DNA from: Streptomyces sp. Mut1
GTDB taxonomy: Bacteria; Actinomycetota; Actinomycetes; Streptomycetales; Streptomycetaceae
Length of the DNA stretch: 64,000 nt
NCBI RefSeq assembly: GCF_030719295.1
Contig: NZ_CP120997.1
Location: 62,001 to 126,000, forward strand
Reading direction: 5' to 3'
Shown piece after piece: positions 1-64,000 of the stretch. The notes under the pieces are model-generated. The model was given only the letters and a program-made list of their open reading frames with translations. It was not told the origin of the DNA and did not search any database. The translations under genes and the position numbers were made by a program. Each line of letters begins with the position of its first letter. Position 1 is the first letter of the stretch.

Positions 1-439
1 CCGCGCGTACTGCCGGCGCACCGGCCAGCCCGTGCCGCACGGGCAGGGCGAACTCGTGCGGTGCATCCTCGAATCGTTGGCGCTGGCCCACCGCGGGACG
101 TTGCGGCGGGCCGCCGAGCTCGCCGGCCGGGACATCACCCACATCCACATGGTCGGCGGCGGCTCGCGGAACGAGCTGCTGTGCCAGTTCACCGCCGATG
201 CCACCGGGCTTCCCGTCGTCGCGGGGCCGGCCGAGGCCACCGCCCTCGGCAACATCCTCGTACAGGCACGCGCCCAGGGACTGGTCGGCGACCTCCCCGC
301 CATGCGGCGCCTCCTCACCGCCACCCAGAAGCTCCGCCGCTACACGCCAGGCGCGGAGCGGGCGGCGTGGGCGGCGGCTGCTTCCAGGATGGCCGTCGTC
401 CGGGGCAGCGGGCAACCTGGTCGCACGGCTGTGGAATGA
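1..439 (+). CDS. rhaB: Rhamnulokinase-type FGGY carbohydrate kinase, C-terminal fragment
   Basis: The gene is cut by the left edge and only the last 145 or so codons are present (frame begins at base 2). The fragment carries the FGGY_C signature: the helix 'CILESLALAHRGTL', then the ATP-site segment 'IHMVGGGSRNELLCQFTADA', then 'PAEATALGNILVQARAQG', which is the arrangement typical of bacterial rhamnulokinases. Such enzymes phosphorylate L-rhamnulose with ATP in the cytoplasm. The C-terminal tail past 'LRRYTPG' is poorly conserved. The substrate assignment rests on resemblance of this C-terminal half only; another member of the FGGY family remains possible. Upstream rhamnose genes would lie outside the window. 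Confidence 0.7.
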   Translation, partial: RAYCRRTGQPVPHGQGELVRCILESLALAHRGTLRRAAELAGRDITHIHMVGGGSRNELLCQFTADATGLPVVAGPAEATALGNILVQARAQGLVGDLPAMRRLLTATQKLRRYTPGAERAAWAAAASRMAVVRGSGQPGRTAVE

Positions 440-504
440 CAGGGCGGACCCTCAACGACAGGGCTGAACACCGGCCGGGACGCCTTGCCCGGGCTCGCGG
501 TCCA

Positions 505-972
505 TCAGGCGACTGCCCCATTCGCGTTCCGGATCAGCTGCTGGAGCACCTTCACCGCGGTGACGTAGTCCGTGTCGTCGATGCCCTCATGGAGGGCGGC
601 GCGGATCGCGGGGGCGTTGCGGGCCAGATCGACGCGGGCCTGTTCCCCTTCCGAGGTGAGCCACAGCCGGTCCTCGGCGTCCCGGGTCAGCCAGCCGCGT
701 TCAAGGAGCCCCTCCGCCTCCGCCGCCAGGTCGTCCTCGGGACGGATGTAGGAGGTCATTGCCTTCCGCAGCTCGGGCAGGGTCATCCCTTCACCGTCGG
801 GCGAGATGTCGTTCGCCGACAGATTGCGCAGCAGCCAGAACTGGGGCTGGGTGTAACCCTTTTCGGCCTGCCGGGCGCGGGTGTACGCGATGAGCGCCTC
901 GTAGGCGACACCGGTCCAGTACGCGGCGGGCTGTCCGGCGAGTTCGGCGTCGGAGACCTGCTGTGCCGTCAT
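505..972 (-). CDS. MarR-family winged-helix transcriptional regulator
   Basis: This 155-aa protein has the size and layout of MarR repressors: an N-terminal dimerisation helix, a winged helix around 'LTLPELRKAMTSYIRPEDDLAAEAEGLLERGWL', a wing with 'RLWLTSEGEQARVDLARNAPAIRAALHEG', and C-terminal helices. The chosen ATG at 972 is preceded by GGAGAGGAAAT at good spacing; a longer reading to 1077 exists but lacks such a site and would cover the probable operator. A short inverted repeat (1041-1058) lies in the upstream region and may be its own operator. The regulated target is not evident; the neighbour 3' of it is the converging kinase gene. Confidence 0.8.
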   Translation of the reverse strand: MTAQQVSDAELAGQPAAYWTGVAYEALIAYTRARQAEKGYTQPQFWLLRNLSANDISPDGEGMTLPELRKAMTSYIRPEDDLAAEAEGLLERGWLTRDAEDRLWLTSEGEQARVDLARNAPAIRAALHEGIDDTDYVTAVKVLQQLIRNANGAVA

Positions 973-1040
973 GGGATTTCCTCTCCATGCACTTCTCTGT
1001 GGAGCCCGCACACCGTGCAGGTCATGGGCAGACCGTATGA

Positions 1041-1058
1041 CCTCAAGTACGGTTGAGG
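1041..1058. promoter_or_regulatory. Inverted repeat upstream of the MarR gene, candidate operator
   Basis: Arms CCTCAA and TTGAGG flank a 6-bp spacer, about 70 bp upstream of the MarR start codon. Regulators of the MarR and MerR type commonly bind such dyads between -35 and -10 of their own promoter. The function is inferred from position and symmetry only. Confidence 0.4.
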
Positions 1059-1231
1059 ACAAGCGTGAAGAGCTCAAAGATCCTGCGCGACCGCGGAGCT
1101 ACGGCAGCGCCGCTCGGGGCCGGTCGGGGATGCGGGGTGCCGCCGTACCCCGCATCCCGGATCACGCCCGTACGGCCCGGTCGATTCTGTCGGGCCCGGT
1201 GCTTGCAGAGACTCACTGCCCTGGACTCAAG

Positions 1232-1627
1232 TCACAAGGCCAGCAGTCCCGCCGTCGTCTCTCCGAAACCGCAGGCGTCGAAGTAGAACGGTCTCAAGTG
1301 CTCTTCGAAGTCGACGTGCAGCCATTCGCACCCCGCGGCTCGGCATTGCTCAGCAGCCACCCCGAGCAGCGCGGCTCCCACTCCGTTCGAACGGTTTCGC
1401 CCGGCTACGACCGTGTCCAGAGCGAACGCGTGGACGCCGCCGTCCCAGGCGATGTTGACGAAGCCGACCAGGCGGTGATCCTCCCAGGCGCAGACCCAAC
1501 CGAGGCTGTGACGCTGAAGCCTTGCACGCCAGTCCGTCTGCCCGGCCGGGCCACCGAACCCTTCGGCGTGCAGTTGGTTGAGAGCTGTGTTGTCGACGTC
1601 GCCGCGCCACTCATAGGTGATCGTCAT
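1232..1627 (-). CDS. GNAT-family N-acetyltransferase
   Basis: This is a compact single-domain acetyltransferase of 131 aa. The acetyl-CoA-binding motif A is visible as 'RSNGVGAALLGVAAEQCRAAGC' after beta-strand 'ALDTVVAGRNR', followed by 'EWLHVDFEEHLRPFYFDACGF', the usual motif B with a Tyr/Phe near the C-terminus. The family transfers the acetyl group of acetyl-CoA to an amine of a small molecule or protein; the substrate cannot be read. The start chosen gives the sequence MTITYEWRG and lies just downstream of the SMI1 gene stop (1644), so the two are probably co-transcribed. An upstream in-frame ATG at 1678 would overlap that gene and is less likely. Confidence 0.8.
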   Translation of the reverse strand: MTITYEWRGDVDNTALNQLHAEGFGGPAGQTDWRARLQRHSLGWVCAWEDHRLVGFVNIAWDGGVHAFALDTVVAGRNRSNGVGAALLGVAAEQCRAAGCEWLHVDFEEHLRPFYFDACGFGETTAGLLAL

Positions 1628-1643
1628 GATCCGAATCCAGTGA

Positions 1644-2225
1644 TCACAGAGCCGTTCCAGGGCTGTCCGAACGGGCACGAAGCCGGGGTGAGGTCAGTTC
1701 CAAGGCTCTGTTGTCACACCCGGCGCCCATGTGGTCGAGCCAGCGTTCGTACCAGTCGAGGAAGTCGGTGGCGGAGGAAACGTCAGGGCCCCAGAACCCG
1801 TCCCCGTTGCCGGTCAGGACGCGGCCGCTGAGGGGGCCCGTCACCGCGATGACGCAGACGTCGGTGCAGCCCATCTCGATGATGTGGAGGAAGAGGTCGC
1901 CTTCATGTGCCGCCCGTCCTGCGTGTTCGAAGCCGCGAGGTGCTCCTGGTTCCCCGCGGGGGTTCATGACCAGCAGGGAACACCGCTCCAGCGGCAGGAG
2001 GCCGTAGAACGGCGCTGCTCCTGAGCCGCCGATGTGTGTGAGGAACTGCCGATAGGCGTCGGGCAGGACGATGCCGTGCCCGGTCTCGAACGCGGCGAGG
2101 CGCGCTTCGGCCGGCCTCGGACCGAGACTGAACGTGTGTCGCTCCTCTCCGAAGGAGTGGCTGCGCCGGGGATGGTACGGGATCGCGGCCAGCTTGCGTC
2201 GCAGGCGGGGTATGCGGGGATCCAT
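1644..2225 (-). CDS. SMI1/KNR4 (SUKH) family protein
   Basis: The 193-aa product has the SUKH-domain pattern: 'FETGHGIVLPDAYRQFLTHIGGSGAAPFYGLLPLE' followed by beta-rich segments and a C-terminal 'FLDWYERWLDHM'. SUKH proteins are often immunity proteins against contact-dependent or polymorphic toxins, but many actinobacterial copies are orphans with unknown partners. No toxin gene is seen next to it. It is divergent from a second SUKH protein at 2389, with 163 bp between the starts. The start at 2225 is chosen because the reading further upstream is low-complexity and runs into the divergent promoter. Confidence 0.7.
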   Translation of the reverse strand: MDPRIPRLRRKLAAIPYHPRRSHSFGEERHTFSLGPRPAEARLAAFETGHGIVLPDAYRQFLTHIGGSGAAPFYGLLPLERCSLLVMNPRGEPGAPRGFEHAGRAAHEGDLFLHIIEMGCTDVCVIAVTGPLSGRVLTGNGDGFWGPDVSSATDFLDWYERWLDHMGAGCDNRALELTSPRLRARSDSPGTAL

Positions 2226-2388
2226 GGTGCGTCTTCTCTCGTCTCCGTCCACCCTACGGGTGGCCGTGGTCGGCCCGCCGGAACCGTTCTCCGTAGGAGA
2301 GTCAGGAGCGTGCAGTCGGTCCGGGCGGGGGCGGCCTCGCGGCTCTCCGGCGCTCGGCTGTCCGCCCGGTGGGCCCCTGACGGTCGTC

Positions 2389-2973
2389 ATGTCAGTGGGC
2401 TCTGACAGCATCACGGCCGTGACCGACTTTGATGACCTCGTGCAACGCGTCGCCCGGCGGGCCGCATCGGACAGCAAGAGCCTTCCCGGGCCTGTCGGCG
2501 GGGCCCAGATCGCGGAGGCCGAGGAGCAGTTGGGCTGCGCGCTGCATCCTCTGCTTGCGCGCCTGTATCGCGAGGTTGCCGATGGCGGGTTCGGTCCTGA
2601 CTATCGGTTGCTGCCGCTGCTCGGGCCGGGCAGTGTCGTCGGCGAATATCTGACGCGGCGTGAGGAGTCCGCCGGGGCGGAGCACCCGGTGTGGCCCGCA
2701 GGCGTTGTACCCATCCTGACCTGGGGCTGTGCGATGTACGCAGGCGTCGACTGTCTCAGCGGAGAGGGGCAGGTCCTGCTCTTCGAGCCGAACGCGTACA
2801 GCGGCGGATCGTGGGAGCGGTGTTGGTTCCTCGACTCCCCCGGCCTCGCGGCGTGGCTGGAGACGTGGCTCGCGGGGACGGGCTGGTTCGAGGAGGACGC
2901 CTACGACGGGGACGACACCGTCGAACCCCAGCCGTGGGACCCGGCCGCGAGCCGGCTGTCGTCCGGCGCGTAG
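2389..2973 (+). CDS. SMI1/KNR4 (SUKH) family protein
   Basis: This 194-aa protein shows the SUKH hallmarks 'IAEAEEQLGCALHPLLARLYREVADGGFGPDYRLLPL' and a C-terminal 'LAAWLETWLAGTGWFEED'. 'VPILTWGCAMYAGVDC' in the middle matches the beta core seen in many Streptomyces SMI1 proteins. The role is probably ligand or toxin binding (family knowledge); no enzymatic residues are expected. It diverges from the other SUKH gene and ends at a strong hairpin shared with the converging kinase gene. Paired SUKH genes of different sequence suggest paralogy or a small immunity island. Confidence 0.7.
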   Translation: MSVGSDSITAVTDFDDLVQRVARRAASDSKSLPGPVGGAQIAEAEEQLGCALHPLLARLYREVADGGFGPDYRLLPLLGPGSVVGEYLTRREESAGAEHPVWPAGVVPILTWGCAMYAGVDCLSGEGQVLLFEPNAYSGGSWERCWFLDSPGLAAWLETWLAGTGWFEEDAYDGDDTVEPQPWDPAASRLSSGA

Positions 2974-2975
2974 CG

Positions 2976-3018
2976 GAGCGGCGTCCCCGGTCCGCCCCGG
3001 GGGGCGGACGCGCCGCTC
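2976..3018. terminator. Bidirectional hairpin terminator
   Basis: Nested inverted repeats lie between two converging genes: outer arms GAGCGGCG/CGCCGCTC and inner arms GTCCGCCC/GGGCGGAC. No T-run follows, as is usual in Streptomyces. Confidence 0.65.
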
Positions 3019-3076
3019 GCCTCGGCCCGGCCTTCCTCGACCACTGCCCGGGACGCGCCCTCCACCGCCATCGTCG

Positions 3077-4072
3077 TCAGTGGATGACGCCCGAAGCGGT
3101 GAGGCAGCTGCGGCCCGCCGCCGCCATGCGGGCCTGGAACGGGCGCAGGGCCGGCAGGCCCGGTACCGGGGGGAGGGTCTTGAGCCAGGTGAACCAGCCC
3201 GTGAAGGCGGCGAGCAGCACCGCGGCGGCATCGTGCTCGTCCTTGCGCAGCAGCCCGGAACCGGCGGACAGGACGTCCTCGGGGCGGCAGCCGCCCGCTT
3301 CCACGGCGCCCAGCAGCAGGTAGACGAGGTCGAAGACGGTGGCGCCCCGGCAGGCGTAGGCCCAGTCGACCAGCACCACACTCCCCTCGGAGCTTCCCGT
3401 GACGGCGGAGGGCCGGTCCTCGGCCTCCGTCAGCAGCACGTTGTCGGCCCGGAGGTCCGCGTGCAGCAGGCCGTGGCCTCTCGCGGCGTCCTCCCAGCTC
3501 TCCTCCAGGCGGATCAGGCGGTCGAGGTGGCGGCGCAGCCACGGGTCCTCGGCCACGAAGCCGGGTGTGCCGGTGGGGCGGTGCGTTCCGGCGACGGCCT
3601 CCGCCGCGGCCAGACTGCGCCAGCCCGTCAGCTCTTCGCGGAACAGCTCGTCCACGCCGGGCAGCGGGGAGTCCGGGTCCGGGGCGGTCAGGCCGCGTAC
3701 GGTGTCGAGCACCGCCAGCAGGTGTGCGCGCTTCCACGGCAGCGGCGGAACAGCGCCGTGGACGGGGGCGAAGGCCAGCACCGACCAGTCCTCGTAGTCG
3801 AAGGACCACATGAGGGTGGGTGCGGGCAGGCCCTGGGGAAGGCCGGCGTGGAGTGCGGCTTCGCGCCGGTAGAGCTCCGGGCTGTAGCTGTTCTGTTCGG
3901 CGGACACCGCCTTGACGAAGGCCGAGCGCCCGTCCGCGCCGGTGAGCACCGAGGCCATGCCGGGCGAGAACCCGCCGACGGCCGGTGCCTCGTGCACGAT
4001 CTCGGACCCTATCCGCCCGGCCACGCGCCTGCGGATCGCGTCGGGAAGGCTGTCCCACACCAGGCGGGTCAT
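3077..4072 (-). CDS. Aminoglycoside phosphotransferase-fold small-molecule kinase
   Basis: The 331-aa sequence has the APH/choline-kinase fold. The catalytic loop is 'HGLLHADLRADNVLL' (HxDxxxxN) and the metal-binding Asp sits in 'SVVLVDWAYACRG'. The N-lobe carries 'AFVKAVSAEQ' with the ATP-site Lys. Members phosphorylate hydroxyl groups of antibiotics or metabolites with ATP. The gene is the last of a minus-strand run that starts at 10306; its ATG overlaps the stop of the epimerase gene (ATGA), so the two are translationally coupled. In this setting it may phosphorylate an intermediate or inactivate the product inside the cell; the sequence does not decide between tailoring and self-protection. 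Confidence 0.75.
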   Translation of the reverse strand: MTRLVWDSLPDAIRRRVAGRIGSEIVHEAPAVGGFSPGMASVLTGADGRSAFVKAVSAEQNSYSPELYRREAALHAGLPQGLPAPTLMWSFDYEDWSVLAFAPVHGAVPPLPWKRAHLLAVLDTVRGLTAPDPDSPLPGVDELFREELTGWRSLAAAEAVAGTHRPTGTPGFVAEDPWLRRHLDRLIRLEESWEDAARGHGLLHADLRADNVLLTEAEDRPSAVTGSSEGSVVLVDWAYACRGATVFDLVYLLLGAVEAGGCRPEDVLSAGSGLLRKDEHDAAAVLLAAFTGWFTWLKTLPPVPGLPALRPFQARMAAAGRSCLTASGVIH

Positions 4073-5136
4073 CGCGTCCCTCCCGTACCGGTCGCCGCTC
4101 CCGTGCGGGCGCTTTCCAGCAGGATTCGTTCCGTCGTCATGTCGATCTCTCCGCCGCCGAGGAACTGCTCCGGGTCCGGCGCCGCCTCGTCCAGCCAGTC
4201 GGCGACCGAGCCCACGGTCTCGTCCAGGGACCGCTTCGCCGCGGGGCGTTCGCCGGCGGGCACCCGGGAGAACCAGGCCGTGCCGGTGCCGGTGGGCGCC
4301 CACATCGGCAGGCCGGTGTGGGGCGCCACCCCGGCGGCGACGAGGCTGTCCTCGGGCACCCAGACGGGCCGGCCGGGCCCGCGGCGGGCGCACGCCCGCG
4401 CGAGTGCGCCCCAGGTGCTCTGCGGCCCGACCGCGTTGAACACCCCGGTCGTGCCGTCCTCCACCAGGTCCGTCGTCCACTCCGCGAGGTCCCGCACGTC
4501 CAGCACCTGGAACGGGTCGTCCGGCGTTCCCGGGAGCGCGACGTCGCCGCCCCGCGTGAAACGCCAGGGCCAGTAGGGGAAGCGGCCCGCGAAGCGGTCG
4601 TAGTGCAGATGTGTGGGCGAGGGACGGGCCGGGTTCCCGTAGCGGCGTCTGCTGGACACGTCGTGCGGACCGGCCACCAGGCCCGGCCGCACCACCAGGC
4701 TGCGTCCGCTCCCCCGCGCGGCGGTGAGGGCCGCCTCGCACCCCGCCTTGAGCTCCCCGTACGAGGCCCCGTCCAGAAGGCCGGTCCGCCGGGCGGGCAC
4801 CGTGGGGGCGGTCACGGGTGTGGGGGCGCCGAAATCCCGGTACACGGAGATCGTGGAGATCAACGCATAGACGCCGCAGTCCAGTTCCCGGGCGCTGCGC
4901 TCGACCTGGGCGGGCTGGTAGGCGCAGGTGTCGACGACCGTGTCCCACCGGGTGGAGCGCACCGCGTCGAAGCCGTCGGCCCGGTCGCCGCGCAGCCAGG
5001 TCACGCCGGGCGGCAGGGGGCCGGTGCTGAGGCCCCGGTTCAGTACGGTGACCCGGTGTCCGCGCCTCACCGCCTCCTGGACGAGGTGGCGGCCGATGAA
5101 GACACCGCCGCCGATGACGAGAATGGCCATGCCCAT
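4069..5136 (-). CDS. NAD-dependent epimerase/dehydratase (extended SDR)
   Basis: This 355-aa protein begins with a dinucleotide-binding Rossmann motif 'VIGGGVFIGRHLVQEAVRRGHRVTVLNRG' and has the catalytic Tyr-Lys pair in 'SYGELKAG'; 'STISVY' supplies the Ser. It resembles the reductase-like SDR proteins found in Streptomyces clusters rather than classical UDP-sugar epimerases. The substrate is unknown. Its ATG overlaps the stop codon of the radical SAM gene (TGATG) and its own stop overlaps the kinase start, so three genes are made as one coupled unit. A second in-frame ATG six bases further in is the alternative start. Confidence 0.75.
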   Translation of the reverse strand: MGMAILVIGGGVFIGRHLVQEAVRRGHRVTVLNRGLSTGPLPPGVTWLRGDRADGFDAVRSTRWDTVVDTCAYQPAQVERSARELDCGVYALISTISVYRDFGAPTPVTAPTVPARRTGLLDGASYGELKAGCEAALTAARGSGRSLVVRPGLVAGPHDVSSRRRYGNPARPSPTHLHYDRFAGRFPYWPWRFTRGGDVALPGTPDDPFQVLDVRDLAEWTTDLVEDGTTGVFNAVGPQSTWGALARACARRGPGRPVWVPEDSLVAAGVAPHTGLPMWAPTGTGTAWFSRVPAGERPAAKRSLDETVGSVADWLDEAAPDPEQFLGGGEIDMTTERILLESARTGAATGTGGTR

Positions 5137-6785
5137 CAGACCCGGGCCTCCAGCAGGGAACGGCCCCGGAGCACGCCCTCGGGGTAGAGGTGGACGCCGT
5201 AGCGCGCCAGGCGGGAGAGGTTCTCCCTGATCGCCGCCGCGCCTCCCGCGGGGTCCGGGTGGTCGACGGGAGCCATGCCGATGCGCTCCACGCTCTTCTC
5301 GATGGCCAGGTTCTCCGGCGTGCCCAGGTGGGGTACCAGCCAGTGTTCGAAGTCGGCCTGCCACAGCATGAGTACGGCACCGTCGTTCTTCCGGCGGACG
5401 TCCGTCAGCGTGCGGTGGTTCAGGCTCCTCGCCTCGTGTACGTCCATGCCGATGTGCGACCAGGAGTAGTCGGGGTCGTGTGGGTCGTGGACCTCGATCC
5501 GGAGCCGTTCGCGGTCCTGCCACAGCGGCATCGTCTCGTCCGAGATGCTGAACACGCTGAGCATGAAGTGGCCCCGGTACTCCTCGGTGAGGAACGCGTG
5601 GGTCTGGGCGTAGTCGTCGGGGGTCTCCCCCGGGTATCCCGCCATGAAGGAGCAGCGGTAGCCGAGTCCGCCGGAGCTGAGGAGGCGGAAGGCCTGGAGG
5701 TTCTGCTTCCGGTTGACCTTCTTGTCCATGTGCTTCAGGGTGTTGTCGCTCATCGACTCGAAGCCGAGCGACAGGAAGCGGCAGTGTGCGGCGGCGAGCT
5801 GGTCGACGAGTTCGGGGGTCTTGATGACGTTGGCCCTGCTGTAGCCCTCCCACTCGACGCCGAGCCCCGGCAGCAGTCTCAGCAGTTCCCGCAGCCGGGT
5901 GGGCGGCACGGTGAAGGTGGAGTCCATGGCCTTGATGAAGCCGGCCCCGCACTGTTCGGCGTAGGCCGCCCAGTCGTCGTGGATCTTCTGTGCGGACTTG
6001 TAGCGCCACTTGGGGCTGGCGGCGGGGAACGAGCAGAACTTGCAGGTGAAGGGGCAGCCCCGCATGGACTCGTACGGGATGACGGGGAACCGTCCGCGCG
6101 GCATCGGTGAGGGGTGCGCGTCCAGGTCGATGTACTCGAACCCGGTGGCGTACCAGCCGGGGCGGCCCGGTTCCGCGCCGCGGATGCCGGGGTCGGGGCG
6201 CAGGACCAGGTTGGGGATGCCGTCCAGGGGTGCGCGGGCGGCCAGTGCGTGGAGCAGGGCCGGCAGGGCCTCCTCCGAGTCGCCGCGCACGATGATGTCG
6301 ACCGTGGGGAAGTCCCGCATCACGGAGGCGTACTTGAGGTTGCTGTACTGGCCGCCGAGGAGGAGCGGTACGCCGGGGAAGTGGCGTCCGATCCAGCCGA
6401 CGGCGGTCCGCAGCGCGGCGTTGTTCCAGATGTAGCTGGTGGAGAGCAGGACGGCCTCGTAGTCGCCTCCCGGCGGCTGGGGGTCGTCCTGGTCCCACAG
6501 GTTGAGGGTGTCGAAGTGGTCGTAGTCGGCGCCGGCCTGTTCCAGGATGCGTTCGAGGGTGAAGGTGGTCAGATGCGGCACGGTGGTCCGCCGGGGGCGG
6601 AGCAGCGGGTAGTCCACGCCGCCGTGGCGGAATCCCAGGCGGCTGAGCCGGAGGCCGGCGAGTTCGGTGCCGCGGAGGTAGTCCGCGGCGTTCGCGTCGC
6701 CGTTCTCCCGGTCGAGCAGGGTGCCGTTCAGGTAGGTGGAGTTCTTGAAGGTGGGCCCGAGTCCGGCCACCAGAAGTACCCGCAT
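5136..6785 (-). CDS. B12-binding domain radical SAM protein (first of two)
   Basis: The 549-aa protein has an N-terminal cobalamin-binding-type region (about residues 1-190, with 'LSTSYIWNN' and 'PLLLGGQYSNLKY') and a radical SAM domain whose [4Fe-4S] ligands are in 'RGCPFTCKFCSFP' (CxxxCxxC). 'ADIIVRGDSEEAL'-type sequence and 'GFESMSDNTLKHMDKK' are typical of class B enzymes, and 'FMAGYPGETPDDY' is the usual beta-6 region. Such enzymes methylate unactivated carbons or rearrange substrates using SAM and cobalamin. The start at 6785 is favoured because GGAGGA sits 6 nt upstream; an ATG two codons earlier abuts that site. It shares little beyond fold with the second radical SAM protein at 15718. 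Confidence 0.85.
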   Translation of the reverse strand: MRVLLVAGLGPTFKNSTYLNGTLLDRENGDANAADYLRGTELAGLRLSRLGFRHGGVDYPLLRPRRTTVPHLTTFTLERILEQAGADYDHFDTLNLWDQDDPQPPGGDYEAVLLSTSYIWNNAALRTAVGWIGRHFPGVPLLLGGQYSNLKYASVMRDFPTVDIIVRGDSEEALPALLHALAARAPLDGIPNLVLRPDPGIRGAEPGRPGWYATGFEYIDLDAHPSPMPRGRFPVIPYESMRGCPFTCKFCSFPAASPKWRYKSAQKIHDDWAAYAEQCGAGFIKAMDSTFTVPPTRLRELLRLLPGLGVEWEGYSRANVIKTPELVDQLAAAHCRFLSLGFESMSDNTLKHMDKKVNRKQNLQAFRLLSSGGLGYRCSFMAGYPGETPDDYAQTHAFLTEEYRGHFMLSVFSISDETMPLWQDRERLRIEVHDPHDPDYSWSHIGMDVHEARSLNHRTLTDVRRKNDGAVLMLWQADFEHWLVPHLGTPENLAIEKSVERIGMAPVDHPDPAGGAAAIRENLSRLARYGVHLYPEGVLRGRSLLEARV

Positions 6786-6807
6786 GGTCATTCCTCCGGC
6801 TCGCGGG

Positions 6808-7848
6808 TCACGGGTTGACCTGTTGTCCGTTGATGCGCAGGAGCAGCGGGAGGTCGCGGATGTCGTCGTGGCGCAGTGCCCAGAGCAGGAACCGTTCGAC
6901 TCCGAGGCCGAAGCCGGAGGTGCGCAGGGGGCGCAGTTCCCGCATCCGCAGGTACCAGGCGTACTCGGACTCCTCGACCTGGTGGAGGCGCAGGGCCTCG
7001 CGCACGGCGTCGGCGGTGGCGTGGCGTTCGCCGCAGCCGACGGTCTCACCGATGCCGAAGAGGAGGTCGCCGTTGCGTGCCGCGCCGGGGTCGTCCTGAG
7101 CGGTCGCCTGGTAGAAGGGGACGGAGAGCAGGTCGTGGTGGGTGACCCAGGTGAACTCGCCGAGCCGGGCCATGATCTCGCGTTCGCCCGCGTGGGTGAG
7201 ACATCGGCTGCCGGGTGCCACCTCGGTCACGTACCTCGGGTCGTCCCCGAGGAGCTTGACGGCGTCACGGAAGGTGAGGGAGGTGAAGACGTCGTCCTCG
7301 GCCAGGGCGGTGAGGTGGCCGGTGCCGCCCGCGGCGTCGCGGACGGTGTCGGGGCAGTGCTCGAGGAGCGCGCGGGCCAGGTGGCGCAGGTAGTCCTGGA
7401 CCACGGTCTTGACGTCGTCCAGGTCGCCGACGATCTCGGCCTCGCTGTGGAAGAACTGGCAGAGGTGGCGTTCGTCCATCGCTTCGCCGCGGAACGAGGG
7501 CATCACGTAGTAGCAGCCGCCCTCGGCGAGGCGGCAGCCGTACTCCAGCAGGAACTGCATGGAGTCGGCCAGGTAGGTGGGGACGCCCTCGACGGAGACC
7601 TTGACGGGGCTGGAGTCGCTGCCGAGGCCCATGGGGCTGGAGACGGATCCGGTGGTGATCGGGAGGTACATCGCGCGCACGCCGCGCTGCCGCCAGAAGT
7701 CGACGGTCGCGAAGTGGAAGACGTCGGTCAGTTCGACGACGGCGCGGTACCAGGGGTGTTTCAGTACCTCTTCGAAGTGTGTGTCCGGGATCCGCCATGA
7801 GTGCGGGGGTGACACGGCCAGCTGGGACGACGCGATCGTCTCGGTCAC
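6808..7848 (-). CDS. Stand-alone class II aaRS core (AsnRS/AspRS-like), probable amide synthetase
   Basis: The 346-aa product resembles the catalytic half of asparaginyl/aspartyl-tRNA synthetases with no N-terminal OB-fold anticodon-binding domain. Seen are 'SVEGVPTYLADSMQFLLEYGCRLAEGGCYYVMPSFRGEAMDERHLCQFFHSEAEI' (the QLYLE...FRAE..HL.EF..EAE stretch of AsnRS, here altered) and motif 3 in 'GFGLGVERFLLWAL' with Arg319. Homologues lacking the tRNA domain include archaeal-type asparagine synthetases that amidate aspartate through an adenylate (established family knowledge). By inference this enzyme activates a carboxylate as an adenylate and joins it to an amine or ammonia. Its GTG start overlaps the stop of the HTTM gene (GTGA), and the radical SAM gene follows 22 bp after its stop. 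Confidence 0.75.
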   Translation of the reverse strand: MTETIASSQLAVSPPHSWRIPDTHFEEVLKHPWYRAVVELTDVFHFATVDFWRQRGVRAMYLPITTGSVSSPMGLGSDSSPVKVSVEGVPTYLADSMQFLLEYGCRLAEGGCYYVMPSFRGEAMDERHLCQFFHSEAEIVGDLDDVKTVVQDYLRHLARALLEHCPDTVRDAAGGTGHLTALAEDDVFTSLTFRDAVKLLGDDPRYVTEVAPGSRCLTHAGEREIMARLGEFTWVTHHDLLSVPFYQATAQDDPGAARNGDLLFGIGETVGCGERHATADAVREALRLHQVEESEYAWYLRMRELRPLRTSGFGLGVERFLLWALRHDDIRDLPLLLRINGQQVNP

Positions 7849-8762
7849 GAGAGTCTCCCGGATCGGTGCGGAGTGCCGGACAGCCGGCGGCGGAACCCCT
7901 TCAGCGCGGCGCCGATCCTCTGCTCCGTTTCGGCGGGCAGCACGAAGAGGGGCAGGGCGAACCAGGCGAAGTGCCAGAAGGAGATGTTCATGGTGGCTTT
8001 GATCGAGGTGTGGAAGCCGAGCGACAGCAGGCCGAAGACCTGCTTGTGCCGCCAGCCGGCCAGGAGGCCGGGCAGGAAGGCCAGTTCGAAGCCGACGGCG
8101 GCGGTGCCGGCGGCGGCCAGCAGCCGCAGGTCCTGCCGGCTGAGGCGTTTGCCGAGCGGGGTCCCCAGCTCGGCGAGGCTGCCGCGCAGCGTGCGCCCGT
8201 CCATCCATTTCACTCCGGTGACGCGCAGCTTGGAGATGCCTGACTGGAGGTAGACCAGGGCGTAGTAGGACTGCATGGCGGCGAGCGCGGCGGAGGCCAG
8301 CCGGTCCGGTGGGGTGCGTCCGTGGGTGGCGTCGGGTCCGGCCGCCTCGGCTTCCACCAGGCAGAGCAGCAGGAGGAAGGTGTTCAGGTGTGAGGTGTAG
8401 CTGTACAGGTCCTGGTGCATGGCCACCTGGTGCCTCTGCAGGGCGAGGAAGCTCAGGTTGGCCGTGATCTTGACTTCGGGGCGGTCGTTGCCCAGGGCCC
8501 AGGCGGCGGCGGACACGAGGGCCACGCCGCGTACCGCTTCGTACTGGGCGGGGCTCAGCTGGAAGCCGGAGGGCTCCTGTCCGGCGCTTTCGAGGAGTTC
8601 CCGCTGCTCCGCGACGACCGTGCCGGACGGCATGTGCCAGACGGTGCGCAGGATCGCGGCGCCGGTGGTGTACCGGGCCAGCCGGAGCCGCTGTACGGCG
8701 TCGGGCTGGTCCCGCCAGATCCTGCTGAATCCGCCGGTGATGGTCTCGGTGATGCTGGTCAT
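7845..8762 (-). CDS. HTTM-domain (vitamin K gamma-carboxylase-like) membrane protein
   Basis: This 305-aa protein has several hydrophobic helices: around 'LSYAALVYLQSGISKL'-type sequence in the middle, 'LLAAAGTAAVGFELAFLPGLLAGW', and 'FWHFAWFALPLFVLPAE' near the end. The segment 'QSYYALVYLQSGISKLRVTGVKWMDG' matches the HTTM family, the horizontally transferred transmembrane domain related to vitamin K-dependent gamma-glutamyl carboxylase. In bacteria the chemistry is largely unknown. It is coupled to the aaRS-like gene downstream by a GTGA overlap and follows the methyltransferase gene after 11 bp. The HTTM-associated protein of this operon (9611) is its probable partner. Confidence 0.75.
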   Translation of the reverse strand: MTSITETITGGFSRIWRDQPDAVQRLRLARYTTGAAILRTVWHMPSGTVVAEQRELLESAGQEPSGFQLSPAQYEAVRGVALVSAAAWALGNDRPEVKITANLSFLALQRHQVAMHQDLYSYTSHLNTFLLLLCLVEAEAAGPDATHGRTPPDRLASAALAAMQSYYALVYLQSGISKLRVTGVKWMDGRTLRGSLAELGTPLGKRLSRQDLRLLAAAGTAAVGFELAFLPGLLAGWRHKQVFGLLSLGFHTSIKATMNISFWHFAWFALPLFVLPAETEQRIGAALKGFRRRLSGTPHRSGRLS

Positions 8763-8773
8763 GGTCGCGGGCC

Positions 8774-9580
8774 TCACACGAACAGGGCGGGTTCGCTGTC
8801 CGCGCGCAGCCGCCGGTAGGCGTAGTTGGTGCAGCGCAGGTACTTCATGTTCTCGTTGAAGGTGCGGAAGATGTGCAGCAGCCGGGTGTACAGCGCTTCC
8901 TGTGCCTCTTCGGACCAGTCGGCGGCGCGTGATCCGGTCATGCGGCGGGCGTAGGCCTCGACGTCGGCGTCGTCGACGCTCCCCGCCTCGGTGTCCTCCC
9001 GCCAGTACGGCTGGAGCAGGTCGGTGCGGTAGAGGTCGGTCCAGTATTCGCGGCTGTACTGCGGCACCGGCACCTCGATGATCTCCGAGACCCGGTCCAG
9101 CAGCCCGGCGGGCGGTTCCTGGGCGTAGTACAGCTGCGTGTCGCCGATGAGGCCGAACTGTTTGGTGACCCGGATCATCTCGGCGACGGCCTGGTCGTGG
9201 CCGCGTACGAAGGCGAGGGCTCCGCCGGAGAACACCACGTCGAAGGTTTCGTCGGCGAAGGTGAGCCGGCGCATGTCCTGGCACTCGTGGCTGACCAGAT
9301 CGTGCAGGTCCTCCTCCTTGGCCCGCAGCCGGGCCGCTTCCGCCATCGCCGGGGAGATGTCCACCCCGACGACCTCGACGCCGGTGCGGCGTGCCATCTC
9401 ACGGCTGAGGAAGCCGGCGTTGCAGCCGGCGTGCAGGGCGCGGAGCCCGGGTCTCAGGTGCAGGTTCTGCGCGAGGGTGCGTACGGTCGCCAGACCGCCC
9501 GGTGGCAGGTTGGACTCGCCGAGCATCGCGAGGAGCTCCACGTACGGGGTCTGCCGAACCCGTTCGGCGGTCGGGGTCAT
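8774..9580 (-). CDS. SAM-dependent class I methyltransferase
   Basis: The 268-aa protein has the Rossmann-type methyltransferase core: motif I 'ALHAGCNAGFLSREMA' (the usual DxGxGxG is altered to HAGCNAG), the acidic motif in 'VEVVGVDISPAM', then 'HECQDMRRLTFADETFDVVFSGGALAFVRG' for motifs post-I and II. It lacks obvious extra domains apart from a C-terminal helical region rich in Arg/Tyr. The ATG is preceded by AGGAGG at good spacing, so this start is firm. It probably O-, N- or C-methylates a pathway intermediate; the altered motif I leaves some doubt about catalytic competence. Confidence 0.8.
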   Translation of the reverse strand: MTPTAERVRQTPYVELLAMLGESNLPPGGLATVRTLAQNLHLRPGLRALHAGCNAGFLSREMARRTGVEVVGVDISPAMAEAARLRAKEEDLHDLVSHECQDMRRLTFADETFDVVFSGGALAFVRGHDQAVAEMIRVTKQFGLIGDTQLYYAQEPPAGLLDRVSEIIEVPVPQYSREYWTDLYRTDLLQPYWREDTEAGSVDDADVEAYARRMTGSRAADWSEEAQEALYTRLLHIFRTFNENMKYLRCTNYAYRRLRADSEPALFV

Positions 9581-9610
9581 CGGGTGCCTCCTGCGGCGCG
9601 GGTTGCAAGG

Positions 9611-10306
9611 TCAGGGACGGGGGTGGCCGGAGGCGGCCGGGGTGGCGGCGGGTTCGAGGAGCCGCCACAGGTCCTGGTCTCCGGCTCGGGCGAACGCGCC
9701 CTCTGGGTCGTACCGGTGCATCAGCTCGACGCTCGTCACCTGGGACCGGTCGGTGGGGTCGCAGCGGGTGAAGTCGACTTCCACCAGGTGGAGTTCGACG
9801 CCCACGAAGCGCTGGCCCGCCGGGGGCCGGAAGGAACCGCGGATCTCGTCCCAGTCACGCCACGGTCGCGTGTTGAGGCGGTGCAGTGCCTTGCGGCAGA
9901 AGTCGTCCCGGACGTGTGGGTCCTCGCAGGTGATGAAGACGCGCTCGATGACGGAGATGACGCGGAAGAACTCGAGGGGGAGCAGTGCCCAGGGGTCGGC
10001 CGGGCCGACCAGGTGGCCGCGGTCCGTGATCAGCACCACCCGGGCCTGCTGGAAGCAGTCCGTCAGGTAGTAGTTGAACATGTTGTACGCGCAGAACGGC
10101 CAGGCATTGCGGTCCTTGAAGGTCTGCCGGATCTGAACACCCAGATATGCGGCACTCACCGCCACGAGAGCGGTCCAGGCACCCCTCTGCGAGACCGTTT
10201 TCCTGACCAATTCGGCACAACTCCTCGAACTCGCACGAAAACCGGCCGGGCGGCGGGAAGACGGGACGGGTCTTCCGGTGAGAACGGTGATAAATGAATC
10301 CGGCAT
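9611..10306 (-). CDS. HTTM-associated small membrane-anchored protein, function unknown
   Basis: The product (up to 231 aa) has one clear N-terminal transmembrane helix, 'GAWTALVAVSAAYLGVQI', followed by a soluble domain with 'FKDRNAWPFCAYNMFNYY', 'FFRVISVIERVF' and 'QVTSVELMHRYDPEGAF'. Proteins of this form are found beside HTTM genes in actinobacteria, and here an HTTM gene lies two genes downstream, so a complex in the membrane is likely. The true start is uncertain: the ATG at 10306 has no ribosome-binding site, whereas a TTG at 10210 is preceded by GAGGAG. It is the first gene of the minus-strand arm that runs to 3077. Confidence 0.55.
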   Translation of the reverse strand: MPDSFITVLTGRPVPSSRRPAGFRASSRSCAELVRKTVSQRGAWTALVAVSAAYLGVQIRQTFKDRNAWPFCAYNMFNYYLTDCFQQARVVLITDRGHLVGPADPWALLPLEFFRVISVIERVFITCEDPHVRDDFCRKALHRLNTRPWRDWDEIRGSFRPPAGQRFVGVELHLVEVDFTRCDPTDRSQVTSVELMHRYDPEGAFARAGDQDLWRLLEPAATPAASGHPRP

Positions 10307-10545
10307 TCGCGGTGAACGCCGTTGCGCCGATTATGCCGAGCGCGTCACGAGCCGGTCCAGGCATGCCGAGTGCGCCGGTACGCCACGTCCGGACGACGCC
10401 ACGCACCCGGGGCAGTCCACATTCCGAGACGCCTTTGAGCTCTTCCTCTCCCGCGGTGAACAGCCCTACGCTGCACGCGCGAACAGCGCGGTACGCCCGA
10501 CCGTTTCGCCTGAATTACGTGCGACAACCTGCCGGGGGATGACTC
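10307..10545. promoter_or_regulatory. Divergent intergenic region between cluster arm 1 and the AlaRS-like gene
   Basis: This 239-bp gap lies between two genes that point away from each other, so it should contain two promoters. I saw no convincing palindrome and no heptamer repeat like that at 34646. The end nearest the plus-strand gene carries its ribosome-binding stretch GGGGGA. Confidence 0.4.
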
Positions 10546-11670
10546 ATGGAATATTCCGTACGGAACGCGGAAACAGGCACCGAGTGCTTCACCGCGAATT
10601 TTCTGGAAGTGCTGACGAGAAGGGGGCTTCGGCTCACTCCTCCGTGCCCCGTTTCGGCCGGCGACCGGACCGTCAGCTTTGTCAATGCCACGCTCACGCC
10701 GTTCAAGGACGCCCTCGGGGCCGGGGAGGATCTGGGTTCCCTGTGCCATGTCCAGCCGTGTGTGCGCGCCCACGGCCACGAGCCGTGGCTCTACACCTTC
10801 GACATGGTCGGCGCGCTCGGTGACGACGCCGACCGTGCGGCGGTGATCGGGCACACGGTCGAGGCGCTGCTCGCGGCCGCGCCGTGGATAGCCCCGGAGG
10901 AACTGGCGGCCCTCGCCGACCCCGCCGACACCGGTCTTCACCGGTTGCTGCGGGACGCCGGGGTCCGGCTGTGGGAGGTTTCGGACCGGCCCGATCTGAC
11001 GTGCTGGCAGTACGGTGACGGCTATCCGCTGGAGGGGCGTGGCTGCACCCTGGTGGCGCCGGTGCGGGGCCGGCCGCGCTGCTCCGCGGAGTGCGGGCCG
11101 GGCTGCGACTGCGGGCGTGTGCAGGAGATCGGCAACATCATCCTGGTCAGGGGTGCCCGGCGGTCCTATGTGGAGACCGCGTTCGGGGTCGAGTCGGTAC
11201 GTGCTCTCGCGCACGGCGGTGATCTGTACGCGCTGCCCGAGCTGGCCCGGGAGTGTGCGCGGCTGGTGGCCCTCGGGTATTCCGACGCCCGTGCGCGCCA
11301 GGTCGTCAACCTGCGGCGGGTGCTGGAGCGGCTGCACCGGGACGGTGCCCGGCCGTCGGGCCGCGGGCCGGGGCATGTCATGCGGGACATGGTCAAGAGC
11401 GCCTTCGACCTGGTCACCGGGGGCGGGGGCGACTGGGGCGCGGGCGTGGAGCGCTGTTCGCTCGGTCCGGTGGTCACCGGACTGCTCCGGGACGAGGGGC
11501 TGCGGCGGGAGACCTCGCGTGAGCGGTCGGTGCGGTCGGCCGCGCGCCTGGTGCGGCGTCGCGCCGGGAGCGGGCGGCCGGTCGGCCGGGACGAACTGCG
11601 GGGGACGTTCGGGCTCAGCGCCGAGGACGCGCAGGAGGTGCTGGCGGCCGCCTCACCGGCGGCGGAGTGA
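10546..11670 (+). CDS. Degenerate alanyl-tRNA synthetase catalytic-core paralogue
   Basis: The 374-aa protein aligns by eye with the N-terminal catalytic and following helical part of AlaRS and stops where the editing domain would begin. 'VNATLTPFKDALGAGEDLG' matches 'VNSGMAPLKRYFTGAE' of the full AlaRS encoded next door; 'HVQPCVRAHGHEPWLYTFDMVG' matches 'NIQSCIRT...LTFFEMMG'; 'VQEIGNIILVRGA' matches 'YIEIWNAGVFMQFD'; 'GRGPGHVMRDMVKSAF' matches 'NEGAGYIPRRLIRKSM'. The class II motif 3 sequence GLERI is GVESV here, so the ATP-contacting Arg is lost, and a Cys-rich insert (CSAECGPGCDCG) replaces the usual GPCGPC segment. It probably no longer makes alanyl-adenylate as AlaRS does; tRNA or aminoacyl binding is a possible role. 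A good GGGGGA site precedes the ATG. Confidence 0.75.
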   Translation: MEYSVRNAETGTECFTANFLEVLTRRGLRLTPPCPVSAGDRTVSFVNATLTPFKDALGAGEDLGSLCHVQPCVRAHGHEPWLYTFDMVGALGDDADRAAVIGHTVEALLAAAPWIAPEELAALADPADTGLHRLLRDAGVRLWEVSDRPDLTCWQYGDGYPLEGRGCTLVAPVRGRPRCSAECGPGCDCGRVQEIGNIILVRGARRSYVETAFGVESVRALAHGGDLYALPELARECARLVALGYSDARARQVVNLRRVLERLHRDGARPSGRGPGHVMRDMVKSAFDLVTGGGGDWGAGVERCSLGPVVTGLLRDEGLRRETSRERSVRSAARLVRRRAGSGRPVGRDELRGTFGLSAEDAQEVLAAASPAAE

Positions 11671-11674
11671 GCCG

Positions 11675-11707
11675 CCGGCCGGCCCGGGATGTCGCCGGGC
11701 CGGCCGG
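11675..11707. terminator. Perfect 13-bp hairpin between converging AlaRS-like and AlaRS genes
   Basis: The arms CCGGCCGGCCCGG and CCGGGCCGGCCGG are exact complements around a 7-nt loop. The position just past both stop codons makes it a bidirectional terminator. Confidence 0.8.
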
Positions 11708-11721
11708 ATTACGGGCACGGT

Positions 11722-14304
11722 TCAGCCGAGCAGCTCCAGGAAGCGGCGGTTCAGGGCGTCGCCGTCGGCGCCGGAGACCGCGCCCTGGGCGATGCGGTCG
11801 TTGCCGCCGCCGTTGCCGCCGAACCCCGCGAGCAGTTCCTTCAGCAGCTTCGACGCGCTGCGGCCGCTGTCACCGGGCACGGCGAGCACCACGTTGAGCC
11901 GGGTCTCCCCGCCGTATCCCAGGGTCGCCCGGCTCTCCTGCTCCGTCACCCGCTGTACGGCTGTGCGCAGGCCGGCGACGTCCTGGGGGCCGGACACGAC
12001 GGCCGCCTTCACCCCGCTGCCCGACTCGCTGCGCGTCACTTCGGCGTGTGCGTCTCCCCCGCCCCGGACCTTCTTCGCTGCGGCCTGCTTCACCACACGC
12101 TCGGCCGCGGTGACGACCTCGGCGGGGCTGCTGTGCAGGAGGCGGGCCACGGCGGCCAGTTCGGTGCCCTGGCTCAGCGAGTAGCGCGCGGCTTCCCCGC
12201 GGGTGACGGCGGTGATGCGGCGTACGCCCGAGGCGACGCTCTGTTCGGCGGTGATGCGGAACGAGCCGATGAAGGACGTGTGCGGGACGTGGGTTCCGCC
12301 GCACAGCTCCTTCGAGGCGTCGCCGAAGCTCACCACCCGGACCTCGTCGGCGTAGGTCTCGCCGTCCAGGGAGAGGGCTCCGGCGCTCTTCGCGGTCTCG
12401 GGGCTGGTGACCTCGACGCGCCGTTCCTCGTCGCGCAGGATCCACTCGCCGACCAGAGCCTCGACGGCGGCGAGTTCCTGGGCGGTCATCGGCTTGGGGT
12501 GGGTGAAGTCGAAGCGCAGCCGCCGGGGGTCGACCAGCGATCCCGCCTGGCGCACATGGTCGCCCAGGACGGTCCGCAGCGCGGCGTTGAGGAGGTGGGT
12601 GCCGCTGTGGTTGGCCATGGTGTCGCGACGGCTCTCCCGGTCCACCTCCAGGCGCAGCGAGGCGCCGGCGCGCAGCTCGCCCGTGCTGACCCTGACCCGG
12701 TGCAGGTGGTGTCCGCTGCTGTGCCGGACGGTGTCGAGGATCTCGCCGCGCAGTCCGTCGTCGCCGGTGAGGACGCCGTGGTCGCCGACCTGCCCGCCGC
12801 CCTCGGCGTAGAAGGGGCTGCGGTCCACGATGAGGTCGGCCTCGCCGCCCTCGCCGACCGCTTCGGCCAGGGCTCCTTCCTCGAAGAGGCCCACGACCCG
12901 TGCTTCGGCCTCCGTCCGCTCGTAGCCGACGAACTCGGTGACGGGCACGCCGGACAGGGAGGCCGGCAGCACGTCGTCCACGCGGAGGCGGCGGTCGGTG
13001 CGTTCGCCGCCGCGGCTGAGCCTCTGGTGGCGCTCGTACTCGGCCGCGTACTCCTCCATGGAGACGGCGGCGCCGCGCTCGGCGACGAGGTCGCGGGTGA
13101 TCTCCACGGGCAGGCCGTAGGTCGAGAAGAGGCGGAAGGCGTCGGCGCCGGAGACCGTGCCGCCGCTCTCGATGAGCGTGGAGACGCGGTCCAGTCCGCG
13201 TCGGACCGCTGTGCCGAACTCCCGGCACTCGGCGTCGAGCGCCGCCAGGACGGCGTCCTTGCGGCCGAGGAGGCCCGGGTGGTGGTCCTTGAGGGTGTCC
13301 ACGATGGTGTCGGCCAGCGGCTGGAACTGGAAGCTGTCCGCGCCCTGGCGCAGGGCGACCGTCATGGATTTGCGGATGAGCCGGCGGGGGATGTAGCCGG
13401 CGCCCTCGTTGCTGGGCAGCACGCCGTCGGCGAGGATCTTGACCGCGGCGCGCATGTGGTCGGCGATGACGAGATGGCGGGTCTCGGGGGTGCCGGACTC
13501 GCCGAGGATCTCCTGCGCGACGTTCACCACGGGGCTGAGCAGGTCGGACTGGTAGACGCTGTCCAGGCCGTTGAGTGCCAGGCAGATGCGTTCCAGGCCG
13601 GAGCCGGTGTCGACGCTGGTGAAGGGCAGCGGACGGATCGTTCCGTCGAGGCCCTTGTCGAACTGCATGAAGACGCCGGCGTTCCAGATCTCGATGTAGC
13701 GGCGCGTGGTGTCGAACTCTCCGCCGGGTACGTAGGCCGGGCCGTAGGCGTCACCGGTGTCGAGGAAGACCTCGGTGCAGGGTCCGCAGGGGCCGGAACT
13801 GCCGGCGGGGCCCCAGAAGTTGTCCGCGGCGGGCTGCGGCACGATGCGGTCGCGGGACATTCCGACCCGTTCCCAGGCGCGGGCGGACTCCTCGTCGGCG
13901 GGGAGTCCCAGTTCCTTGTCGCCCTCGAACACCGTGACGTAGAGCTGCTCCGGCTTGAGCCCGAACCCCTCGGTCAGCAGGGCGAAGGCAAGCTCCACCG
14001 CGCGTTCCTTGAAGTAGTTCCCGATCGACCAGCTGCCCATCATCTCGAAGAAGGTGAGGTGGTGGCGGTCCCCCACGTCGTCGATGTCCTTGGTGCGGAT
14101 GCAGGACTGGATGTTGCAGAGGTCTTTGGCCGGCGGTGTCTCCGCACCCGTGAAATACCGCTTGAGCGGCGCCATGCCCGAGTTGACGTACAGGAGCGTG
14201 GGGTCGTTCCGGGGCCGGACCGAGGCCCCGTCGATGCGGAGATGTCCATTGCGTTCGAAGAACGACAGGAAGGTCTCACGGATGGACTCGCTGGAGACGT
14301 GCAT
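11722..14304 (-). CDS. alaS: Full-length alanyl-tRNA synthetase, cluster-borne second type
   Basis: The 860-aa protein has the complete AlaRS layout: class II core with 'RTKDIDDVG...LTFFEMMG' (motif 2) and 'SVDTGSGLERI' (motif 3), tRNA-recognition helices, an editing domain with the zinc-type motifs 'HSGTHLLNAAL' and 'CGGTHVPHTSFIG', and a C-Ala domain with a Gly-rich 'GFGGNGGGNDRIAQG' end. It charges tRNA-Ala with alanine. Its core differs from the usual Streptomyces housekeeping enzyme (for example 'LYVNSGMAPLKRYF' rather than a 'FVNAGMVQFKPYF'-like sequence), and it lies among biosynthetic genes, so it is probably an extra copy: an inhibitor-resistant target or a supplier of Ala-tRNA/Ala-adenylate. 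GAGGA precedes the ATG; 97 bp separate it from the decarboxylase gene, so it may have its own promoter. Confidence 0.9.
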   Translation of the reverse strand: MHVSSESIRETFLSFFERNGHLRIDGASVRPRNDPTLLYVNSGMAPLKRYFTGAETPPAKDLCNIQSCIRTKDIDDVGDRHHLTFFEMMGSWSIGNYFKERAVELAFALLTEGFGLKPEQLYVTVFEGDKELGLPADEESARAWERVGMSRDRIVPQPAADNFWGPAGSSGPCGPCTEVFLDTGDAYGPAYVPGGEFDTTRRYIEIWNAGVFMQFDKGLDGTIRPLPFTSVDTGSGLERICLALNGLDSVYQSDLLSPVVNVAQEILGESGTPETRHLVIADHMRAAVKILADGVLPSNEGAGYIPRRLIRKSMTVALRQGADSFQFQPLADTIVDTLKDHHPGLLGRKDAVLAALDAECREFGTAVRRGLDRVSTLIESGGTVSGADAFRLFSTYGLPVEITRDLVAERGAAVSMEEYAAEYERHQRLSRGGERTDRRLRVDDVLPASLSGVPVTEFVGYERTEAEARVVGLFEEGALAEAVGEGGEADLIVDRSPFYAEGGGQVGDHGVLTGDDGLRGEILDTVRHSSGHHLHRVRVSTGELRAGASLRLEVDRESRRDTMANHSGTHLLNAALRTVLGDHVRQAGSLVDPRRLRFDFTHPKPMTAQELAAVEALVGEWILRDEERRVEVTSPETAKSAGALSLDGETYADEVRVVSFGDASKELCGGTHVPHTSFIGSFRITAEQSVASGVRRITAVTRGEAARYSLSQGTELAAVARLLHSSPAEVVTAAERVVKQAAAKKVRGGGDAHAEVTRSESGSGVKAAVVSGPQDVAGLRTAVQRVTEQESRATLGYGGETRLNVVLAVPGDSGRSASKLLKELLAGFGGNGGGNDRIAQGAVSGADGDALNRRFLELLG

Positions 14305-14401
14305 GGGGTCCTCAGGCTCTCGGTGTGCGGGGAGGAGACGCAGGGGTCGGGGACGGGTCAGTCTATGACGGCACCGCCCTGCGGATGTGACCGGTTTCGC
14401 C

Positions 14402-15721
14402 TTAACTCAGGGGCGCTGCCGGTGTTTTGGGGCGGAGTGCGCTGTATCCGTAAAGATGGGTGAAGGCCCGGCGGTAGCTGTCCGCGTCGGTCAGTGTGCG
14501 GTCGGCTCCGTGGTCCAGGGACACCACCCGGGGCAGCTCAGGGCCCCAGATGTGGCTGAGGGCGACGGTGTAGGCGCCTGCGTTGAGGACGGCGAGCGTG
14601 TCGGCGCCGGCGGGCAGGGCCGCGTGGGCGTCGATCACCGCGGGGGCGCAGGTCCGGTCGGCGATCCGGGCCGGCGTCCGGTCGCCGTCCGCGCCGTGCA
14701 CGGGGATCACGGGAAAGCGCGCGCCCGGCACCGGGATCAGGGAGTTGGTGCCCAGATCGGTGATCAGCCAGTCCGCTCCGGTGCGCGCTTTCCTCGCGAC
14801 GACGCGGGTCAGGCCGACGGCGGCGTCGGCCGCGACGTACCGGCCGGGTTCGAGGTAGACGGTCACCGGGTAGGGCAGCGCGGCGAGGGCGGCCGCGGCC
14901 TCCACGGCGAAGTCGTCGGCGGTGACCCCCCGCGCGGCGAGGAGGAGCCTGCTCTCGAATCCGCCGCCGATGTCCAGGACCGGGAACCTGATGCCGGTGT
15001 CCCGCCGCGTCCTGGCCAGGCAGTCGGCCACGTTGCGCAGGTGGGCGCCGAACACCGCCGGGGAGACGCAGTGGCTGAGCTGGTGGGCGAGCAGCCCGGT
15101 GACCCGGAGCGCGGGATCGGCTTCGACCCGGGCCAGGGCGCGTGTGAACTGGCCGTCCTGCCAGGTGAATCCGAGTTTGGTGTCGTCGTCGAGCATGCCT
15201 GGGCCGGTGGCCGGCAGGGAGACGCGCAGGCCCACGGAGACCGCGGTCCCGGACGCGCGGGCGGCCCGGGAGACGGTTTCGATGTCCTCGAAGGAGTCGA
15301 GGGTGAACAGGGCGGGTTCCTGGTCGACCGCGCGCTTCGCGAAGGCCTGGGTGTGGCCGAACCCGTTGACCAGCAGGTCGGCTTCGCGTACGCCCATCGC
15401 CTGCGCGATGTCCAGTTCCAGGGGGCTCATCACCTCCAGGCCGGCGCCGGCCTCCAGGACCGCGGACACCACGGGTTCCAGGTAGCAGGACTTGAGCGCG
15501 AAGTAGGTGCGCACCCTCGGCAGCCGCCGGGCGAAGGCGTCGGTGATCTCCCGGACGTTGGCGCGGACCCGCGCGGGGAGCACGACGAGTGCCGGGGTGC
15601 CCAGCCGGCCGGCGAGCCGGTCGGCCCGCTCCCCCTCGATCATGAGGCAGCCGTCGGTTGCGCGGTCCAGTGAGGCGCTGAGGCCGGTCCAGTCCGGTTC
15701 CGCGTGTTTCGGCGCGGTCAC
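14402..15721 (-). CDS. Fold-III PLP-dependent decarboxylase (ornithine/diaminopimelate decarboxylase family)
   Basis: This 439-aa enzyme has the alanine-racemase-like barrel and C-terminal domain of group IV decarboxylases. The PLP lysine is in 'RTYFALKSCYLEP', the Gly-rich phosphate loop in 'PVLDIGGGFES', the phosphate-binding 'YLEPGRYVAAD' follows, and the C-terminal 'LAVLNAGAYTVALSHIWG' contributes to the second active site. The usual C-D-S-x-D segment is altered to 'RTCAPAVID', so the substrate may differ from ornithine or DAP. It likely decarboxylates a D- or L-amino acid to an amine building block. GTG start overlaps the radical SAM stop (GTGA), showing translational coupling. Confidence 0.8.
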   Translation of the reverse strand: MTAPKHAEPDWTGLSASLDRATDGCLMIEGERADRLAGRLGTPALVVLPARVRANVREITDAFARRLPRVRTYFALKSCYLEPVVSAVLEAGAGLEVMSPLELDIAQAMGVREADLLVNGFGHTQAFAKRAVDQEPALFTLDSFEDIETVSRAARASGTAVSVGLRVSLPATGPGMLDDDTKLGFTWQDGQFTRALARVEADPALRVTGLLAHQLSHCVSPAVFGAHLRNVADCLARTRRDTGIRFPVLDIGGGFESRLLLAARGVTADDFAVEAAAALAALPYPVTVYLEPGRYVAADAAVGLTRVVARKARTGADWLITDLGTNSLIPVPGARFPVIPVHGADGDRTPARIADRTCAPAVIDAHAALPAGADTLAVLNAGAYTVALSHIWGPELPRVVSLDHGADRTLTDADSYRRAFTHLYGYSALRPKTPAAPLS

Positions 15722-17505
15722 GCGGGTCCCCCGGTGCGCATCTGGAAGGAGGGGGCGGCGACGGGGTCGGCCGGGGCGTCCCAGCCGGTGGCCAGCACGC
15801 GGGTGCGGGCCACCGAGCCGGCCGTGGCCAGTTCGTTGAACCGGGTCATCTCCTTGCGGGCCGACGCGAAGTCGCCGTTGGCGAGGCTGCGGTCGGTCTG
15901 GGCGAAGGTGCGGTTCAGCTGGCGCATGAAGGGGGCGAGTTCGTCGGTGAATCCGATGTTGCGCTGGTGTCCGCGCGTTCCGCCGCAGACCCGGTCGAGT
16001 TCGGCGCGGAAGCGGACGTTCTGGCAGTAGATCTCGCTGTAGGTGCGGCCGTTGAGCAGTACCGAGCCGTTCAGCGCCGAGGAGCCGAGCATCGGGGGCA
16101 GGACCTTGTTCTCGGTCTCCTCCAGACCGTACTGGCTGATCCGCAGGAACTCCTGCCGGTCCAGCCAGGTGACGTGCTGGTCGTCCATCCACGGGGTGCG
16201 GGGCTGGAGGAGCGGGGGGTAGATCACGACGTGTCCGAGCCCGACCTGCTGGACGAACTCCACCGTGTTGCGGGTCGAGTCCTCGTCCTCGCCGAGCGAG
16301 GGGTAGATCAGGCTCATGATGTAGCCGATCCGGTTCTCGTTGAGGAACTCGCAGATCTCCTTGGTCTTCTCCATGTTGCGGCGCTTGTCGTACGTCCCGA
16401 TGAGCAGGTCCTGGTCGGCCGTCTCGATGCCCACCCACAGGAGGGGGATGTGCGCCGAGCGCAGGACGTCGGCCTTGTGGACCCGGAAGTCGCGCAGCGA
16501 CTGGAAGAAGTTGACCGCCAGGTCGAGCCCTCGGTCCTGCATGCCCTGGTACAGGCGGCTGGCGTGCAGGTACGGCGTGTTGGAGCCGGAGCCGGCGAAG
16601 TTGACGAAGCCGTGGTCGCGGTTGAGCGCGGCCAGCTCCTCCAGCACGCTGTCCACGGGGCGCAGCCTGAGCCCGCCGCTCTTGAGCGGGTGCGCGCAGA
16701 AGCCGCAGGCGAACTGGCAGCCCCTGCTGTCCTCGAAGCCGATGGTCAGCATCTTCGAGGCCGGGGCGTGTACCGCGGGGTACACGTCGGAGCCGTACAG
16801 CGGTGTGTGGGAGTCCGTCCGGAAGGTGAGGCTCTCGCGGCGGGCGGTGGCCTCGACGCGTCCGTCGCGGCGGTGGAAGAGGTTGGGTACCTCGCCGAGT
16901 TCCGTCAGCCGGCCGGCCACCCAGTCCGCGTATCCGACGAGGGCCGTTTCGCCGTCCCCCGCGGCGGCCGCGTCGAGCGCGGCGATGTCGGTGAGCACGC
17001 TGCCTTCGAAGTAGTCCACGTGGCCGCCGCCGGCGATGATCCTGACCTCGGGACATCGGGCCCGGACCGACTCCAGAATCGCCCGTACGTCCCTGAGGGC
17101 GGGCTGGGACCACAGTTTGACGGCGAGCATGCGCACGTCGCGGCGCTGGATCTCCAGAACCAGTTCGTCGGCGATCTCCAGGGCAACCCTGCGGTTGAGG
17201 AGGTCGACGTCGGCGTCGAGGGCGAGGGCCTGTTCCACGGTCCTGGGGTCCGGGGCGCCCGCGTCGAGGATCTCGGCGCGGACCCGGTCGCGCATCTCGC
17301 GGACCCGGACGAAGAGGGCGGGGTCGTGGAGGCGTTCCGCGGTGTCCATGGTCACGTAGTCGCGGATGACCGGGCGGTGCCCGGCGGCGCGGAGACAGGC
17401 GGCGAGGTAGGCCAGGCCGTTGTCCGCCAGGAAGTAGCTGGTGTAGTCGGGGTAGCCGGTGTAGTTGAAGAGCAGGACGTCGACGCCCGCTGCCGGGTGG
17501 ACCAC
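15718..17505 (-). CDS. B12-binding domain radical SAM protein (second of two)
   Basis: The 595-aa protein starts with a region typical of cobalamin-binding radical SAM enzymes ('VLLFNYTGYPDYTSYFLADNGLAYLAACLRAAGH', later 'PEVRIIAGGGHVDYFEG' and 'GDGETALVGYADW') and has the cluster motif 'SRGCQFACGFCAH' (CxxxCxxC). 'LLWVGIETADQDLLIGTYDK' and 'SLIYPSLGEDEDSTRNTVEF' are the later barrel strands. A C-terminal extension of about 120 residues with 'CGGTRGHQRNIGFTDELAPFMRQLNRTF' has no recognised function. Together with the decarboxylase and P450 genes it forms one coupled unit. It probably performs a radical C-methylation or skeletal change. Confidence 0.85.
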   Translation of the reverse strand: MVHPAAGVDVLLFNYTGYPDYTSYFLADNGLAYLAACLRAAGHRPVIRDYVTMDTAERLHDPALFVRVREMRDRVRAEILDAGAPDPRTVEQALALDADVDLLNRRVALEIADELVLEIQRRDVRMLAVKLWSQPALRDVRAILESVRARCPEVRIIAGGGHVDYFEGSVLTDIAALDAAAAGDGETALVGYADWVAGRLTELGEVPNLFHRRDGRVEATARRESLTFRTDSHTPLYGSDVYPAVHAPASKMLTIGFEDSRGCQFACGFCAHPLKSGGLRLRPVDSVLEELAALNRDHGFVNFAGSGSNTPYLHASRLYQGMQDRGLDLAVNFFQSLRDFRVHKADVLRSAHIPLLWVGIETADQDLLIGTYDKRRNMEKTKEICEFLNENRIGYIMSLIYPSLGEDEDSTRNTVEFVQQVGLGHVVIYPPLLQPRTPWMDDQHVTWLDRQEFLRISQYGLEETENKVLPPMLGSSALNGSVLLNGRTYSEIYCQNVRFRAELDRVCGGTRGHQRNIGFTDELAPFMRQLNRTFAQTDRSLANGDFASARKEMTRFNELATAGSVARTRVLATGWDAPADPVAAPSFQMRTGGPA

Positions 17506-17533
17506 GGGTCCTCGTTTCGGTAGAAGGAATCAC

Positions 17534-18706
17534 TCAGGCCATGAGCGCCACGCGGCGCCAGACGGTCGCGCCGACGCGTGGCTCGCGTTCCGCGGTCACT
17601 CCGCGTACGGCGGCCGAACGCAGGCGCTGCCGTACGGCTTCCAGGCCCGCCGTCAGAACGGTCCTGGCCAGGGGCGCCCCGAGGCAGTAGTGCTGCCCCG
17701 CGCCGAACGCGAGGTGCCGCCCGGCCGCCGGGCGGCCGGGCGTGAAGCGGTCCGGGTCCCGGTGGACGAGCGGGTCGCGGTTGGCGGCGGCGATCACCAG
17801 GACGACCCGGTCGCCGGGACGCAGACGGCTGCCCGCCACCTCCAGTTCCGCGGTGGCGGTCCTGGGCACGATGTGGAACGGCGCGTCGAAGCGCAGTGCC
17901 TCCTCGACCAGGTCCGCGGTGTCCGCCTCCAGGACGGGGCCGGGGCCGGCCGCCGTCTCGGCGATCGCCGTCGCCAGGCAGGCGGCGACCGGTTCGATGC
18001 CGCCGGTGAGCAGCTGGGCGAAGAGGGCGGGGGCGTTGTCGGGGCCCACGGCCGCCAGCATGTCCAGGCAGGGCGAGGGGGCGTCGCGGGGGCGGGCCGC
18101 CGTCCGGGCGGTGAGGTAGGCGCGCAGCTCCGCGAGGGCGCGGTCGGCCTGCCGTGTCGTAGCGGGTTCGGCCCACTGGGCGGCGAGGTACGCCATGAGG
18201 GCGTCCGACCACACGCCGAGCTGTTCCCGGTCGTCCGCCGGTACGCCGAGGAAGTCGCAGGTCACGGCCGTCGCCAGCGGGAGCGCGAAGTCGTGGGCGA
18301 AGTCTGCGGTGTTCAGGTCCAGGTCCGCGAGCAGGGTGTTCGCGTCGCGGCTCGCCGCGTCGCGCCATGTCTCCGCGGCCCTGGGCGCGCACATGGCCGA
18401 CGCCGCGGTGCGCAGCCGGGTGTGGGCCGGTGCGTCGGAGAACACCATCCACCGGTCGAAGAAGTCCTCCACCCGGTCGCCCGCCGCCCGGTCGGTGCCG
18501 GTCAGCCGGTCGGTGAATCCGTCGCCCGGCCGTGCGGACAGGGTGGGTTCCCGCAGCAGTGCCCCCACCTCGCGGTGGCCGGTGACGTACCAGCCGGCGG
18601 TCGGCTCGTGCCAGAGGACCGGGGCGGCCCCGCGCATCCGGTGGTAGACGGGGTGGGGGTCGGTGGCGAAGGAGTCGGAGAGCAGCTCGGCCGGGGCGAA
18701 ACTCAT
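17534..18706 (-). CDS. Cytochrome P450 monooxygenase with atypical I-helix
   Basis: The 390-aa protein has the heme-binding loop 'FGAGQHYCLGAPLAR' with the Cys thiolate, the ExxR Glu-Arg pair in 'EEALRF', and 'PAHTRLRTAASAMCAP' for the C-helix. The I-helix oxygen-activating segment reads 'LLTGGIEPVAAC', so the usual Thr after the acidic residue is replaced by Pro. This substitution is known in P450s using substrate-assisted proton delivery or doing unusual oxidations. It needs a ferredoxin from elsewhere in the genome. Its ATG overlaps the stop of the CHAT gene (ATGA). Confidence 0.9.
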   Translation of the reverse strand: MSFAPAELLSDSFATDPHPVYHRMRGAAPVLWHEPTAGWYVTGHREVGALLREPTLSARPGDGFTDRLTGTDRAAGDRVEDFFDRWMVFSDAPAHTRLRTAASAMCAPRAAETWRDAASRDANTLLADLDLNTADFAHDFALPLATAVTCDFLGVPADDREQLGVWSDALMAYLAAQWAEPATTRQADRALAELRAYLTARTAARPRDAPSPCLDMLAAVGPDNAPALFAQLLTGGIEPVAACLATAIAETAAGPGPVLEADTADLVEEALRFDAPFHIVPRTATAELEVAGSRLRPGDRVVLVIAAANRDPLVHRDPDRFTPGRPAAGRHLAFGAGQHYCLGAPLARTVLTAGLEAVRQRLRSAAVRGVTAEREPRVGATVWRRVALMA

Positions 18707-20838
18707 CCGCTGCGCTCCGCTCCCGAGGGGCGGACCCAGACGGGCCGGGTGCCGAAGGAGAGCGTGCCCCGGGCGACGGCGAAGCCGCGCAGGGACTCCA
18801 CGTGCATGTGCGCCCGGTCGGTGACGTCGGCGTCGAAGGCGACCTCCGTGACGGCCCCGCCCGGCGCGAGAAGGACACGGCGTGGCGGCGGGTAGCCGAC
18901 GTGGTTGCGTTCGCAGGCCTCGGTGTGGACGGCGACGAACGCGTCGACGGGGGTGGTGGTGGCCGCTGCGGTGCGCACCGCCAGGGTGACCTGCACGCTG
19001 CTCCCCCGCCGCCATTCCTCGGCGCAGTCCAGGGCGATGTCGGCCACGGGTGAGGCGGGGTCGAGGTCCTGGACCATGCAGCACCGGGCGCAGACGAGTC
19101 CGGTGCGTCGGATGTGCGCGAACAGCGGGTGGACCGCGTCGGTGCGCACCAGCGGCCGGGCGCAGTAGCGGCAGTCGGCCCCGGCGGGTGTGGGCGGGCC
19201 CTGTTCCAGTACTTCGCCCCACAGGTCGTCGAAGTTGACGAAGCCGGTGGTGCCGCGCTCGTAGAGGGCGGCGGCGAGTCCGGCCTCGGCGTTGCGGACC
19301 GCCTCGCGCAGGCCGTCGATCCTGCGGCCGGTCCGTGCCGGGTCGCCGGTGGAGACGGCCCGGCGCAGCGCCGTGGTGACGGCCGCGATGCGCTCGCGGA
19401 GGTTCACCATGAGGTTGCCCTGCCGGGAGTAGCGGAAGCCGAGGAGCGGTACGGCCTCCAGGGCGGTCATCGCGGCTCCCAGTGCCCGCAGTTCGTCCCT
19501 GATGCGTTCGGCGTCGGCCAGTCCCGACCGGGCGGGGACGGCGCCGGCCAGGGCGGGGGCGGACCGGGGTGAGAGGTGGACGAGGTGGGTGGGGGTTCCC
19601 CGGTCCCGCGACTCGGCGAGGGCGCGGGCCGCGGCGGTGAGGGTGCCGCCGTCCGCGTCGGCGTCGCCCTCCCGGACGGTGGCGAAGGGGGCCGTGGTGT
19701 CCGCGGGCCCGGTCGCGGGGGCGGGCGTCGCGGGGGTGGTCCAGGGCAGTCCGAGGACCGTGAAGTACGGCAGGTCCGTGCGTTCGCGGCGGAGGTGGTC
19801 GTTGACGAGGCTCACGGCCTCGCCCACCGAGAGGCCGGTGGCGCAGGCGTGGTGGAACAGGTCGTTGAGCTTGGCCGTGCCGTTCACGAGGTTCGGTACG
19901 CCGACGTAGGCGGCGGCCGTTCCGGCGAGGAAGGCGTGCGGCAGCAGGTAGGGGTGCGGGAAGAGACCGTCGGCGATCCGCCAGGTCATGCAGGCGTTGA
20001 CGAAGACGGTGTCCACGACGAGTGTTTCGGCGCGCAGCACCCGGGAGGGCTCCACGTCGCCGCGGAAGCACTGGCCGGTGTACGCGCACACCGGGAGGTG
20101 GGCCCGGTCGTCGAGGGGGCCGGGCAGTTGGTCGGGGCCCTTGCAGATGACCGTGTCGTGCAGATGGATGACGTCGTCGCGGCCGTGGGCGATCACGGAC
20201 AGGACTCCGGTGTGGCCGCCGGTCAGCAGCGGGCGGACGGTGGCCTCGGTGGCGGCGTCGCGGAGCAGGAGGGGCCCCTGTCCGAACCGGTGCGGTGTGC
20301 CGTCCACTCCGGGCCAGAGCCGCACGTGCTCCTCCTGCGGCGGCCGGCGGTGGGGCAGGGCGAGGCCCTTGGTGATCTGCCAGCACACGTCGGGGACGGT
20401 TCCGCCGACGAGGAGTCCGGCGTGCCCCTTGAAGGAGCCGTCCCGGGCGGCTTCCCACAGTGCGTCGTGCAGCCCGGTCACGTCGCGTTCGGTCAGCTCC
20501 GAGGCCAGGGCCACCGGCACCACCCACCGGGTGTCCTGCCGCACGGCCGCGCGTGCGATGTCGTCCGGTGAGCCGAACTCCTCGTACCGGCCGCCGACGG
20601 CGGCGGCGAGTGCTCGGGCGAGCGGCGCGCACGCCGAGCCGCGGGGTGCCGTGATCAGGGCGCCGGCCGGGTCGGGGACAGTGCGGGACACGGCGGGGCG
20701 GGTGAGGGAGCGGACGGCCTCGCAGGCTTCCTTGCTCTCGGGCTGGATCAGGGGGACGGCCGTACCGGGCCGCCACTGGGCCAGCCGACGGACGAAGTCG
20801 TCCGTGTCATGGCAGTCACGGAAAATCTCGTCGGCCAA
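18703..20838 (-). CDS. CHAT (caspase-fold) protein with C-terminal zinc ribbon, catalytic dyad intact
   Basis: The 711-aa protein carries a clan CD-type core: His218 in 'GVLSVIAHGRDD' and Cys283 in 'DTVFVNACMTW', followed by 'HAFLAGTAAAYVGVPNLVNG', the usual CHAT strand-loop. This His-Cys dyad predicts a cysteine peptidase or transferase. A linker and helical region follow, then four cysteines (C556, C559, C583, C586) that look like a zinc ribbon, then a beta-rich C-terminus. The N-terminus shares a 'WRPGTAVPL' motif with the second CHAT protein of the cluster (22085). The predicted start is TTG at 20838 with GGAA upstream. It is the first gene of the second minus-strand arm. The substrate is unknown; it could process a protein, a carrier-bound peptide or an aaRS-like partner. 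Confidence 0.7.
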   Translation of the reverse strand: MADEIFRDCHDTDDFVRRLAQWRPGTAVPLIQPESKEACEAVRSLTRPAVSRTVPDPAGALITAPRGSACAPLARALAAAVGGRYEEFGSPDDIARAAVRQDTRWVVPVALASELTERDVTGLHDALWEAARDGSFKGHAGLLVGGTVPDVCWQITKGLALPHRRPPQEEHVRLWPGVDGTPHRFGQGPLLLRDAATEATVRPLLTGGHTGVLSVIAHGRDDVIHLHDTVICKGPDQLPGPLDDRAHLPVCAYTGQCFRGDVEPSRVLRAETLVVDTVFVNACMTWRIADGLFPHPYLLPHAFLAGTAAAYVGVPNLVNGTAKLNDLFHHACATGLSVGEAVSLVNDHLRRERTDLPYFTVLGLPWTTPATPAPATGPADTTAPFATVREGDADADGGTLTAAARALAESRDRGTPTHLVHLSPRSAPALAGAVPARSGLADAERIRDELRALGAAMTALEAVPLLGFRYSRQGNLMVNLRERIAAVTTALRRAVSTGDPARTGRRIDGLREAVRNAEAGLAAALYERGTTGFVNFDDLWGEVLEQGPPTPAGADCRYCARPLVRTDAVHPLFAHIRRTGLVCARCCMVQDLDPASPVADIALDCAEEWRRGSSVQVTLAVRTAAATTTPVDAFVAVHTEACERNHVGYPPPRRVLLAPGGAVTEVAFDADVTDRAHMHVESLRGFAVARGTLSFGTRPVWVRPSGAERSG

Positions 20839-21105
20839 AGCAGTTCCAATCGGCGGTCCGGGTGGGTACGACGCACCGGTACGGTGTCCGACGGTCGAAC
20901 ACGTCGATCATTTCCGTTCTGTGGGCGCGGGTCCATGCGCGTCACGTGCGGCCAGACGCCACGTCCGAAGACCGCCGGGCGCCGCTGTCGTCCCGCCCAT
21001 TGAGACGGTGCGCCCTCCAACGGGGGCGGCCGACGCCCCGGTTCGCCGGTTGCGATGCCCGGCATTCGCTCTCCGGGGTGGTTTTTCAGTCGTAAGGTTC
21101 CGGCT
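20839..21105. promoter_or_regulatory. Divergent promoter region between the CHAT operon and the LuxR-type regulator
   Basis: This 267-bp gap separates genes reading outward and should hold promoters of the second arm and of the regulator. It is less GC-rich near the regulator start. No clear operator palindrome was found by eye; the regulator at 21106 is the natural candidate to bind here. Confidence 0.4.
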
Positions 21106-22125
21106 ATGGACGACAGCTTTCACCGGCTATACCAGCGGGCCCGGGAACACGGCGTCAAAGACCTCGCGGATCTCGCCGCTCACGCGGGGATCACTGTGTC
21201 CGAGGCGGAAGAGGTCCTGAGCCGGCTGGAGGAGATGGGGCTGCTGGTCCCGGACACCGCCGCGGGCTTCCGGGTGACCGATCCGGCGGCGGCCCTCACC
21301 CGGCTGTTCACGGCGGAGGCCGCGCGGGTCGACCGGTTCCGGCGGGAGGTGTCGCGGACGCGGGCCGCGGTGCTCGACCTGGCGGAGAACTTCCAGGCTC
21401 TCCAGGCCGCTCATCAGGACACCGTTCAGGCGCGGACGCTGCACGGCGCGGCGGAGGTCAATCACTTCCTGGACGACGCGGTGAGCCGGATACGGCTGCA
21501 CGAGTGCGTGATGCACCCCGGCTCGGCCCCTCCCGTCGAGGTGATCGACGAGATGATGCTGCGGGACTCGGAGGTCGTCAGCAGGGGCGTGCGCATCCGG
21601 GTGCTGTACACCCAGCACATGGCCGAGGTGGATTACGTACGCGACTACCTGCTGGACGCCGCGCAGGCCGGCATCGACATCCGGCTGGCGCCCTCGCTGC
21701 CGCTGCGCCTGCTGATCCTCGACGACGACGTGGCTGTGGTGCCGCTCTCCCCGGAGGACTCCTCGCTCGGTGCGGTCGCCCTGTTCGGCCGGACCCTGGT
21801 GCGCTCGTACCAGGCGGTGTTCGACCACATCTGGGCGGTGGCGCTTCCCTTGCAGAGCCTCACGGCGCGGGAGGGGCGGCACCGGGCCATGCTGCTGGGC
21901 CCACAGCAGCGGGCCGTGGCGCGGATGCTGGCCGTCGGCATGAAGGACGAGGTCATCGCCCGCCAGCTCGGCATGTCCGCCCGCTCGCTCAGCCGGGTGA
22001 TGGCCACGCTGTTCGACGAACTCCAGGTCAGCACCCGCTTCCAGGCGGGGATGAAGGCCGCTCAGCTCAATCTGCTGGAGGGCGTCACTCCGGAAGAAGC
22101 CCGAGCCACGCCGTCGTCACTGTGA
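21106..22125 (+). CDS. LuxR-type regulator with TrmB-like N-terminal domain
   Basis: The 339-aa protein starts with a winged-helix-like segment 'DLADLAAHAGITVSEAEEVLSRLEEMGLL' and ends with a LuxR helix-turn-helix, 'GPQQRAVARMLAVGMKDEVIARQLGMSARSLSRVMATLFDELQVSTRFQAGM'. The middle, 'AEVNHFLDDAVSRI...VRIRVLYTQHMAEVDYVRDYL...GIDIRLAPSLPLRLLILDDDVAVVPL', resembles the phospholipase-D-like sensory fold of TrmB regulators. This class is common as a pathway activator in Streptomyces clusters. The start is set by AAGGTTCC upstream of ATG and by the divergent gene; an ATG at 21055 would be longer. Its last 41 bp overlap the 3' end of the converging CHAT gene. Confidence 0.85.
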   Translation: MDDSFHRLYQRAREHGVKDLADLAAHAGITVSEAEEVLSRLEEMGLLVPDTAAGFRVTDPAAALTRLFTAEAARVDRFRREVSRTRAAVLDLAENFQALQAAHQDTVQARTLHGAAEVNHFLDDAVSRIRLHECVMHPGSAPPVEVIDEMMLRDSEVVSRGVRIRVLYTQHMAEVDYVRDYLLDAAQAGIDIRLAPSLPLRLLILDDDVAVVPLSPEDSSLGAVALFGRTLVRSYQAVFDHIWAVALPLQSLTAREGRHRAMLLGPQQRAVARMLAVGMKDEVIARQLGMSARSLSRVMATLFDELQVSTRFQAGMKAAQLNLLEGVTPEEARATPSSL

Positions 22126-24028
22126 GGTCCTTCCCGCCGAGTGCGAAGACGGCGAGTTCGTGCTCGTGCGGCCTGGCCCCGGTGCGGGTGAGGTCCACCT
22201 GCCAGGAGACCGCCCGCTCCTCGTGGGCCGCGAGGTCCACCGGCTCACCGCGCCCCGCGGGGAGTCCGGTGTGCGCTCCGGCGAGGAAGGCGTGGCCGAT
22301 GGCCCCGGGCCCCGGCCGCGGCCCGGGGTTGACCAGGGTGCCGTTGAAATCCAGGACCGTGCCCCTCCGGGCCTGCACCAGGCCCGCGCAGTCGACGCGC
22401 GGGGCGGTCGGGCCGCCGGTGGACTGACGGACCATCCCGCACCTGCGGCACCGGACGACCCGCAGGGTGAGGCCGCGGTCCACCCGGTGCGCGTAACGGA
22501 TCGCCGTGGCCGTCGGCCGGCCGCAGCCCGGACAGTCGCAGGGCCGGGAGGCCTCCTGCCGCAGGGCGGGCAGGGCGCTGTCGGTGAAGTCCCACCAGCT
22601 GGTGTGGGCGTGCTCGACCAGCAGCTCCATGGTCCGGCCGTGCACCGTGCCCAGTTCGGCCTCCAGCGCCATGCCCTCCGCCCCGGGGCTCGGCGAGAAC
22701 TGTGCGAGGGCCACCTGCCTCAGCCGGTCGGACAGGTCGAGCAGCCGCCGCTCGTCCACGGGCACGTCCAGCCAGCGCAGGCGCAGCAGCCCCGGCAGCA
22801 CCACGCCGTGCCAGTGCCGCAGGCGTTCCAGGGCCGCGGGGTCCGCCGCGGGCACTCCCCGGCCGGGCCGGGTGGCCGGGACCGGAACGGTACGGGTCAC
22901 GGGCGTGTCCGGCGCCGGGGCGGTCGCCGCGGGGGCCGTATCCGTGGGAAGCGCCAGGGCGGGGTCGCCCAGGAGGCCGAAGTGGCCCATGTCGCCGTGC
23001 ATCCGGTGGCCCAGGACGTTCATCCGCTCCAGGACGTCACCGGCCGGCAGCCCTTCCGCCTGGGCGCGTTCGAATTCGTGCCGGAGTTCGAGGTGTGCGG
23101 CGTGGACGCCCACGGCCCCGAAGACCGCCACCGCCGTCCCCGACAGGAAGCCGACCCCGAGGTTGGCCGAGGGCGGGAACACCTGGTTGCCGACGGCGAT
23201 GGAGGAGCAGGTGTGCAGGAAGACCGTGCGGGCGTCGATGTCCGATGCGGCCACCCGCTGCGAGGGTTCGAGGTCCACCCGGAAGCAGCCGCCGCCGCGC
23301 ATGCAGGACGGCACCCGGCCGAGACCCGCGCTGCCGGTGGCCGCCGCGCCGGCGGTGAGCGGCTCGGATCGTCCGCAGATCACTCCGTCGGGCAGGTTGA
23401 CGCAGCACTCCCGGCCGAAGGACCGGACGACCAGCCTGCGGCTGGGCTCCCTGACCAGTTCCTCCAGCTCGTCGAGGCCCACCGCGTCGGCCTCCCGGGC
23501 GTCCGCCTGGAAGGGGTGGCTGACCAGGAGATCGCGGGTGGCGGGCACGGCGTGGGCCGTCAGCGTCCGGTACACCAGCGCGTAGAGCGCGGCGGGATCG
23601 CGTGCGGTGAGGACGCCGAGCCGGGGGGCGAGCATGCCCGGCCAGTCGTCGAGTCCGGCCAGGTCGTCGGCGAGGCCCACTACGGCGACCGGCCCGTCGG
23701 CGTGGCGGCGCACGGCCCCGGGCAGCCCGGTGAGCGGCAGATGCTGGTGGGGGCGACCGGTGGCGGCCGCCAGCATCAGTGCCGCGGCCTCGGCGTCCGT
23801 ACCCGCTCCCGCGCCCGCTCCCGCGACGGACAGCACGACGCCCGGCCACCGCGTCTCGGCCGTCCGGGGCCAGTGCCCGTCGCCGGCCACCAGCCGCCGG
23901 TAGCGCTCGGCGGCGTCTCCGGAGAGCAGTGGGAAGGCGTCACCGGGGCGCCACCGGGCGGCGGCGGCGCGCACTTCGGCGATCTCGTCGTGGAGCAGCG
24001 CACCCGCGTCGTGGTCCGTCTCGTTCAT
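22085..24028 (-). CDS. CHAT-like paralogue with degenerate active site and C-terminal zinc ribbon
   Basis: The 647-aa protein is a paralogue of the CHAT protein at 18703. Shared pieces are the N-terminal 'RWRPGDAFPL', the core 'FRVDLEPSQRVAASDIDARTVFLHTC', 'GFLSGTAVAVFGAVG' and 'GHFGLLGDPAL', and a C-terminal zinc ribbon ('CDCPGCGR' with 'CRRCGM'). Cys274 aligns with the catalytic Cys, but the position of the catalytic His is Phe204 ('VVRSFGREC' versus 'LSVIAHGRD'), so it is probably inactive and acts as a partner or scaffold. The ATG at 24028 overlaps the stop of the peptidase gene (ATGA) and is preferred; an ATG at 24043 is possible. The 3' end overlaps the LuxR gene by 41 bp. Confidence 0.65.
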   Translation of the reverse strand: MNETDHDAGALLHDEIAEVRAAAARWRPGDAFPLLSGDAAERYRRLVAGDGHWPRTAETRWPGVVLSVAGAGAGAGTDAEAAALMLAAATGRPHQHLPLTGLPGAVRRHADGPVAVVGLADDLAGLDDWPGMLAPRLGVLTARDPAALYALVYRTLTAHAVPATRDLLVSHPFQADAREADAVGLDELEELVREPSRRLVVRSFGRECCVNLPDGVICGRSEPLTAGAAATGSAGLGRVPSCMRGGGCFRVDLEPSQRVAASDIDARTVFLHTCSSIAVGNQVFPPSANLGVGFLSGTAVAVFGAVGVHAAHLELRHEFERAQAEGLPAGDVLERMNVLGHRMHGDMGHFGLLGDPALALPTDTAPAATAPAPDTPVTRTVPVPATRPGRGVPAADPAALERLRHWHGVVLPGLLRLRWLDVPVDERRLLDLSDRLRQVALAQFSPSPGAEGMALEAELGTVHGRTMELLVEHAHTSWWDFTDSALPALRQEASRPCDCPGCGRPTATAIRYAHRVDRGLTLRVVRCRRCGMVRQSTGGPTAPRVDCAGLVQARRGTVLDFNGTLVNPGPRPGPGAIGHAFLAGAHTGLPAGRGEPVDLAAHEERAVSWQVDLTRTGARPHEHELAVFALGGKDLTVTTAWLGLLPE

Positions 24029-25113
24029 CGGGTGGGGGGACATGGGACTCGCTCTCGGCTGGTCGCGGTCAACGGGGTGGGCGACGGACGCGTGGCCGGG
24101 TCCGGCAGGGTGAGCAGGCAGGTGCCGTCCTGGGCGGTGAGTCCGGCCCGGACGCCGTACGGGACACAGAACATGGGGTCGGTGTGGCCGATGTCGAGGT
24201 CCCGGACGACGGGGCCGTGACCGGTCCCGAGCAGTCCCTCGGCGAGCACCTCGTTCAGTGCCTCGTCATCCGGCCCCGTCTGTGCGAATCTGCCGAAGCC
24301 CACGGCGGCGGCCCCGGCGAGCGCTCCGGTCTGGCGCAGCTGGGTCAGGTGCGCCGCCAGTTGGGACGGGGTGATGCCGGGTGAGGTCTCCAGGAGCAGC
24401 AGGTGCCCGGCTGTCGTGGGCCAGTGCCGGGTTCCGGCGAGCCGCAGCAGGGTCTCCAGGTTCGCGCCGTACAGGGGGCCTTCGGCGACGCCTTCACGCA
24501 GGATGGTGGGGCCCGGGTTGGGCCGCAGGGCGCGTGCCCGGTCGTCCGTCTCGTCCCAGGCGAGGAACTCGTCGGTCCAGTGGGTGGAGTGGGCGAGCGG
24601 TCCCGGGGCCGCCCCGCCCAGGACCCGCTGCCAGGATTCTCGGGTGTAGTCCAGGCATCCGCCGGGTTCGCCGAACTGTGGCAGGAGTTGTGGTCCCATC
24701 ACGGTGACCAGGCCGGTGTGTTTCCAGACCGCGGTGAGCAGGGCGGTGGCGTCGCTGTACCCGATCAGTGGCTTGGGGTGCGCGGCGAGAAGGCCGTAGT
24801 CGACCAGGTCGAGCATGTCGTTGGTGTTGTTTCCGCCGATGGCGGTCAGGACGGCGCCGACGCCGGGGTCGGTGAACAGGGCATGCAGGTCCTTCACCCG
24901 GTCCTCGGCGGATGCGGCGGTGTGGCCGCCGGTGTCCAGTGCGTGCGGGCCGAACCTTACGGGGTGTCCCAGCGCCTCCAGTTGGGCGACCGCCCGGTCG
25001 CGGCGGCGGGGGAAGCGGCCGGCCTCGTCGGACGAGGGAGAGAGCACCCCGACGGCCGCGCCTGTGGCCGGTGCGAAGGGCAGCAGCAGGGGTGGCGCGG
25101 TGTGGGTGCTCAT
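24025..25113 (-). CDS. S66-family LD-carboxypeptidase / MccF-like peptidase
   Basis: The 362-aa protein has the S66 serine peptidase pattern: nucleophile Ser in 'PKPLIGYSDATALL', Glu in 'HLLLLETSPG', and His in 'DIGHTDPMFCVPYG', preceded by the family start 'GAAVGVLSPSSDEAG' and 'VGAVLTAIGGNNTNDML'. The family splits into cytosolic LD-carboxypeptidases of peptidoglycan recycling and MccF-type enzymes that cleave toxic aminoacyl-nucleotide conjugates to give self-immunity. The gene is coupled on both sides (ATGA overlaps) to cluster genes, which favours a pathway-specific job: detoxification or maturation cleavage of the product. Confidence 0.8.
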   Translation of the reverse strand: MSTHTAPPLLLPFAPATGAAVGVLSPSSDEAGRFPRRRDRAVAQLEALGHPVRFGPHALDTGGHTAASAEDRVKDLHALFTDPGVGAVLTAIGGNNTNDMLDLVDYGLLAAHPKPLIGYSDATALLTAVWKHTGLVTVMGPQLLPQFGEPGGCLDYTRESWQRVLGGAAPGPLAHSTHWTDEFLAWDETDDRARALRPNPGPTILREGVAEGPLYGANLETLLRLAGTRHWPTTAGHLLLLETSPGITPSQLAAHLTQLRQTGALAGAAAVGFGRFAQTGPDDEALNEVLAEGLLGTGHGPVVRDLDIGHTDPMFCVPYGVRAGLTAQDGTCLLTLPDPATRPSPTPLTATSRERVPCPPTR

Positions 25114-26687
25114 GCGGGTGTCCGGGCCGCGTGGCGCTCGGCGAGCACGGCCGACAGGTCTTCCGGTACGGGCTGCTCGAAGATGTCGCGCACTTTCAGG
25201 CGCAGTCCCTTCCGGCGCAGCAGGGCGGCGAGGCGGGCGACGGTCATGGAGTTGCCTCCGGCGTCGAAGAAGCTGCGCTCCGCGTCGGCCGGGGCGCCGG
25301 TCACCTCCTCGACCCCGTTGAGCACGGCGGCCAGCACGGTCTCCCGGTCGGCGAAGTCGGGGGGTGCGCCAGGTCCGGCCGGGAGGGCGGCGACGGGGGC
25401 GGTGGCGTCGGCTGCCAGCTGCCGGAGGACCGCGACGTACTCGGCCAGCAGTTCGTCCGGCGGGCGCAGGGGCGGGCTGTCCGGCCGCCAGGCCAGCGCG
25501 ACGGTGCCGCCGCCGGGTGCGAGCGAGACGTCCAGGTGCATCCCGGGGACGGGCGGCGCCGCGCTGACCAGTGTGGCGGCGGTCTCGCTCACCGCGTCGG
25601 TCCGGCGGATGTGCACCGCCAGGGTGACCGCGAACATCGTGGTCTGCCGGTGTGCCAGGTCGGAGCGGCGCAGCCCGCTGAGCTCGATGGTGCGCCAGAG
25701 GGGGAGGTACTTGAACTCCTGGAGTTCGACGATCTTGCGGCGCACGGCGGCGAGCAGGCCGGTGAGCGAGGCGCCTTCCGGTACGGGCACGACGGCGGGC
25801 AGTACGTTGATGCAGAGCCCGACGTCGTCGAAGCCGACACCGTCCAGGTCGCGGAGGGACATCGGTACGCCCACGGGCACCACGGAGTCGGGCAGGTGAC
25901 GGTGGGCCAGCGCGACCAGCGCCGTGTGCGCGAGCATCGTCGGTGTGGCGTTCAGCCGGCGTCCCGCGTCCATGAGGGCCCGGACGTCGTCGGCGGAGAG
26001 TGCGGCGCGGGCGGGGCCCCGGGGGGCCGGGCCCGGCGCCGACATGTCGGCGAAGCGGGTGTGGTGGCCGTACTGTTCGCGCCAGTACTCCGCGGCGCCC
26101 GCGCAGTCCTCGGCGCTGCGGGCGTTCAGTGCGCGGACCGCGGTGGTGTAGGCCTCGGTGGCCGTGCTCTCGGCCGCCGGGGCGGGGGCCGGCCCGGGCG
26201 TCGTCGCCACCGCGGCCGCCTCCTCGGCCGCCGAGGCGACGAGCCGTCCCATGGAGTGGGCGTCGACCTGGGCGTGGTGCACCAGCAGGCAGAGCCAGAG
26301 GTGGCCCGCGGTGTCGGTGACCAGGCGGGCCTGGGCCGGGCGGTCACCGAAGGGGTCGGGCGGCTCGGGGAAGACGGTCTGGAGCGGGAGTTCGGGCACC
26401 GCGGCGACGGGCGGTCCCGGCAGCGGGTCCGGGACCGAGAGCCCGGCGGGGAGCGCGGACCAGGGCCGCACGTCCTGGGCGATGTGCCCCTCCTCGTCGA
26501 GGAACCGGACGCGCAGCGCGGCGTGGCGGCGCAGCAGCCGTTCCGCGATCAGGCGTCCGTCCGCGACGCTCAAGCCGGGTCCGAGGTCCAGTGCCCGGCC
26601 GAGGAAGCCGCTGTAGGGGTCGGACGAGAGGCGGGTGCCCAGCAGTTGCATCCACTGGTAGGGGGTGCACGGGACGCGGGTGCTCAC
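25110..26687 (-). CDS. NRPS condensation-thiolation (C-T) protein
   Basis: This 525-aa protein has a condensation domain with the catalytic His pair in 'LVHHAQVDAHSM' (H137, H138, D142) and a C-terminal carrier domain with 'FFDAGGNSMTVARL', whose Ser carries phosphopantetheine. There is no adenylation or thioesterase domain, so its carrier must be loaded in trans. By inference it receives the chain made by the T-C-A-T protein at 28549. The GTG start overlaps the stop of the isopropylmalate synthase gene (GTGA), fixing this start; longer readings upstream enter that gene's frame-shifted shadow. Confidence 0.8.
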   Translation of the reverse strand: MSTRVPCTPYQWMQLLGTRLSSDPYSGFLGRALDLGPGLSVADGRLIAERLLRRHAALRVRFLDEEGHIAQDVRPWSALPAGLSVPDPLPGPPVAAVPELPLQTVFPEPPDPFGDRPAQARLVTDTAGHLWLCLLVHHAQVDAHSMGRLVASAAEEAAAVATTPGPAPAPAAESTATEAYTTAVRALNARSAEDCAGAAEYWREQYGHHTRFADMSAPGPAPRGPARAALSADDVRALMDAGRRLNATPTMLAHTALVALAHRHLPDSVVPVGVPMSLRDLDGVGFDDVGLCINVLPAVVPVPEGASLTGLLAAVRRKIVELQEFKYLPLWRTIELSGLRRSDLAHRQTTMFAVTLAVHIRRTDAVSETAATLVSAAPPVPGMHLDVSLAPGGGTVALAWRPDSPPLRPPDELLAEYVAVLRQLAADATAPVAALPAGPGAPPDFADRETVLAAVLNGVEEVTGAPADAERSFFDAGGNSMTVARLAALLRRKGLRLKVRDIFEQPVPEDLSAVLAERHAARTPA

Positions 26688-28468
26688 GGGGCGACCGCCG
26701 CACTGGCGCGCAGCGCCCGGCAGGCCGCGGCGGTGAGTGCCCGGAGTTCCGCTTCGGTGTCGCTCCCGCCGGTGCCCGCGCCCCAGCGGGGGACGCCGCC
26801 GACCTCCAGGCGCCGGTAGGCCACCGTCCCCTCGCTGCCCGGATGTTCGCCGCTGTCCAGCAGTTCGGCGAAGACGCCGCAGCGGGAGAGGGCCCGGAGG
26901 AAGGCCGTCGTCGCGTCGGGTCCCGTGCCCTGGCCGCGGATCCTCTCGGAACCGACGGTGCGTTCCAGTTCCACGGTCGCCTCGTGCCCGGGGTGGTGGG
27001 CGACGACGCTCAGGGGTTCGCCGGTGTGGAGGAAGGACTCGGAGAAGACCGTCCAGAGTTCCGGCGCGCCGATCTCGGTGCCTTCCGTGTCGACGGTCTC
27101 CTGGACCTCTGCGGCGAGTTCGGCCTGGAACGAGCGGGGCAGGTCGAAGCCGTAGCGGGTCTTCAGGACGAAGGCGACGCCGCTCTTTCCCGACTGGCTG
27201 TTGATGCGTACCACGGCCTCGTAGGAGCGGCCGAGGTCGGCGGGGTCCACCGGCAGGTAGGGCACCTGCCAGGGTTCCTCGCCCGCGGCCGTGCCGGAGG
27301 TGCCGGCGGCCCGGTCCATGGCCTCCAGCCCCTTCTTCACCGCGTCCTGGTGGGTGCCGGAGAACGCCGTGTACACCAGGTCGCCGACGTAGGGGTGGCG
27401 GGGGTGCACCGGCATGCGGGTGCACCATTCCACGGTCCGCCGGACGCCGTCGATGTCGGAGAGGTCGAGTTGCGGGTCGACGCCCGTGGAGAAGAGGTTC
27501 AGCGCCAGTGTCGCCAGGCATACGTTGCCGGTGCGCTCACCGTTGCCGAAGAGGGTCCCCTCGACCCGGTCCGCGCCCGCCAGCAGGGCCAGTTCGGTGG
27601 CGGCGACGGCGGTTCCCCGGTCGTTGTGCGGGTGGACCGAGAGGATCACCGAGTCGCGTCGGGCGAGGTTGCGGTGCATCCATTCCACCTGGTCGGCGAA
27701 GAGGTTGGGGGTGTGGGTCTCCACGGTGGCCGGCAGGTTGATGGTGACCGGCCGGTCCGGGGCCGCGTCCCACAGGGCGGTGACGCTGTCGCAGACCTCC
27801 AGTGCGTACTCCGGCTCGGTGTTGTTGAAGGTTTCCGGGGAGTACTCGAAGCGCAGGGTGGTTCCGCCGAGTTCGTCGGCCCGGCGGAGCACCCGGGTGG
27901 CGGCCCGGGTGGCGAGCCGGGCCACTTCCTGCCGGGTCATGCCGAAGACGGTGTCGCGCCAGCGGGGTGCGGTGGCGTTGCACAGGTGCACCATGGCGCG
28001 GCGGGCGCCGGCGATGGCTTCGAAGGTCCGGTCGATCAGGTCGGGCCTGGCGGGGGTGAAGACGGAGATGGTGACGTCGTCGGGAATGAGGTCGCTGCGG
28101 ACGAGATGGCGTACGAAGTCGAAGTCGTCCCGGCTCGCGGACGGGTAGCCGACTTCGATGTCCTTGAACCCCATGGTGAGCAGGAGATCGAAGAAGGCGG
28201 TCTTGCGGCGGGGGTCCATCGGTTCCGGGAGCGCCTGGTTGCCGTCCCTCAGGTCGACGGAGGACCACAGCGGCGCGCGGGTGAGGGAGTTCGACGGCCA
28301 GTCGCGGTGCGGCAGGGCGGGTATCTCCGTACTGGGGCGCGCGTACCGTCGCGCCGGCATGGAGGAGCCGAGTTGCGGGTTCCAGGCGGGCTGCTCCGCC
28401 GGGGCGAGGGCGCAGGGAGTACGGAGCCGGGCCGCCGGGGGGATGCCGGACGAATCGAAACGGACCAT
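26684..28468 (-). CDS. leuA: 2-Isopropylmalate synthase homologue, cluster-borne
   Basis: The 594-aa protein has a TIM-barrel of the LeuA/homocitrate-synthase family: 'VDLRDGNQALPEPM' with the catalytic Arg-Asp, 'GFKDIEVGYPSASRDDFDFV' and the metal-binding HxH in 'LSVHPHNDRGTAVAATELALLAGADRVEGTLFGNGERTGN'. The C-terminal third ('SYEAVVRINSQSGKSGVAFVLKTRYGFDLPRSFQAEL') is the LeuA regulatory dimer domain. The reaction condenses acetyl-CoA with 2-oxoisovalerate or another 2-oxo acid. The gene lies between NRPS genes and is translationally coupled to one of them, which suggests that it lengthens an alpha-keto acid for an unusual amino acid in the product; leucine supply or resistance duplication are alternatives. 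GGAG sits upstream of its ATG. Confidence 0.85.
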   Translation of the reverse strand: MVRFDSSGIPPAARLRTPCALAPAEQPAWNPQLGSSMPARRYARPSTEIPALPHRDWPSNSLTRAPLWSSVDLRDGNQALPEPMDPRRKTAFFDLLLTMGFKDIEVGYPSASRDDFDFVRHLVRSDLIPDDVTISVFTPARPDLIDRTFEAIAGARRAMVHLCNATAPRWRDTVFGMTRQEVARLATRAATRVLRRADELGGTTLRFEYSPETFNNTEPEYALEVCDSVTALWDAAPDRPVTINLPATVETHTPNLFADQVEWMHRNLARRDSVILSVHPHNDRGTAVAATELALLAGADRVEGTLFGNGERTGNVCLATLALNLFSTGVDPQLDLSDIDGVRRTVEWCTRMPVHPRHPYVGDLVYTAFSGTHQDAVKKGLEAMDRAAGTSGTAAGEEPWQVPYLPVDPADLGRSYEAVVRINSQSGKSGVAFVLKTRYGFDLPRSFQAELAAEVQETVDTEGTEIGAPELWTVFSESFLHTGEPLSVVAHHPGHEATVELERTVGSERIRGQGTGPDATTAFLRALSRCGVFAELLDSGEHPGSEGTVAYRRLEVGGVPRWGAGTGGSDTEAELRALTAAACRALRASAAVAP

Positions 28469-28548
28469 GGGTGATCACTCCGGATGTCTGTGGACGGGGA
28501 ACCCGTCGCGGGAGCCTGCCGGGGGTGGCGACGGGCTCCGGCCTCGGG

Positions 28549-31500
28549 TCAGAGCCGGGCTCTCGCCTCGGCGATGAGCCGCTGCGCGAGGTCGAGCTGC
28601 TCATGCGGTTCCAGGGCTTCGAGCGCGGGCCACAGCACGGACGCGGCGGTGGTCGCGGCGGGTGCCCGCACCGCCCGGACGGGGGCGGGGGCCGCCGGGG
28701 GCGGGACGGCCGCCGGGGCGGGGGCGTGAGCGGGTGCCGGGGCCGGCGGAGGGGCCGGGGCGGGCGTGGGGGTGGTGGCCCCCTCCGCCGGGGGCGGGGT
28801 CGCCGTGCCGGCCCTGCTGGTGAGGTACTCCTCGACCGAGGACGTCAGCAGGAGGTCCCGCAGCTCGATCTCCGCCAGTCCCCTGCTGCGGAGCCGGCTG
28901 ACCAGCTGAGCGGCGTCCAGGGAGGAACCGCCCAGCTCGAACCAGCTCTTGTCCAGGTCCTCGTCCAGGAGGAAGGCGCGCGCCGCGTCCAGCAGCGGAC
29001 GGGCGTCGGGGGCTTCGACGGCGTCGTCGGAGCCGCCCGTGGCGGTGAGCATGGCCAGGTCGACCTTTCCGTTGGCGTTCAGAGGGAGGCGGTCCACGAG
29101 GACCACCCGGGTGTGGCGGATGTAGGAGGGCAGCGCGTCGCGGATGCCGGCCGCCAGCGCGGCGTGGTCGGCGCCCCGTTCCGGTACGGCGTACAGCTCC
29201 AGGGCCGTGCCCGCGTCCGTGCGCCGGACCGTTGCCGCGACGGCCGACTTCACGCCGGGCCGCCGCATGGCCGCCGCCTCCACCTCGCCGAGTTCCACCC
29301 GCGCGCCGGAGACCTTGATCTGCCGGTCGGCGCGGCCGATGTAGTGGAGTACGCCGTCGGGGTCCTCCTCGACGATGTCGCCGGTCCGGTAGACGAGGTC
29401 GCCCCCGGGGCTCCACGGGTCGGGCACGAAGCGCTGGGCGGTCGCCTCGGGGCGGCCCCAGTAGCCGAGGGCGAGGTTGCCGCCGCCGAGCCACAGCTCT
29501 CCGGCCGTCCCGGGCCCGACGGGGCGGCCGGACGCGTCGACGACCCGGTGGCGGCCGCAGTCCAGGGCCCGGCCGATGGGGGGCAGTTCCGCACTGTCCT
29601 GGTCGACCCGGATACCCGTGGCCACGATGGTGCACTCGGTGGGCCCGTACAGGTTCACCACGTCGAACGGCACCCTGCGGGGCAGCGGGTGCAGCCGGTC
29701 GCCGCCGGGCAGCAGCGTCCTCAGGACGGTCCCGGCGGGCCAGTCGGCCTCCAGGAGCAGTTCGGCGACCGGGGTCGGCGCGCAGGCGACCTCGACCCGC
29801 TGGTGGTTCAGCCAGGCGACGAAGTCCTCCGCGTCCAGCCGTACGTCGGTGGGCACCACCCGGACGTCTCCGCCGACGGTGAGCGCGGGCCACACTTCGA
29901 GCCCGGAGTAGTCGAATCCGACGCTCATCTGCTGGCTGACGACGGTGCCCCGGGTGAGCCGGAACTGCCCGACGCTCCACTCGCAGACCGCGGTGAGCGA
30001 GCGGTGTCCGACCGCCACACCCTTGGGCTGTCCCGTGCTGCCGGAGGTGAACAGCACGTACGCGGGCGGCTCCGGCCATGTCACGGGGGCGGCGGGGGCG
30101 GTCCGTGGCGCGGTCAGCAGCCCCTGCCAGTCGGTGACCGCGGTGTCCGGGGCCGCCCGGCTCAGCTCCGCCGCGAGGGTGGGGTGCTCGGGGCCGGTGA
30201 GATCGACCACCCGGACACAGCCGGTCTGCCGGAGCATGGAGACCAGGCGTTCGACGGGCTGGGCGGTGTCCAGGGGCAGATAGGCCGCTCCGGCGTCCAT
30301 CAGCGCCGCGGCGTAGGCCCAGTACCGTGCCCGGACCCCGCTCAGCAGGCCGACGACCTCCCCGGCGAGTCCCGCGGCGCGCGCCTCGTCGCCGAGCCGG
30401 GCCAGGTCGGCGTAGTCGAAGCTCTCGTCGCGGTCGGTCAGGGCCGGCAGGCCGCCGTGCGCCATGGCGGTCTCACGGATGAGTTCGGGGACGGAGCGTG
30501 TCGGCTCCCCCAGGTCCGCCGCGGGCTCCGGGAGCCCCGCGAAATCGCAGAGTTCCCGGACGAACAGCGTCCACAGCCGCCACAGCCCGTCCTCGTCGAC
30601 GATGTGCGCCTGGCCCTCCAGCAGCAGCTCGACGCGGCCCTCGGCCCCGGGGTGGACCACGGCGATGGCGTTGACGGGGAACTTCGCCGCGCCGCTGAAG
30701 ATCCCGGCTTCGACGTCCGCCGTTCGGCCGCCCAGCCGTACGGTCCGTGCCGACTGCTCGTACATGCTGAAGGCGGCTCCGGGGTGGGAGGCGCCCCGCA
30801 CTCCTCGCCTGCGCAGTTCCTCGACCAGTTCGGTGAGGTCGGTGACCGATTCGACGGCGCGGCGCAACTGCGCGTCGACGTGGTCGTAGGCGCCCTCCCG
30901 GTCGGCGCGGGCCCCGAGGTCGAGGGGGACCAGCGCGGTCGCGACGAACATGCCGACCGTGTCCGCCAGGTTCTCCGGACGGTTGGCGACGGCGGTGCCG
31001 AGCACCAGCGAGCGGTTCCCGGTGGCCTCGCCCAACGCCTGCGCGTAGGCGCCGAAGAGCACGGTGAAGAGGGTCAGGCCGCGTTCCCGGGCCCGGGTGC
31101 GGACGGCCTCGGTCACCCGCTGCGGCAGGGGCAGCCGCAGGCCGGTGTCCTCGCCGGGCGCCGGCACGGCCGCGTCGGGGGCGGCGAACAGCTCGGGGAA
31201 GTCGTGGGTGAAGTGGTCGGCGGCGGCGGCCACGTCCTTGGCCGAGGGCGGGATCTGCCGGGCGGCGTAGTCCAGGTAGCCGTCGTCCGTGCCGGCCGGT
31301 GCGGAGCCGTCCAGCCCGGCCAGGATGAGGTTGAAGGACTCCCCGTCGTGGACCAGGTGGTGCTCGGTGTGGACCAGGATGCCGCCGCCGTCCGGCCGGC
31401 GGATCAGGGTCCAGCGCAGCGGCAGGCCCTCCGCGAGGTCGAACGGCCGGTTCGCGTCGGCCAGCAGCAGGCACTCGGGGCCCGGCAGGGACTGCCGGTC

Positions 31501-32052
31501 GGTGTCCACGACCCGGACCCTGGGCGTCTCCCGGGCCCCGACGCGCTGCACCGGCACCCCGTCCACGCCGTCCACCCGGGTGCGCAGCGCCGGGTGCCGG
31601 TCGAGCAGGGAGCCCAGTACGGCTTCCAGCTGGTGGGGGGCGGGTGCCCGGGTGAAGCGGAACACGGCGTGGAAGTGGTAGCGGGGCGAGTCCGGGTCCA
31701 GGACCGACTGGTACCAGACGACGCGTTGCTGCCAGCTGAGTGGCACCGGGGCGTCCGTGCGGCCGGCCGGGGGCGCGGTGCCGGTCCCGGCGGCCGGCTC
31801 GTCCGTCCGCGGGGAACCGGCCAGGGTGCGCAGGGTCTCGGCGAGATCGTCCGCCCTCAGCAGGGCGGGAGCGGTGATGCGGGTGCGGTGTTCGCGGCGC
31901 AGGGCGCGGGCGAGCCGGACCGCGTCCAGTGAGCTGCCGCCGAGCGCCGCGAAGCCGCGGCCCTCCCATTGCGCCGCGGGGACGCCCAGCAGCCCTTCCG
32001 CCGTATCGACAAGCGGCTCCACGTCCGCCTGCACAGCCGCTCCGCGCTCCAT
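28549..32052 (-). CDS. Nonribosomal peptide synthetase, T-C-A-T
   Basis: This 1167-aa protein begins with a carrier domain ('ALGGSSLDAVRL', Ser41), then a condensation domain with 'TEHHLVHDGESF' (H231, H232, D236), then a full adenylation domain with 'YVLFTSGSTGQPKGV', 'NLYGPTECTI', 'YRTGDIV', 'GRADRQIKVSGARVELGEVE' and the A10 Lys in 'PLNANGKVDLA', and a second carrier ('ELGGSSLDAAQL'). A Pro/Ala-rich linker of about 50 residues precedes a C-terminal amphipathic helix that looks like a docking element. By-eye reading of the specificity pocket against PheA gives D-Y-L-T-L-G-L-I-V, nearest in style to small residues such as Gly or Ala, with low certainty. There is no thioesterase. ATG at 32052 follows AAGGAG; a TTG at 32076 is an alternative. 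Confidence 0.85.
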   Translation of the reverse strand: MERGAAVQADVEPLVDTAEGLLGVPAAQWEGRGFAALGGSSLDAVRLARALRREHRTRITAPALLRADDLAETLRTLAGSPRTDEPAAGTGTAPPAGRTDAPVPLSWQQRVVWYQSVLDPDSPRYHFHAVFRFTRAPAPHQLEAVLGSLLDRHPALRTRVDGVDGVPVQRVGARETPRVRVVDTDRQSLPGPECLLLADANRPFDLAEGLPLRWTLIRRPDGGGILVHTEHHLVHDGESFNLILAGLDGSAPAGTDDGYLDYAARQIPPSAKDVAAAADHFTHDFPELFAAPDAAVPAPGEDTGLRLPLPQRVTEAVRTRARERGLTLFTVLFGAYAQALGEATGNRSLVLGTAVANRPENLADTVGMFVATALVPLDLGARADREGAYDHVDAQLRRAVESVTDLTELVEELRRRGVRGASHPGAAFSMYEQSARTVRLGGRTADVEAGIFSGAAKFPVNAIAVVHPGAEGRVELLLEGQAHIVDEDGLWRLWTLFVRELCDFAGLPEPAADLGEPTRSVPELIRETAMAHGGLPALTDRDESFDYADLARLGDEARAAGLAGEVVGLLSGVRARYWAYAAALMDAGAAYLPLDTAQPVERLVSMLRQTGCVRVVDLTGPEHPTLAAELSRAAPDTAVTDWQGLLTAPRTAPAAPVTWPEPPAYVLFTSGSTGQPKGVAVGHRSLTAVCEWSVGQFRLTRGTVVSQQMSVGFDYSGLEVWPALTVGGDVRVVPTDVRLDAEDFVAWLNHQRVEVACAPTPVAELLLEADWPAGTVLRTLLPGGDRLHPLPRRVPFDVVNLYGPTECTIVATGIRVDQDSAELPPIGRALDCGRHRVVDASGRPVGPGTAGELWLGGGNLALGYWGRPEATAQRFVPDPWSPGGDLVYRTGDIVEEDPDGVLHYIGRADRQIKVSGARVELGEVEAAAMRRPGVKSAVAATVRRTDAGTALELYAVPERGADHAALAAGIRDALPSYIRHTRVVLVDRLPLNANGKVDLAMLTATGGSDDAVEAPDARPLLDAARAFLLDEDLDKSWFELGGSSLDAAQLVSRLRSRGLAEIELRDLLLTSSVEEYLTSRAGTATPPPAEGATTPTPAPAPPPAPAPAHAPAPAAVPPPAAPAPVRAVRAPAATTAASVLWPALEALEPHEQLDLAQRLIAEARARL

Positions 32053-32068
32053 TGACGTGGTCACTCCT

Positions 32069-33349
32069 TCAGACAATCTCGGACACCTTCTTCACCGAGC
32101 CGAGCGGCGAGAAAACGAATCCCAGCGCGAGCAGCACCAGGAGGACCCCCATGCCGGTGTAGAACGCGCCGACTCCGGCGGGGCCTTCGACGACCAGGCC
32201 GCCCGCCATGCCGCCGAGCGGCACCGCGCACCAGGCGAGGACCATCGAGGTGGTGGTGACCCGGCCGAGGAGACGGTCGGGGACGATGCGCTGGCGCAGT
32301 GACAGCGCGTTGATGTTGAACAGCGCGCTGAAGGCGGCGACGCCCGCCCAGGCGAACAGCGCCGCGGTGTAGTGCGGTACCAGGCCGAGTGCCGCCGTGC
32401 ACAGGCCGACCACCGAGAGGGAGCCGAGGGTGAGCACGGGGAACCTGGCGCGTTCACTGATGCGGGCGGCGCACAGGGACATCACGACGATGCCCGCGCT
32501 GCCCGCCGCGTAGAGCCAGGCGAGTTGCCGGTCTCCGGCGTCGAGGTGGGTCTTGGCGAGCACCACGAGCTGGCTGGGGGCTCCGGCGTAGACGAAGTTC
32601 ACCAGCACCATCAGCGCCGAGACGGAGCGGAGCACCCGGTGGCCCAGGACGAAGCGCAGTCCTTCGCCGATCTCTCCGCCGAGTTCGCGCATCCGGCCGC
32701 GCAGGTCTCCGGCCGGCCGGCCGGGCTGTTCCCGGTCGGGGGTGAGCGGCGTCCGGATGAGCAGCAGGGTCACGGCGGACAGGATGAACGCGGTCGCGTC
32801 GACCAGCAGCAGGTCCACGGCGGGCACCACCGCCACGGCGGTGCCGGCGATGACCGGCCCCAGCATGTCCATGGCCGATGTCCCGGCCTGGAGACGGCCG
32901 TTGGCGCGGACCAGGTCGTCCTTGCCCGCGAGGGTGGCGACGACCGTGACGGTGCCGGTGCCGGTGACGATCCGGAACGTGGTGAGCAGGAAGCCCATGG
33001 CGAGGTAGACGGCGACCGGTACCGGCCCGAACAGCGTCATCACCGGCGCTGCCAGCAGCACCAGGCAGGAGCACACATTGGCGAACGCCATCAGACGGCG
33101 GCGTTCGTACCGGTCGGCGAGCGCCCCGACCAGCAGTCCGAACAGAAGGTAGGGAAGGAACCCCACGGCGAAGCCGGCGCCCATGACGGCCGGCGATCCG
33201 GTCTGCCTGTAGAGGAGCAGGGGCAGGGCGAACGCGGTGAAGGAGGAACCCAGCGCGGTGGCGCACTGCCCCAGCACGAACAGGCGGAAATCGCGGCTCT
33301 TTCGGCCCTCGTTCCGCTGCGCCGTCACCGTCACCGCAACTCCGTCCAC
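32069..33349 (-). CDS. Major facilitator superfamily transporter, probable product exporter
   Basis: The 426-aa protein has about twelve hydrophobic helices and the MFS_3 (EntS-type) pattern, with 'GLLVGALADRYERRRLMAFANV' as the loop 2-3 motif, 'GTSAMDMLGPVIAGTAVAVV' and 'QLVVLAKTHLDAGD' in the second half. It should export the pathway product or a precursor using the proton gradient and may give self-resistance. It is immediately upstream of the NRPS gene (16-bp gap) and leads arm 3. The start is either this GTG with GGAG seven bases upstream or a GTG 15 bp further in, also with GGAG. Confidence 0.85.
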   Translation of the reverse strand: MDGVAVTVTAQRNEGRKSRDFRLFVLGQCATALGSSFTAFALPLLLYRQTGSPAVMGAGFAVGFLPYLLFGLLVGALADRYERRRLMAFANVCSCLVLLAAPVMTLFGPVPVAVYLAMGFLLTTFRIVTGTGTVTVVATLAGKDDLVRANGRLQAGTSAMDMLGPVIAGTAVAVVPAVDLLLVDATAFILSAVTLLLIRTPLTPDREQPGRPAGDLRGRMRELGGEIGEGLRFVLGHRVLRSVSALMVLVNFVYAGAPSQLVVLAKTHLDAGDRQLAWLYAAGSAGIVVMSLCAARISERARFPVLTLGSLSVVGLCTAALGLVPHYTAALFAWAGVAAFSALFNINALSLRQRIVPDRLLGRVTTTSMVLAWCAVPLGGMAGGLVVEGPAGVGAFYTGMGVLLVLLALGFVFSPLGSVKKVSEIV

Positions 33350-33590
33350 GACCGTGCTCCGTCCCCCGTGGGGCCGCAGGCTCCTACCACCAACCGTTGA
33401 TGCGCGATCTCATCCGCACTGCTCACACCCCTTCAGTCCCGTTCCACACAGCGATGATGGCCATGCCGTGATCCTTGATCCATGCGCGGCGGCGGCGAAC
33501 ACCGGACGTGGCGGACAGACGACTCGCCGCCGATCCGTCTCAGATTCCGGACCGTTCCGGCCGGGTGCGCGCACGGCGGGGCACGGGGCC

Positions 33591-34583
33591 TCACCGCGCG
33601 TCGAGCTGCTCACCCAGTCCCCGCCATCCGTCGGCACACGCCAGCGCCACGGTCCGCAGGGCCTCCCGGCAGTGGGCCGGTGCCGTGTCGGCCACCTCCC
33701 CCGCCTGGTCGAGGAAGCCGAGCGTCGCGGAGACCAGCTGGAGCAGGGCGCGGCCCCGTTCGGTGTACTGGAGCGACGGGTCCCGCTGGAGGGCTTCGAG
33801 CCGTTTGCGGGCGCCGGTCTCGTCCGGTTCCCCGGCCGGCGGGGTGGCGCGCACGGTCACGGCGGGGGCAGGGGCCGTACGGTGCGCGAGGGTCTTCTCC
33901 TCCTTGGCCGCGGCCAGCGAGCGGCGGACGTCCAGGGCGGTGCCGACCGAGATGTCCGCACGCCGGGCGACCTCGCGCAGGCTGGTCGCGGGGCTGCCCG
34001 ACAGGATGGCCGCCGCCGTCCTGCGGCCCTCCGCCGCGGAGACCGGGCGCCGTCTCCCGTCCTTGCCGATCCGGGTGTTCAACCGCGCCCCGTCAGCGGT
34101 TGAACGGCGGCGCAGCCCCGCGACGGTCCTCGGCGCCACTCCGCAGACCGTGGCGATCCACCGGTCCGAGCGTTCGGGCTCCGAGGCGAGGATTCTTTCG
34201 ACGGCGGCCGTCCGGTCGGCGGGGGCGAGCGGCCTGCCGTGCGCGCTGTTCATCCGGACGGCCGCGACGAACGCCTCGCTGTCCGTCCCGTCGAAGAAGA
34301 CGACGCGGACCCGGTGGTCGCCCCGGGCGCGGGCGGCCTCCAGCCGGTGCGTCCCGTCCACCACGCGCAGGGTGTCCCGGTGCACGACGAGGGGAGGCAG
34401 CTCCTGTGCCAGTTCGGCGAGCTGCCGGACGTAGGCGGTGTTCACCCCGTTGACCCTGGGCGACAGGCCGCCGCGCAGAGTGGCGACATCCAGCCAGACC
34501 CGGGTCTCGCCGGCCCCTGCCGGCCGGCCTGCGGGTGTCCGCTCCGCGGGTTCGCCGCGGCTGGTTCGGGATGTCGTGAGCAC
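33591..34583 (-). CDS. StrR-type pathway regulator with ParB/sulfiredoxin-like N-terminal domain
   Basis: The 330-aa protein has the ParB/Srx fold seen in antibiotic regulators: 'WLDVATLRGGLSPRVNGVNTAYVRQLAELAQELPPLVVHRDTLRVVDGTHRLEAARARGDHRVRVVFFDG'-like order of strands, ending in the HRL-containing box. A helix-turn-helix follows in 'SDRWIATVCGVAPRTVAGLRRR', and another in 'SLREVARRADISVGTALDVRR'. Homologous regulators (StrR, NovG, Teicoplanin-type) activate antibiotic clusters. The GTG at 34583 is chosen because GGGAGG lies at the right distance. The gene diverges from the SARP gene across a 378-bp region with heptamer repeats, so one regulator may control the other. Confidence 0.8.
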   Translation of the reverse strand: MLTTSRTSRGEPAERTPAGRPAGAGETRVWLDVATLRGGLSPRVNGVNTAYVRQLAELAQELPPLVVHRDTLRVVDGTHRLEAARARGDHRVRVVFFDGTDSEAFVAAVRMNSAHGRPLAPADRTAAVERILASEPERSDRWIATVCGVAPRTVAGLRRRSTADGARLNTRIGKDGRRRPVSAAEGRRTAAAILSGSPATSLREVARRADISVGTALDVRRSLAAAKEEKTLAHRTAPAPAVTVRATPPAGEPDETGARKRLEALQRDPSLQYTERGRALLQLVSATLGFLDQAGEVADTAPAHCREALRTVALACADGWRGLGEQLDAR

Positions 34584-34645
34584 AACTGCCTCCCAGGAGT
34601 TCGGGACCGTTGCGCAGAGAAGATACGAGGGTCGTTCCGCGACGG

Positions 34646-34674
34646 CGTACACATGCCGTACATAGCGCGTACAT
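34646..34674. promoter_or_regulatory. Three direct heptamer repeats at 11-bp period, candidate SARP box
   Basis: CGTACAC, CGTACAT and CGTACAT begin at 34646, 34657 and 34668, separated by 4-bp spacers. Direct heptamers every 11 bp, one helical turn, are the known recognition pattern of SARP activators. The site lies between the StrR-type gene (start 34583) and the SARP gene (start 34962). It fits a promoter facing either way, since the rest of the 378-bp gap holds no gene; a TATGAT hexamer at 34836-34841 is a possible -10 for the SARP gene. Confidence 0.65.
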
Positions 34675-34961
34675 TCATGTATTCGCCCTGCTGGCAAGGG
34701 TGTTGGACCCACCGGGCACGCCTGGAGCCCCCTCGCGCGACCGGTCGCGGGGGCCGTGCGGCCGAGGCCGCCCGGCGGCGCGGCCGGTTCTGTCTCCGCA
34801 GGACGGGACCGCAGACAGATCCGCTCTCGGTGCACTATGATCACGCGCACTTTCAGAGGTGTTTTCCGGCCTTGCCGAGACTCGGTCTCAGCTACGCCGT
34901 GTTCCGCCCTGCCCGCCTGTCCGTGTCACGGGCGGTGGGCAGCACACGTGTCTCGCCCCGG

Positions 34962-37853
34962 ATGGTGCCCGTGCAATTCGAACTCCTCGGACAGCTCACG
35001 GTGAGCACTGCGGGGCGGCCCATCGATCCGGGTCCGGGGAAGGCCCGGCTGCTGCTCGTCGCTCTCCTGCTCCACAGCAACCAGACGGTGCCGCACGCCA
35101 CTCTTCTGGAGGCTCTGTGGCACGACGACCCGCCCCCTTCCGCGCACGCCAATCTGCGCACGTACGTACGGGGGCTGCGGCGGGCCTTCGGGCCGGACGA
35201 GGGGGACCGGCTGGGTCACTCCCCCGGCGGCTACCGGTTAAGGGTCGGTCCGCTCGAACGGGACGTGGACCGCTTCGAAGCCGCTTCGGAGCGCGGTCGC
35301 GAGGCTCTGGCAACGGCCGGCCCGGCCGCCGCGCGGGCCGAGTTCAGGAAGGCGCTCGACCTGGTGTCCGGCCCGGAGCCGCTGTCCGGGCTGCCGCTCA
35401 CCCCGCTGCTCGCCAGACGCGTGGCGCCCATCACCGACATGTGGCTCACCGTCGAGGAGGAACACGCCGAGACCCTGCTCGCCCTGGGGTCGGCCGCCGA
35501 AGCCGTACGGCGCATCGGGCCGCTGCTCGAACGCCATCCGCTGCGCCAGCGCGCCTGGGCGCAGCTGATGCTCGGGCAGTATCGCGTGGGCAATGTCGCC
35601 GCGGCCCTGGACGCCTACCGCCGGGCCCGGCAGTCGCTCCGGCAGGAGTCGGGAGTGGACCCGCGGCCCGAGCTGACCGCGCTGCACGACGACATCCTGC
35701 ACCACCGCCCCCATCTGGCCGGGCCGCGCGGCACCCCTCAGCCGTCCGCGGCCGGCACCGGCACGCCCGCCGCGGCCGCACCGGACGCCCCATCGGATCC
35801 GCACGCCCCTCCGCCCGATCCGACCAGCAGCCTGAGACCCCGTCAGCTTCCGTCGGCGCTCCAGGACTTCCAGGGGCGCGACCAGGACGTCACCCGGCTC
35901 GACCGGTGGCTCGACCAGGCCTTGGCTCCCCCGGGCACGCCGATGATCGCAGCCGTGTCCGGGATGGCGGGGGTGGGCAAGACCTCGCTCGCCCTGCACT
36001 GGGCGCACCGGGTGGCCGGCAGGTTCCCCGACGGTCAGCTCTACGTGGATCTGCGGGGGTACAACACCGGCGGCGCGCTGCCGCCGGAGGACGCGCTGCG
36101 CGGGTTCCTGGAGGCGCTGCACGTTCCGCAGAACCGGATTCCGCCCGATCTGAAGGGCCGGGCCGCGCTCTTTCGCAGCCTGCTCTCCACCCGGCGCCTG
36201 CTGATCGTCCTGGACAACTGCCGCGACGCCGAGCAGGTGCGTCCGCTGCTGCCCGGTCCCGGTTCGTGTGTGGCGGTGGTGACCAGCCGGGACCGCCTCA
36301 CGGGCCTGGTGGTCAGGAACGGTGCCCGGCCCCTGGTGCTGGGGGTGCTCGCCCCGCGCGAGGCGCACGCCCTGCTGGGCTCCCGGATGGGCGTGGACCG
36401 GCTCGGGACCGATCCGGACGCCGCCGACGCGATCGTCCGCGCGACCGGTGGGCTCCCGCTCGCGCTCGCCATTGTCGCGGCCCGGATATCGGAGCAGCCC
36501 GGCTTCCCCCTGAAGGCTTTCGCGGACGAGTTGTGCGGGGCCGACGGGCCGCTGGACGCTCTCGACGAGGGGGAGGCCCGTCAGGTCTTCTCGTGGTCGT
36601 ACCTGGCGCTCAGTGAGCAGGCGGCCCGTCTCTTCCGTCTGCTCGGGCTGCACCCCGGGCCCGGTCTCACCGTGGCGGCGGCTGCCGCGCTGGCCGGCAC
36701 CACGGTGCCCGGCGTCGCGCCGAAGCTGCGCGAACTGACCCGGCTGCATCTGCTGACCGAGCAGGCTCCGGGCCGGTACGCCTTGCACGATCTGCTGCGG
36801 GCCTACGCCGCCGAACTCGCCGCCCTCCCGGAGTACGCGAAGGACCGTGCCGCGGCCCTCCACCGGATGTTCGACCACTGTCTGCACGTGGCTCACCCGG
36901 CGGGCGTCCTGCTCCAGCCGCAGTGGCAGTCCTTCGAGCCGGTCGCGCGTCTGGCCGAGCCCACCGCCGCCCCGCCCGCCGATCCCGAGGCGGCCGCAGC
37001 GTGGTTCACGGCGGAGCAGGACGTCCTGCCGCGTCTGGTGGCGGCCGCCATGGACTCCGGCTTCGAGGCCTACGCCTGGCAACTGGCCTGGTCCCTGACC
37101 ACCTTCCTCGCACCGCGCGGTCTGTGGCAGCGTCAGAAGGAGGTCCAGCAACTGGCCCTGGCCGCCGCGGATCGTACCGGTGACCTGACCGGCCGGGCCG
37201 TCACGCACCGGTTGCTCGCCCGCGCGTACACCCGCCTAGGCGACCTGGTCTCGGCCGAGGAGCTGCTGACCCGGGCGCTCGCCTTCCACCGGGAGCTGGA
37301 CGACCCGGCCGGCCAGGCGCAGACTCTGCACAACCTCATGGAGGTCTGCTACGTCCAGGGGCTGCTGGACAAGGCGATCGTCTACGGCGACGAGGCGCTG
37401 CCACTGCACAGGCGGGGCGGCAACCGGGCCGGCGAGGCCCGCACCCTCAACGCCATCGGCTGGGTGCACGCCACCGCTGGAGACTACGGGTTGGCCCTCG
37501 CCCGCTGCTCCGAGGCGCTGACGCACCAGCCTCCCGGCACGGACGACAACGGCCGGGCCGCCACCCTGGACAGCATCGGGTACGCCCTCGACCGGTTGGG
37601 CCGGCCCGGGGAGGCCGTCCGGCGTTACGAGGAGGCCATCGGCCTGTTCCGTGTCACGGCCGACCGCTACCACGAGGCCGAGACGCTGCTGAGGCTCGGG
37701 GACACCCTGCTGGCCACGGAGAACCCCGCCGCCGCGCGGGAGGCCTGGCGGGAGGCGGCCGTCATTCTGGACGAGCTCGGCGACGCGACCGCCGGGGACG
37801 CCCACGACCGGCTGGCCCGCCTGGACCACGCCCCCGCCGACCGGGAGAACTGA
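34962..37853 (+). CDS. SARP-family transcriptional activator with NB-ARC and TPR domains (AfsR-like)
   Basis: The 963-aa protein starts with an OmpR-type winged helix ('VQFELLGQLTVSTAGRPI' to 'LRTYVRGLRRAFG...GYRLRV') and the bacterial transcriptional activator domain ('VDRFEAASERGREAL' to 'LDAYRRARQSLRQESGVDPRPEL'). Next, after a Pro/Ala-rich linker, comes an NB-ARC ATPase with P-loop 'AAVSGMAGVGKTSLALH' and 'RRLLIVLDNC'. Tetratricopeptide repeats follow ('LDDPAGQAQTLHNLMEVCYVQGLLDKAIVYGDEALPLHRRGGNRAGEARTLNAIGWV'). Such large SARPs integrate signals and activate antibiotic clusters through direct heptamer repeats like those at 34646. The ATG chosen gives the usual 'MVPVQFELLG' start; a GTG three codons later is an alternative. 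Confidence 0.85.
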   Translation: MVPVQFELLGQLTVSTAGRPIDPGPGKARLLLVALLLHSNQTVPHATLLEALWHDDPPPSAHANLRTYVRGLRRAFGPDEGDRLGHSPGGYRLRVGPLERDVDRFEAASERGREALATAGPAAARAEFRKALDLVSGPEPLSGLPLTPLLARRVAPITDMWLTVEEEHAETLLALGSAAEAVRRIGPLLERHPLRQRAWAQLMLGQYRVGNVAAALDAYRRARQSLRQESGVDPRPELTALHDDILHHRPHLAGPRGTPQPSAAGTGTPAAAAPDAPSDPHAPPPDPTSSLRPRQLPSALQDFQGRDQDVTRLDRWLDQALAPPGTPMIAAVSGMAGVGKTSLALHWAHRVAGRFPDGQLYVDLRGYNTGGALPPEDALRGFLEALHVPQNRIPPDLKGRAALFRSLLSTRRLLIVLDNCRDAEQVRPLLPGPGSCVAVVTSRDRLTGLVVRNGARPLVLGVLAPREAHALLGSRMGVDRLGTDPDAADAIVRATGGLPLALAIVAARISEQPGFPLKAFADELCGADGPLDALDEGEARQVFSWSYLALSEQAARLFRLLGLHPGPGLTVAAAAALAGTTVPGVAPKLRELTRLHLLTEQAPGRYALHDLLRAYAAELAALPEYAKDRAAALHRMFDHCLHVAHPAGVLLQPQWQSFEPVARLAEPTAAPPADPEAAAAWFTAEQDVLPRLVAAAMDSGFEAYAWQLAWSLTTFLAPRGLWQRQKEVQQLALAAADRTGDLTGRAVTHRLLARAYTRLGDLVSAEELLTRALAFHRELDDPAGQAQTLHNLMEVCYVQGLLDKAIVYGDEALPLHRRGGNRAGEARTLNAIGWVHATAGDYGLALARCSEALTHQPPGTDDNGRAATLDSIGYALDRLGRPGEAVRRYEEAIGLFRVTADRYHEAETLLRLGDTLLATENPAAAREAWREAAVILDELGDATAGDAHDRLARLDHAPADREN

Positions 37854-37882
37854 CACGTCCGCCGCCGTCGCCCGGTGGGGCG

Positions 37883-37898
37883 GCGCCCTGCGGGGCGC
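37883..37898. terminator. Hairpin between converging SARP and DUF5954 genes
   Basis: Arms GCGCCC and GGGCGC enclose a TGCG tetraloop, 30 bp after the SARP stop codon and on the 3' side of the converging gene. A short bidirectional terminator is likely. Confidence 0.5.
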
Positions 37899-37928
37899 TC
37901 ACGGGCGCCTCTTCCCACGGTCATACGG

Positions 37929-39029
37929 TCATGAGGCGGCATCCTCCTGCGTGGACTCGTCGAAGTGCACGACGCCGTCCTCGTCGAGGCGCGGGTGCAT
38001 GGCGATGGGGGTCGTCATGCTGACGTCGGACGGGCGCGGGCCCTCCGGCCCGTCAGGGCCCCAGCGCACCAGGCGGCGGGTCCGGGCGATCCGGAAGGTG
38101 GTGCCGTGGACCTCGACCTGGTTGCGCCGGCCCGCCCGGAGTTCGTCCGAGGTCCGGACGAGCTCGGTCAGTTCCGCGTCATGGGCGCCGGCCCCCTGCG
38201 CGAGGACGCCGCGCGCGTCGGCATCGCCCGGGGCGTCGAGCGCGATCAGGCCGCGCTCGCGGGGGCCCAGCCAGGTCAGGGAGAAGTCCAGGGACCGTCG
38301 TGCGTCGTGGGGGCTGGCGTGCAGGCCGCTGCCGACGGTCCACCCGCCGCCCTTGCCGGAGCGCTCCACGATCGCGAACGCGGTCGGCAGGAAGAGGATG
38401 TCGGGGTGCGTTTCCAGGGCGCGTGCGGAGTCGCGCAGTACGGCGCGGGGGAACCGGGCCCCGGAGTAGGCCAGGGAGCGCATGGCCAGCCGTTCACTGG
38501 CCTGCATGGGAGAAAGCGGCGCGTCCGGGTTCAGGACCAGGTCCTCATCGACCCGTGCGCGACCGGCGCCACGGCTCCAGTCGGGGTCGAGGGGCTCGGG
38601 GTCGGTGGGCCGGGGTGTCTCCAGACCGCCGTCCTTGTCCAGGTCCGCGTACTCGTCGGCGCGCACCACCCGGTAGCGGGTGTCGAGCACGGTGAGCTCG
38701 CTGAGGCTCTCGGTCTCCAGCCGTGCGACCGCCGCCAGCAGCGCCCGCCGTTCCGCCCGGTCCTTCGCGGCGTCCTTGGCCCGGAACCACAGCGCGGAGT
38801 TCAGTTCGTCACGCGCCTGCTGCGGACAGCCGTGGGTGACCGGGACCACCACCCGCCACCGCTCGCCCCCGGTCTGCGTGGCCACGCCGAACAAAGGCCC
38901 CCGCACGGCGATTCCACGGCTGCGGACCGCCGCGTCGAGGGCGTCGGCCTCCACTGCGGACTCGACCGGCTCCACCGGCACCCGCACCACCACTGGCCGC
39001 CCGACCGGTACTGCGCTTTCTTCGCTCAT
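37929..39029 (-). CDS. DUF5954 family protein
   Basis: The 366-aa protein is of the streptomycete type starting 'PVVVRVPVEPVESAVEADALDAAVRSRGIAVRGPLFGVA', with a middle segment 'LAMRSLAYSGARFPRAVLRDSARALETHPDILFLPTAFAIVERS'. I believe this is DUF5954, a family of unknown function widespread in Streptomyces. No membrane segment, signal peptide or catalytic motif can be seen. It is separated from the cluster by a hairpin and is likely outside it. The start follows from the conserved N-terminus. Confidence 0.65.
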   Translation of the reverse strand: MSEESAVPVGRPVVVRVPVEPVESAVEADALDAAVRSRGIAVRGPLFGVATQTGGERWRVVVPVTHGCPQQARDELNSALWFRAKDAAKDRAERRALLAAVARLETESLSELTVLDTRYRVVRADEYADLDKDGGLETPRPTDPEPLDPDWSRGAGRARVDEDLVLNPDAPLSPMQASERLAMRSLAYSGARFPRAVLRDSARALETHPDILFLPTAFAIVERSGKGGGWTVGSGLHASPHDARRSLDFSLTWLGPRERGLIALDAPGDADARGVLAQGAGAHDAELTELVRTSDELRAGRRNQVEVHGTTFRIARTRRLVRWGPDGPEGPRPSDVSMTTPIAMHPRLDEDGVVHFDESTQEDAAS

Positions 39030-39158
39030 GCACCCATCCTGGATCCAACCACCGCCGCGCATAAAGCTTTTACCGGATCGTCCACCCCTTCGGGCGGTGC
39101 GCGGGACGTGGCGACGCCGTATGCCACCGGCCCGGCCGCGGGCGGCTAACGTGTCCGT

Positions 39159-39653
39159 ATGTCGTCCGTGAACCTGCGTCATTCGGTCCGGGCGGTCGTC
39201 CTCGACGAGGACGACCGCGTACTCCTGTGCCGGTTCACGATTCCGGAACCGGCGGGCACGGTGGTGTGGGCGGCGCCCGGCGGAGGAATCGAGCCGGGCG
39301 AGACACCTCTTGACGCGCTCCGCCGTGAACTGCTGGAGGAGGTCGGCCTGCCGATCGGGACCGATCCGCCGCACGTGTGGCACCAGGAGGTCGTAGCCCA
39401 CGGACACGCCGCGGGCTACGACGGCGTCGTCAACGACTACTTCCTGGTGCGCACCGCTTCGTTCACTCCGCGCGGGACCTTGTCCGACGAGCTGCTTGCC
39501 GCCGAGCACATCAGCGGCCTGAAGTGGTGGCACCCGCGCGAAGTCGCTTCCTACACCGGATCCGACCTCTTCTCTCCCCGTGACCTCGCAACCCTTTTGC
39601 GGGCGTTGACCGCCTTCGGTGTCCCGGCCGAACCGGTGCTGCTGGGCCTGTGA
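39159..39653 (+). CDS. NUDIX hydrolase
   Basis: The 164-aa protein contains a complete Nudix box, 'GIEPGETPLDALRRELLEEVGL', matching G-x5-E-x7-R-E-x2-E-E-x-G-hydrophobic, so metal-dependent hydrolysis of a nucleoside-diphosphate-linked compound is expected. The substrate is not evident; many such stand-alone Nudix proteins sanitize oxidized nucleotides or hydrolyse ADP-ribose. It sits 130 bp from the divergent DUF5954 gene and converges with the GH43 gene with only 9 bp between stops. Confidence 0.9.
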   Translation: MSSVNLRHSVRAVVLDEDDRVLLCRFTIPEPAGTVVWAAPGGGIEPGETPLDALRRELLEEVGLPIGTDPPHVWHQEVVAHGHAAGYDGVVNDYFLVRTASFTPRGTLSDELLAAEHISGLKWWHPREVASYTGSDLFSPRDLATLLRALTAFGVPAEPVLLGL

Positions 39654-39662
39654 GCGGGCCGC

Positions 39663-40736
39663 CTACTCGAAGAACTTCAGGCTCCAGCCGATGTCGGTGT
39701 TCGGGCCGGGGACGTTGGCCCTGCTGTAGGTGGTGTTGCCCCACCAGCAGAACGAGCCGGTGTACCAGTAGCGGTTCGCCCAGGAGTACGGCGTTCCCTT
39801 CGGGACCGCGTGGAACATCAGCGGAAACGTGGGGCCGGCGGGCGGGCTGGTGGCTATGTCGCCGTCGAGCAGGACGAATGTGTGGTGGCCGGGGCCGTTG
39901 ACGTACAGGGTCGGGTCCCAGCCCTGCATCATCGTGGCCCGGTTGGAACCGAACAGGCAGCCGTTCGACTTGTACCAGTCCCACACGTACGTCGGGTCTC
40001 CGCCCGCCCGCAGCCTCAGGTCGGCCAGGCAGTACTGGTCGCTCCAGCTCCCGTTGGCCGAATAGACGATGTGCAGCTGCCCGTTCGGATCCATGATCGC
40101 TTCCGGGGCCTCGTTGATGAACGGGTTGCCGACGACCCGCTCCCAGCTCTCGCGCGGCTGCGAGATCACGTACCGCCCGCCGGTCGGGGTCGTCGGTGAG
40201 CTCATCCGGGAGATGTAGAGGTTCTGCTCGACGTTGGTGTCGCCCGCCCAGCCGGACCAGACGAACCAGCGGGTGCCGCCGAAGGTGAACATCGTGCCGT
40301 CGATGGCCCACTTGTCGTCGGGCAGGGCCAGCTTCGTCTCCCCCGTGTAGCCGCTGTCGGGGCTGGCCGAGCTGATGACGTACATCCGGTGCGCCGCCGC
40401 GCGGCCCGCGGAGAAGTAGATGTAGTAGCGGCCCCCGTCCCGCACGATCTCCGGGGCCCAGACCTCTCCGCGGTCCTGGGTGTCCGACCACACCTGCCGG
40501 GCGGGCGCGTCGGCCAGGCCCGCGGTCGACGACGCCTGGCGCACCGCGACACCGCCGCCGGAGGACTCCACCGAGATGTAGGTCGATCCCACGCGCAGCA
40601 CGCTGGGATCCGCCGCGCGGTGCGTGGTCCGGCCCGCCTGCGCGGGCCCGGCGGAGAACAAGGACAGCGCCACGGCCAGGAGACCTGACAGCGCGAAGGC
40701 GGTGAGTCCGGAAACGCGGTGGGTGAGCTTCATCAT
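39663..40736 (-). CDS. Secreted GH43-family glycosidase, probable exo-arabinofuranosidase
   Basis: The 357-aa precursor starts with a Sec signal peptide (hydrophobic 'LTAFALSGLLAVALSLFSAG' ending in 'AQA-GRT'). The mature part is a five-bladed propeller of the GH43 type: 'ADPSVLRVGSTYISVES' has the general-base Asp, 'EVWAPEIVRDGGRYYIYFSAG' follows, and 'NEAPEAIMDPNGQLHIVYSA' has the general acid. The pattern resembles GH43 subfamily 26 exo-arabinofuranosidases of Streptomyces, acting on arabinan side chains outside the cell. An exact 14-bp palindrome lies 36 bp upstream of the start codon and suggests LacI-type control. The start codon lacks a strong ribosome-binding site. Confidence 0.75.
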   Translation of the reverse strand: MMKLTHRVSGLTAFALSGLLAVALSLFSAGPAQAGRTTHRAADPSVLRVGSTYISVESSGGGVAVRQASSTAGLADAPARQVWSDTQDRGEVWAPEIVRDGGRYYIYFSAGRAAAHRMYVISSASPDSGYTGETKLALPDDKWAIDGTMFTFGGTRWFVWSGWAGDTNVEQNLYISRMSSPTTPTGGRYVISQPRESWERVVGNPFINEAPEAIMDPNGQLHIVYSANGSWSDQYCLADLRLRAGGDPTYVWDWYKSNGCLFGSNRATMMQGWDPTLYVNGPGHHTFVLLDGDIATSPPAGPTFPLMFHAVPKGTPYSWANRYWYTGSFCWWGNTTYSRANVPGPNTDIGWSLKFFE

Positions 40737-40771
40737 CGGCGGTCCATCGATTCGTCTCCGCTTCGACCCGA

Positions 40772-40785
40772 TTACATCGATGTAA
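40772..40785. promoter_or_regulatory. Perfect 14-bp palindrome upstream of the GH43 gene, LacI-type operator candidate
   Basis: TTACATCGATGTAA reads identically on both strands with a central CG, as is usual for LacI-family operators. It sits 36 bp before the GH43 start. No LacI gene is adjacent. Confidence 0.55.
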
Positions 40786-40900
40786 GAACGTACGCACAGC
40801 AGCATGGCGAATTGTAGTGCCCATGTCAACAAAAGGTGAGTGACGAGTCCCCCGCGGGGCCGCCTCTCGTCGGAGGCGGCCCCGGGGCCGGGTCACGGGG

Positions 40901-41094
40901 TCACGAGTGCTCCGACGCGGCGGAGTCGGCCCCCGCATCGGCCTTCATTTCGCCTTGGCCTCGCTCTTGAGGATGCGGGCGGACTTGCCCAGCGAGCGCG
41001 CCATATCGGGAAGCTTCTTCGAGCCGAACACCATGATGACCACGAGCGCCACGATGAGCAGGTGCCACGGTTCCAGGCCGTTGCGGAGCAACAC
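40901..41094 (-). pseudogene. tatA: tatA-like twin-arginine translocase subunit, apparently frameshifted
   Basis: From a GTG at 41094 the translation is a typical TatA: '[44 protein letters not shown]', a single transmembrane helix followed by the FGSKKLP hinge and an amphipathic helix, but a TGA stops it after 49 codons at 40945. Directly there, in the next frame, the sequence continues as '[15 protein letters not shown]' with its own stop at 40901, exactly what a normal TatA tail looks like. One extra A in the AAA run would join the frames. Either this gene is a one-base mutant with a short but possibly working TatA, or the base call is wrong. TatA forms the protein-conducting pore of the Tat pathway. 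Confidence 0.75.
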
Positions 41095-41340
41095 GCCACC
41101 CCATTTCCGTTGTCGTTGCCGTTGTCGCCAGTGGAGTGCGTCCGGGACGCCCGCACACCGACATCGGTTGCTGCATTGCGCAACTGTACAAGCCTTGTCG
41201 GTCGGTGTGCACGGGGACCTGCACGCGCGCCCTCGTCGCGTCAGGAAGGCGAGGGCCGCCGCGTAGCCGGTCAGGACGGCCGTGAGCAGCGGGTAGTGAC
41301 GCCCACCGCCGCCAGTGCCGCGCGCCCGGCCGGCTCCGGT

Positions 41341-41841
41341 TCATACCGTCTGGTCGAGGTCCTGGGCGTAGTGCTCGATGGCCGGCCGGTACGGGCGGAT
41401 GCGGGGATCGTCGCTCGTCCTCGCAATGATCTTCAGCAGGATCCGCATGGCTTCGTGGTGGTGGTCCGTGTTGAACAGGGCCATGGCGAGGAAGGTCTGC
41501 AGCGCGCCGTCCTCGGGGAACTCGGCGAGGCCACGTCCGAGCGTGCTGACGGCGTCCGCGTAGCGTCCGAGGATCCGGTAGGTGCTGCCGAGCCCGAGGT
41601 ATGCGCCGTGCCGGTCGTCGGCGGTCAGGCCCTCCGTGCCGAGACACTGTTCGTAGTAGGGGACGGCTTCGGCCTCCAGCCCCAGCACGTCATGGACCCA
41701 GGCGGTCTGGTAGGCCACTTCGGCGTCGTGAGGATGGCCGGCCGCGAGGGCGACCAGTGTCTTCCGCGCCTCTTCCGGCCGTCCCTCTTCGCGCAGTCGG
41801 ACAGCGGCTCTCAGCAGATCGTCTCGCGTCGCTTCACTCAT
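41341..41841 (-). CDS. Tetratricopeptide repeat protein
   Basis: The 166-aa product is made of TPR-like helices: 'EVAYQTAWVHDVLGLEAEAVPYYEQCLG', 'HGAYLGLGSTYRILGRYADAVSTLGRGLAEFPEDG' and 'LQTFLAMALFNTDHHHEAMRILLKII' show the W/G/Y/A/P spacing of the repeat. No catalytic domain accompanies it. It is probably a small cytoplasmic protein-protein interaction module of unknown partner. It diverges from the aldo/keto reductase gene with 51 bp between the start codons. Confidence 0.8.
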   Translation of the reverse strand: MSEATRDDLLRAAVRLREEGRPEEARKTLVALAAGHPHDAEVAYQTAWVHDVLGLEAEAVPYYEQCLGTEGLTADDRHGAYLGLGSTYRILGRYADAVSTLGRGLAEFPEDGALQTFLAMALFNTDHHHEAMRILLKIIARTSDDPRIRPYRPAIEHYAQDLDQTV

Positions 41842-41892
41842 GGCTCCATTGTCGCGGGAGCGCTTGACCTGGAGTGCACTTCACGTCCCACC

Positions 41893-42837
41893 ATGACGGG
41901 CATGGATATCACCGGCCCCCAGGTCGTCCTGGGAACCATGGATTTCGGCACGCGCGTCGCCCCCGACCGGGCCTTCGCGGTCCTCGACTCCTTCGTCGCG
42001 GGTGGGGGTGTGTGGCTCGACACCGCCAACTGCTACTCCTTCTGGAACGACCCCGGCGGTGTCGGCGGCGCCAGCGAGCAGGTGATCGGCGCGTGGCTCC
42101 GGGCCCGCCCCGGTGTACGCGACACGGTGCGGATCGCGACGAAGGTCCGGCACAACCCGCTCGTCCCGCACGCGCCGCAGAGCGCCGAAGGTCTCTCGGC
42201 GCGCGCCGTTCACTCGGGTGTGGAGGAAAGCCTGAGCCGCCTGGGAGTCGATCACGTCGACCTGCTCTGGGCGCACGCGGAGGACCGTGGCGTTCCGCTG
42301 GAGGAAACGGTCGGCGCCTTCGGGGAGTTGGCCGCGAAGGGCGTGGCCGCACGGGTCGGAGCGGCGAACCACGCCGCGTGGCGGGTCGAACGCGGCCGTT
42401 CGCTGGCGCGGGAGCGGGGTGTAACGCCGTGGACGGCCCTGCAACTGCGTCACTCACTCGTTCAGCCCCGCCCGCTCACCCCTCTCGCGGAGGGCGGCCA
42501 CCGGCTGCTCACCGCCGAGGATCTCGACCTCGCGCGGTCGGAGGGGCTCGCGGTGTGGTCGTACAGCTCGCTGATGTGGGGTTCGTACGTGCGCGCCGAC
42601 AAGCCGCTTCCCTCCACCTACGATCGCCCCGGGACCGCGCGGGTCCTCACGGTCCTGGACGACATCGCCGGGGAGCTGTCGGCCACACGGAACCATGTGG
42701 TCCTCGCCTGGCTGATGCGCCAGGGAATCGATCCCATCGTTGGCGCGAGCCGGGTGGAACAGGTCGAGGAAGCACTTGCCGCCCACCGTGTGCGGCTCGA
42801 TGACGGGCACATGGCGCGCTTCGCCGCGGCGCGGTAG
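41893..42837 (+). CDS. Aldo/keto reductase
   Basis: The 314-aa protein follows the AKR barrel: 'GTMDFGTRVAPDRAFAVLDSFVAGGGVWLDTANCYSFWND' (catalytic Asp and Tyr), 'VRIATKVRHNPL' (Lys), 'VDLLWAHAEDRGVPLEETVGAFGEL' (His) and 'ATRNHVVLAWLMRQGIDPIVGASRVEQVEEAL' for the NADPH phosphate site. These are NADPH-dependent reductases of carbonyl compounds; the actual substrate is unknown. ATG at 41893 gives 'MTGMDITG', the next ATG three codons on is equally possible. Confidence 0.85.
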   Translation: MTGMDITGPQVVLGTMDFGTRVAPDRAFAVLDSFVAGGGVWLDTANCYSFWNDPGGVGGASEQVIGAWLRARPGVRDTVRIATKVRHNPLVPHAPQSAEGLSARAVHSGVEESLSRLGVDHVDLLWAHAEDRGVPLEETVGAFGELAAKGVAARVGAANHAAWRVERGRSLARERGVTPWTALQLRHSLVQPRPLTPLAEGGHRLLTAEDLDLARSEGLAVWSYSSLMWGSYVRADKPLPSTYDRPGTARVLTVLDDIAGELSATRNHVVLAWLMRQGIDPIVGASRVEQVEEALAAHRVRLDDGHMARFAAAR

Positions 42838-43055
42838 CGGCGTATGCGGCCGGCCCCGGCCCCCCATGCCGTCATCGCCTTCGCCCGCCCTCCACCCTGC
42901 GCATCCCGAGAACCGCGAGCACCAGTCGTGACGAATCCGCCGGCGCGGCACACGTAGCGCGAGTTGCCGCATGCGGACCGTTACCCGCACCATGGACGTA
43001 TCGTCCGGGTCCGGCTCGTCCGGCCTCACCGCCAGGGACGGGATGGGTGCGGCAT

Positions 43056-44054
43056 ATGGCCAGGTACTTCGAGAACGGCACCGGTGACCTCGTCTCCGAC
43101 GCGCTGTCCGGCTTCGCCCGTGCACACGCGGATCTCGTCCGTTACGACTCCGCCAACGGATATGTCACCGCCCGGCACACGGCGCCCGGACGGCGGGTGG
43201 GCCTGCTGTCGGGCGGGGGGTCCGGGCACGAACCACTGCACGCCGGATACGTCGGAGCGGGCATGCTGGACGCCGCCTGCCCCGGGCGGATCTTCGCCTC
43301 TCCGCACAACCGGCAGATCTTCCGTGCCTCGCTCGCGGTGGCGGGGCCGGAAGGTGTGCTGCACATCGTCAAGAACTACACGGGTGACCGGATCAATTTC
43401 GGCATCGCGGCCGAACGTCTCGCCGACGCGGGAATCACCTGTTCGCGGGTACTGGTCGACGACGACCTCGCCACCGAGTCCGAGAGCATCGCGGCCGGGC
43501 GCCGCGGTACGGGCGCGACGGTGCTGCTGGAGAAGGTGCTGGGCGCGGCCGCGGACACCGGCATGGGACACGGGCGGCTGGCGGAGCTCGGCACCGCCCT
43601 GGCGGGCCGGTGCCGCACGCTTGCCGCCGCCTCGGCCGCCCATCACTCTCCGGCCACCGGTGAGCCCGCGTTCGTGCTGCCGGCCGGTGAGCTGGAGTAC
43701 GGGGTGGGCATCCATGGGGAGCGCGCCGCCCGGACCCGGGACCAGGGTCAGGTGGGCGACCTGGTGGAGGAGATGACGGGCGCTCTGCTGGACGCGGTGC
43801 GGCCCGGACCCGAGGAGTCCGTCGTGGTCCTCGTCAACGGGCTGGGTTCGGTCACCGCCCTGGAGTTGTACGGCATCTTCGGTGAGCTGGGCCGGGTGCT
43901 GGACGACCGGGGGGTGCGGCTCGCCCGGCAACTGGTCGGTGACTATGTGACGGCACTGGACATGCGGGGTTTCTCCCTCACTCTCATGGCCGCCGACGAG
44001 GCCACGCTGAATTTCTACGATGCGCCGGTCCATACCCCGGCTCTGCGGTGGTGA
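43056..44054 (+). CDS. dhaK: Dihydroxyacetone kinase subunit DhaK
   Basis: The 332-aa protein has the DhaK fold with 'GLLSGGGSGHEPLHAGYVGAGMLDAACPGRIFASP' and the substrate-linking His in 'YGVGIHGERAART', which forms a hemiaminal with dihydroxyacetone. The partner DhaL is 55 bp downstream. The pair phosphorylates dihydroxyacetone to DHAP. No DhaM (phosphotransfer) gene is present nearby, so the phosphate may come from a DhaM elsewhere. A GTG three codons upstream is the alternative start. Confidence 0.9.
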   Translation: MARYFENGTGDLVSDALSGFARAHADLVRYDSANGYVTARHTAPGRRVGLLSGGGSGHEPLHAGYVGAGMLDAACPGRIFASPHNRQIFRASLAVAGPEGVLHIVKNYTGDRINFGIAAERLADAGITCSRVLVDDDLATESESIAAGRRGTGATVLLEKVLGAAADTGMGHGRLAELGTALAGRCRTLAAASAAHHSPATGEPAFVLPAGELEYGVGIHGERAARTRDQGQVGDLVEEMTGALLDAVRPGPEESVVVLVNGLGSVTALELYGIFGELGRVLDDRGVRLARQLVGDYVTALDMRGFSLTLMAADEATLNFYDAPVHTPALRW

Positions 44055-44109
44055 GCGGACGGCGGGCCGGGCTCCCGGCATCCCGGAACCGGAAGCACGA
44101 GGAGGGCCC

Positions 44110-44772
44110 ATGACGAGCAACGCTCTCGACGGCGCGCGGACCCGTGAGTGGGCGGAGCGCTTCGCCGCCTCGGTGTACGCAACCGAGGCCGAACTGACCG
44201 CTCTCGACCAGCAGGCGGGCGACGGCGACTTCGGTGCCAACCTCGCCGCCGGGGTCGGGGCCGCGGCCCTGCTGCTCGACCGGGCCGCGGATTCGGCCGG
44301 TCCGGCGGAGTATCTCGGCGCCATGGCCACTGCCTTTCTCGACGAGGTGGGCGGAACCAGCGGGCCTCTGTTCGGCCTGCTGTTCCAGGCGTTGAGCCGG
44401 GCGGCCGGTGCCGGGTCCGGACTGACGGCCGACGCGCTCGCCACCGGCGCCGCCCAGGGTCTGGCCGCCATCCGCCGGGTGGGTGACGCCGCGCCCGGGG
44501 ACAAGACGCTGGTCGACGCCTTGGCCCCGGCCGCCGCCGCACTGCGGACGGCGCAGGACGCACCGCCCGCCACTGCCCTGGCGGCGGCTGCCGACGGGGC
44601 GTGGCTGGGCGTGCGGGAGACGGCGTCACAGGCGGCGCGCATGGGGCGGGCGAGCTACCTGGGCGAGCGCGCGACCGGGGTTCCGGATCCCGGGGCGGTG
44701 GGCGTGGCCCTGTTCTTCGCCTCCGCCGCCGGGACGGTGCGGTCTCTGGCACCCCACCTCACCGACGGCTGA
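44110..44772 (+). CDS. dhaL: Dihydroxyacetone kinase subunit DhaL
   Basis: The 220-aa helical-bundle protein carries the nucleotide/metal-site Asp cluster 'DQQAGDGDFGANLAAG' and 'GGTSGPLFGLLFQALSRAAG', both diagnostic for DhaL. It holds the ADP that is rephosphorylated during catalysis by the Dha complex. GGAGGG precedes the ATG at a good distance, and the gene clearly follows dhaK as an operon. The 3' end converges with a HAD phosphatase gene. Confidence 0.9.
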   Translation: MTSNALDGARTREWAERFAASVYATEAELTALDQQAGDGDFGANLAAGVGAAALLLDRAADSAGPAEYLGAMATAFLDEVGGTSGPLFGLLFQALSRAAGAGSGLTADALATGAAQGLAAIRRVGDAAPGDKTLVDALAPAAAALRTAQDAPPATALAAAADGAWLGVRETASQAARMGRASYLGERATGVPDPGAVGVALFFASAAGTVRSLAPHLTDG

Positions 44773-44810
44773 CCGGGCGCCCTGTCCGACGGTTCCGGGC
44801 CGGACCGTGC

Positions 44811-45491
44811 CTATTCGCCGAGCCGGCTGCGGGCCCATGTGAGCAGTTCGGAGTCGGCGAGGCTCGCGACCCAGAGGTCCGCCAGCTCTGCGTCCGGGCC
44901 CGGCGGGCGCGTTCCGATGCCGATCACGCGCAGGCCCGCCCGGCGGGCCGACTCCATGCCGGTCAGCGAGTCCTCCACGGCCAGCGCCTCGTGCGGCGGC
45001 ACGCCGCAGAGGCGGGCGGCCGCTCTGTAGACGTCCGGCTCCGGTTTCGGCCGTACGTCGTCGCCCGGGACCACCACGTGCTGGAAGCAGCTGAGGAGTC
45101 CCGCGCGGGCGAGGCACGACTCCACCATGGAGCGGGGGCAGTTGCTCGCCACCGCGAGCGGGCGGTGGCGAGCGGCCAGCCGGACCAGGGCGGCGGCTCC
45201 CGGCATGGTCACCGGGTCCTGGTCGACCAGTGCGGTGAAGGTGTTCAGCAGCGTGCCGGCGAGGTCGTCGACCAGGTCCGGTTTGCCGGTCTCCTGCGCC
45301 ATGAGCGCGCCGCACTCGGTGTAGTGCACGCCCTTCGCGCGGTCGGCGAAACCGGGGGGCGGGTTGAGCCCGAAGATCCGGAAGGTGATGTTCCGGGCCT
45401 CCTGCCAGTGTCGTTCTGTGTCCATCAGGGTTCCGTCGCAGTCGAAGACGATGGCGGACGGAGACCAGGAAAGGATTTGATCAGCTGTCAT
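44811..45491 (-). CDS. HAD-superfamily phosphatase (beta-phosphoglucomutase-like)
   Basis: The 226-aa protein contains all four HAD motifs: 'IVFDCDGTLMDTE' (nucleophile Asp), 'LAVASNCPRS' (Thr/Ser motif), 'KPEPDVYRAAARLCG' (Lys) and 'ALAVEDSLTGMESARRAG' (Asp pair). The cap domain inserted after motif I is that of subfamily I enzymes acting on sugar phosphates. The closest functional types are sugar-phosphate phosphatases such as glycerol-3-phosphate or 2-deoxyglucose-6-phosphate phosphatase. It sits opposite the DhaKL genes, which suggests triose or polyol phosphate, but this is only context. Confidence 0.85.
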   Translation of the reverse strand: MTADQILSWSPSAIVFDCDGTLMDTERHWQEARNITFRIFGLNPPPGFADRAKGVHYTECGALMAQETGKPDLVDDLAGTLLNTFTALVDQDPVTMPGAAALVRLAARHRPLAVASNCPRSMVESCLARAGLLSCFQHVVVPGDDVRPKPEPDVYRAAARLCGVPPHEALAVEDSLTGMESARRAGLRVIGIGTRPPGPDAELADLWVASLADSELLTWARSRLGE

Positions 45492-46033
45492 GTAAGTGCC
45501 GTTCTCGGAGGCTGCGCCGACCGGTTCGGGATGGGGGCGCAGACGGGTGCCCAGTGGGCACGCGTGAGGGGTGGGAATCGGATGCAGGCGCTGCCCTGCG
45601 GCTACTGCGATCAGCTCGATCCGCTGATCACGCCGTGCCGGACATAGGCCTGTGGAAACGGCCGGTCCGAAACATCATGGTCGTTACGTTAATTTGGCGA
45701 CTTCAATTTCCGCAATCACCAATTCGAGTGCATTGAAAAGTCCCGGCCTCGGCCGGCCGCACTCCGCAGGGACCCGCGAAGGGAAGCGCGCCGACAACCG
45801 CCATACGGGCAACACGCCTGATGAAGTGGGCTTTCAGGCTCATCTCCGCTTCGATCGGTGGTGGATTCCACACACCTACCGAAACGTTTCTTCCGACATA
45901 ACGTCAGATTGCGCGGAGCCGCCCGGACGCGCACCACGCAAGGAATAATAGGATCTTCGCGCGATGCGACTACACCCTCAACGGAGGAGTGGAATGAACC
46001 TTCACGTCGCAGCGCTAGCACGTTTGAGCGAAG
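45492..46033. other. 542-bp intergenic region with one perfect palindrome (45891-45900)
   Basis: No convincing gene is present in this gap between the HAD phosphatase and TetR genes, which read away from each other. Base composition is less GC-rich than its surroundings, especially 45650-45740 and 45880-45990, as is typical for promoters. GAAACGTTTC at 45891-45900 is an exact 10-bp palindrome and may be an operator; the adjacent TetR protein or a LacI-family protein could bind it. Confidence 0.45.
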
Positions 46034-46741
46034 GTGGAACAGGTGCAGGACAGGGCGCGCGCAACTCGCAAACTTTTGCTGGAATCAGCGGCACATCTAT
46101 TTGTCGAACGCGGATATACGGGAACGAGTGTCAATGACATAAGTGATCACTCGGGAAAGACGAGTGGAGCGATTTATTTCCACTACTCCAGCAAGGAAAA
46201 ACTCGCGCTTGCCGTGGTCAGGGAGCAGTTCGCCACCTGGCCGCAGCTCGTCGCCGCCTACGCCGCACCGGGCGTCCCTCCTCTGGAGAAGCTGGTCGCC
46301 CTCAGCTTCGGTGTCGCGCAGTCGCTCAGCGAGGACGTCCTGGCGCGGGCCGGCGCGCGGTTGTGGGCCGAGCGCCGCGCCATCGAGGCCCCCGTGCCCA
46401 CGCCCTTCGGCGCCTGGGCCCTCGCCGCCACCCGGCTCCTCGCGCAGGCCCGTACGCGAGGCGAACTCGCCGAGGGCATCGAGCCGTCGGCGGCTGCCGT
46501 GACACTCGTATGCGGGTTCTACGGGCACTGCACCCTGACCGATGAGATGCCGGGCAGGTGGGACTGGCGCGAACGGCTCGACCAGTGGTGGCAGTTGGTC
46601 CTCGCGTCCTTGCAGGCGCATCCCGATCCGGCGGCCCTGCTCACCCGGGCACGGGCCCGGATTCCCGCGCAGACGAGTGCCCGGGACCGGAGCAGGGCGG
46701 CGGACCCCTCACCGAAATCGGCCGCGTCCGCCGCCACCTGA
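46034..46741 (+). CDS. TetR-family regulator, gamma-butyrolactone receptor (ScbR/ArpA) type
   Basis: The 235-aa protein starts with the typical receptor DNA-binding domain 'RARATRKLLLESAAHLFVERGYTGTSVNDISDHSGKTSGAIYFHYSSKEKLALAVVREQ', where 'GAIYFHYSSKEKLA' is the hallmark of the ScbR/ArpA family. The C-terminal ligand domain includes 'WLWAERR'-type and 'WWQLVLASLQAHPD' segments. These proteins repress their targets until a gamma-butyrolactone binds. No AfsA-type butyrolactone synthase is next to it, so it may be an orphan (pseudo-)receptor acting on the antibiotic cluster. GTG at 46034 or a GTG three codons later may be the start. Confidence 0.75.
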   Translation: MEQVQDRARATRKLLLESAAHLFVERGYTGTSVNDISDHSGKTSGAIYFHYSSKEKLALAVVREQFATWPQLVAAYAAPGVPPLEKLVALSFGVAQSLSEDVLARAGARLWAERRAIEAPVPTPFGAWALAATRLLAQARTRGELAEGIEPSAAAVTLVCGFYGHCTLTDEMPGRWDWRERLDQWWQLVLASLQAHPDPAALLTRARARIPAQTSARDRSRAADPSPKSAASAAT

Positions 46742-46887
46742 ACCACCCGCCACCGGGCCGGCCCGCAGGGCGCAGTCAGCAGCCGCGCCGACCCCCGGAC
46801 CCTGCCGTACAGCCGTCCGGCCTCGCGCCCCGGACCGCCATCCGCGTGACGCGCATCACGCACTCGGACATCTTGACGCCCCATCCT

Positions 46888-46932
46888 CAAACCGGTTTGG
46901 TTGACCTCGTTCGAGAAGTCAAACCGGTTTGA
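46888..46932. promoter_or_regulatory. Two palindromic LacI-type operators 32 bp apart
   Basis: CAAACCGGTTTG (46888-46899) and TCAAACCGGTTTGA (46919-46932) are exact palindromes sharing a core, with centres 32 bp (three helical turns) apart, 44 bp upstream of the LacI start. Autoregulation with cooperative binding or looping of the downstream LacI protein is likely. Confidence 0.75.
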
Positions 46933-46975
46933 AGGCGGGCCGTCACCGGTCCACCGGCAGGAAAGTTCAGGCGCC

Positions 46976-47995
46976 ATGGCACGCAAACCCACCATCGCGG
47001 ACGTAGCCCGTCGGGCAGGCGTCTCACGTGCCACCGTCTCCTTCGCCCTGAACGACCGGCCCGGTGTCGCCGAGGAGACGAAGCGGCGTATCCTCGCCGC
47101 CACCCAGGAGCTCGGCTGGACCCCCAGCCGTAAGGCCAGGGCGCTCTCACTCGGCAAGGCCGGCGCGTTCGGTCTCGTTCTGGCGCGCGATCCGGAGCAG
47201 ATCGGGGCCGACCCCTTCTTCCCCGCGTTCATCGCCGGCGTCGAGGCCGTCATCGGCCGGCGGGGCGACGGGCTCATGGTCCATGTGACCACTCCCGGAC
47301 AGGAGCAGGGCGTCTACCGGCGGCTGGCCGCGGAGCAGCAGGTGGACGGGGTCCTCCTGACCGACCTGCGCCGCGACGATCCGCGCCCCGCCCTTCTGCG
47401 GGAGCTCGGTCTGCCCGCCGTCGTGGTCGGCCAGCCGGAGTGGGGCGGCGGACTGGCCGCGGTGAGTCTGGACGACGAGCCGGCCTACACGGCCGCCGTC
47501 CGGCATCTCGCGGAGCTGGGTCACCGGCACATCGCCCACGTCGAGGGGCCGCAGGAATTCCTGCACGCCCACCGGCGCCGGACCGCCTGGGAGCAGACCC
47601 TGCGCGAACTCGGCCTGCCCGAGGCGCCGGTGCTGCCCGGAGGGTTCACCCCCGAGGGCGGCGCACAGGCCACCAGACAGCTGCTGACGTCCGCCGAGCC
47701 GCCGACCGCGATCGTCTACGGCAACGACCTCGCCGCCATGGCGGGGCTCTCGGTCGCCCAGGAGCTGGGTGTCCGGGTTCCCGGTCAGCTGTCGCTGGTC
47801 GGCTACGACGACGCACCCCTGACCCGGTACAGCTACCCGCCGCTCGCCTCCGCGCGTGCCGACGCGCGGGGCTGGGGGGAGGCCGCGGCCCGCACCCTGG
47901 ACGCGGTCGTCGCCGAGGGCGTCGCCGATCATGTGCGGCTGCCACCGGCCCAGTTCGTGCCCCGCGCTTCGATGGGGCCCGCTCCCCGCCGCTGA
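46976..47995 (+). CDS. LacI-family transcriptional regulator of the sugar operon
   Basis: The 339-aa protein begins with the LacI helix-turn-helix and hinge 'TIADVARRAGVSRATVSFALNDRPGVAEETKRRILAATQELGWTPSRKARALSLG' and has a periplasmic-binding-protein-like effector domain with 'GLVLARDPEQIGADPFFPAFIAGVE', 'VDGVLLTDLRRDD' and 'VPGQLSLVGYDDAPLTRYSYPPLASARAD'. It should repress itself and the following transport/glycosidase operon until a sugar binds. The start has CAGGAAAG upstream. Two matching palindromes lie just before it. Confidence 0.9.
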   Translation: MARKPTIADVARRAGVSRATVSFALNDRPGVAEETKRRILAATQELGWTPSRKARALSLGKAGAFGLVLARDPEQIGADPFFPAFIAGVEAVIGRRGDGLMVHVTTPGQEQGVYRRLAAEQQVDGVLLTDLRRDDPRPALLRELGLPAVVVGQPEWGGGLAAVSLDDEPAYTAAVRHLAELGHRHIAHVEGPQEFLHAHRRRTAWEQTLRELGLPEAPVLPGGFTPEGGAQATRQLLTSAEPPTAIVYGNDLAAMAGLSVAQELGVRVPGQLSLVGYDDAPLTRYSYPPLASARADARGWGEAAARTLDAVVAEGVADHVRLPPAQFVPRASMGPAPRR

Positions 47996-48084
47996 CGCGC
48001 CGGGCAAACGTACCGGTCGTGCCGGCGACGGCCGGGAATTCCGTGTGGCGACGAGGCCACGCGTGAACAGTTCGGAGATCAATC

Positions 48085-49377
48085 ATGCTGAGGAGAACGG
48101 CGTACGCGCTGCTCGTGCTCGCTCTGGCGGGCACGGCGACGGCCTGCGGCCGGTCGGCTCCCGATCCGGCCACCGCCGCCGAGGCGCGCGGCCCGATCAC
48201 GGTCTGGCTTTCCAACAACGCGCAGGAAGTGCAGTGGGGCAAGGCGATGGTCTCCGCGTGGAACGCGGGCCATCCCGGCCAGCACGTCACGGCGCAGCAG
48301 ATCCCGGCGGGCAAGACCTCCGAGGAGGCCATCAGCGCCTCGATCATCGCGGGGACGACAGCCTGTCTCGCCTTCAACACCTCGCCCGCGGCGGTGCCGA
48401 CGTTCCAGAAGCAGAACGGGCTCGTCTCCCTCAGTGACTTCCCGGACGGCGAGAAGTACATCACCGAGCGCGGCGGCGGCCTCACCGGCCAGTACCGCTC
48501 CCCCGACGGCGCGTTCTACCAGCTGCCGTGGAAGAGCAACCCGGTCATGATCCTCTACAACAAGAAGCTGTTCGCGAAAGCCGGCCTCGATCCCGAGCAC
48601 CCGAAGCTCGCCACCTACAAGGACTTCCTCGAAACGTCCCGCACGCTCGTGCGCAGCGGTGCCGCGAAGGCGGCGATCTGGCCCTCACCGAGCAGCGACT
48701 TCTTCCAGCCCTGGTACGACTTCTATCCGGCGTTCGCCGCGCAGAGCGGGGGCAAGCAGCTGATCGAGGACGGCAAGCCGCAGTTCGACTCGGCGGCGGG
48801 CCACCGGGTCGCGGAGTTCTGGCGGACGCTGTACGCGCAGAAGCTGGCACCGCAGGAGGCGTATCCGGGCGACTCGCTCAACGACGGCAAGGCCGCCATG
48901 GCGACGGTCGGGCCCTGGGCGGTCGCCGCGTACAAGGACAGTGTGGACATCGGTGTCGTGCCGGTGCCGACCGCCGACGGCGCGAGCGGCACCTACTCCT
49001 TCAGTGACGAGAAGTCCGCGGCGATGTTCAGTTCCTGCGAGAACCGGGCCACCGCCTGGGACGTGCTGAAGTTCGCGACCTCCACCGCGCAGGACGGGAA
49101 GTTCCTCGAAGCGACCGGCCAGATGCCGATGCGCGAGGACCTGACGTCCGAGTACGCCGGCTACTTCGAGGCGAACCCGACGTACCGCGCCTTCGCCGAC
49201 CAGGCGCAGCGCGTCGTCGAGGTGCCGAATGTGCCGGGTTCCATCGACATCTGGCAGGCCTTCCGCGACGAGTGGACGAAGTCGGTCGTGTTCGGCCGCG
49301 AGTCGACGCGGACCGGGCTGCGCAACGCCTCGTCCGAGATCACCGAGCTGCTGAACGAGTACGGGGACCCGTCATGA
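48085..49377 (+). CDS. ABC sugar transporter, extracellular binding lipoprotein
   Basis: The 430-aa precursor has a lipoprotein signal, 'LRRTAYALLVLALAGTATAC', with the lipobox Cys at residue 21, and then a family 1 solute-binding domain: 'GPITVWLSNNAQEVQWGKAMVSAWNAGHPGQHVTAQ', 'NPVMILYNKKLFAKAGLD' and 'KAAMATVGPWAVAAYKDS'. It captures an oligosaccharide outside the cell for the two permeases that follow. Its stop overlaps the first permease start (ATGA). Glycosidases downstream suggest a mannoside or glucoside as ligand. Confidence 0.9.
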   Translation: MLRRTAYALLVLALAGTATACGRSAPDPATAAEARGPITVWLSNNAQEVQWGKAMVSAWNAGHPGQHVTAQQIPAGKTSEEAISASIIAGTTACLAFNTSPAAVPTFQKQNGLVSLSDFPDGEKYITERGGGLTGQYRSPDGAFYQLPWKSNPVMILYNKKLFAKAGLDPEHPKLATYKDFLETSRTLVRSGAAKAAIWPSPSSDFFQPWYDFYPAFAAQSGGKQLIEDGKPQFDSAAGHRVAEFWRTLYAQKLAPQEAYPGDSLNDGKAAMATVGPWAVAAYKDSVDIGVVPVPTADGASGTYSFSDEKSAAMFSSCENRATAWDVLKFATSTAQDGKFLEATGQMPMREDLTSEYAGYFEANPTYRAFADQAQRVVEVPNVPGSIDIWQAFRDEWTKSVVFGRESTRTGLRNASSEITELLNEYGDPS

Positions 49378-50309
49378 GCGTGAACCTGGACGCGGCGCCC
49401 GGCGCCGTGCGTACGAGCGGGCCCGCCCCGCGCCGCAAGGACCGCGGTCTCTCCCGCGTCGGGGCGCTGTTCGTGTCGCCGTACGTGCTGTTCATCGTGG
49501 TGGTCTTCGCCGTGCCGCTGGTCTACACGGTGTGGATCTCCTTCCACCGCTTCTACTTCACCGCGCCCGGCACGAAGATCGACTCGCCCTGGGTGGGTCT
49601 GTCGAACTACCGGGACGTGTTCACCGATCCCGTCGTCGGCCAGGCGTTCCTCAACATCCTGATCTTCCTGGTCATCAACGTGCCGCTGACGGTGGGCCTC
49701 TCGCTCGTCCTGGCGACCGCGCTGAACGCGAAGATCCGGGGGCGCTCGTTCTTCCGTGCGGCGTTCTACGTCCCGTACGTGACGGCGAGCGTCGCCCTGG
49801 TGGCCGTGTGGCAGTTCCTCTTCGGCTCGGACGGGTTCGTCAACCACCTGCTGGGATCGCACGCCCCTGACCCTTCGTGGCTGGTGAACTCGCACCTCGC
49901 GATGCCGATGATCGCCGTCTTCGTGACCTGGAAGCAGCTCGGCTTCTTCGTGATGCTGTATCTGGCCTCGCTGCAGAACGTCGGCAAGGAGCTGTACGAG
50001 GCGTCCGCCATGGACGGCGCCGGGCGGGTGCGGCAGTTCTTCTCGGTGACGGTGCCGGGCGTGCGGCCCGCGACCACGCTCGTCGTGATCTACGCGATCA
50101 TCACGGGCGCCAACCTGTTCAGCGAGCCGTATCTGCTGACCGGGGGCGGCGGCCCGGACCACTCCTCCACCTCGCCCGTCCTGCTGATGTATCAGAAGGG
50201 CATCGAGCAGGGCCACCCCGACTTCGCGGCCGCTCTCGGCGTCGTTCTCGTCGCCTTCGTGATGATCGTGTCGCTCGCCGCCCGCAAGCTCACCGAGAGG
50301 GGCGACTGA
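49374..50309 (+). CDS. ABC sugar transporter permease (MalF/LacF-like)
   Basis: The 311-aa membrane protein has six hydrophobic helices and the EAA loop 'ELYEASAMDGAGRVRQFFSVTVPGVRPATT' that contacts the ATPase. It has the N-terminal helix 'GALFVSPYVLFIVVVFAVPLVYTVWISF' typical of MalF-class subunits. No ATPase gene is present in the operon; Streptomyces often share one ATPase (MsiK) among sugar importers. It is coupled to the binding-protein gene by an ATGA overlap, and one base separates its stop from the start of the second permease. Confidence 0.92.
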   Translation: MSVNLDAAPGAVRTSGPAPRRKDRGLSRVGALFVSPYVLFIVVVFAVPLVYTVWISFHRFYFTAPGTKIDSPWVGLSNYRDVFTDPVVGQAFLNILIFLVINVPLTVGLSLVLATALNAKIRGRSFFRAAFYVPYVTASVALVAVWQFLFGSDGFVNHLLGSHAPDPSWLVNSHLAMPMIAVFVTWKQLGFFVMLYLASLQNVGKELYEASAMDGAGRVRQFFSVTVPGVRPATTLVVIYAIITGANLFSEPYLLTGGGGPDHSSTSPVLLMYQKGIEQGHPDFAAALGVVLVAFVMIVSLAARKLTERGD

Positions 50310-50310
50310 C

Positions 50311-51168
50311 ATGAGCGCCACCACATCCCGGCCCGCCCGCCGCTTCCGGGCAGGCGGCGCGGTCCGCTACGTCCTGCTGTCGCTCGGAGCCGTAGCCTTC
50401 CTGTTCCCCTTCTACTACATGATCGTCGGCTCGCTGCGCGGGACGACGGTCGGCGACCTGTCCGCGGCCGTCCCGTCCGGCCTGACCGGCGACAACTACG
50501 CGGCGGTCAACAGCGCGATCTCGCTGGGCCGGTCCCTGCTCAACTCGGGGATCATGACCATCGGCGTGCTGATCTGCACGCTCGTCTTCGGGGTGCTCGC
50601 CGGATACGCGCTGGCGCAGCTGCGCTTCCGCGGCAAGGGGGCCGTCTTCGCGGCCCTGCTCCTCGTCCAGATGATCCCGTTCCAGCTGCTGACCCTGCCG
50701 CTGTACGTCCTCGTCGTCCGCGACTACGGGCTCGGCGACAACTACCTCGGCATGATCCTTCCCTTCGCGATCAACTCGACGGCGGTGTTCCTCTTCCGCC
50801 AGTTCTTCGCCCAGATGCCGCAGTCGCTGTTCGAGGCGGCCCGGATCGACGGCGCGAGCGAGCTGCGCATCCTGTGGAGGATCGCGTTGCCGATGGCCAG
50901 ACCCGCCGTGCTGACCGCGCTGCTGCTGACGTTCATCGGTCCGTGGAACGAGTTCCTGTGGCCGTTCCTGGTCACCAAGAACGCGGACATGCAGCCGCTG
51001 GCCGTCTCCCTCGCGAGCTTCCTCTCCAATCTTCAGGGCACGGTGGCCAACCCGGCCGGTGCCCTGCTGGCCGGCGCCTGTGTGCTGGCCTTCCCCGCGG
51101 TGGTCCTGTTCCTCCTGTTCCAGCGCCACTTCACCTCTACCGACATCGACTCCGGAGTAAAGGGCTGA
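50311..51168 (+). CDS. ABC sugar transporter permease (MalG-like)
   Basis: The 285-aa protein has six membrane segments ('YVLLSLGAVAFLFPFYYMIVGSL', 'IMTIGVLICTLVFGVLAGYAL', and others) and the EAA motif 'SLFEAARIDGASELRILWRIALPMARPAV', which docks on the ATPase. With its partner permease it makes the translocation channel. It follows that gene after 1 bp and precedes the GH130 gene by 5 bp. Confidence 0.92.
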   Translation: MSATTSRPARRFRAGGAVRYVLLSLGAVAFLFPFYYMIVGSLRGTTVGDLSAAVPSGLTGDNYAAVNSAISLGRSLLNSGIMTIGVLICTLVFGVLAGYALAQLRFRGKGAVFAALLLVQMIPFQLLTLPLYVLVVRDYGLGDNYLGMILPFAINSTAVFLFRQFFAQMPQSLFEAARIDGASELRILWRIALPMARPAVLTALLLTFIGPWNEFLWPFLVTKNADMQPLAVSLASFLSNLQGTVANPAGALLAGACVLAFPAVVLFLLFQRHFTSTDIDSGVKG

Positions 51169-51173
51169 ACGCC

Positions 51174-52253
51174 ATGAGCAACACCACTACCGCCACCCGC
51201 ATCCCCTACCGCATGGTGCGCAAGGGTGTGGTCATGTCCCCGCTGGCCGGTGAGGCGAACGAGGTCGAGGGTGTGCTGAACCCCGCCTCCGGCCGCACCC
51301 CGGACGGGAAGCTGCACCTGCTGCCGCGCCTGGTAGCCGAGGGCAACGTCTCCCGCGTCGGCCTCGCCGAGGTCGCCTTCGACGAGGCGGGCGTGCCCAG
51401 CGGTGTCGAGCGGCGCGGCACCGTCCTCGCCCCCGACGAGGGCTGGGAGCGCGGCAAGAACAACGCCGGGGTCGAGGACCCCCGCGTCACCTGGGTCCCC
51501 TCGCTCGGCAAGCACGTGATGAGCTACGTCGCCTACGGCCCGCTCGGCCCGAAGCCGGCGCTGGCCGTCTCGGAGAACCTCACCGACTGGACACGGCTCG
51601 GCCCGGTCCAGTTCGCGTACCAGCCGGATCTGGACACCGACCTCAACCTCTTCCCGAACAAGGACGTCGTCCACTTCCCCGAGCCGGTCCCGGGCCCGGA
51701 CGGCGGGATGGCGTACGCGATGCTGCACCGTCCGATGTGGGACCTGGGCTGGTTCCGGCCGGGTGAGGGTGTGCACCTGCCCGCCGGTGTCACCGACGAG
51801 CGGCCCGGCATCTGGATCAGCTACGTGCCCGTCGCCGAGGTGGAGGCGGACATCAGCGCCCTGACCCGCCCGCGCGACCACCGTCTGCTGGCGCTCTCGG
51901 AGTTCCCCTGGGAGTCCCTGAAGATCGGCGGCGGCCCCGCCCCGATCCGGGTGCCCGAGGGCTGGCTGCTGATCCACCACGGTGTGTCCGGCTCCATCGA
52001 GGACCCGTGGGCGCAGAACCAGGGCGTGTCGTACGCGGCCGGCGCGATGATCCTCGACCCGGCCGACCCCTCGCGGGTGATCGCCCGTTCGGACCGGCCG
52101 CTGATGGCGCCGGAGACCGAGGAGGAGGTCTCGGGCACCGTGCCGAACGTCGTGTTCCCGACGGCCATCGAGGAGGTCGACGGCCTGCTGTACGTGTTCT
52201 ACGGGATGGCCGACGCGCACATCGGCGTCGCCCTCCTGGAGCGCACGGCGTGA
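51174..52253 (+). CDS. GH130 family beta-mannoside phosphorylase-like protein
   Basis: The 359-aa enzyme has the GH130 five-bladed propeller pattern: 'RKGVVMSPLAGEANEVEGVLNPA', 'NNAGVEDPRVTWVPSLGKHVMSYVAYG' with the catalytic Asp, and 'NKDVVHFPEP' plus 'GGGPAPIRVPEGWLLIHHGV' for phosphate and sugar binding. GH130 proteins phosphorolyse beta-mannosides such as mannosyl-glucose or mannobiose, giving mannose-1-phosphate; some members are hydrolases. Its operon partner phosphomannomutase (55091) would use the phosphorylated sugar. The stop overlaps the GTG of the next gene. Confidence 0.85.
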   Translation: MSNTTTATRIPYRMVRKGVVMSPLAGEANEVEGVLNPASGRTPDGKLHLLPRLVAEGNVSRVGLAEVAFDEAGVPSGVERRGTVLAPDEGWERGKNNAGVEDPRVTWVPSLGKHVMSYVAYGPLGPKPALAVSENLTDWTRLGPVQFAYQPDLDTDLNLFPNKDVVHFPEPVPGPDGGMAYAMLHRPMWDLGWFRPGEGVHLPAGVTDERPGIWISYVPVAEVEADISALTRPRDHRLLALSEFPWESLKIGGGPAPIRVPEGWLLIHHGVSGSIEDPWAQNQGVSYAAGAMILDPADPSRVIARSDRPLMAPETEEEVSGTVPNVVFPTAIEEVDGLLYVFYGMADAHIGVALLERTA

Positions 52254-53491
52254 CCGGCGGCGCCCTGGGTGTCGGCCTGGTCGGCTGCGGCGGGTTCGCC
52301 GGGTTCGTCCTGGACGCCGTGGCCGGTCTGCCCGGTCTGCGTCTGGCGGCCGTCGCCGACCCGTCGCCGGCGCGTGCCCGGCGGCTCGGGGCGCGGCACG
52401 GCGTCCCGGCGCTCGGCTCGCTCGGCGAGCTGCTGGAGCGGGACGACGTGGCGGCCGTGCTGATCGCCACGCCGCCGGCCACCCATGCCGAGCTGGCCAC
52501 CGCCGCGCTGCGGGCCGGGCGCCATGTCTTCTGCGAGAAGCCGCTCGCCACCACGACCGAGGACGCGTCGGCGGTCGCCCACGAGGCGCGGCTCGCCGGG
52601 CGGGCCCTGGTCGTGGACCATGTGCTGCGGTACAACCCGCTGCTGCGGGCCGTGGAGCGGCTGACCGGGCGGGGGCTGCTCGCGCGCCCTCGCCGGTTCC
52701 TCTTCGAGAACGACGCGTCGGACGAGGATCTGGGGCCCGGCCACTGGTTCTGGGACCAGGCGCACAGCGGCGGCATCTTCATCGAGCACGGCGTCCACTT
52801 CTTCGACGCCGCCCGCGCGCTGCTGGGGTCCGACCCGGTCGCCGTGCGGGCCACGGCCGTCGGCCGCCCCGGCGGCCCGGTCGATCTGGTGAGTGCCGAT
52901 GTGGTGCACCCCGGAGGTGTGCTCGCCTCGCATCTGCACTCCTTCACCCATGCCCATCGCGCGGAGCGCCAGCTCATGCGCCTGGACCACGGGTTCGCCG
53001 AGACCCGGATCAGCGGCTGGATTCCCGTCCACGCGGAGATCACGGCGTGGGCCGACGAGGACGATGCCCGCGCCTGGGAGGAACTCCCAGGACTCCAGGA
53101 CGAGTTGCTGGCCGTCGCGGGGTTCCGGCCGCACGGCGGCGAACGGATCGCCGTCCGCGTCGAGCGGAACGCCGGCTCCGCCGCGCCGGCCCGGGGCCGG
53201 GGCGAGGAGCGCTCGGTTCCGCACCGTGTGCGTGCCGTCCTCGACCTCGGCGGCGAGGCCCGCAAGCCGTACGTGTACGCGCAGAGCGTGCGCGCGGCCA
53301 TGGCGGACCTGGTCCGGGCGGCCCGTGACGGCACGCGTCCGGTGGCCGACGCGGTCAGCGGGTTCGCCGCGGTGGCGGTCGCCGAGGCGGCCACCGTAGC
53401 GGCCGCGACCGGCGCCGAACAGAGCGTCCTCGCCCCGGGACCGGCCCTGGCCGCGGCCGGCCGCGTCCCGTCCGAAGGAGTGCCGGCATGA
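52250..53491 (+). CDS. Gfo/Idh/MocA-family oxidoreductase
   Basis: The 413-aa protein begins with an NAD(P)-binding Rossmann motif 'GVGLVGCGGFAGFVLDAVAG' and has the family signature 'HVFCEKPLATTTEDA' with the catalytic Lys and 'SGGIFIEHGVHFFDAAR' with a His in the second domain. These enzymes oxidise or reduce sugars and inositols at a carbonyl. The operon suggests a sugar substrate derived from the imported oligosaccharide. Its GTG start overlaps the GH130 stop and its own stop overlaps the GH13 start, so all three are coupled. It has a long C-terminal tail with Ala-rich sequence. Confidence 0.85.
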   Translation: MTGGALGVGLVGCGGFAGFVLDAVAGLPGLRLAAVADPSPARARRLGARHGVPALGSLGELLERDDVAAVLIATPPATHAELATAALRAGRHVFCEKPLATTTEDASAVAHEARLAGRALVVDHVLRYNPLLRAVERLTGRGLLARPRRFLFENDASDEDLGPGHWFWDQAHSGGIFIEHGVHFFDAARALLGSDPVAVRATAVGRPGGPVDLVSADVVHPGGVLASHLHSFTHAHRAERQLMRLDHGFAETRISGWIPVHAEITAWADEDDARAWEELPGLQDELLAVAGFRPHGGERIAVRVERNAGSAAPARGRGEERSVPHRVRAVLDLGGEARKPYVYAQSVRAAMADLVRAARDGTRPVADAVSGFAAVAVAEAATVAAATGAEQSVLAPGPALAAAGRVPSEGVPA

Positions 53492-55110
53492 GCTGGTGGC
53501 AGGACATGGTCTGCTACGAGGTCCACCCGCGGGCCTTCGCCGACGCGGACGGGGACGGAACCGGCGATCTGGCGGGACTGACCGCGCGCCTGGAGCACAT
53601 CAGCGAGCTGGGCGCGGACGCCGTGTGGTGCACACCCTTCTACCCGTCCCCGCTGGCCGACGGCGGCTACGACATCTCCGACCACACGGGGGTGGCCGCG
53701 GATCTCGGGACCGACGCCGATGCCGGGCGGCTGACCGCCCGCGCCCATGAGCTGGGCCTCAAGCTGATCGTCGATCTCGTCCCGAACCACACCTCCGACC
53801 GTCACCCGTGGTTCCTCGACGCGCTCGCGGCGGGCCCCGGGGCGGCCGAGCGGGAGAGGTACCTGTTCCGCGCCGGCCGTGGCGCCGCGGGTGAACTCCC
53901 GCCCAACGACTGGCGGTCGGCCTTCGGCGGACCGGCCTGGACGCGGGTCGCGGACGGTGAGTGGTACTGCCATCTCCACGCGCCCGAGCAGCCCGACCTG
54001 AACTGGCGCGACCCCGAGGTGCGCGACGCCTTCACCGAAGTCCTGCGCCACTGGCTCGACCGGGGCGTGGACGGCTTCCGGGTGGATGTGGCGCACGCCC
54101 TGTTCAAGGCGGAGGGGCTGCCGGACGCGGGCCCCGGGCAGCACACCGACCCCCTGCGCAACCACCTGATGCCGTACTACGACCAGGAGGAGCTGCACCC
54201 GCTCTACCGGGAGTGGCGGGCGCTGCTCGACACCCATCCGGCGCCGGCCGGGGCCGTCGCCCCGCGCGACCGGGTGATGGTCGCGGAGTCCGCCGTCTTC
54301 GACCCGGCGCGGCTGGCCCGCTACATCCGCCCCGACGAGATGCACCAGGCGTTCAACTTCGCTTTCCTGGAGGCGGCCTGGGACGCCGCGGAGCTGCGCC
54401 GCGTCATCGACGGCTCGTTCGCCGTGCCGGGCGCCGCCGTCACCTGGCTGCTCTCCAGCCATGACGCGGTGCGCCCCGTCACCCGCTACGGCTCCACGGC
54501 CCGCGCCCGTGCGGCCGCGCTGCTGATGCTGGCGCTGCCCGGGTCCGCGTACCTCTACCAGGGAGAGGAGCTGGGCCTCCCCCAGGCCGCGGTCCCCGTC
54601 GACCGCGTCCGCGACCCGCTGTGGGAACGCTCGGGCCACACGGAGGCCGGCCGCGACGGGGCGCGTGTGCCTATGCCGTGGTCCGGTGAGCACCCGCCGT
54701 ACGGCTTCACCTCGGCGGCGCCCGAGGACACCTGGCTGCCGCAGCCCGCCGGCTGGGCCGGGCTCACCGTCGCCGCGCAGGACCGGGACCCCGGTTCCAC
54801 GCTCTCCCTCTACCGGGCGGCGCTGCGGCTGCGGCGTGCCCATCCGGCGCCGGACCCGGCGGCCCCGCCGGTCTGGCTCTCGGCCCCGGACGCACCCGTC
54901 ATCGCTTTCCGGCGCGGTGAGCTGATGTGTGTCGTCAATGCGGGCTCCGAGCCCGTACGTCCCACCGCGCTCGGTGTGTCCGGCCGTCCGCTGCTCAGCA
55001 GTGGTCCGCTCGACGGCGACGCGCTGCCGCCCGACACCGCCGCGTGGTTCCTTGCCGCGCCCCCTTCCCGTCCCGCCCGAGGAGACACCGATGACAACGC
55101 CCGTGACTGA
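53488..55110 (+). CDS. GH13 alpha-glucosidase / oligo-1,6-glucosidase-type enzyme
   Basis: The 540-aa protein has the amylase-family regions: I 'LIVDLVPNHTSD', II 'GFRVDVAHA' with the nucleophile Asp, III 'RVMVAESAVFD' with the acid/base Glu, and IV 'WLLSSHDAVRPV' with His-Asp. The N-terminal 'WWQDMVCYEVHPRAFADADGDGTGDLAGL' is the typical start of cytoplasmic alpha-glucosidases acting on short maltose-like or trehalose-like oligosaccharides. No signal peptide is present, so it works on imported sugar. Its coupling to the oxidoreductase gene sets the start; the last 20 bp overlap the next gene. Confidence 0.88.
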   Translation: MSWWQDMVCYEVHPRAFADADGDGTGDLAGLTARLEHISELGADAVWCTPFYPSPLADGGYDISDHTGVAADLGTDADAGRLTARAHELGLKLIVDLVPNHTSDRHPWFLDALAAGPGAAERERYLFRAGRGAAGELPPNDWRSAFGGPAWTRVADGEWYCHLHAPEQPDLNWRDPEVRDAFTEVLRHWLDRGVDGFRVDVAHALFKAEGLPDAGPGQHTDPLRNHLMPYYDQEELHPLYREWRALLDTHPAPAGAVAPRDRVMVAESAVFDPARLARYIRPDEMHQAFNFAFLEAAWDAAELRRVIDGSFAVPGAAVTWLLSSHDAVRPVTRYGSTARARAAALLMLALPGSAYLYQGEELGLPQAAVPVDRVRDPLWERSGHTEAGRDGARVPMPWSGEHPPYGFTSAAPEDTWLPQPAGWAGLTVAAQDRDPGSTLSLYRAALRLRRAHPAPDPAAPPVWLSAPDAPVIAFRRGELMCVVNAGSEPVRPTALGVSGRPLLSSGPLDGDALPPDTAAWFLAAPPSRPARGDTDDNARD

Positions 55111-56497
55111 CCCGCCGCCCCGCACCGACCTGTCCGGACTCGTCAAGGCGTACGACGTGCGCGGCGTGGTGCCCGACCAGTGGGACGAGACGACGGCGGA
55201 ACTGTTCGGTGCCGCTTTCGTCCGGGTCACGCGGGCGGACGCGATCGTGACGGGCCACGACATGCGGCCCTCGTCCCCGGGTCTCGCTCACGCCTTCGCC
55301 CGTGGCGCCACCGCGCAGGGCGCCGACGTCACCCGGATCGGCCTCTGCTCGACGGACCAGCTGTACTACGCCTCGGGCTCGCTCGCACTGCCCGGCGCGA
55401 TGTTCACCGCCTCGCACAACCCCGCCCGCTACAACGGCATCAAGCTGTGCCGGGCCGGCGCGGAGCCGGTGGGCCAGGACACCGGTCTCGCCGAGATCCG
55501 CGCCCTGGTCGAACGGTGGTCGGACCATGGGGCGCCGGCCCCGGCCGGCCGCGCGGGTGCCGTCACCGAGCAGGACACCCTGACGGGCTACGCCGCGTAT
55601 CTGCACTCCCTGGTGGACCTGTCGTCCGTCCGGCCGCTGAAGGTCGTGGTCGACGCGGGCAACGGCATGGGCGGACACACCGTGCCCACGGTCCTCGCCG
55701 GGCTGCCGCTGACGGTCGTACCGATGTACTTCGAGCTCGACGGTACGTTCCCGAACCACGAGGCGAACCCGCTGGAGCCCGCCAACATCGTGGACCTCCA
55801 GGCCCGGGTGCGCGCCGAGGGCGCCGATCTCGGGCTCGCCTTCGACGGGGACGCCGACCGCTGCTTCGTCGTGGACGAGAACGGCGACCCGGTCTCGCCG
55901 TCCGCCGTCACGGCCCTGGTCGCCTCGCGCGAACTGGACCGGCACCCGGGCGCGACCGTCATCCACAACCTCATCACCTCGCGCGCGGTCCCCGAGGTGA
56001 TCCGTGAGGCGGGCGGCACCCCGGTCCGTACCCGCGTCGGCCACTCCTTCATCAAGGCCGAGATGGCCCGGACCGGTGCCGTGTTCGGCGGCGAGCACTC
56101 GGCGCACTACTACTTCCGCGACTTCTGGAACGCGGACACCGGCATGCTGGCCGCCCTCCACGTCCTCGCCGCCCTCGGCACGCAGGGCGGCCCGCTGTCC
56201 GCGCTGACCAGCCGCTTCGAGCGTTACGCCGCCTCCGGCGAGATCAACTCCACCGTCACCGACCAGGCCACCCGCACCGCCGCCGTACGCGCGGTGTGGG
56301 AGTGCCGCCCGGACACGGTGGCCGACGACCTGGACGGCCTCACCGTCAGCGGCCCGGACTGGTGGTTCAACCTCCGCCCGTCCAACACGGAACCGCTGCT
56401 GCGGCTGAACGTGGAGGCGCGCACCGATTCCCTCATGCGCGCGGTCAGGGACGAGGTCCTGGTGACGGTCCGCGGCACGGCCGACGGGCGGGGCTGA
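55091..56497 (+). CDS. manB: Phosphomannomutase/phosphoglucomutase
   Basis: The 468-aa enzyme has the alpha-D-phosphohexomutase signatures: phosphoserine loop 'MFTASHNPARYNGIK', metal loop 'LAFDGDADRCFVVDENG', sugar-recognition loop 'GGEHSAHYYFRDFWNADTG' and C-terminal phosphate loop 'RPSNTEPLLRLNVEA'. It interconverts mannose-1-phosphate and mannose-6-phosphate, which fits GH130 phosphorolysis in the same operon. The ATG overlaps the 3' end of the GH13 gene by 20 bp. It is the last gene of the LacI-controlled operon. Confidence 0.9.
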   Translation: MTTPVTDPPPRTDLSGLVKAYDVRGVVPDQWDETTAELFGAAFVRVTRADAIVTGHDMRPSSPGLAHAFARGATAQGADVTRIGLCSTDQLYYASGSLALPGAMFTASHNPARYNGIKLCRAGAEPVGQDTGLAEIRALVERWSDHGAPAPAGRAGAVTEQDTLTGYAAYLHSLVDLSSVRPLKVVVDAGNGMGGHTVPTVLAGLPLTVVPMYFELDGTFPNHEANPLEPANIVDLQARVRAEGADLGLAFDGDADRCFVVDENGDPVSPSAVTALVASRELDRHPGATVIHNLITSRAVPEVIREAGGTPVRTRVGHSFIKAEMARTGAVFGGEHSAHYYFRDFWNADTGMLAALHVLAALGTQGGPLSALTSRFERYAASGEINSTVTDQATRTAAVRAVWECRPDTVADDLDGLTVSGPDWWFNLRPSNTEPLLRLNVEARTDSLMRAVRDEVLVTVRGTADGRG

Positions 56498-56560
56498 CGC
56501 CCGTCGGCCACGGGCCGCCGTGGCCGGTCCGGTCAGTGTCACCCGGCACAATGCGGCCCC

Positions 56561-56743
56561 ATGAGCCTCCACTTCGAAGTCGTCTTCAACCGCTTCCTTC
56601 GTGGCGACACTCCGGGCCCGGTCCTCAAGGCCGGCCTCGGCGGCTGCTTCCGCGAGGAGTACGGGACGGGGCCGACGTTCCTCACCTTCCAGGACGGCAC
56701 CTACGGACCGTACGAACCCGCAGCGGACGGCCTGCGCCGATGA
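56561..56743 (+). CDS. Small hypothetical protein, possibly truncated
   Basis: This 60-aa reading starts 'MSLHFEVVFNRFLRGDTPG' and ends 'PYEPAADGLRR'. The opening resembles longer uncharacterised streptomycete proteins, so it may be a shortened remnant. The stop overlaps the first codon of the broken ADP-ribosylglycohydrolase stretch (ATGA). No domain is recognised, and I see no strong ribosome-binding site. Confidence 0.3.
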   Translation: MSLHFEVVFNRFLRGDTPGPVLKAGLGGCFREEYGTGPTFLTFQDGTYGPYEPAADGLRR

Positions 56744-57028
56744 AGCGCGTACAGCGGGAGATGGGCGGAGGCGGCGGCTGGGACCCCGGCGAGGCCACCG
56801 ACGACACGCAGATGGCCGTCCTGGTCGCGGACTCGCGTGGCCGTCGACCTCGGCGGTGACACGGACACGGTGGCCGCGGTGACCGGAGGACTCGCCGGGG
56901 CGTACTACGGGCTCGACGCGATCCCCGACCGGTGGACCCGACTGCTGCACGTGCCGTTGCCGGGGTTCGGCGGGCGGGTGCTGCGTGCGGCGGATCTGGC
57001 CGGCCTGGCGCACCGTCTGTGCGGCTGA
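56740..57028 (+). pseudogene. ADP-ribosylglycohydrolase (DraG family) remnant
   Basis: Two DraG-family pieces are joined in different frames. 56740-56859 encodes 'GEATDDTQMAVLVADS', the family's metal-binding GE-TDDT motif, and 56837-57028 encodes 'VDLGGDTDTVAAVTGGLAGAYYGLDAIPDRW', the second GGDTDT metal motif with the C-terminus. In an intact gene these motifs are some 150-200 residues apart, so most of the middle is deleted and the reading frame is shifted. The gene is broken beyond function. Intact relatives remove ADP-ribose from proteins or nucleotides. Confidence 0.75.
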
Positions 57029-57104
57029 ACGGGCCGGCGCGCGAAGCGGTGGCCCGCACGCCGTTCTCCGTGTGACAGGCCACCGGGTACGCGGAGCGGG
57101 CCCG

Positions 57105-57620
57105 CTACTGCGTGGCGTCGGTCAGGTCGACGGTGAGCACGTCGTCGTCCCGGGTCGGGTGCTCGATCGTGATCGAACCCGTCGCACCCACGTAGCCGCG
57201 GGTGCCGCCGGTGATCGCGAACTCGTGGGTCCACCGGGGGGAGCCGGTCGGCAGCTCGGTCACGGCGGGGAGCGGACGCTGGAAGGCGGTGGCCGCGGTG
57301 ATCATGCCGTCGTCCAGGCTCAGGACCAGTGTCGCCATGACGTAGGAGCCGTCCGTGCCCACGGTGACGGGCAGGCAGTGCGCGTTCTCGGTGCCCACGC
57401 CGCGGCCCTCCTCGTCCGACAGGTCGTAGCGGACGAAGTACGGGACGCCGGCCGTGAGCACGTCCGGGATGTTCGCGCCCGTGCGCTTGCCCTTCAGGGT
57501 GATCCGGCGGTCGGCCCGGCGCGCCGCGTGGGCCGTCCCGCCGGCCCCGGCCACCAGTCCCCCGGCCATGGTCACCGCCGAGGTCAGCTGCAGAATGCTC
57601 CTGCGGTCCATGTTCGTCAT
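57105..57620 (-). CDS. Tat-exported allene-oxide-cyclase-like barrel protein
   Basis: The 171-aa precursor has a twin-arginine-like signal 'MDRRSILQLTSAVTMAGGLVAGAGGTAHA'-type start (Arg-Arg followed by a hydrophobic stretch and an Ala-x-Ala cleavage site). The mature part, 'GVPYFVRYDLSDEEGRGVGTENAHCLPVTV', 'LDDGMITAATAF' and 'ITGGTRGYVGATGSITIEHPT', resembles the allene oxide cyclase/dirigent beta-barrel. It would act outside the cell; the ligand or reaction is unknown. The start is set at the first Met before Arg-Arg; the next ATG (MDRR) three codons on is also possible. Confidence 0.55.
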   Translation of the reverse strand: MTNMDRRSILQLTSAVTMAGGLVAGAGGTAHAARRADRRITLKGKRTGANIPDVLTAGVPYFVRYDLSDEEGRGVGTENAHCLPVTVGTDGSYVMATLVLSLDDGMITAATAFQRPLPAVTELPTGSPRWTHEFAITGGTRGYVGATGSITIEHPTRDDDVLTVDLTDATQ

Positions 57621-57765
57621 CGCCTGCTTCACACCCTTGCTCGTCGTGTGCGTGGGTGCGCTCGCACCCCACGGGTAACGGGCCCGCGCGGCGGAACGGT
57701 TCGCCTCACGCCCGCGATTCACTGGAACGCACGAACGCGGGGGCTCCACCGGTCGGCCCGTCCGG

Positions 57766-60057
57766 TCAGGCGGGCCGGGCCGGATGGAGCCAGTGGCGCC
57801 GAGTGCTCCAGCCGAGGAGGAGCCGGCCCTCCCCGGTGTCCGGGACGCCGCCGGCCACGGTCTGCCGCAGGCCGGTCAGGGCTGGTGCCAGCCGGGCCGA
57901 GACGTGGCCGGGGTGCCGGGCGGCCGCCTCGTCCAGGCGGCTGATCGCACGGGCCTGCGCCGCGGGGGCGCACAGCGAGAGGTGGAAGATCATCTGGCGC
58001 CAGGCGTATGCCGCGTCCTTGATCGTCGCCAGTGGGCGAGGGTTGCCGTGGACGCGGGCCGTCAGCTGGCACACGGTACGGAAGCAGGCGCCCGCGAGGT
58101 GCTCCCAGCCGGGCTCCGGCCTGATGCCGACGCGGCTGACCAGCGTGGCCAGGTTGTGCGTGGTGAGGATCTGCGCCTGCTCGATGACGCTGCCGCTCGC
58201 GGCCAGGGAGGAACCTCGGCTGCCAGGGATCTGCCCGGCCCGCTCGGTGCACAGCTTCGCGAAGTCCGGCGCGGTCCTGGTCCGTGCTCCGGCCGCCCGG
58301 GTGGCCGCGAGGTCGCGGACCGCGGCGTAGTCGATGCCGTAGTAGCGCGCGTACAGGGTGCCTTCGAGCAGCCCCGCCGCGACCCCGGCGGCAGCCAGGA
58401 ACTTGGGGGTGAAGGTGCCCATGAAGATATCGACGGCCAGTTCCTCGACGAACGGCGCGTCGGTCTCGGCCTGCCGTGCCAGCACGCCGAGTTCGCGGAT
58501 CAGGGGGTTGGGCAGGAGGGTCCCGGGGAAGGCCTGCACGGCCAGTTCGCCGAGTTCGCACAGGGCCGTTCGCGCGGGATGGCGGCCGTCGCCCGTCCGG
58601 TACGCGGCCGTCGCGCGCACCCACGGCAGCTCGTCGGCCCGCACCTGCCGGGCGAGGTCGAGCAGGAGCAGCGAGCGCCGGTTGCGGAAGGCCCGGTAGT
58701 GCGCGGCCATCAAGGTGCGCAGCGCCTCGTCCCGGTAGGACTGCGCGCCGGTCGACGCGACCAGTTGCGGGACGAGCTCGGCCAGGACCTCGGCGGAGGT
58801 GACGACCCCGCGTTCCACGAGGGTGGCGGGAGGAGCGCTCAGCGCGTTCTCGACCACGGTCCGGAGGGGAGCCGGGACCGCCGCCCCGGCGGGCAGTCCG
58901 GTGTGCCGCGCCTCGTCGGGTGACACCGCGGTGACCAGCGGCGCGGTGTCGGCCGCGCCGGTGTGCTGGGCGAGGGCCGACAGGCGGTGCAGGATCAGCT
59001 GGGCGAAGGCGTGGTGCGAGGGCTGGGCGGCCTGGGCCGCCTGCCGTACGCGTAGTTCGGTGTGCCGGGCGGAGCCGGGGCGGCCTCGTTTGCGGACCAT
59101 CGATTCCACGGCGTGCCGCAGCAGTCCGAGCTGCCGGGGCGCGAGCGGGCGGCCGACGACGGTCTCTTCGAGGGCGCCGCGCAGAATGCCCGCGTTCCCC
59201 TTCGGGTCGCGGTGGGCGGTGCACAGGGTGTGGGCCGCGGCGAGTTCGCGGTAGCGGCGCAGGAGGGCCGCGCCGCGTTCCCGCCAGGTGCCGTCGGGTG
59301 CCCGGTCCGCAACGGGGCCGGGTCCGGCTGTTTCCAGCCAGTGGGTGAGCAGTTCGTCGGCGAAGGGCTGCCAGACGGTGAGCGCCTCGCGCTGAGTCTC
59401 GATCGCGGTGTTGGGCCGGCGGCGGGCGAGCGTCGCGCCTGCCTCGGCGACCGTGCGGCGGTGGACCGCTCGGGCCGTGGGCGCCGGCAGGGCGGCGGGG
59501 CGGGGTGTGAAGCGCAGGCGGTCGGCGAAGGGGGCCAGGGTCTCGACGAGTTCGAGCGCACCGGGCGTGTCCTGGGCCCGCACCAGCCAGGCCACGGTCA
59601 GCAGGGCGCCCTCCTCGGGGACGGTGATCTCGTAGCGGCCGCTGTCGAGCAGCGCGTACAGCCGCGCGAGGCCCGCCTCGGTGAGGCAGTACGTGAACAG
59701 GGCCCGGCGCTCGGCGGGTACCCCGGCGTGGGCCGCGAGTTCGTGCTCGTACGGCTGGAGCGGGCCTCCGGCGCTCGGCTCGGAGGTGACGAATCCGCCC
59801 CTGACGACCTCCGGTGTCACCCAGGCGGGCAGCCCGGCGACGGGGGTGCGGGAGCCGATCGTCAGGGTGCCGTCCGCCATGCCGGCGAGCACGGCCCGCC
59901 AGCGGTCGGAGCGGTGGCCGGCGCGTTCGCGGGTGCCGGCGTCGTGGTGGGTGCGCGCGGTGAGGAAGGCGCGGGCCCGCATGGTTTCGGGATAGGCGGC
60001 GGATCCGTCGGCCCCCGCGGGGAACTCCCGCTCGGCGCGTGCGTGGTTGGCGTCCAT
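57766..60057 (-). CDS. Large hypothetical protein, alpha-helical, function unknown
   Basis: The 763-aa protein has no motif that I recognise. It appears largely helical and Ala/Leu/Arg-rich, without a signal peptide or membrane segments; 'RDEALRTLMAAHYRAFRNRRSLLLLDLARQVRADELPWVRATAAYRTGDGRHPARTALCELGELA' is typical. Its ATG lies 3 nt after the 3' end of a tRNA-like gene on the same strand, so it has no room for a ribosome-binding site outside the tRNA. After tRNA 3' processing the mRNA would be nearly leaderless. A cotranscribed tRNA-protein unit is therefore likely. Alternative starts further inside are possible. Confidence 0.5.
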   Translation of the reverse strand: MDANHARAEREFPAGADGSAAYPETMRARAFLTARTHHDAGTRERAGHRSDRWRAVLAGMADGTLTIGSRTPVAGLPAWVTPEVVRGGFVTSEPSAGGPLQPYEHELAAHAGVPAERRALFTYCLTEAGLARLYALLDSGRYEITVPEEGALLTVAWLVRAQDTPGALELVETLAPFADRLRFTPRPAALPAPTARAVHRRTVAEAGATLARRRPNTAIETQREALTVWQPFADELLTHWLETAGPGPVADRAPDGTWRERGAALLRRYRELAAAHTLCTAHRDPKGNAGILRGALEETVVGRPLAPRQLGLLRHAVESMVRKRGRPGSARHTELRVRQAAQAAQPSHHAFAQLILHRLSALAQHTGAADTAPLVTAVSPDEARHTGLPAGAAVPAPLRTVVENALSAPPATLVERGVVTSAEVLAELVPQLVASTGAQSYRDEALRTLMAAHYRAFRNRRSLLLLDLARQVRADELPWVRATAAYRTGDGRHPARTALCELGELAVQAFPGTLLPNPLIRELGVLARQAETDAPFVEELAVDIFMGTFTPKFLAAAGVAAGLLEGTLYARYYGIDYAAVRDLAATRAAGARTRTAPDFAKLCTERAGQIPGSRGSSLAASGSVIEQAQILTTHNLATLVSRVGIRPEPGWEHLAGACFRTVCQLTARVHGNPRPLATIKDAAYAWRQMIFHLSLCAPAAQARAISRLDEAAARHPGHVSARLAPALTGLRQTVAGGVPDTGEGRLLLGWSTRRHWLHPARPA

Positions 60058-60060
60058 AAG

Positions 60061-60132
60061 CCGACGTGGCAGGTTCTGCCCCTGCGCCCTCCGGGACCAG
60101 AGCCCGGTGCTCTGCTGCTGAGCTACACGCCG
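60061..60132 (-). tRNA. tRNA-Gln(CTG)-like gene with deviant T-loop
   Basis: Folding by eye gives a complete cloverleaf: a 7-bp acceptor (one G-T pair), D-stem GCTC/GAGC, anticodon stem CCGGG/CCCGG around the loop CTCTGGT, and T-stem GCAGG/CCTGC. The anticodon is CTG (60100-60098), reading CAG for Gln. The T-loop is GGCAGAA instead of TTCRANY, so the conserved T54, T55 and A58 are missing, and CCA is not encoded (CTT follows). It is either a tRNA pseudogene or a variant tRNA. The next base run after it starts the 763-aa gene at 60057. Confidence 0.6.
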
Positions 60133-60186
60133 ATGCCGTGAAGGCTAGACGCGGGGACGAAGATCGTACAAGCGTATTGCGTATTG

Positions 60187-60858
60187 CTATCCGCCTGGCC
60201 GGATCTCGCCGTCCGGGCCGAAGCGGTGGGGGGCGAGCGACGTCAGCAGGGCGGTGACCACGAGGTCGGTCGAGGCGGCCATGTCCACCGAGCCGGGCGC
60301 GAGCAGCCACTGCACCTGGAGTCCGTCCATGACGGCGATGACCGCGTTGGCGGCGTTCTCGGCCGTCTCCGTGTCCTCGTCGGGGAGTTCGCACGCCTCG
60401 CGGAGGGCGTCGGCGACGAACGCCCGCAGTCCGTCGTAACGGTCGCGGAAGTAGTCCTGGGCCGGGTGGTCGTCCGTCACGGACTCGGCCGACAGGACGG
60501 CGTAGAGGCGGACGATCCCTTCGCGCTCGGCGTTGCGCAGCGCGGTGTCGACCAGGTGGCGCAGGAAGGCGAGGCCCTGTGGGCGGCCGGCGCCCAGCTG
60601 CTCGATGCCCGACTGGTCGCGGAGTTCGAGGACGCTGGTGAGCAGGAGCGCCTTGGACCGGAAGTAGTGCAGGACACCGGCCTGGGTCAGGCCGGCCCGG
60701 TCGGCGATCTCGGCGAGCGAGGCGTTGTTGTAGCCGCGGGCGGCGAAGGTGTTCATCGCGATGTGCAGGATGTCCCGCTGCCGCTGCTGGGCTTCCGGGC
60801 TTCGGGGCGTGCGGGGCTTGGCCGTCCGGCCGGACCTGCCCGCTGACTGGTTGCTCAC
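60187..60858 (-). CDS. TetR-family transcriptional regulator
   Basis: The 223-aa protein has the TetR helix-turn-helix 'RDILHIAMNTFAARGYNNASLAEIADRAGLTQAGVLHYFRSKALLLTSVLE' followed by an all-helical ligand domain. Its GTG start sits opposite the GH30 gene, with an imperfect inverted repeat (60964-60985) between them, so it likely represses that gene and itself. The inducer is probably a sugar product of the GH30 enzyme, by context only. Confidence 0.85.
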   Translation of the reverse strand: MSNQSAGRSGRTAKPRTPRSPEAQQRQRDILHIAMNTFAARGYNNASLAEIADRAGLTQAGVLHYFRSKALLLTSVLELRDQSGIEQLGAGRPQGLAFLRHLVDTALRNAEREGIVRLYAVLSAESVTDDHPAQDYFRDRYDGLRAFVADALREACELPDEDTETAENAANAVIAVMDGLQVQWLLAPGSVDMAASTDLVVTALLTSLAPHRFGPDGEIRPGG

Positions 60859-60963
60859 CGGGCCAGCTTAGACCGGCGTCCACGCCGGGCGGGCGGTGCG
60901 TCCGGGGCGCTGACCAGGGAGCCGTCGCGGCCCCGGGCACCGGGCAGCAAAGCCGTACCGACT

Positions 60964-60985
60964 ACTTACTAACCACTTAGTGAGT
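60964..60985. promoter_or_regulatory. Inverted repeat between TetR and GH30 genes, candidate operator
   Basis: Arms ACTTACTAA and TTAGTGAGT (one mismatch per arm) are separated by 4 bp, 100 bp before the GH30 start and 105 bp before the TetR start. The sequence is AT-rich for this genome and fits a TetR operator over a promoter. Confidence 0.65.
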
Positions 60986-61085
60986 GTGCTTTCATGTCGC
61001 CGTCATCCCAAGGAGACACGCCCCGCAACGGCGCGAAGGGATGCGCCATGTCCTCCCCCCAGGTATGACCGAAGGAGAGCCGCAC

Positions 61086-62990
61086 ATGTCCCACAACAGT
61101 CCCCCGCGTCCCCGCGCACGCGCCGCCGGCGCCGCCCTGGCGATGGCCGTCGCGGCCATCGGCCTGGCCGGCAGCGGTACGGTCGCCCAGGCCGCCGATC
61201 CCACGGCCCAGGTATGGGTCACCACGCCCGACGGCGCGAAGAGACTTTCCGCCGAGGGCACCGTCGCCTTCACCGGCTCACCGCAGAGCGTCGACATCCG
61301 GGTCGACGGCAACAGCAAGGGCCAGCGGTTCACCGGGGCGGGCGCCTCGGTGACCGGTGCGTCGGCCCACCTCATCCAGAGCCTGCCGCAGGACAAGCGC
61401 GACGCGCTGATGACCTCGCTGTTCTCGGCCGGTGGCGACGGAATCGGGCTCAGCTATCTGCGCCAGCCGCTCGGCAGCAGCGACTTCAACGCCGACAGCA
61501 GCCTCTACACGTACGAGGACAGCCCCGGGTCCTTCTCCATCGACCGGGACAAGGCCGAGATCATCCCGGTCCTGAAGCAGGCCACCTCCGTCAACCCGGC
61601 GATCCGCTTCATGGGCACCCCCTGGACGCCGCCCGCCTGGATGAAGACGAACAACGCGCTCAACGGCGGCAGCCTCAAGCCCGAGAGCTATCAGGCGTAC
61701 GCCGACTACCTGGTCAAGGCGATCCAGGCGTACGGGCAGCAGGGCATCACGCTGACGGACCTCACCGTGCAGAACGAACCCGAGTTCGCCGCCAGTTATC
61801 CGTCGATGACCATGACCGCCTCCCAGCAGGCCGACTTCTTCAAGGTGCTCGACCCCGCCCTCACCGCGGCGGGCCTGCCCACGAACCTCCTGGCCTTCGA
61901 CCACAACTGGGACCACCCCGACTACCCGGTCGACGTGTTCAACGGGACACCGGGCATCAGCCGGGTGATCGGGGCCGCCTTCCACTGCTACGGCGGTGAT
62001 CCCTCCGCGCAGCAGCAGGTCGTCGACGCCGGGAAGCGGGTCTTCTTCACCGAGTGCTCCGGCACCGAGAGCGACAACCGGTCCACCACGTTCGCCGACA
62101 CCCTCAAGTGGCACGCCGAGAACCTCGTCGTGCAGAACATGCGCAACGGCGGCGAGACCGTCGTCGACTGGAACCTCGCCCTCGACCAGAACGGCGGCCC
62201 CCACCAGGGGGGGTGCGCGGACCGCTGCAACGGTGTCGTGGAGATCGCGAACGGCAACGTGACGCGCAACGCCGAGTACTACGTGCTCGGGCACGTCAGC
62301 AAGTTCGTCGAGCCCGGCGCCACCCGCATCGGCTCCACCAGCCAGGGCAACGGCGGCGTGGAGAACGTCGCCTTCCAGAACCCGGACGGCACCCGCGCCG
62401 CGTACGTCGTCAACACGGCCTCGGGCGCCCAGCAGTTCTCGCTGACCGACAACGGCAGGTCCCTCGTCTACACCCTGCCCGCGGGCGCGGTCGCCACCTT
62501 CGTGTGGAACGGCACCGACGGCGGGACCACCGATCCGCCCGGCGACAGCTCCATCGACTCGGCCGCCTGGTACCGGGTCAAGAACGGCAACAGCGGCGCC
62601 TGCCTCGACGCGGCCGACTGGGGTACCGCCGACGGTACCGCGCTCCAGCAGTGGAGCTGCGGCGACGGGGCCAACCAGAGCTGGCAGTTCCGGCCCGCGG
62701 GGGACGGCACCTACCAGGTCGTCAACCGGCACAACACCAAGGTCTGGGACGTCGACGGCGGCCCCGGCGCCACCGCCGCGGGCACCCGGGTGCACCTGTG
62801 GTCGTACGTGGGCGGCACCAACCAGCAGTGGAGCGCGGAGCCCTCCGGCGCGGCCGGCACGTACCGCTTCGTCGCCCGCAACAGCGGCAAGTGCCTGTCC
62901 GTGGACGGCGCGTCCACCGCCGATGGGGCCCGGCTGTCGCAGCAGCAGTGCGACGGATCGTCGGCCCAGACATTCTCGCTGGAGCACTGA
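61086..62990 (+). CDS. Secreted GH30 glycosidase with C-terminal ricin-type lectin domain
   Basis: The 634-aa precursor has a Sec signal ('RAAGAALAMAVAAIGLAGSGTVAQA-ADP'). The catalytic barrel shows 'RFTGAGASVTGASAHLIQSLPQDKRDALM', the acid/base Glu in 'LTVQNEPEFA', and the nucleophile Glu in 'VFFTECSGTE'; a beta-domain follows. A ricin B-like trefoil with 'GACLDAADWGTADGTALQQWSCGDGANQSWQF', two more repeats and a final 'QQQCDGSSAQTFSLEH' (QxW-type) ends the protein. GH30 enzymes of this type cleave beta-1,6-glucan or glucosylceramide-like substrates, and the lectin domain binds polysaccharide. The ATG has GGAG ten bases or so upstream. Confidence 0.88.
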   Translation: MSHNSPPRPRARAAGAALAMAVAAIGLAGSGTVAQAADPTAQVWVTTPDGAKRLSAEGTVAFTGSPQSVDIRVDGNSKGQRFTGAGASVTGASAHLIQSLPQDKRDALMTSLFSAGGDGIGLSYLRQPLGSSDFNADSSLYTYEDSPGSFSIDRDKAEIIPVLKQATSVNPAIRFMGTPWTPPAWMKTNNALNGGSLKPESYQAYADYLVKAIQAYGQQGITLTDLTVQNEPEFAASYPSMTMTASQQADFFKVLDPALTAAGLPTNLLAFDHNWDHPDYPVDVFNGTPGISRVIGAAFHCYGGDPSAQQQVVDAGKRVFFTECSGTESDNRSTTFADTLKWHAENLVVQNMRNGGETVVDWNLALDQNGGPHQGGCADRCNGVVEIANGNVTRNAEYYVLGHVSKFVEPGATRIGSTSQGNGGVENVAFQNPDGTRAAYVVNTASGAQQFSLTDNGRSLVYTLPAGAVATFVWNGTDGGTTDPPGDSSIDSAAWYRVKNGNSGACLDAADWGTADGTALQQWSCGDGANQSWQFRPAGDGTYQVVNRHNTKVWDVDGGPGATAAGTRVHLWSYVGGTNQQWSAEPSGAAGTYRFVARNSGKCLSVDGASTADGARLSQQQCDGSSAQTFSLEH

Positions 62991-63006
62991 CACCGCCGAG
63001 ACCACC

Positions 63007-63044
63007 GGCCCTTTCGCATCGCGCCCGCGCGGTGCGAAAGGGCC
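63007..63044. terminator. Hairpin terminator after the GH30 gene
   Basis: The arms GGCCCTTTCGCA and TGCGAAAGGGCC are exactly complementary over 12 bp with a GC-rich loop. It is located 17 bp after the GH30 stop and may serve the converging small gene as well. Confidence 0.8.
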
Positions 63045-63051
63045 TTGGCCG

Positions 63052-63339
63052 TCAGCCGAGGCCGCGGTGCCCTGCCCACATCTCACCGGCGCGGGCGGCG
63101 GCCGCGGCGACCAGGGCCGCCAGTTCGGGCCGGCCGGGCACCGGGAACGAGACGTACGCGCCCCGGCCGCCCTCCACCGGCCGGCCGTAGGCCTTCGCGG
63201 CGAGGTGACCGTCGGGGAGGAGCCGGACGTTGAGCGTGGTCAGCCGGAATGTCGTACCGCGACGGGTGTCCGTCCACCGGAGCGCCTCCGGGATGGTGAT
63301 GTTGACCGCCAACGCGCTTACCTCCACCTCGCTGCTCAT
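63052..63339 (-). CDS. Small hypothetical protein
   Basis: The 95-aa product has beta-rich 'FRLTTLNVRLLPDGHLAAKAYGRPVEGGRGAYVSFPVPG' and a C-terminal helix 'PELAALVAAAAARAGEMWAGH'. I do not recognise a family. The coding bias (G/C in third positions) and the ATG at 63339 support it as a real gene. It converges with the GH30 gene across the hairpin. Confidence 0.5.
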   Translation of the reverse strand: MSSEVEVSALAVNITIPEALRWTDTRRGTTFRLTTLNVRLLPDGHLAAKAYGRPVEGGRGAYVSFPVPGRPELAALVAAAAARAGEMWAGHRGLG

Positions 63340-63582
63340 GGACGGATGATCCCACGCGGGTCGGCGGCCTCTCCCGGAGAGGGGGCACGTCTTCGGCCGG
63401 TGGGCCCGTTCGCGCCGGGGCGCGCGGCGCATTGACTGTGCCGCACATGCTCCACAGGAGCTTCGCACGCCCTACCGGCGCCCATAACGCAGTGGAAATG
63501 ATGAGCACACCGGCACGTGAATCAGGTGATCCGCACCCCCCTGTCCTTCGGTCGGGCGGTGATGCGGCGGAAGGAGCCCACG

Positions 63583-64000
63583 GTGTTGCTTCTCATCTCT
63601 CCGGACAGCGTCGAAGAAGCCCTCGACTGCGCGAAGGCCGCGGAGTATCTCGACATCGTCGACGTGAAGAAGCCCGACGAAGGGTCGCTCGGCGCCAACT
63701 TTCCCTGGGTCATCAGAGAGATCCGTGACGCGGTCCCGGCAGCCAAACCGGTGTCCGCGACCGTGGGCGATGTCCCCTACAAGCCCGGCACGGTGGCTCA
63801 GGCGGCGCTCGGCGCCGTCGTCTCCGGAGCCACGTACATCAAGGTCGGCCTCTACGGGTGCACCACGCCCGATCAGGGCATCGAGGTCATGCGCGCGGTC
63901 GTCAGGGCCGTGAAGGACCACCGGCCCGAAGCGCTCGTCGTCGCCTCCGGGTATGCCGACGCCCACCGCGTCGGCTGCGTCAACCCGCTCGCCCTCCCCG
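63583..64000 (+). CDS. (5-formylfuran-3-yl)methyl phosphate synthase MfnB-like protein, N-terminal part
   Basis: The gene runs off the right edge; about 139 codons are seen. The sequence '[45 protein letters not shown]' and '[22 protein letters not shown]' matches the MfnB/DUF556 family; the catalytic lysines are in 'DVKKP' and 'YIKVGL'. In methanogens MfnB makes a furan phosphate from two glyceraldehyde-3-phosphates on the way to methanofuran. In actinomycetes the family is found with furan natural products. The GTG start is chosen because AAGGAG lies 6 nt upstream. Confidence 0.75.

Follow-up and report, generated by a model that had tools for sequence, protein, structure and literature searches.

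A Streptomyces cluster combining an AgnA-like AsnRS core with a truncated AlaRS and an extra AlaRS: a possible route to a nucleotide antibiotic aimed at AlaRS

We analysed a 64,000-nt stretch of Streptomyces sp. Mut1 (the window). An AlaRS (860 aa), a truncated AlaRS-like protein, here called AlaL (374 aa), and an AsnRS catalytic core (346 aa) are all encoded inside 7.5 kb of one cluster, confirming an earlier note that had placed three aaRS-like proteins of these sizes close together. The probable left edge of the cluster is an APH-fold kinase-like gene (3077..4072, minus strand; Pfam PF01636, E 2e-5), homologues of which lie near AsnRS-like genes in loci L017, L020 and L029. Further minus-strand genes encode an NAD-dependent epimerase-like protein (4069..5136; PF01370, E 2e-6) and rSAM1 (5136..6785), a radical SAM protein (PF04055, E 5e-18) with a weak B12-binding match (PF02310, below its cut-off). 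The best NCBIfam match of rSAM1 is the PhpK family (144.6 bits against a cut-off of 600), and its homologues in L017 and L020, 64–66% identical, adjoin the AsnRS-like gene. The AsnRS core (6808..7848, minus) is followed by a probable membrane protein (7845..8762, minus), HTTM-like by eye and with no Pfam match, which is a conserved partner in actinomycete loci (L018, L019, L021, L022 and L028, plus L027 from the window's own species). A small conserved protein (9611..10306, minus; start uncertain, placed at 10210 by the gene caller) is paired with the HTTM-like gene and has homologues in the same loci. Between the two lies a class I SAM-dependent, MccD-like transferase (8774..9580, minus). AlaL (10546..11670) is on the plus strand, opposite to its neighbours, and the AlaRS (11722..14304) is on the minus strand.

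The rest of the cluster encodes, on the minus strand, a PLP decarboxylase of fold type III, LysA/ODC-like (14402..15643; PF02784, E 1e-26; PDB DAP decarboxylase, E 6e-20), a B12-binding radical SAM protein (15718..17505; PF02310 and PF04055), a cytochrome P450 (17534..18706; PF00067, E 5e-15) and a 711-aa protein with no family match (18703..20838). A LuxR-type regulator with weak HTH and GerE matches (21106..22125, plus) is followed by a 652-aa protein (22085..24043, minus), also with no family match, that is 24% identical to the 711-aa protein and 46–47% identical to proteins of L018 and L019. A CHAT identity for these two proteins found no match in Pfam or NCBIfam, and a fold search with the 652-aa protein was uninformative because its model has a pLDDT of only 52.7. 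The remaining genes, all on the minus strand, encode an MccF-like S66 peptidase (24025..25113), an NRPS C-PCP protein (25110..26687; PF00668, PF00550), a 2-isopropylmalate synthase-like enzyme, LeuA (26684..28468; NF002991, 731.8 bits against a cut-off of 455), an NRPS PCP-C-A-PCP protein (28549..32052; two PF00550, PF00668, PF00501) and an MFS exporter (32069..33334; PF07690, E 2e-29).

The 346-aa protein matches PF00152, with an additional class II match below cut-off, and shows no anticodon domain in Pfam, in line with its earlier description as an AsnRS-type core lacking that domain. It aligns with AgnA at 43.4% identity across 98% of its length; housekeeping AsnRS genes reached 23–27% in that search. 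The available parts of the literature name AgnA as an agrocin 84 biosynthetic enzyme without assigning it a reaction. The motif-2 and motif-3 arginines are retained in all 82 aligned AsnRS-like members. Position 101 is Leu in the same 82 and Lys in E. coli AspRS, but cannot establish Asn over Asp as substrate, since four full-length Asn/Asp-type synthetases (L041, L044, L048, L067) also have Lys there. The asparagine-synthetase-type role that had been proposed for this protein is the weaker reading, because it stays below the NCBIfam cut-offs for asparagine synthetase A (four PRK06462 models matched, the best at 232.6 against 322 bits) and because its family accompanies S66 peptidases and extra aaRS genes.

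This company was surveyed in 80 AsnRS-like loci, one of them from the window's own species. An aaRS-type gene of another specificity is present in 40 of the 80, where about 5.6 would be expected at E. coli density; an S66 peptidase is present in 61 and an MccD homologue in 40. No S66 was found within the locus stretch examined in the other 19, four of which (L041, L044, L046, L067) have in common a family identified in L044 as beta-aspartyl peptidases (hypergeometric P 0.0025, although these loci may be related). Second aaRS copies vary in what they have lost: HIGH and KMSKS are missing from the MetRS-like copies of L074, L082 and L096, the motif-2 Glu is missing from ProRS-like ones, and GlyRS pairs look intact. 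Loss of the motif-3 Arg is not a general trait of such copies, as the ProRS-like ones keep it. A limited search of the open-access literature found no description of this wide AsnRS-like family, which is a weak negative.

AlaL has the AlaRS fold, truncated and without the editing domain, with a shortened motif-2 loop and with Ser in place of the motif-3 Arg, so that the earlier assignment as a degenerate AlaRS core holds. The motif-3 Arg is absent from all nine AlaL-type sequences and present in five of five AlaRS, and the motif-2 loop is shorter in seven of the nine. The available part of a review (PMC12945691) gives the active-site residues of AcmF as R93, W100, F104, E216, Q219 and E232, with E232 essential; our comparison rests on these residue numbers, not on the AcmF sequence. 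AlaL R74, W81, F85, E194, N197 and E210 stand at the corresponding positions, with identical spacing. Specifically, E210 occupies the alanine-binding Asp position, which is Glu in six of the nine AlaL-type sequences and G, G and D in the frames of L007, L006 and L084, respectively. The AcmF-type Gln219 is absent: all nine have Asn, as AlaRS does. Because R, F and E194, of the five residues identical to AcmF, also occur in all five ordinary AlaRS, the informative features reduce to Trp81, Glu210, the preserved spacing and the absence of the motif-3 Arg. Taken on its sequence, AlaL is a candidate AcmF-type, AlaRS-derived transferase, a second candidate for a rare class, and is predicted to depend on alanyl-tRNA.

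AlaL-type frames occur in several Streptomyces and in an Elusimicrobia MAG. In two Streptomyces (L017, L020), AlaL is fused to S66 in a single uninterrupted frame under constraint (dN/dS 0.30 for the whole, 0.375 for the AlaL part), and no AlaRS was found within the locus stretch examined; in the window, the S66 gene lies more than 12 kb from AlaL. Conservation and dN/dS rule out AlaL as a shadow ORF. Among 392 same-genus genomes, 12 have an AlaL match, strong in two (its own and one marked as the same species); in the other ten, the match lies in an AlaL-like frame in three (L006, L007, L011) and in a frame of AlaRS size in five, leaving L009 and L015, which are unsupported as AlaL loci. In a class-wide sample of 394 genomes there are 237 with a match, strong in its own genome only and at most 40 bits elsewhere; most of those listed lie in frames near 900 aa, the length expected of AlaRS, and the five next best in frames of 500–660 aa. 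The genome's third AlaRS-type gene (C1:722998, 430 aa) has intact motifs 2 and 3 and was rejected as AcmF-like.

The complete AlaRS of the cluster (TIGR00344, 687.7 bits) is an additional copy: the genome also has a housekeeping AlaRS, to which it is 36–37% identical, so it is not the sole alaS; its identity to the AlaRS encoded in L084 is 43–45%. It is predicted to provide self-resistance, Ala-tRNA or both. To our knowledge, AlaRS is a little-used antibiotic target.

The S66 peptidase is closer to MccF than to LD-carboxypeptidases (PDB MccF-like E 3e-41, against 1.7e-15 for the best LD-carboxypeptidase). It retains the residues at MccF positions Ser118, Trp186, Glu243 and His311, which we take to be the triad and Trp186. 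The transferase has MccD (5fcd) as its best PDB match (E 6.5e-17; runner-up 5e-11) and is 25.9% identical to MccD and 32.6% to the pAgK84 MTase adjoining agnA. A BLAST comparison at E 0.001 does not link the decarboxylase to MccE, which leaves aminopropylation conjectural.

Comparison with known systems, based on the available parts of PMC12945691, PMC4307249, PMC4392301, PMC6429109, PMC12250964 and PMC7916415, places the cluster between several pathways. Plasmid pAgK84 carries agnA, an MTase gene and the resistant LeuRS gene agnB2, with the MccF-like agnC5 among neighbouring agnC genes. The window resembles it in the AsnRS core (43%), the MTase (33%), the MccF-like peptidase (34%) and the extra aaRS, which is AlaRS instead of LeuRS, and goes beyond it in AlaL, NRPS, two radical SAM enzymes, decarboxylase and LeuA. 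Two other agn MTases, the only ones of the remaining agn proteins compared, gave no full-length match. The ascamycin genes of Streptomyces sp. 80H647 encode a resistant AlaRS, AcmD, and a truncated AlaRS-like transferase, AcmF; the window likewise pairs a full extra AlaRS with a truncated protein lacking ATP-binding residues and with Glu in place of the alanine-binding Asp. Unlike ascamycin, AlaL keeps Asn at Gln219, and the pair sits in an AgnA/MccF context with no sulfotransferase family recognised. Microcin C (mcc, pMccC7-H22) shares the MccF-like S66 (29%), the MccD-like transferase (26%) and an MFS exporter, although the latter has no BLAST match to MccC. In contrast to microcin C, the window has an AsnRS core and NRPS, its decarboxylase does not match MccE, no ThiF match was found in 20 scanned cluster proteins, and no window gene below 34 kb matched MccB by BLAST. 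Phosmidosine, a P-N nucleotide antibiotic of Streptomyces, is similar in chemistry only. Agrocin 84 (AgnA, AgnB2, AgnC5) and ascamycin (AcmD, AcmF) thus jointly hold counterparts of all three genes, though never in one cluster, and the statement that no described system exists has to be corrected. New here are the combination of an AgnA-type protein with AlaL and AlaRS, and the breadth with which AsnRS-like loci carry an aaRS-type gene of another specificity, an S66 peptidase or an MccD homologue.

The likeliest reading, which we put slightly below an even chance, is that the product of the cluster is a nucleotide antibiotic of the Trojan-horse type, which stably mimics alanyl-adenylate and is aimed at AlaRS. 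It would agree with earlier suggestions of adenylate or aminoacyl-tRNA chemistry beside an NRPS, of an alanyl-adenylate-like product and of a resistant AlaRS, for which AcmD and AgnB2 are parallels. In the mimic, an N-acyl phosphoramidate (P-N) bond would link an alanyl or alanine-like group to a nucleotide; the NRPS, LeuA, radical SAM and P450 enzymes may add further decoration. First, the AgnA-like core would combine ATP with asparagine through the latter's amide nitrogen to give aspartyl-NH-P-nucleotide, a step performed in microcin C by the unrelated MccB. The MccF-like S66 would then cut off aspartate, leaving a nucleoside phosphoramidate with a free NH2, onto which AlaL, an AlaRS core that has lost its ATP-binding features, would move alanine from Ala-tRNA, in parallel to AcmF acting on a sulfamate. 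The MccD-like transferase, perhaps with the decarboxylase, would decorate the phosphate. The cluster AlaRS would remain active in the producer and provide Ala-tRNA, the MFS protein would export the product, and S66 may additionally detoxify it. Counting against this reading, besides the published immunity role of MccF, are the 19 loci where S66 was not found, the AlaL-type frames without the key Glu, the lack of an AlaRS in the examined stretches of L017 and L020, and the distance separating S66 and AlaL in the window.

A rather unlikely alternative keeps the product class and confines S66 to self-immunity, like MccF: the phosphoramidate would arise without an aspartyl intermediate, AgnA-like proteins joining a ready-made carboxamide to the nucleotide, with the acyl part from AlaL or the NRPS. 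Protective roles are published or annotated for MccF and AgnB2, and agrocin 84 bears a pentanamide-derived acyl group, according to the available parts of the sources. The frequency of S66 across AsnRS-like loci argues against immunity alone, as do the beta-aspartyl peptidase family that four of the other 19 loci share and the AlaL–S66 fusions. These fusions suggest that S66 is biosynthetic beyond mere protection, as they are expected if it frees the amine that AlaL acylates. We consider improbable an ascamycin-like nucleoside sulfamate (S-N), in which AlaL and AlaRS would correspond to AcmF and AcmD and the AsnRS core would do other work, such as supplying asparagine for the NRPS: AlaL does fit the published AcmF active site, but the Pfam scan of 20 cluster proteins found no sulfotransferase-type family, and the AsnRS core is an AgnA homologue that misses the asparagine synthetase A cut-offs and whose family accompanies MccF and MccD homologues. 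About equally improbable is AlaL as a non-catalytic relic (a regulator or subunit, compare HisZ) beside an AlaRS that is simply a resistant target and an NRPS that supplies the acyl part, since the lost ATP-binding features and opposite strand that favour it are set against Trp81 and Glu210 at AcmF positions, the S66 fusions in two species and the occurrence of AlaL-type frames across several Streptomyces and an Elusimicrobia MAG.

Extending the alanyl-adenylate-mimic reading, we tentatively propose, as a minority expectation, that nucleotide antibiotics may be made by a modular route spanning phyla, with the AsnRS-like protein at its hub: this protein would turn asparagine and ATP into an aspartyl phosphoramidate, an S66 or beta-aspartyl peptidase would trim off the aspartate, and interchangeable aminoacyl donors would add a chosen amino acid. 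The donors would be degenerate AlaRS-, MetRS-, ProRS- or ThrRS-derived proteins or PurD-type ligases, taking the amino acid from tRNA or ATP, and an intact aaRS of the donor's type would often serve as shield. The proposed pathway would set out the order in which the enzymes act and point to asparagine as a candidate substrate in forming the P-N bond. If the modular route is true, the identity of the neighbouring aaRS would reveal the target of each unknown antibiotic, a rule by which the targets of many uncharacterised clusters may be guessed from an adjoining extra aaRS gene.

The cluster comprises about 20 genes (3077-33334), defined by a codon-bias gene call together with Pfam and NCBIfam scans. 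It encodes two radical SAM proteins, an AsnRS-like core (346 aa, 6808..7848, − strand), an HTTM-like protein and its partner, an MccD-like transferase (MTase; 8774..9580, −), the truncated AlaRS-like protein AlaL (374 aa, 10546..11670, +), an AlaRS (860 aa, 11722..14304, −), a fold III decarboxylase, a P450, two large proteins, a LuxR regulator, an MccF-like S66 peptidase (24025..25113, −), C-PCP, LeuA, PCP-C-A-PCP and an MFS exporter. BLAST gave no alignment of the fold III decarboxylase to MccE. The window has a Streptomyces-like GC content of ~72% and lies at 62-126 kb on contig 1 of an 8.0-Mb genome of four contigs; 12 of its genes recur at 95-100% protein identity on a 21-kb contig of Streptomyces sp. 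ATexAB-D23 (L027).

The positions that the earlier note gave for AlaRS, AlaL and the AsnRS-like core are confirmed, as is its description of the proteins: a complete cluster AlaRS, an AlaL of AlaRS fold with motif 3 altered as described, and a 346-aa class II core of Asn type. The possibility that the cluster AlaRS is the only alaS can be set aside, as the genome carries a separate housekeeping alaS (636 bits), whose product shares only 36-37% identity with the cluster AlaRS. A third AlaRS-type gene (G000:C1:722998-724149; L003) encodes a 430-aa core with intact motifs and without an editing domain, and the L020, L022 and L027 genomes encode similar cores.

Among relatives of known role, AgnA of agrocin 84 is closest to the AsnRS-like core: the two share 43.4% identity over 98% of the query, compared with 23-27% for the true AsnRS genes that this plasmid search also found. 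On plasmid pAgK84, agnA is followed by an MTase gene and then by agnB2, annotated as a resistant LeuRS, while agnC5 is annotated as MccF-like. The likeness extends to the MTase (33% to the agn MTase), the S66 peptidase (34% to AgnC5) and the extra aminoacyl-tRNA synthetase (aaRS), AlaRS being the counterpart of the LeuRS AgnB2. There is also a likeness to microcin C: MccD is the best solved relative of the MTase, and the S66 peptidase, 29% to MccF, keeps the residues at what we take to be the MccF triad positions and Trp186.

An alignment of 82 AsnRS-like members, drawn from 80 loci, pAgK84 and a Pantoea plasmid, shows no variation at the arginines of motifs 2 and 3, in a Ser-x-Gln stretch or at Arg275, a pattern that fits an active adenylating enzyme. 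Position 101 is Leu in all 82 members, Lys in E. coli AspRS and Gly in E. coli AsnRS; since Lys also occurs there in four full-length Asn/Asp-type synthetases (L041, L044, L048, L067), this position does not discriminate between Asn and Asp as substrate.

A review (PMC12945691) describes AcmF of ascamycin as a truncated AlaRS-like protein that lacks most ATP-binding residues and passes the alanine of Ala-tRNA on to a nucleoside sulfamate; the tRNA is charged by AcmD, an AlaRS of greater resistance. The AcmF residues it names, Arg93, Trp100, Phe104, Glu216, Gln219 and the essential Glu232, correspond to Arg74, Trp81, Phe85, Glu194, Asn197 and Glu210 of AlaL, with identical spacings (7, 4 and 3, 13). 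Five of the six residues agree, the exception being Asn197 in place of Gln219. Three of the five matches (Arg, Phe and Glu194) are also found in ordinary AlaRS, so the telling features are Trp81, Glu210, the short distance from Arg to Trp and the missing motif-3 Arg. Specifically, ordinary AlaRS has His at the Trp81 site and Asp at the Glu210 site (5/5 each), and the motif-3 Arg is kept in 5/5 AlaRS and lost in 9/9 AlaL-type sequences. Among these nine, the motif-2 loop is shortened in seven, the Trp81 site holds Trp in six and another aromatic residue in three, and the key Glu site holds Glu in six, Gly in two and Asp in one, the Asp occurring in AlaL of L084. The resemblance to AcmF, drawn from published residue numbers, is a lead and does not amount to a homology test. 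AlaL is rare: when 5.8 billion proteins were searched and the 7996 best candidates scored, four relatives emerged, and a profile search gave five. P0002 from the AlaL search and the AsnRS-like P0006, both listed on 42160-nt contigs, probably share one contig.

A scan of genome contigs yielded 80 AsnRS-like loci (the best 80 of 95 confirmed, among them L027, which belongs to the window's own species), each spanning at most 10 kb on either side of the AsnRS-like gene and often shortened by contig ends. Within these spans, an S66 peptidase occurs in 61/80 loci, an MTase of either of two families in 61/80, and an MccD homologue (E 1e-6) in 40/80. Furthermore, 40 of the 80 contain an ORF of aaRS type with a specificity outside Asn, Asp and Lys, where 5.6 would be expected from random E. 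coli K-12 windows of matched lengths; with aaRS density tripled for small genomes, P is still ~7e-9, although the loci are not independent. The types are Pro (9), Met (8), Leu and His (5 each), Gly (4), Cys and Glu (3 each), and Ala, Phe and Thr (2 each), some loci having two. All five genomes with LeuRS loci have two LeuRS over the family cut-off, and several genomes have more than one copy of ProRS (10 genomes looked at) or MetRS (8).

Other genes recur beside AsnRS-like genes. The HTTM-like protein (7845-8762) and its small partner (9611-10306) are paired in five other actinomycete loci as well as in the window's own species; the AlaL-like frames of L007 and L011 also have them nearby. The proteins at 18703-20838 and 22085-24043 are related to each other and have conserved Cys columns; their relatives adjoin AsnRS-like genes in L018, L019, L021 and L058. 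A family identified as RelA/SpoT in L060 recurs in 7/80 loci (L031, L042, L043, L046, L048, L060, L062), MccB-like (ThiF) proteins occur in L074, L077 and L082, and proteins like the MccE C-terminal acetyltransferase in L024, L025 and L077. CysRS-like genes with altered KMSKS lie nearby in L089, L091 and L093, from Streptomyces alanosinicus, a Streptomycetaceae MAG and S. scabiei.

At several loci an aaRS stands beside a diverged relative of its own type: AlaRS in the window and the Elusimicrobia MAG L084, ProRS in L033, L055 and L086, MetRS in L082, and PheRS in L026. HIGH and KMSKS are both lost in MetRS-like proteins (L074:5012-6697, L082:476-1981, L096:13788-15479), and the motif-2 Glu is absent from ProRS-like proteins of L033, L055, L069, L086, L092 and L094. 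In the GlyRS pairs of L031, L042 and L064, which show 61-66% identity to the reference copy from L031, the motifs of both copies look intact. ATP chemistry is therefore often lost, but not in every case. All three MetRS-like proteins are encoded close to an AsnRS-like gene, in Vibrio, Photobacterium and an acidobacterial MAG.

The S66 peptidase may serve immunity only. In Streptomyces sp. TP-A0874 and S. alfalfae, an AlaL-like core and an S66 domain form one uninterrupted frame (L017:18508-20796(+) and L020:18431-20614(+)), constrained at a dN/dS of 0.30 overall and 0.375 in the AlaL part, and the S66 domains keep the triad-position residues and Trp186. Since making and destroying an alanyl product in one protein would be futile, the fusion argues that S66 may be biosynthetic; a fusion that first freed an amine and then acylated it would not be futile. 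AlaRS was not found within the spans of L017 and L020, nor S66 within those of 19/80 loci. Four S66-less loci (L041, L044 at 11001-14121, L046, L067) contain a beta-aspartyl dipeptidase family, identified in L044, where its gene overlaps the AsnRS-like gene; L041, L044 and L067 also share a PurD-type ligase. L044 additionally encodes a 300-aa ThrRS-like core. According to PMC12250964, MccB spends two ATP to build the P-N bond of microcin C, taking the nitrogen from Asn, and MccF removes aspartate from processed microcin C. Together, the fusions, the dipeptidase loci and these precedents suggest a route, inferred at each step, in which Asn would enter, Asp would leave, a phosphoramidate would stay, and an amino acid would then be added to it.

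That the cluster follows this route to an alanyl-nucleotide phosphoramidate antibiotic aimed at AlaRS falls slightly short of an even chance in our judgement, weighed down by the three AcmF matches common to ordinary AlaRS and by the weak position-101 case for Asn. Given the NRPS, LeuA and radical SAM enzymes, an alanine mimic may take the place of alanine as the acyl part of the product. The parts of this system are known and their assembly appears new: an agrocin-type cluster with an acquired ascamycin-type alanine module. The AsnRS-like proteins constitute a wide family exchanging aaRS genes and might, though we judge this less likely than not, be the hub of a phylum-spanning modular nucleotide-antibiotic route with interchangeable aminoacyl donors.
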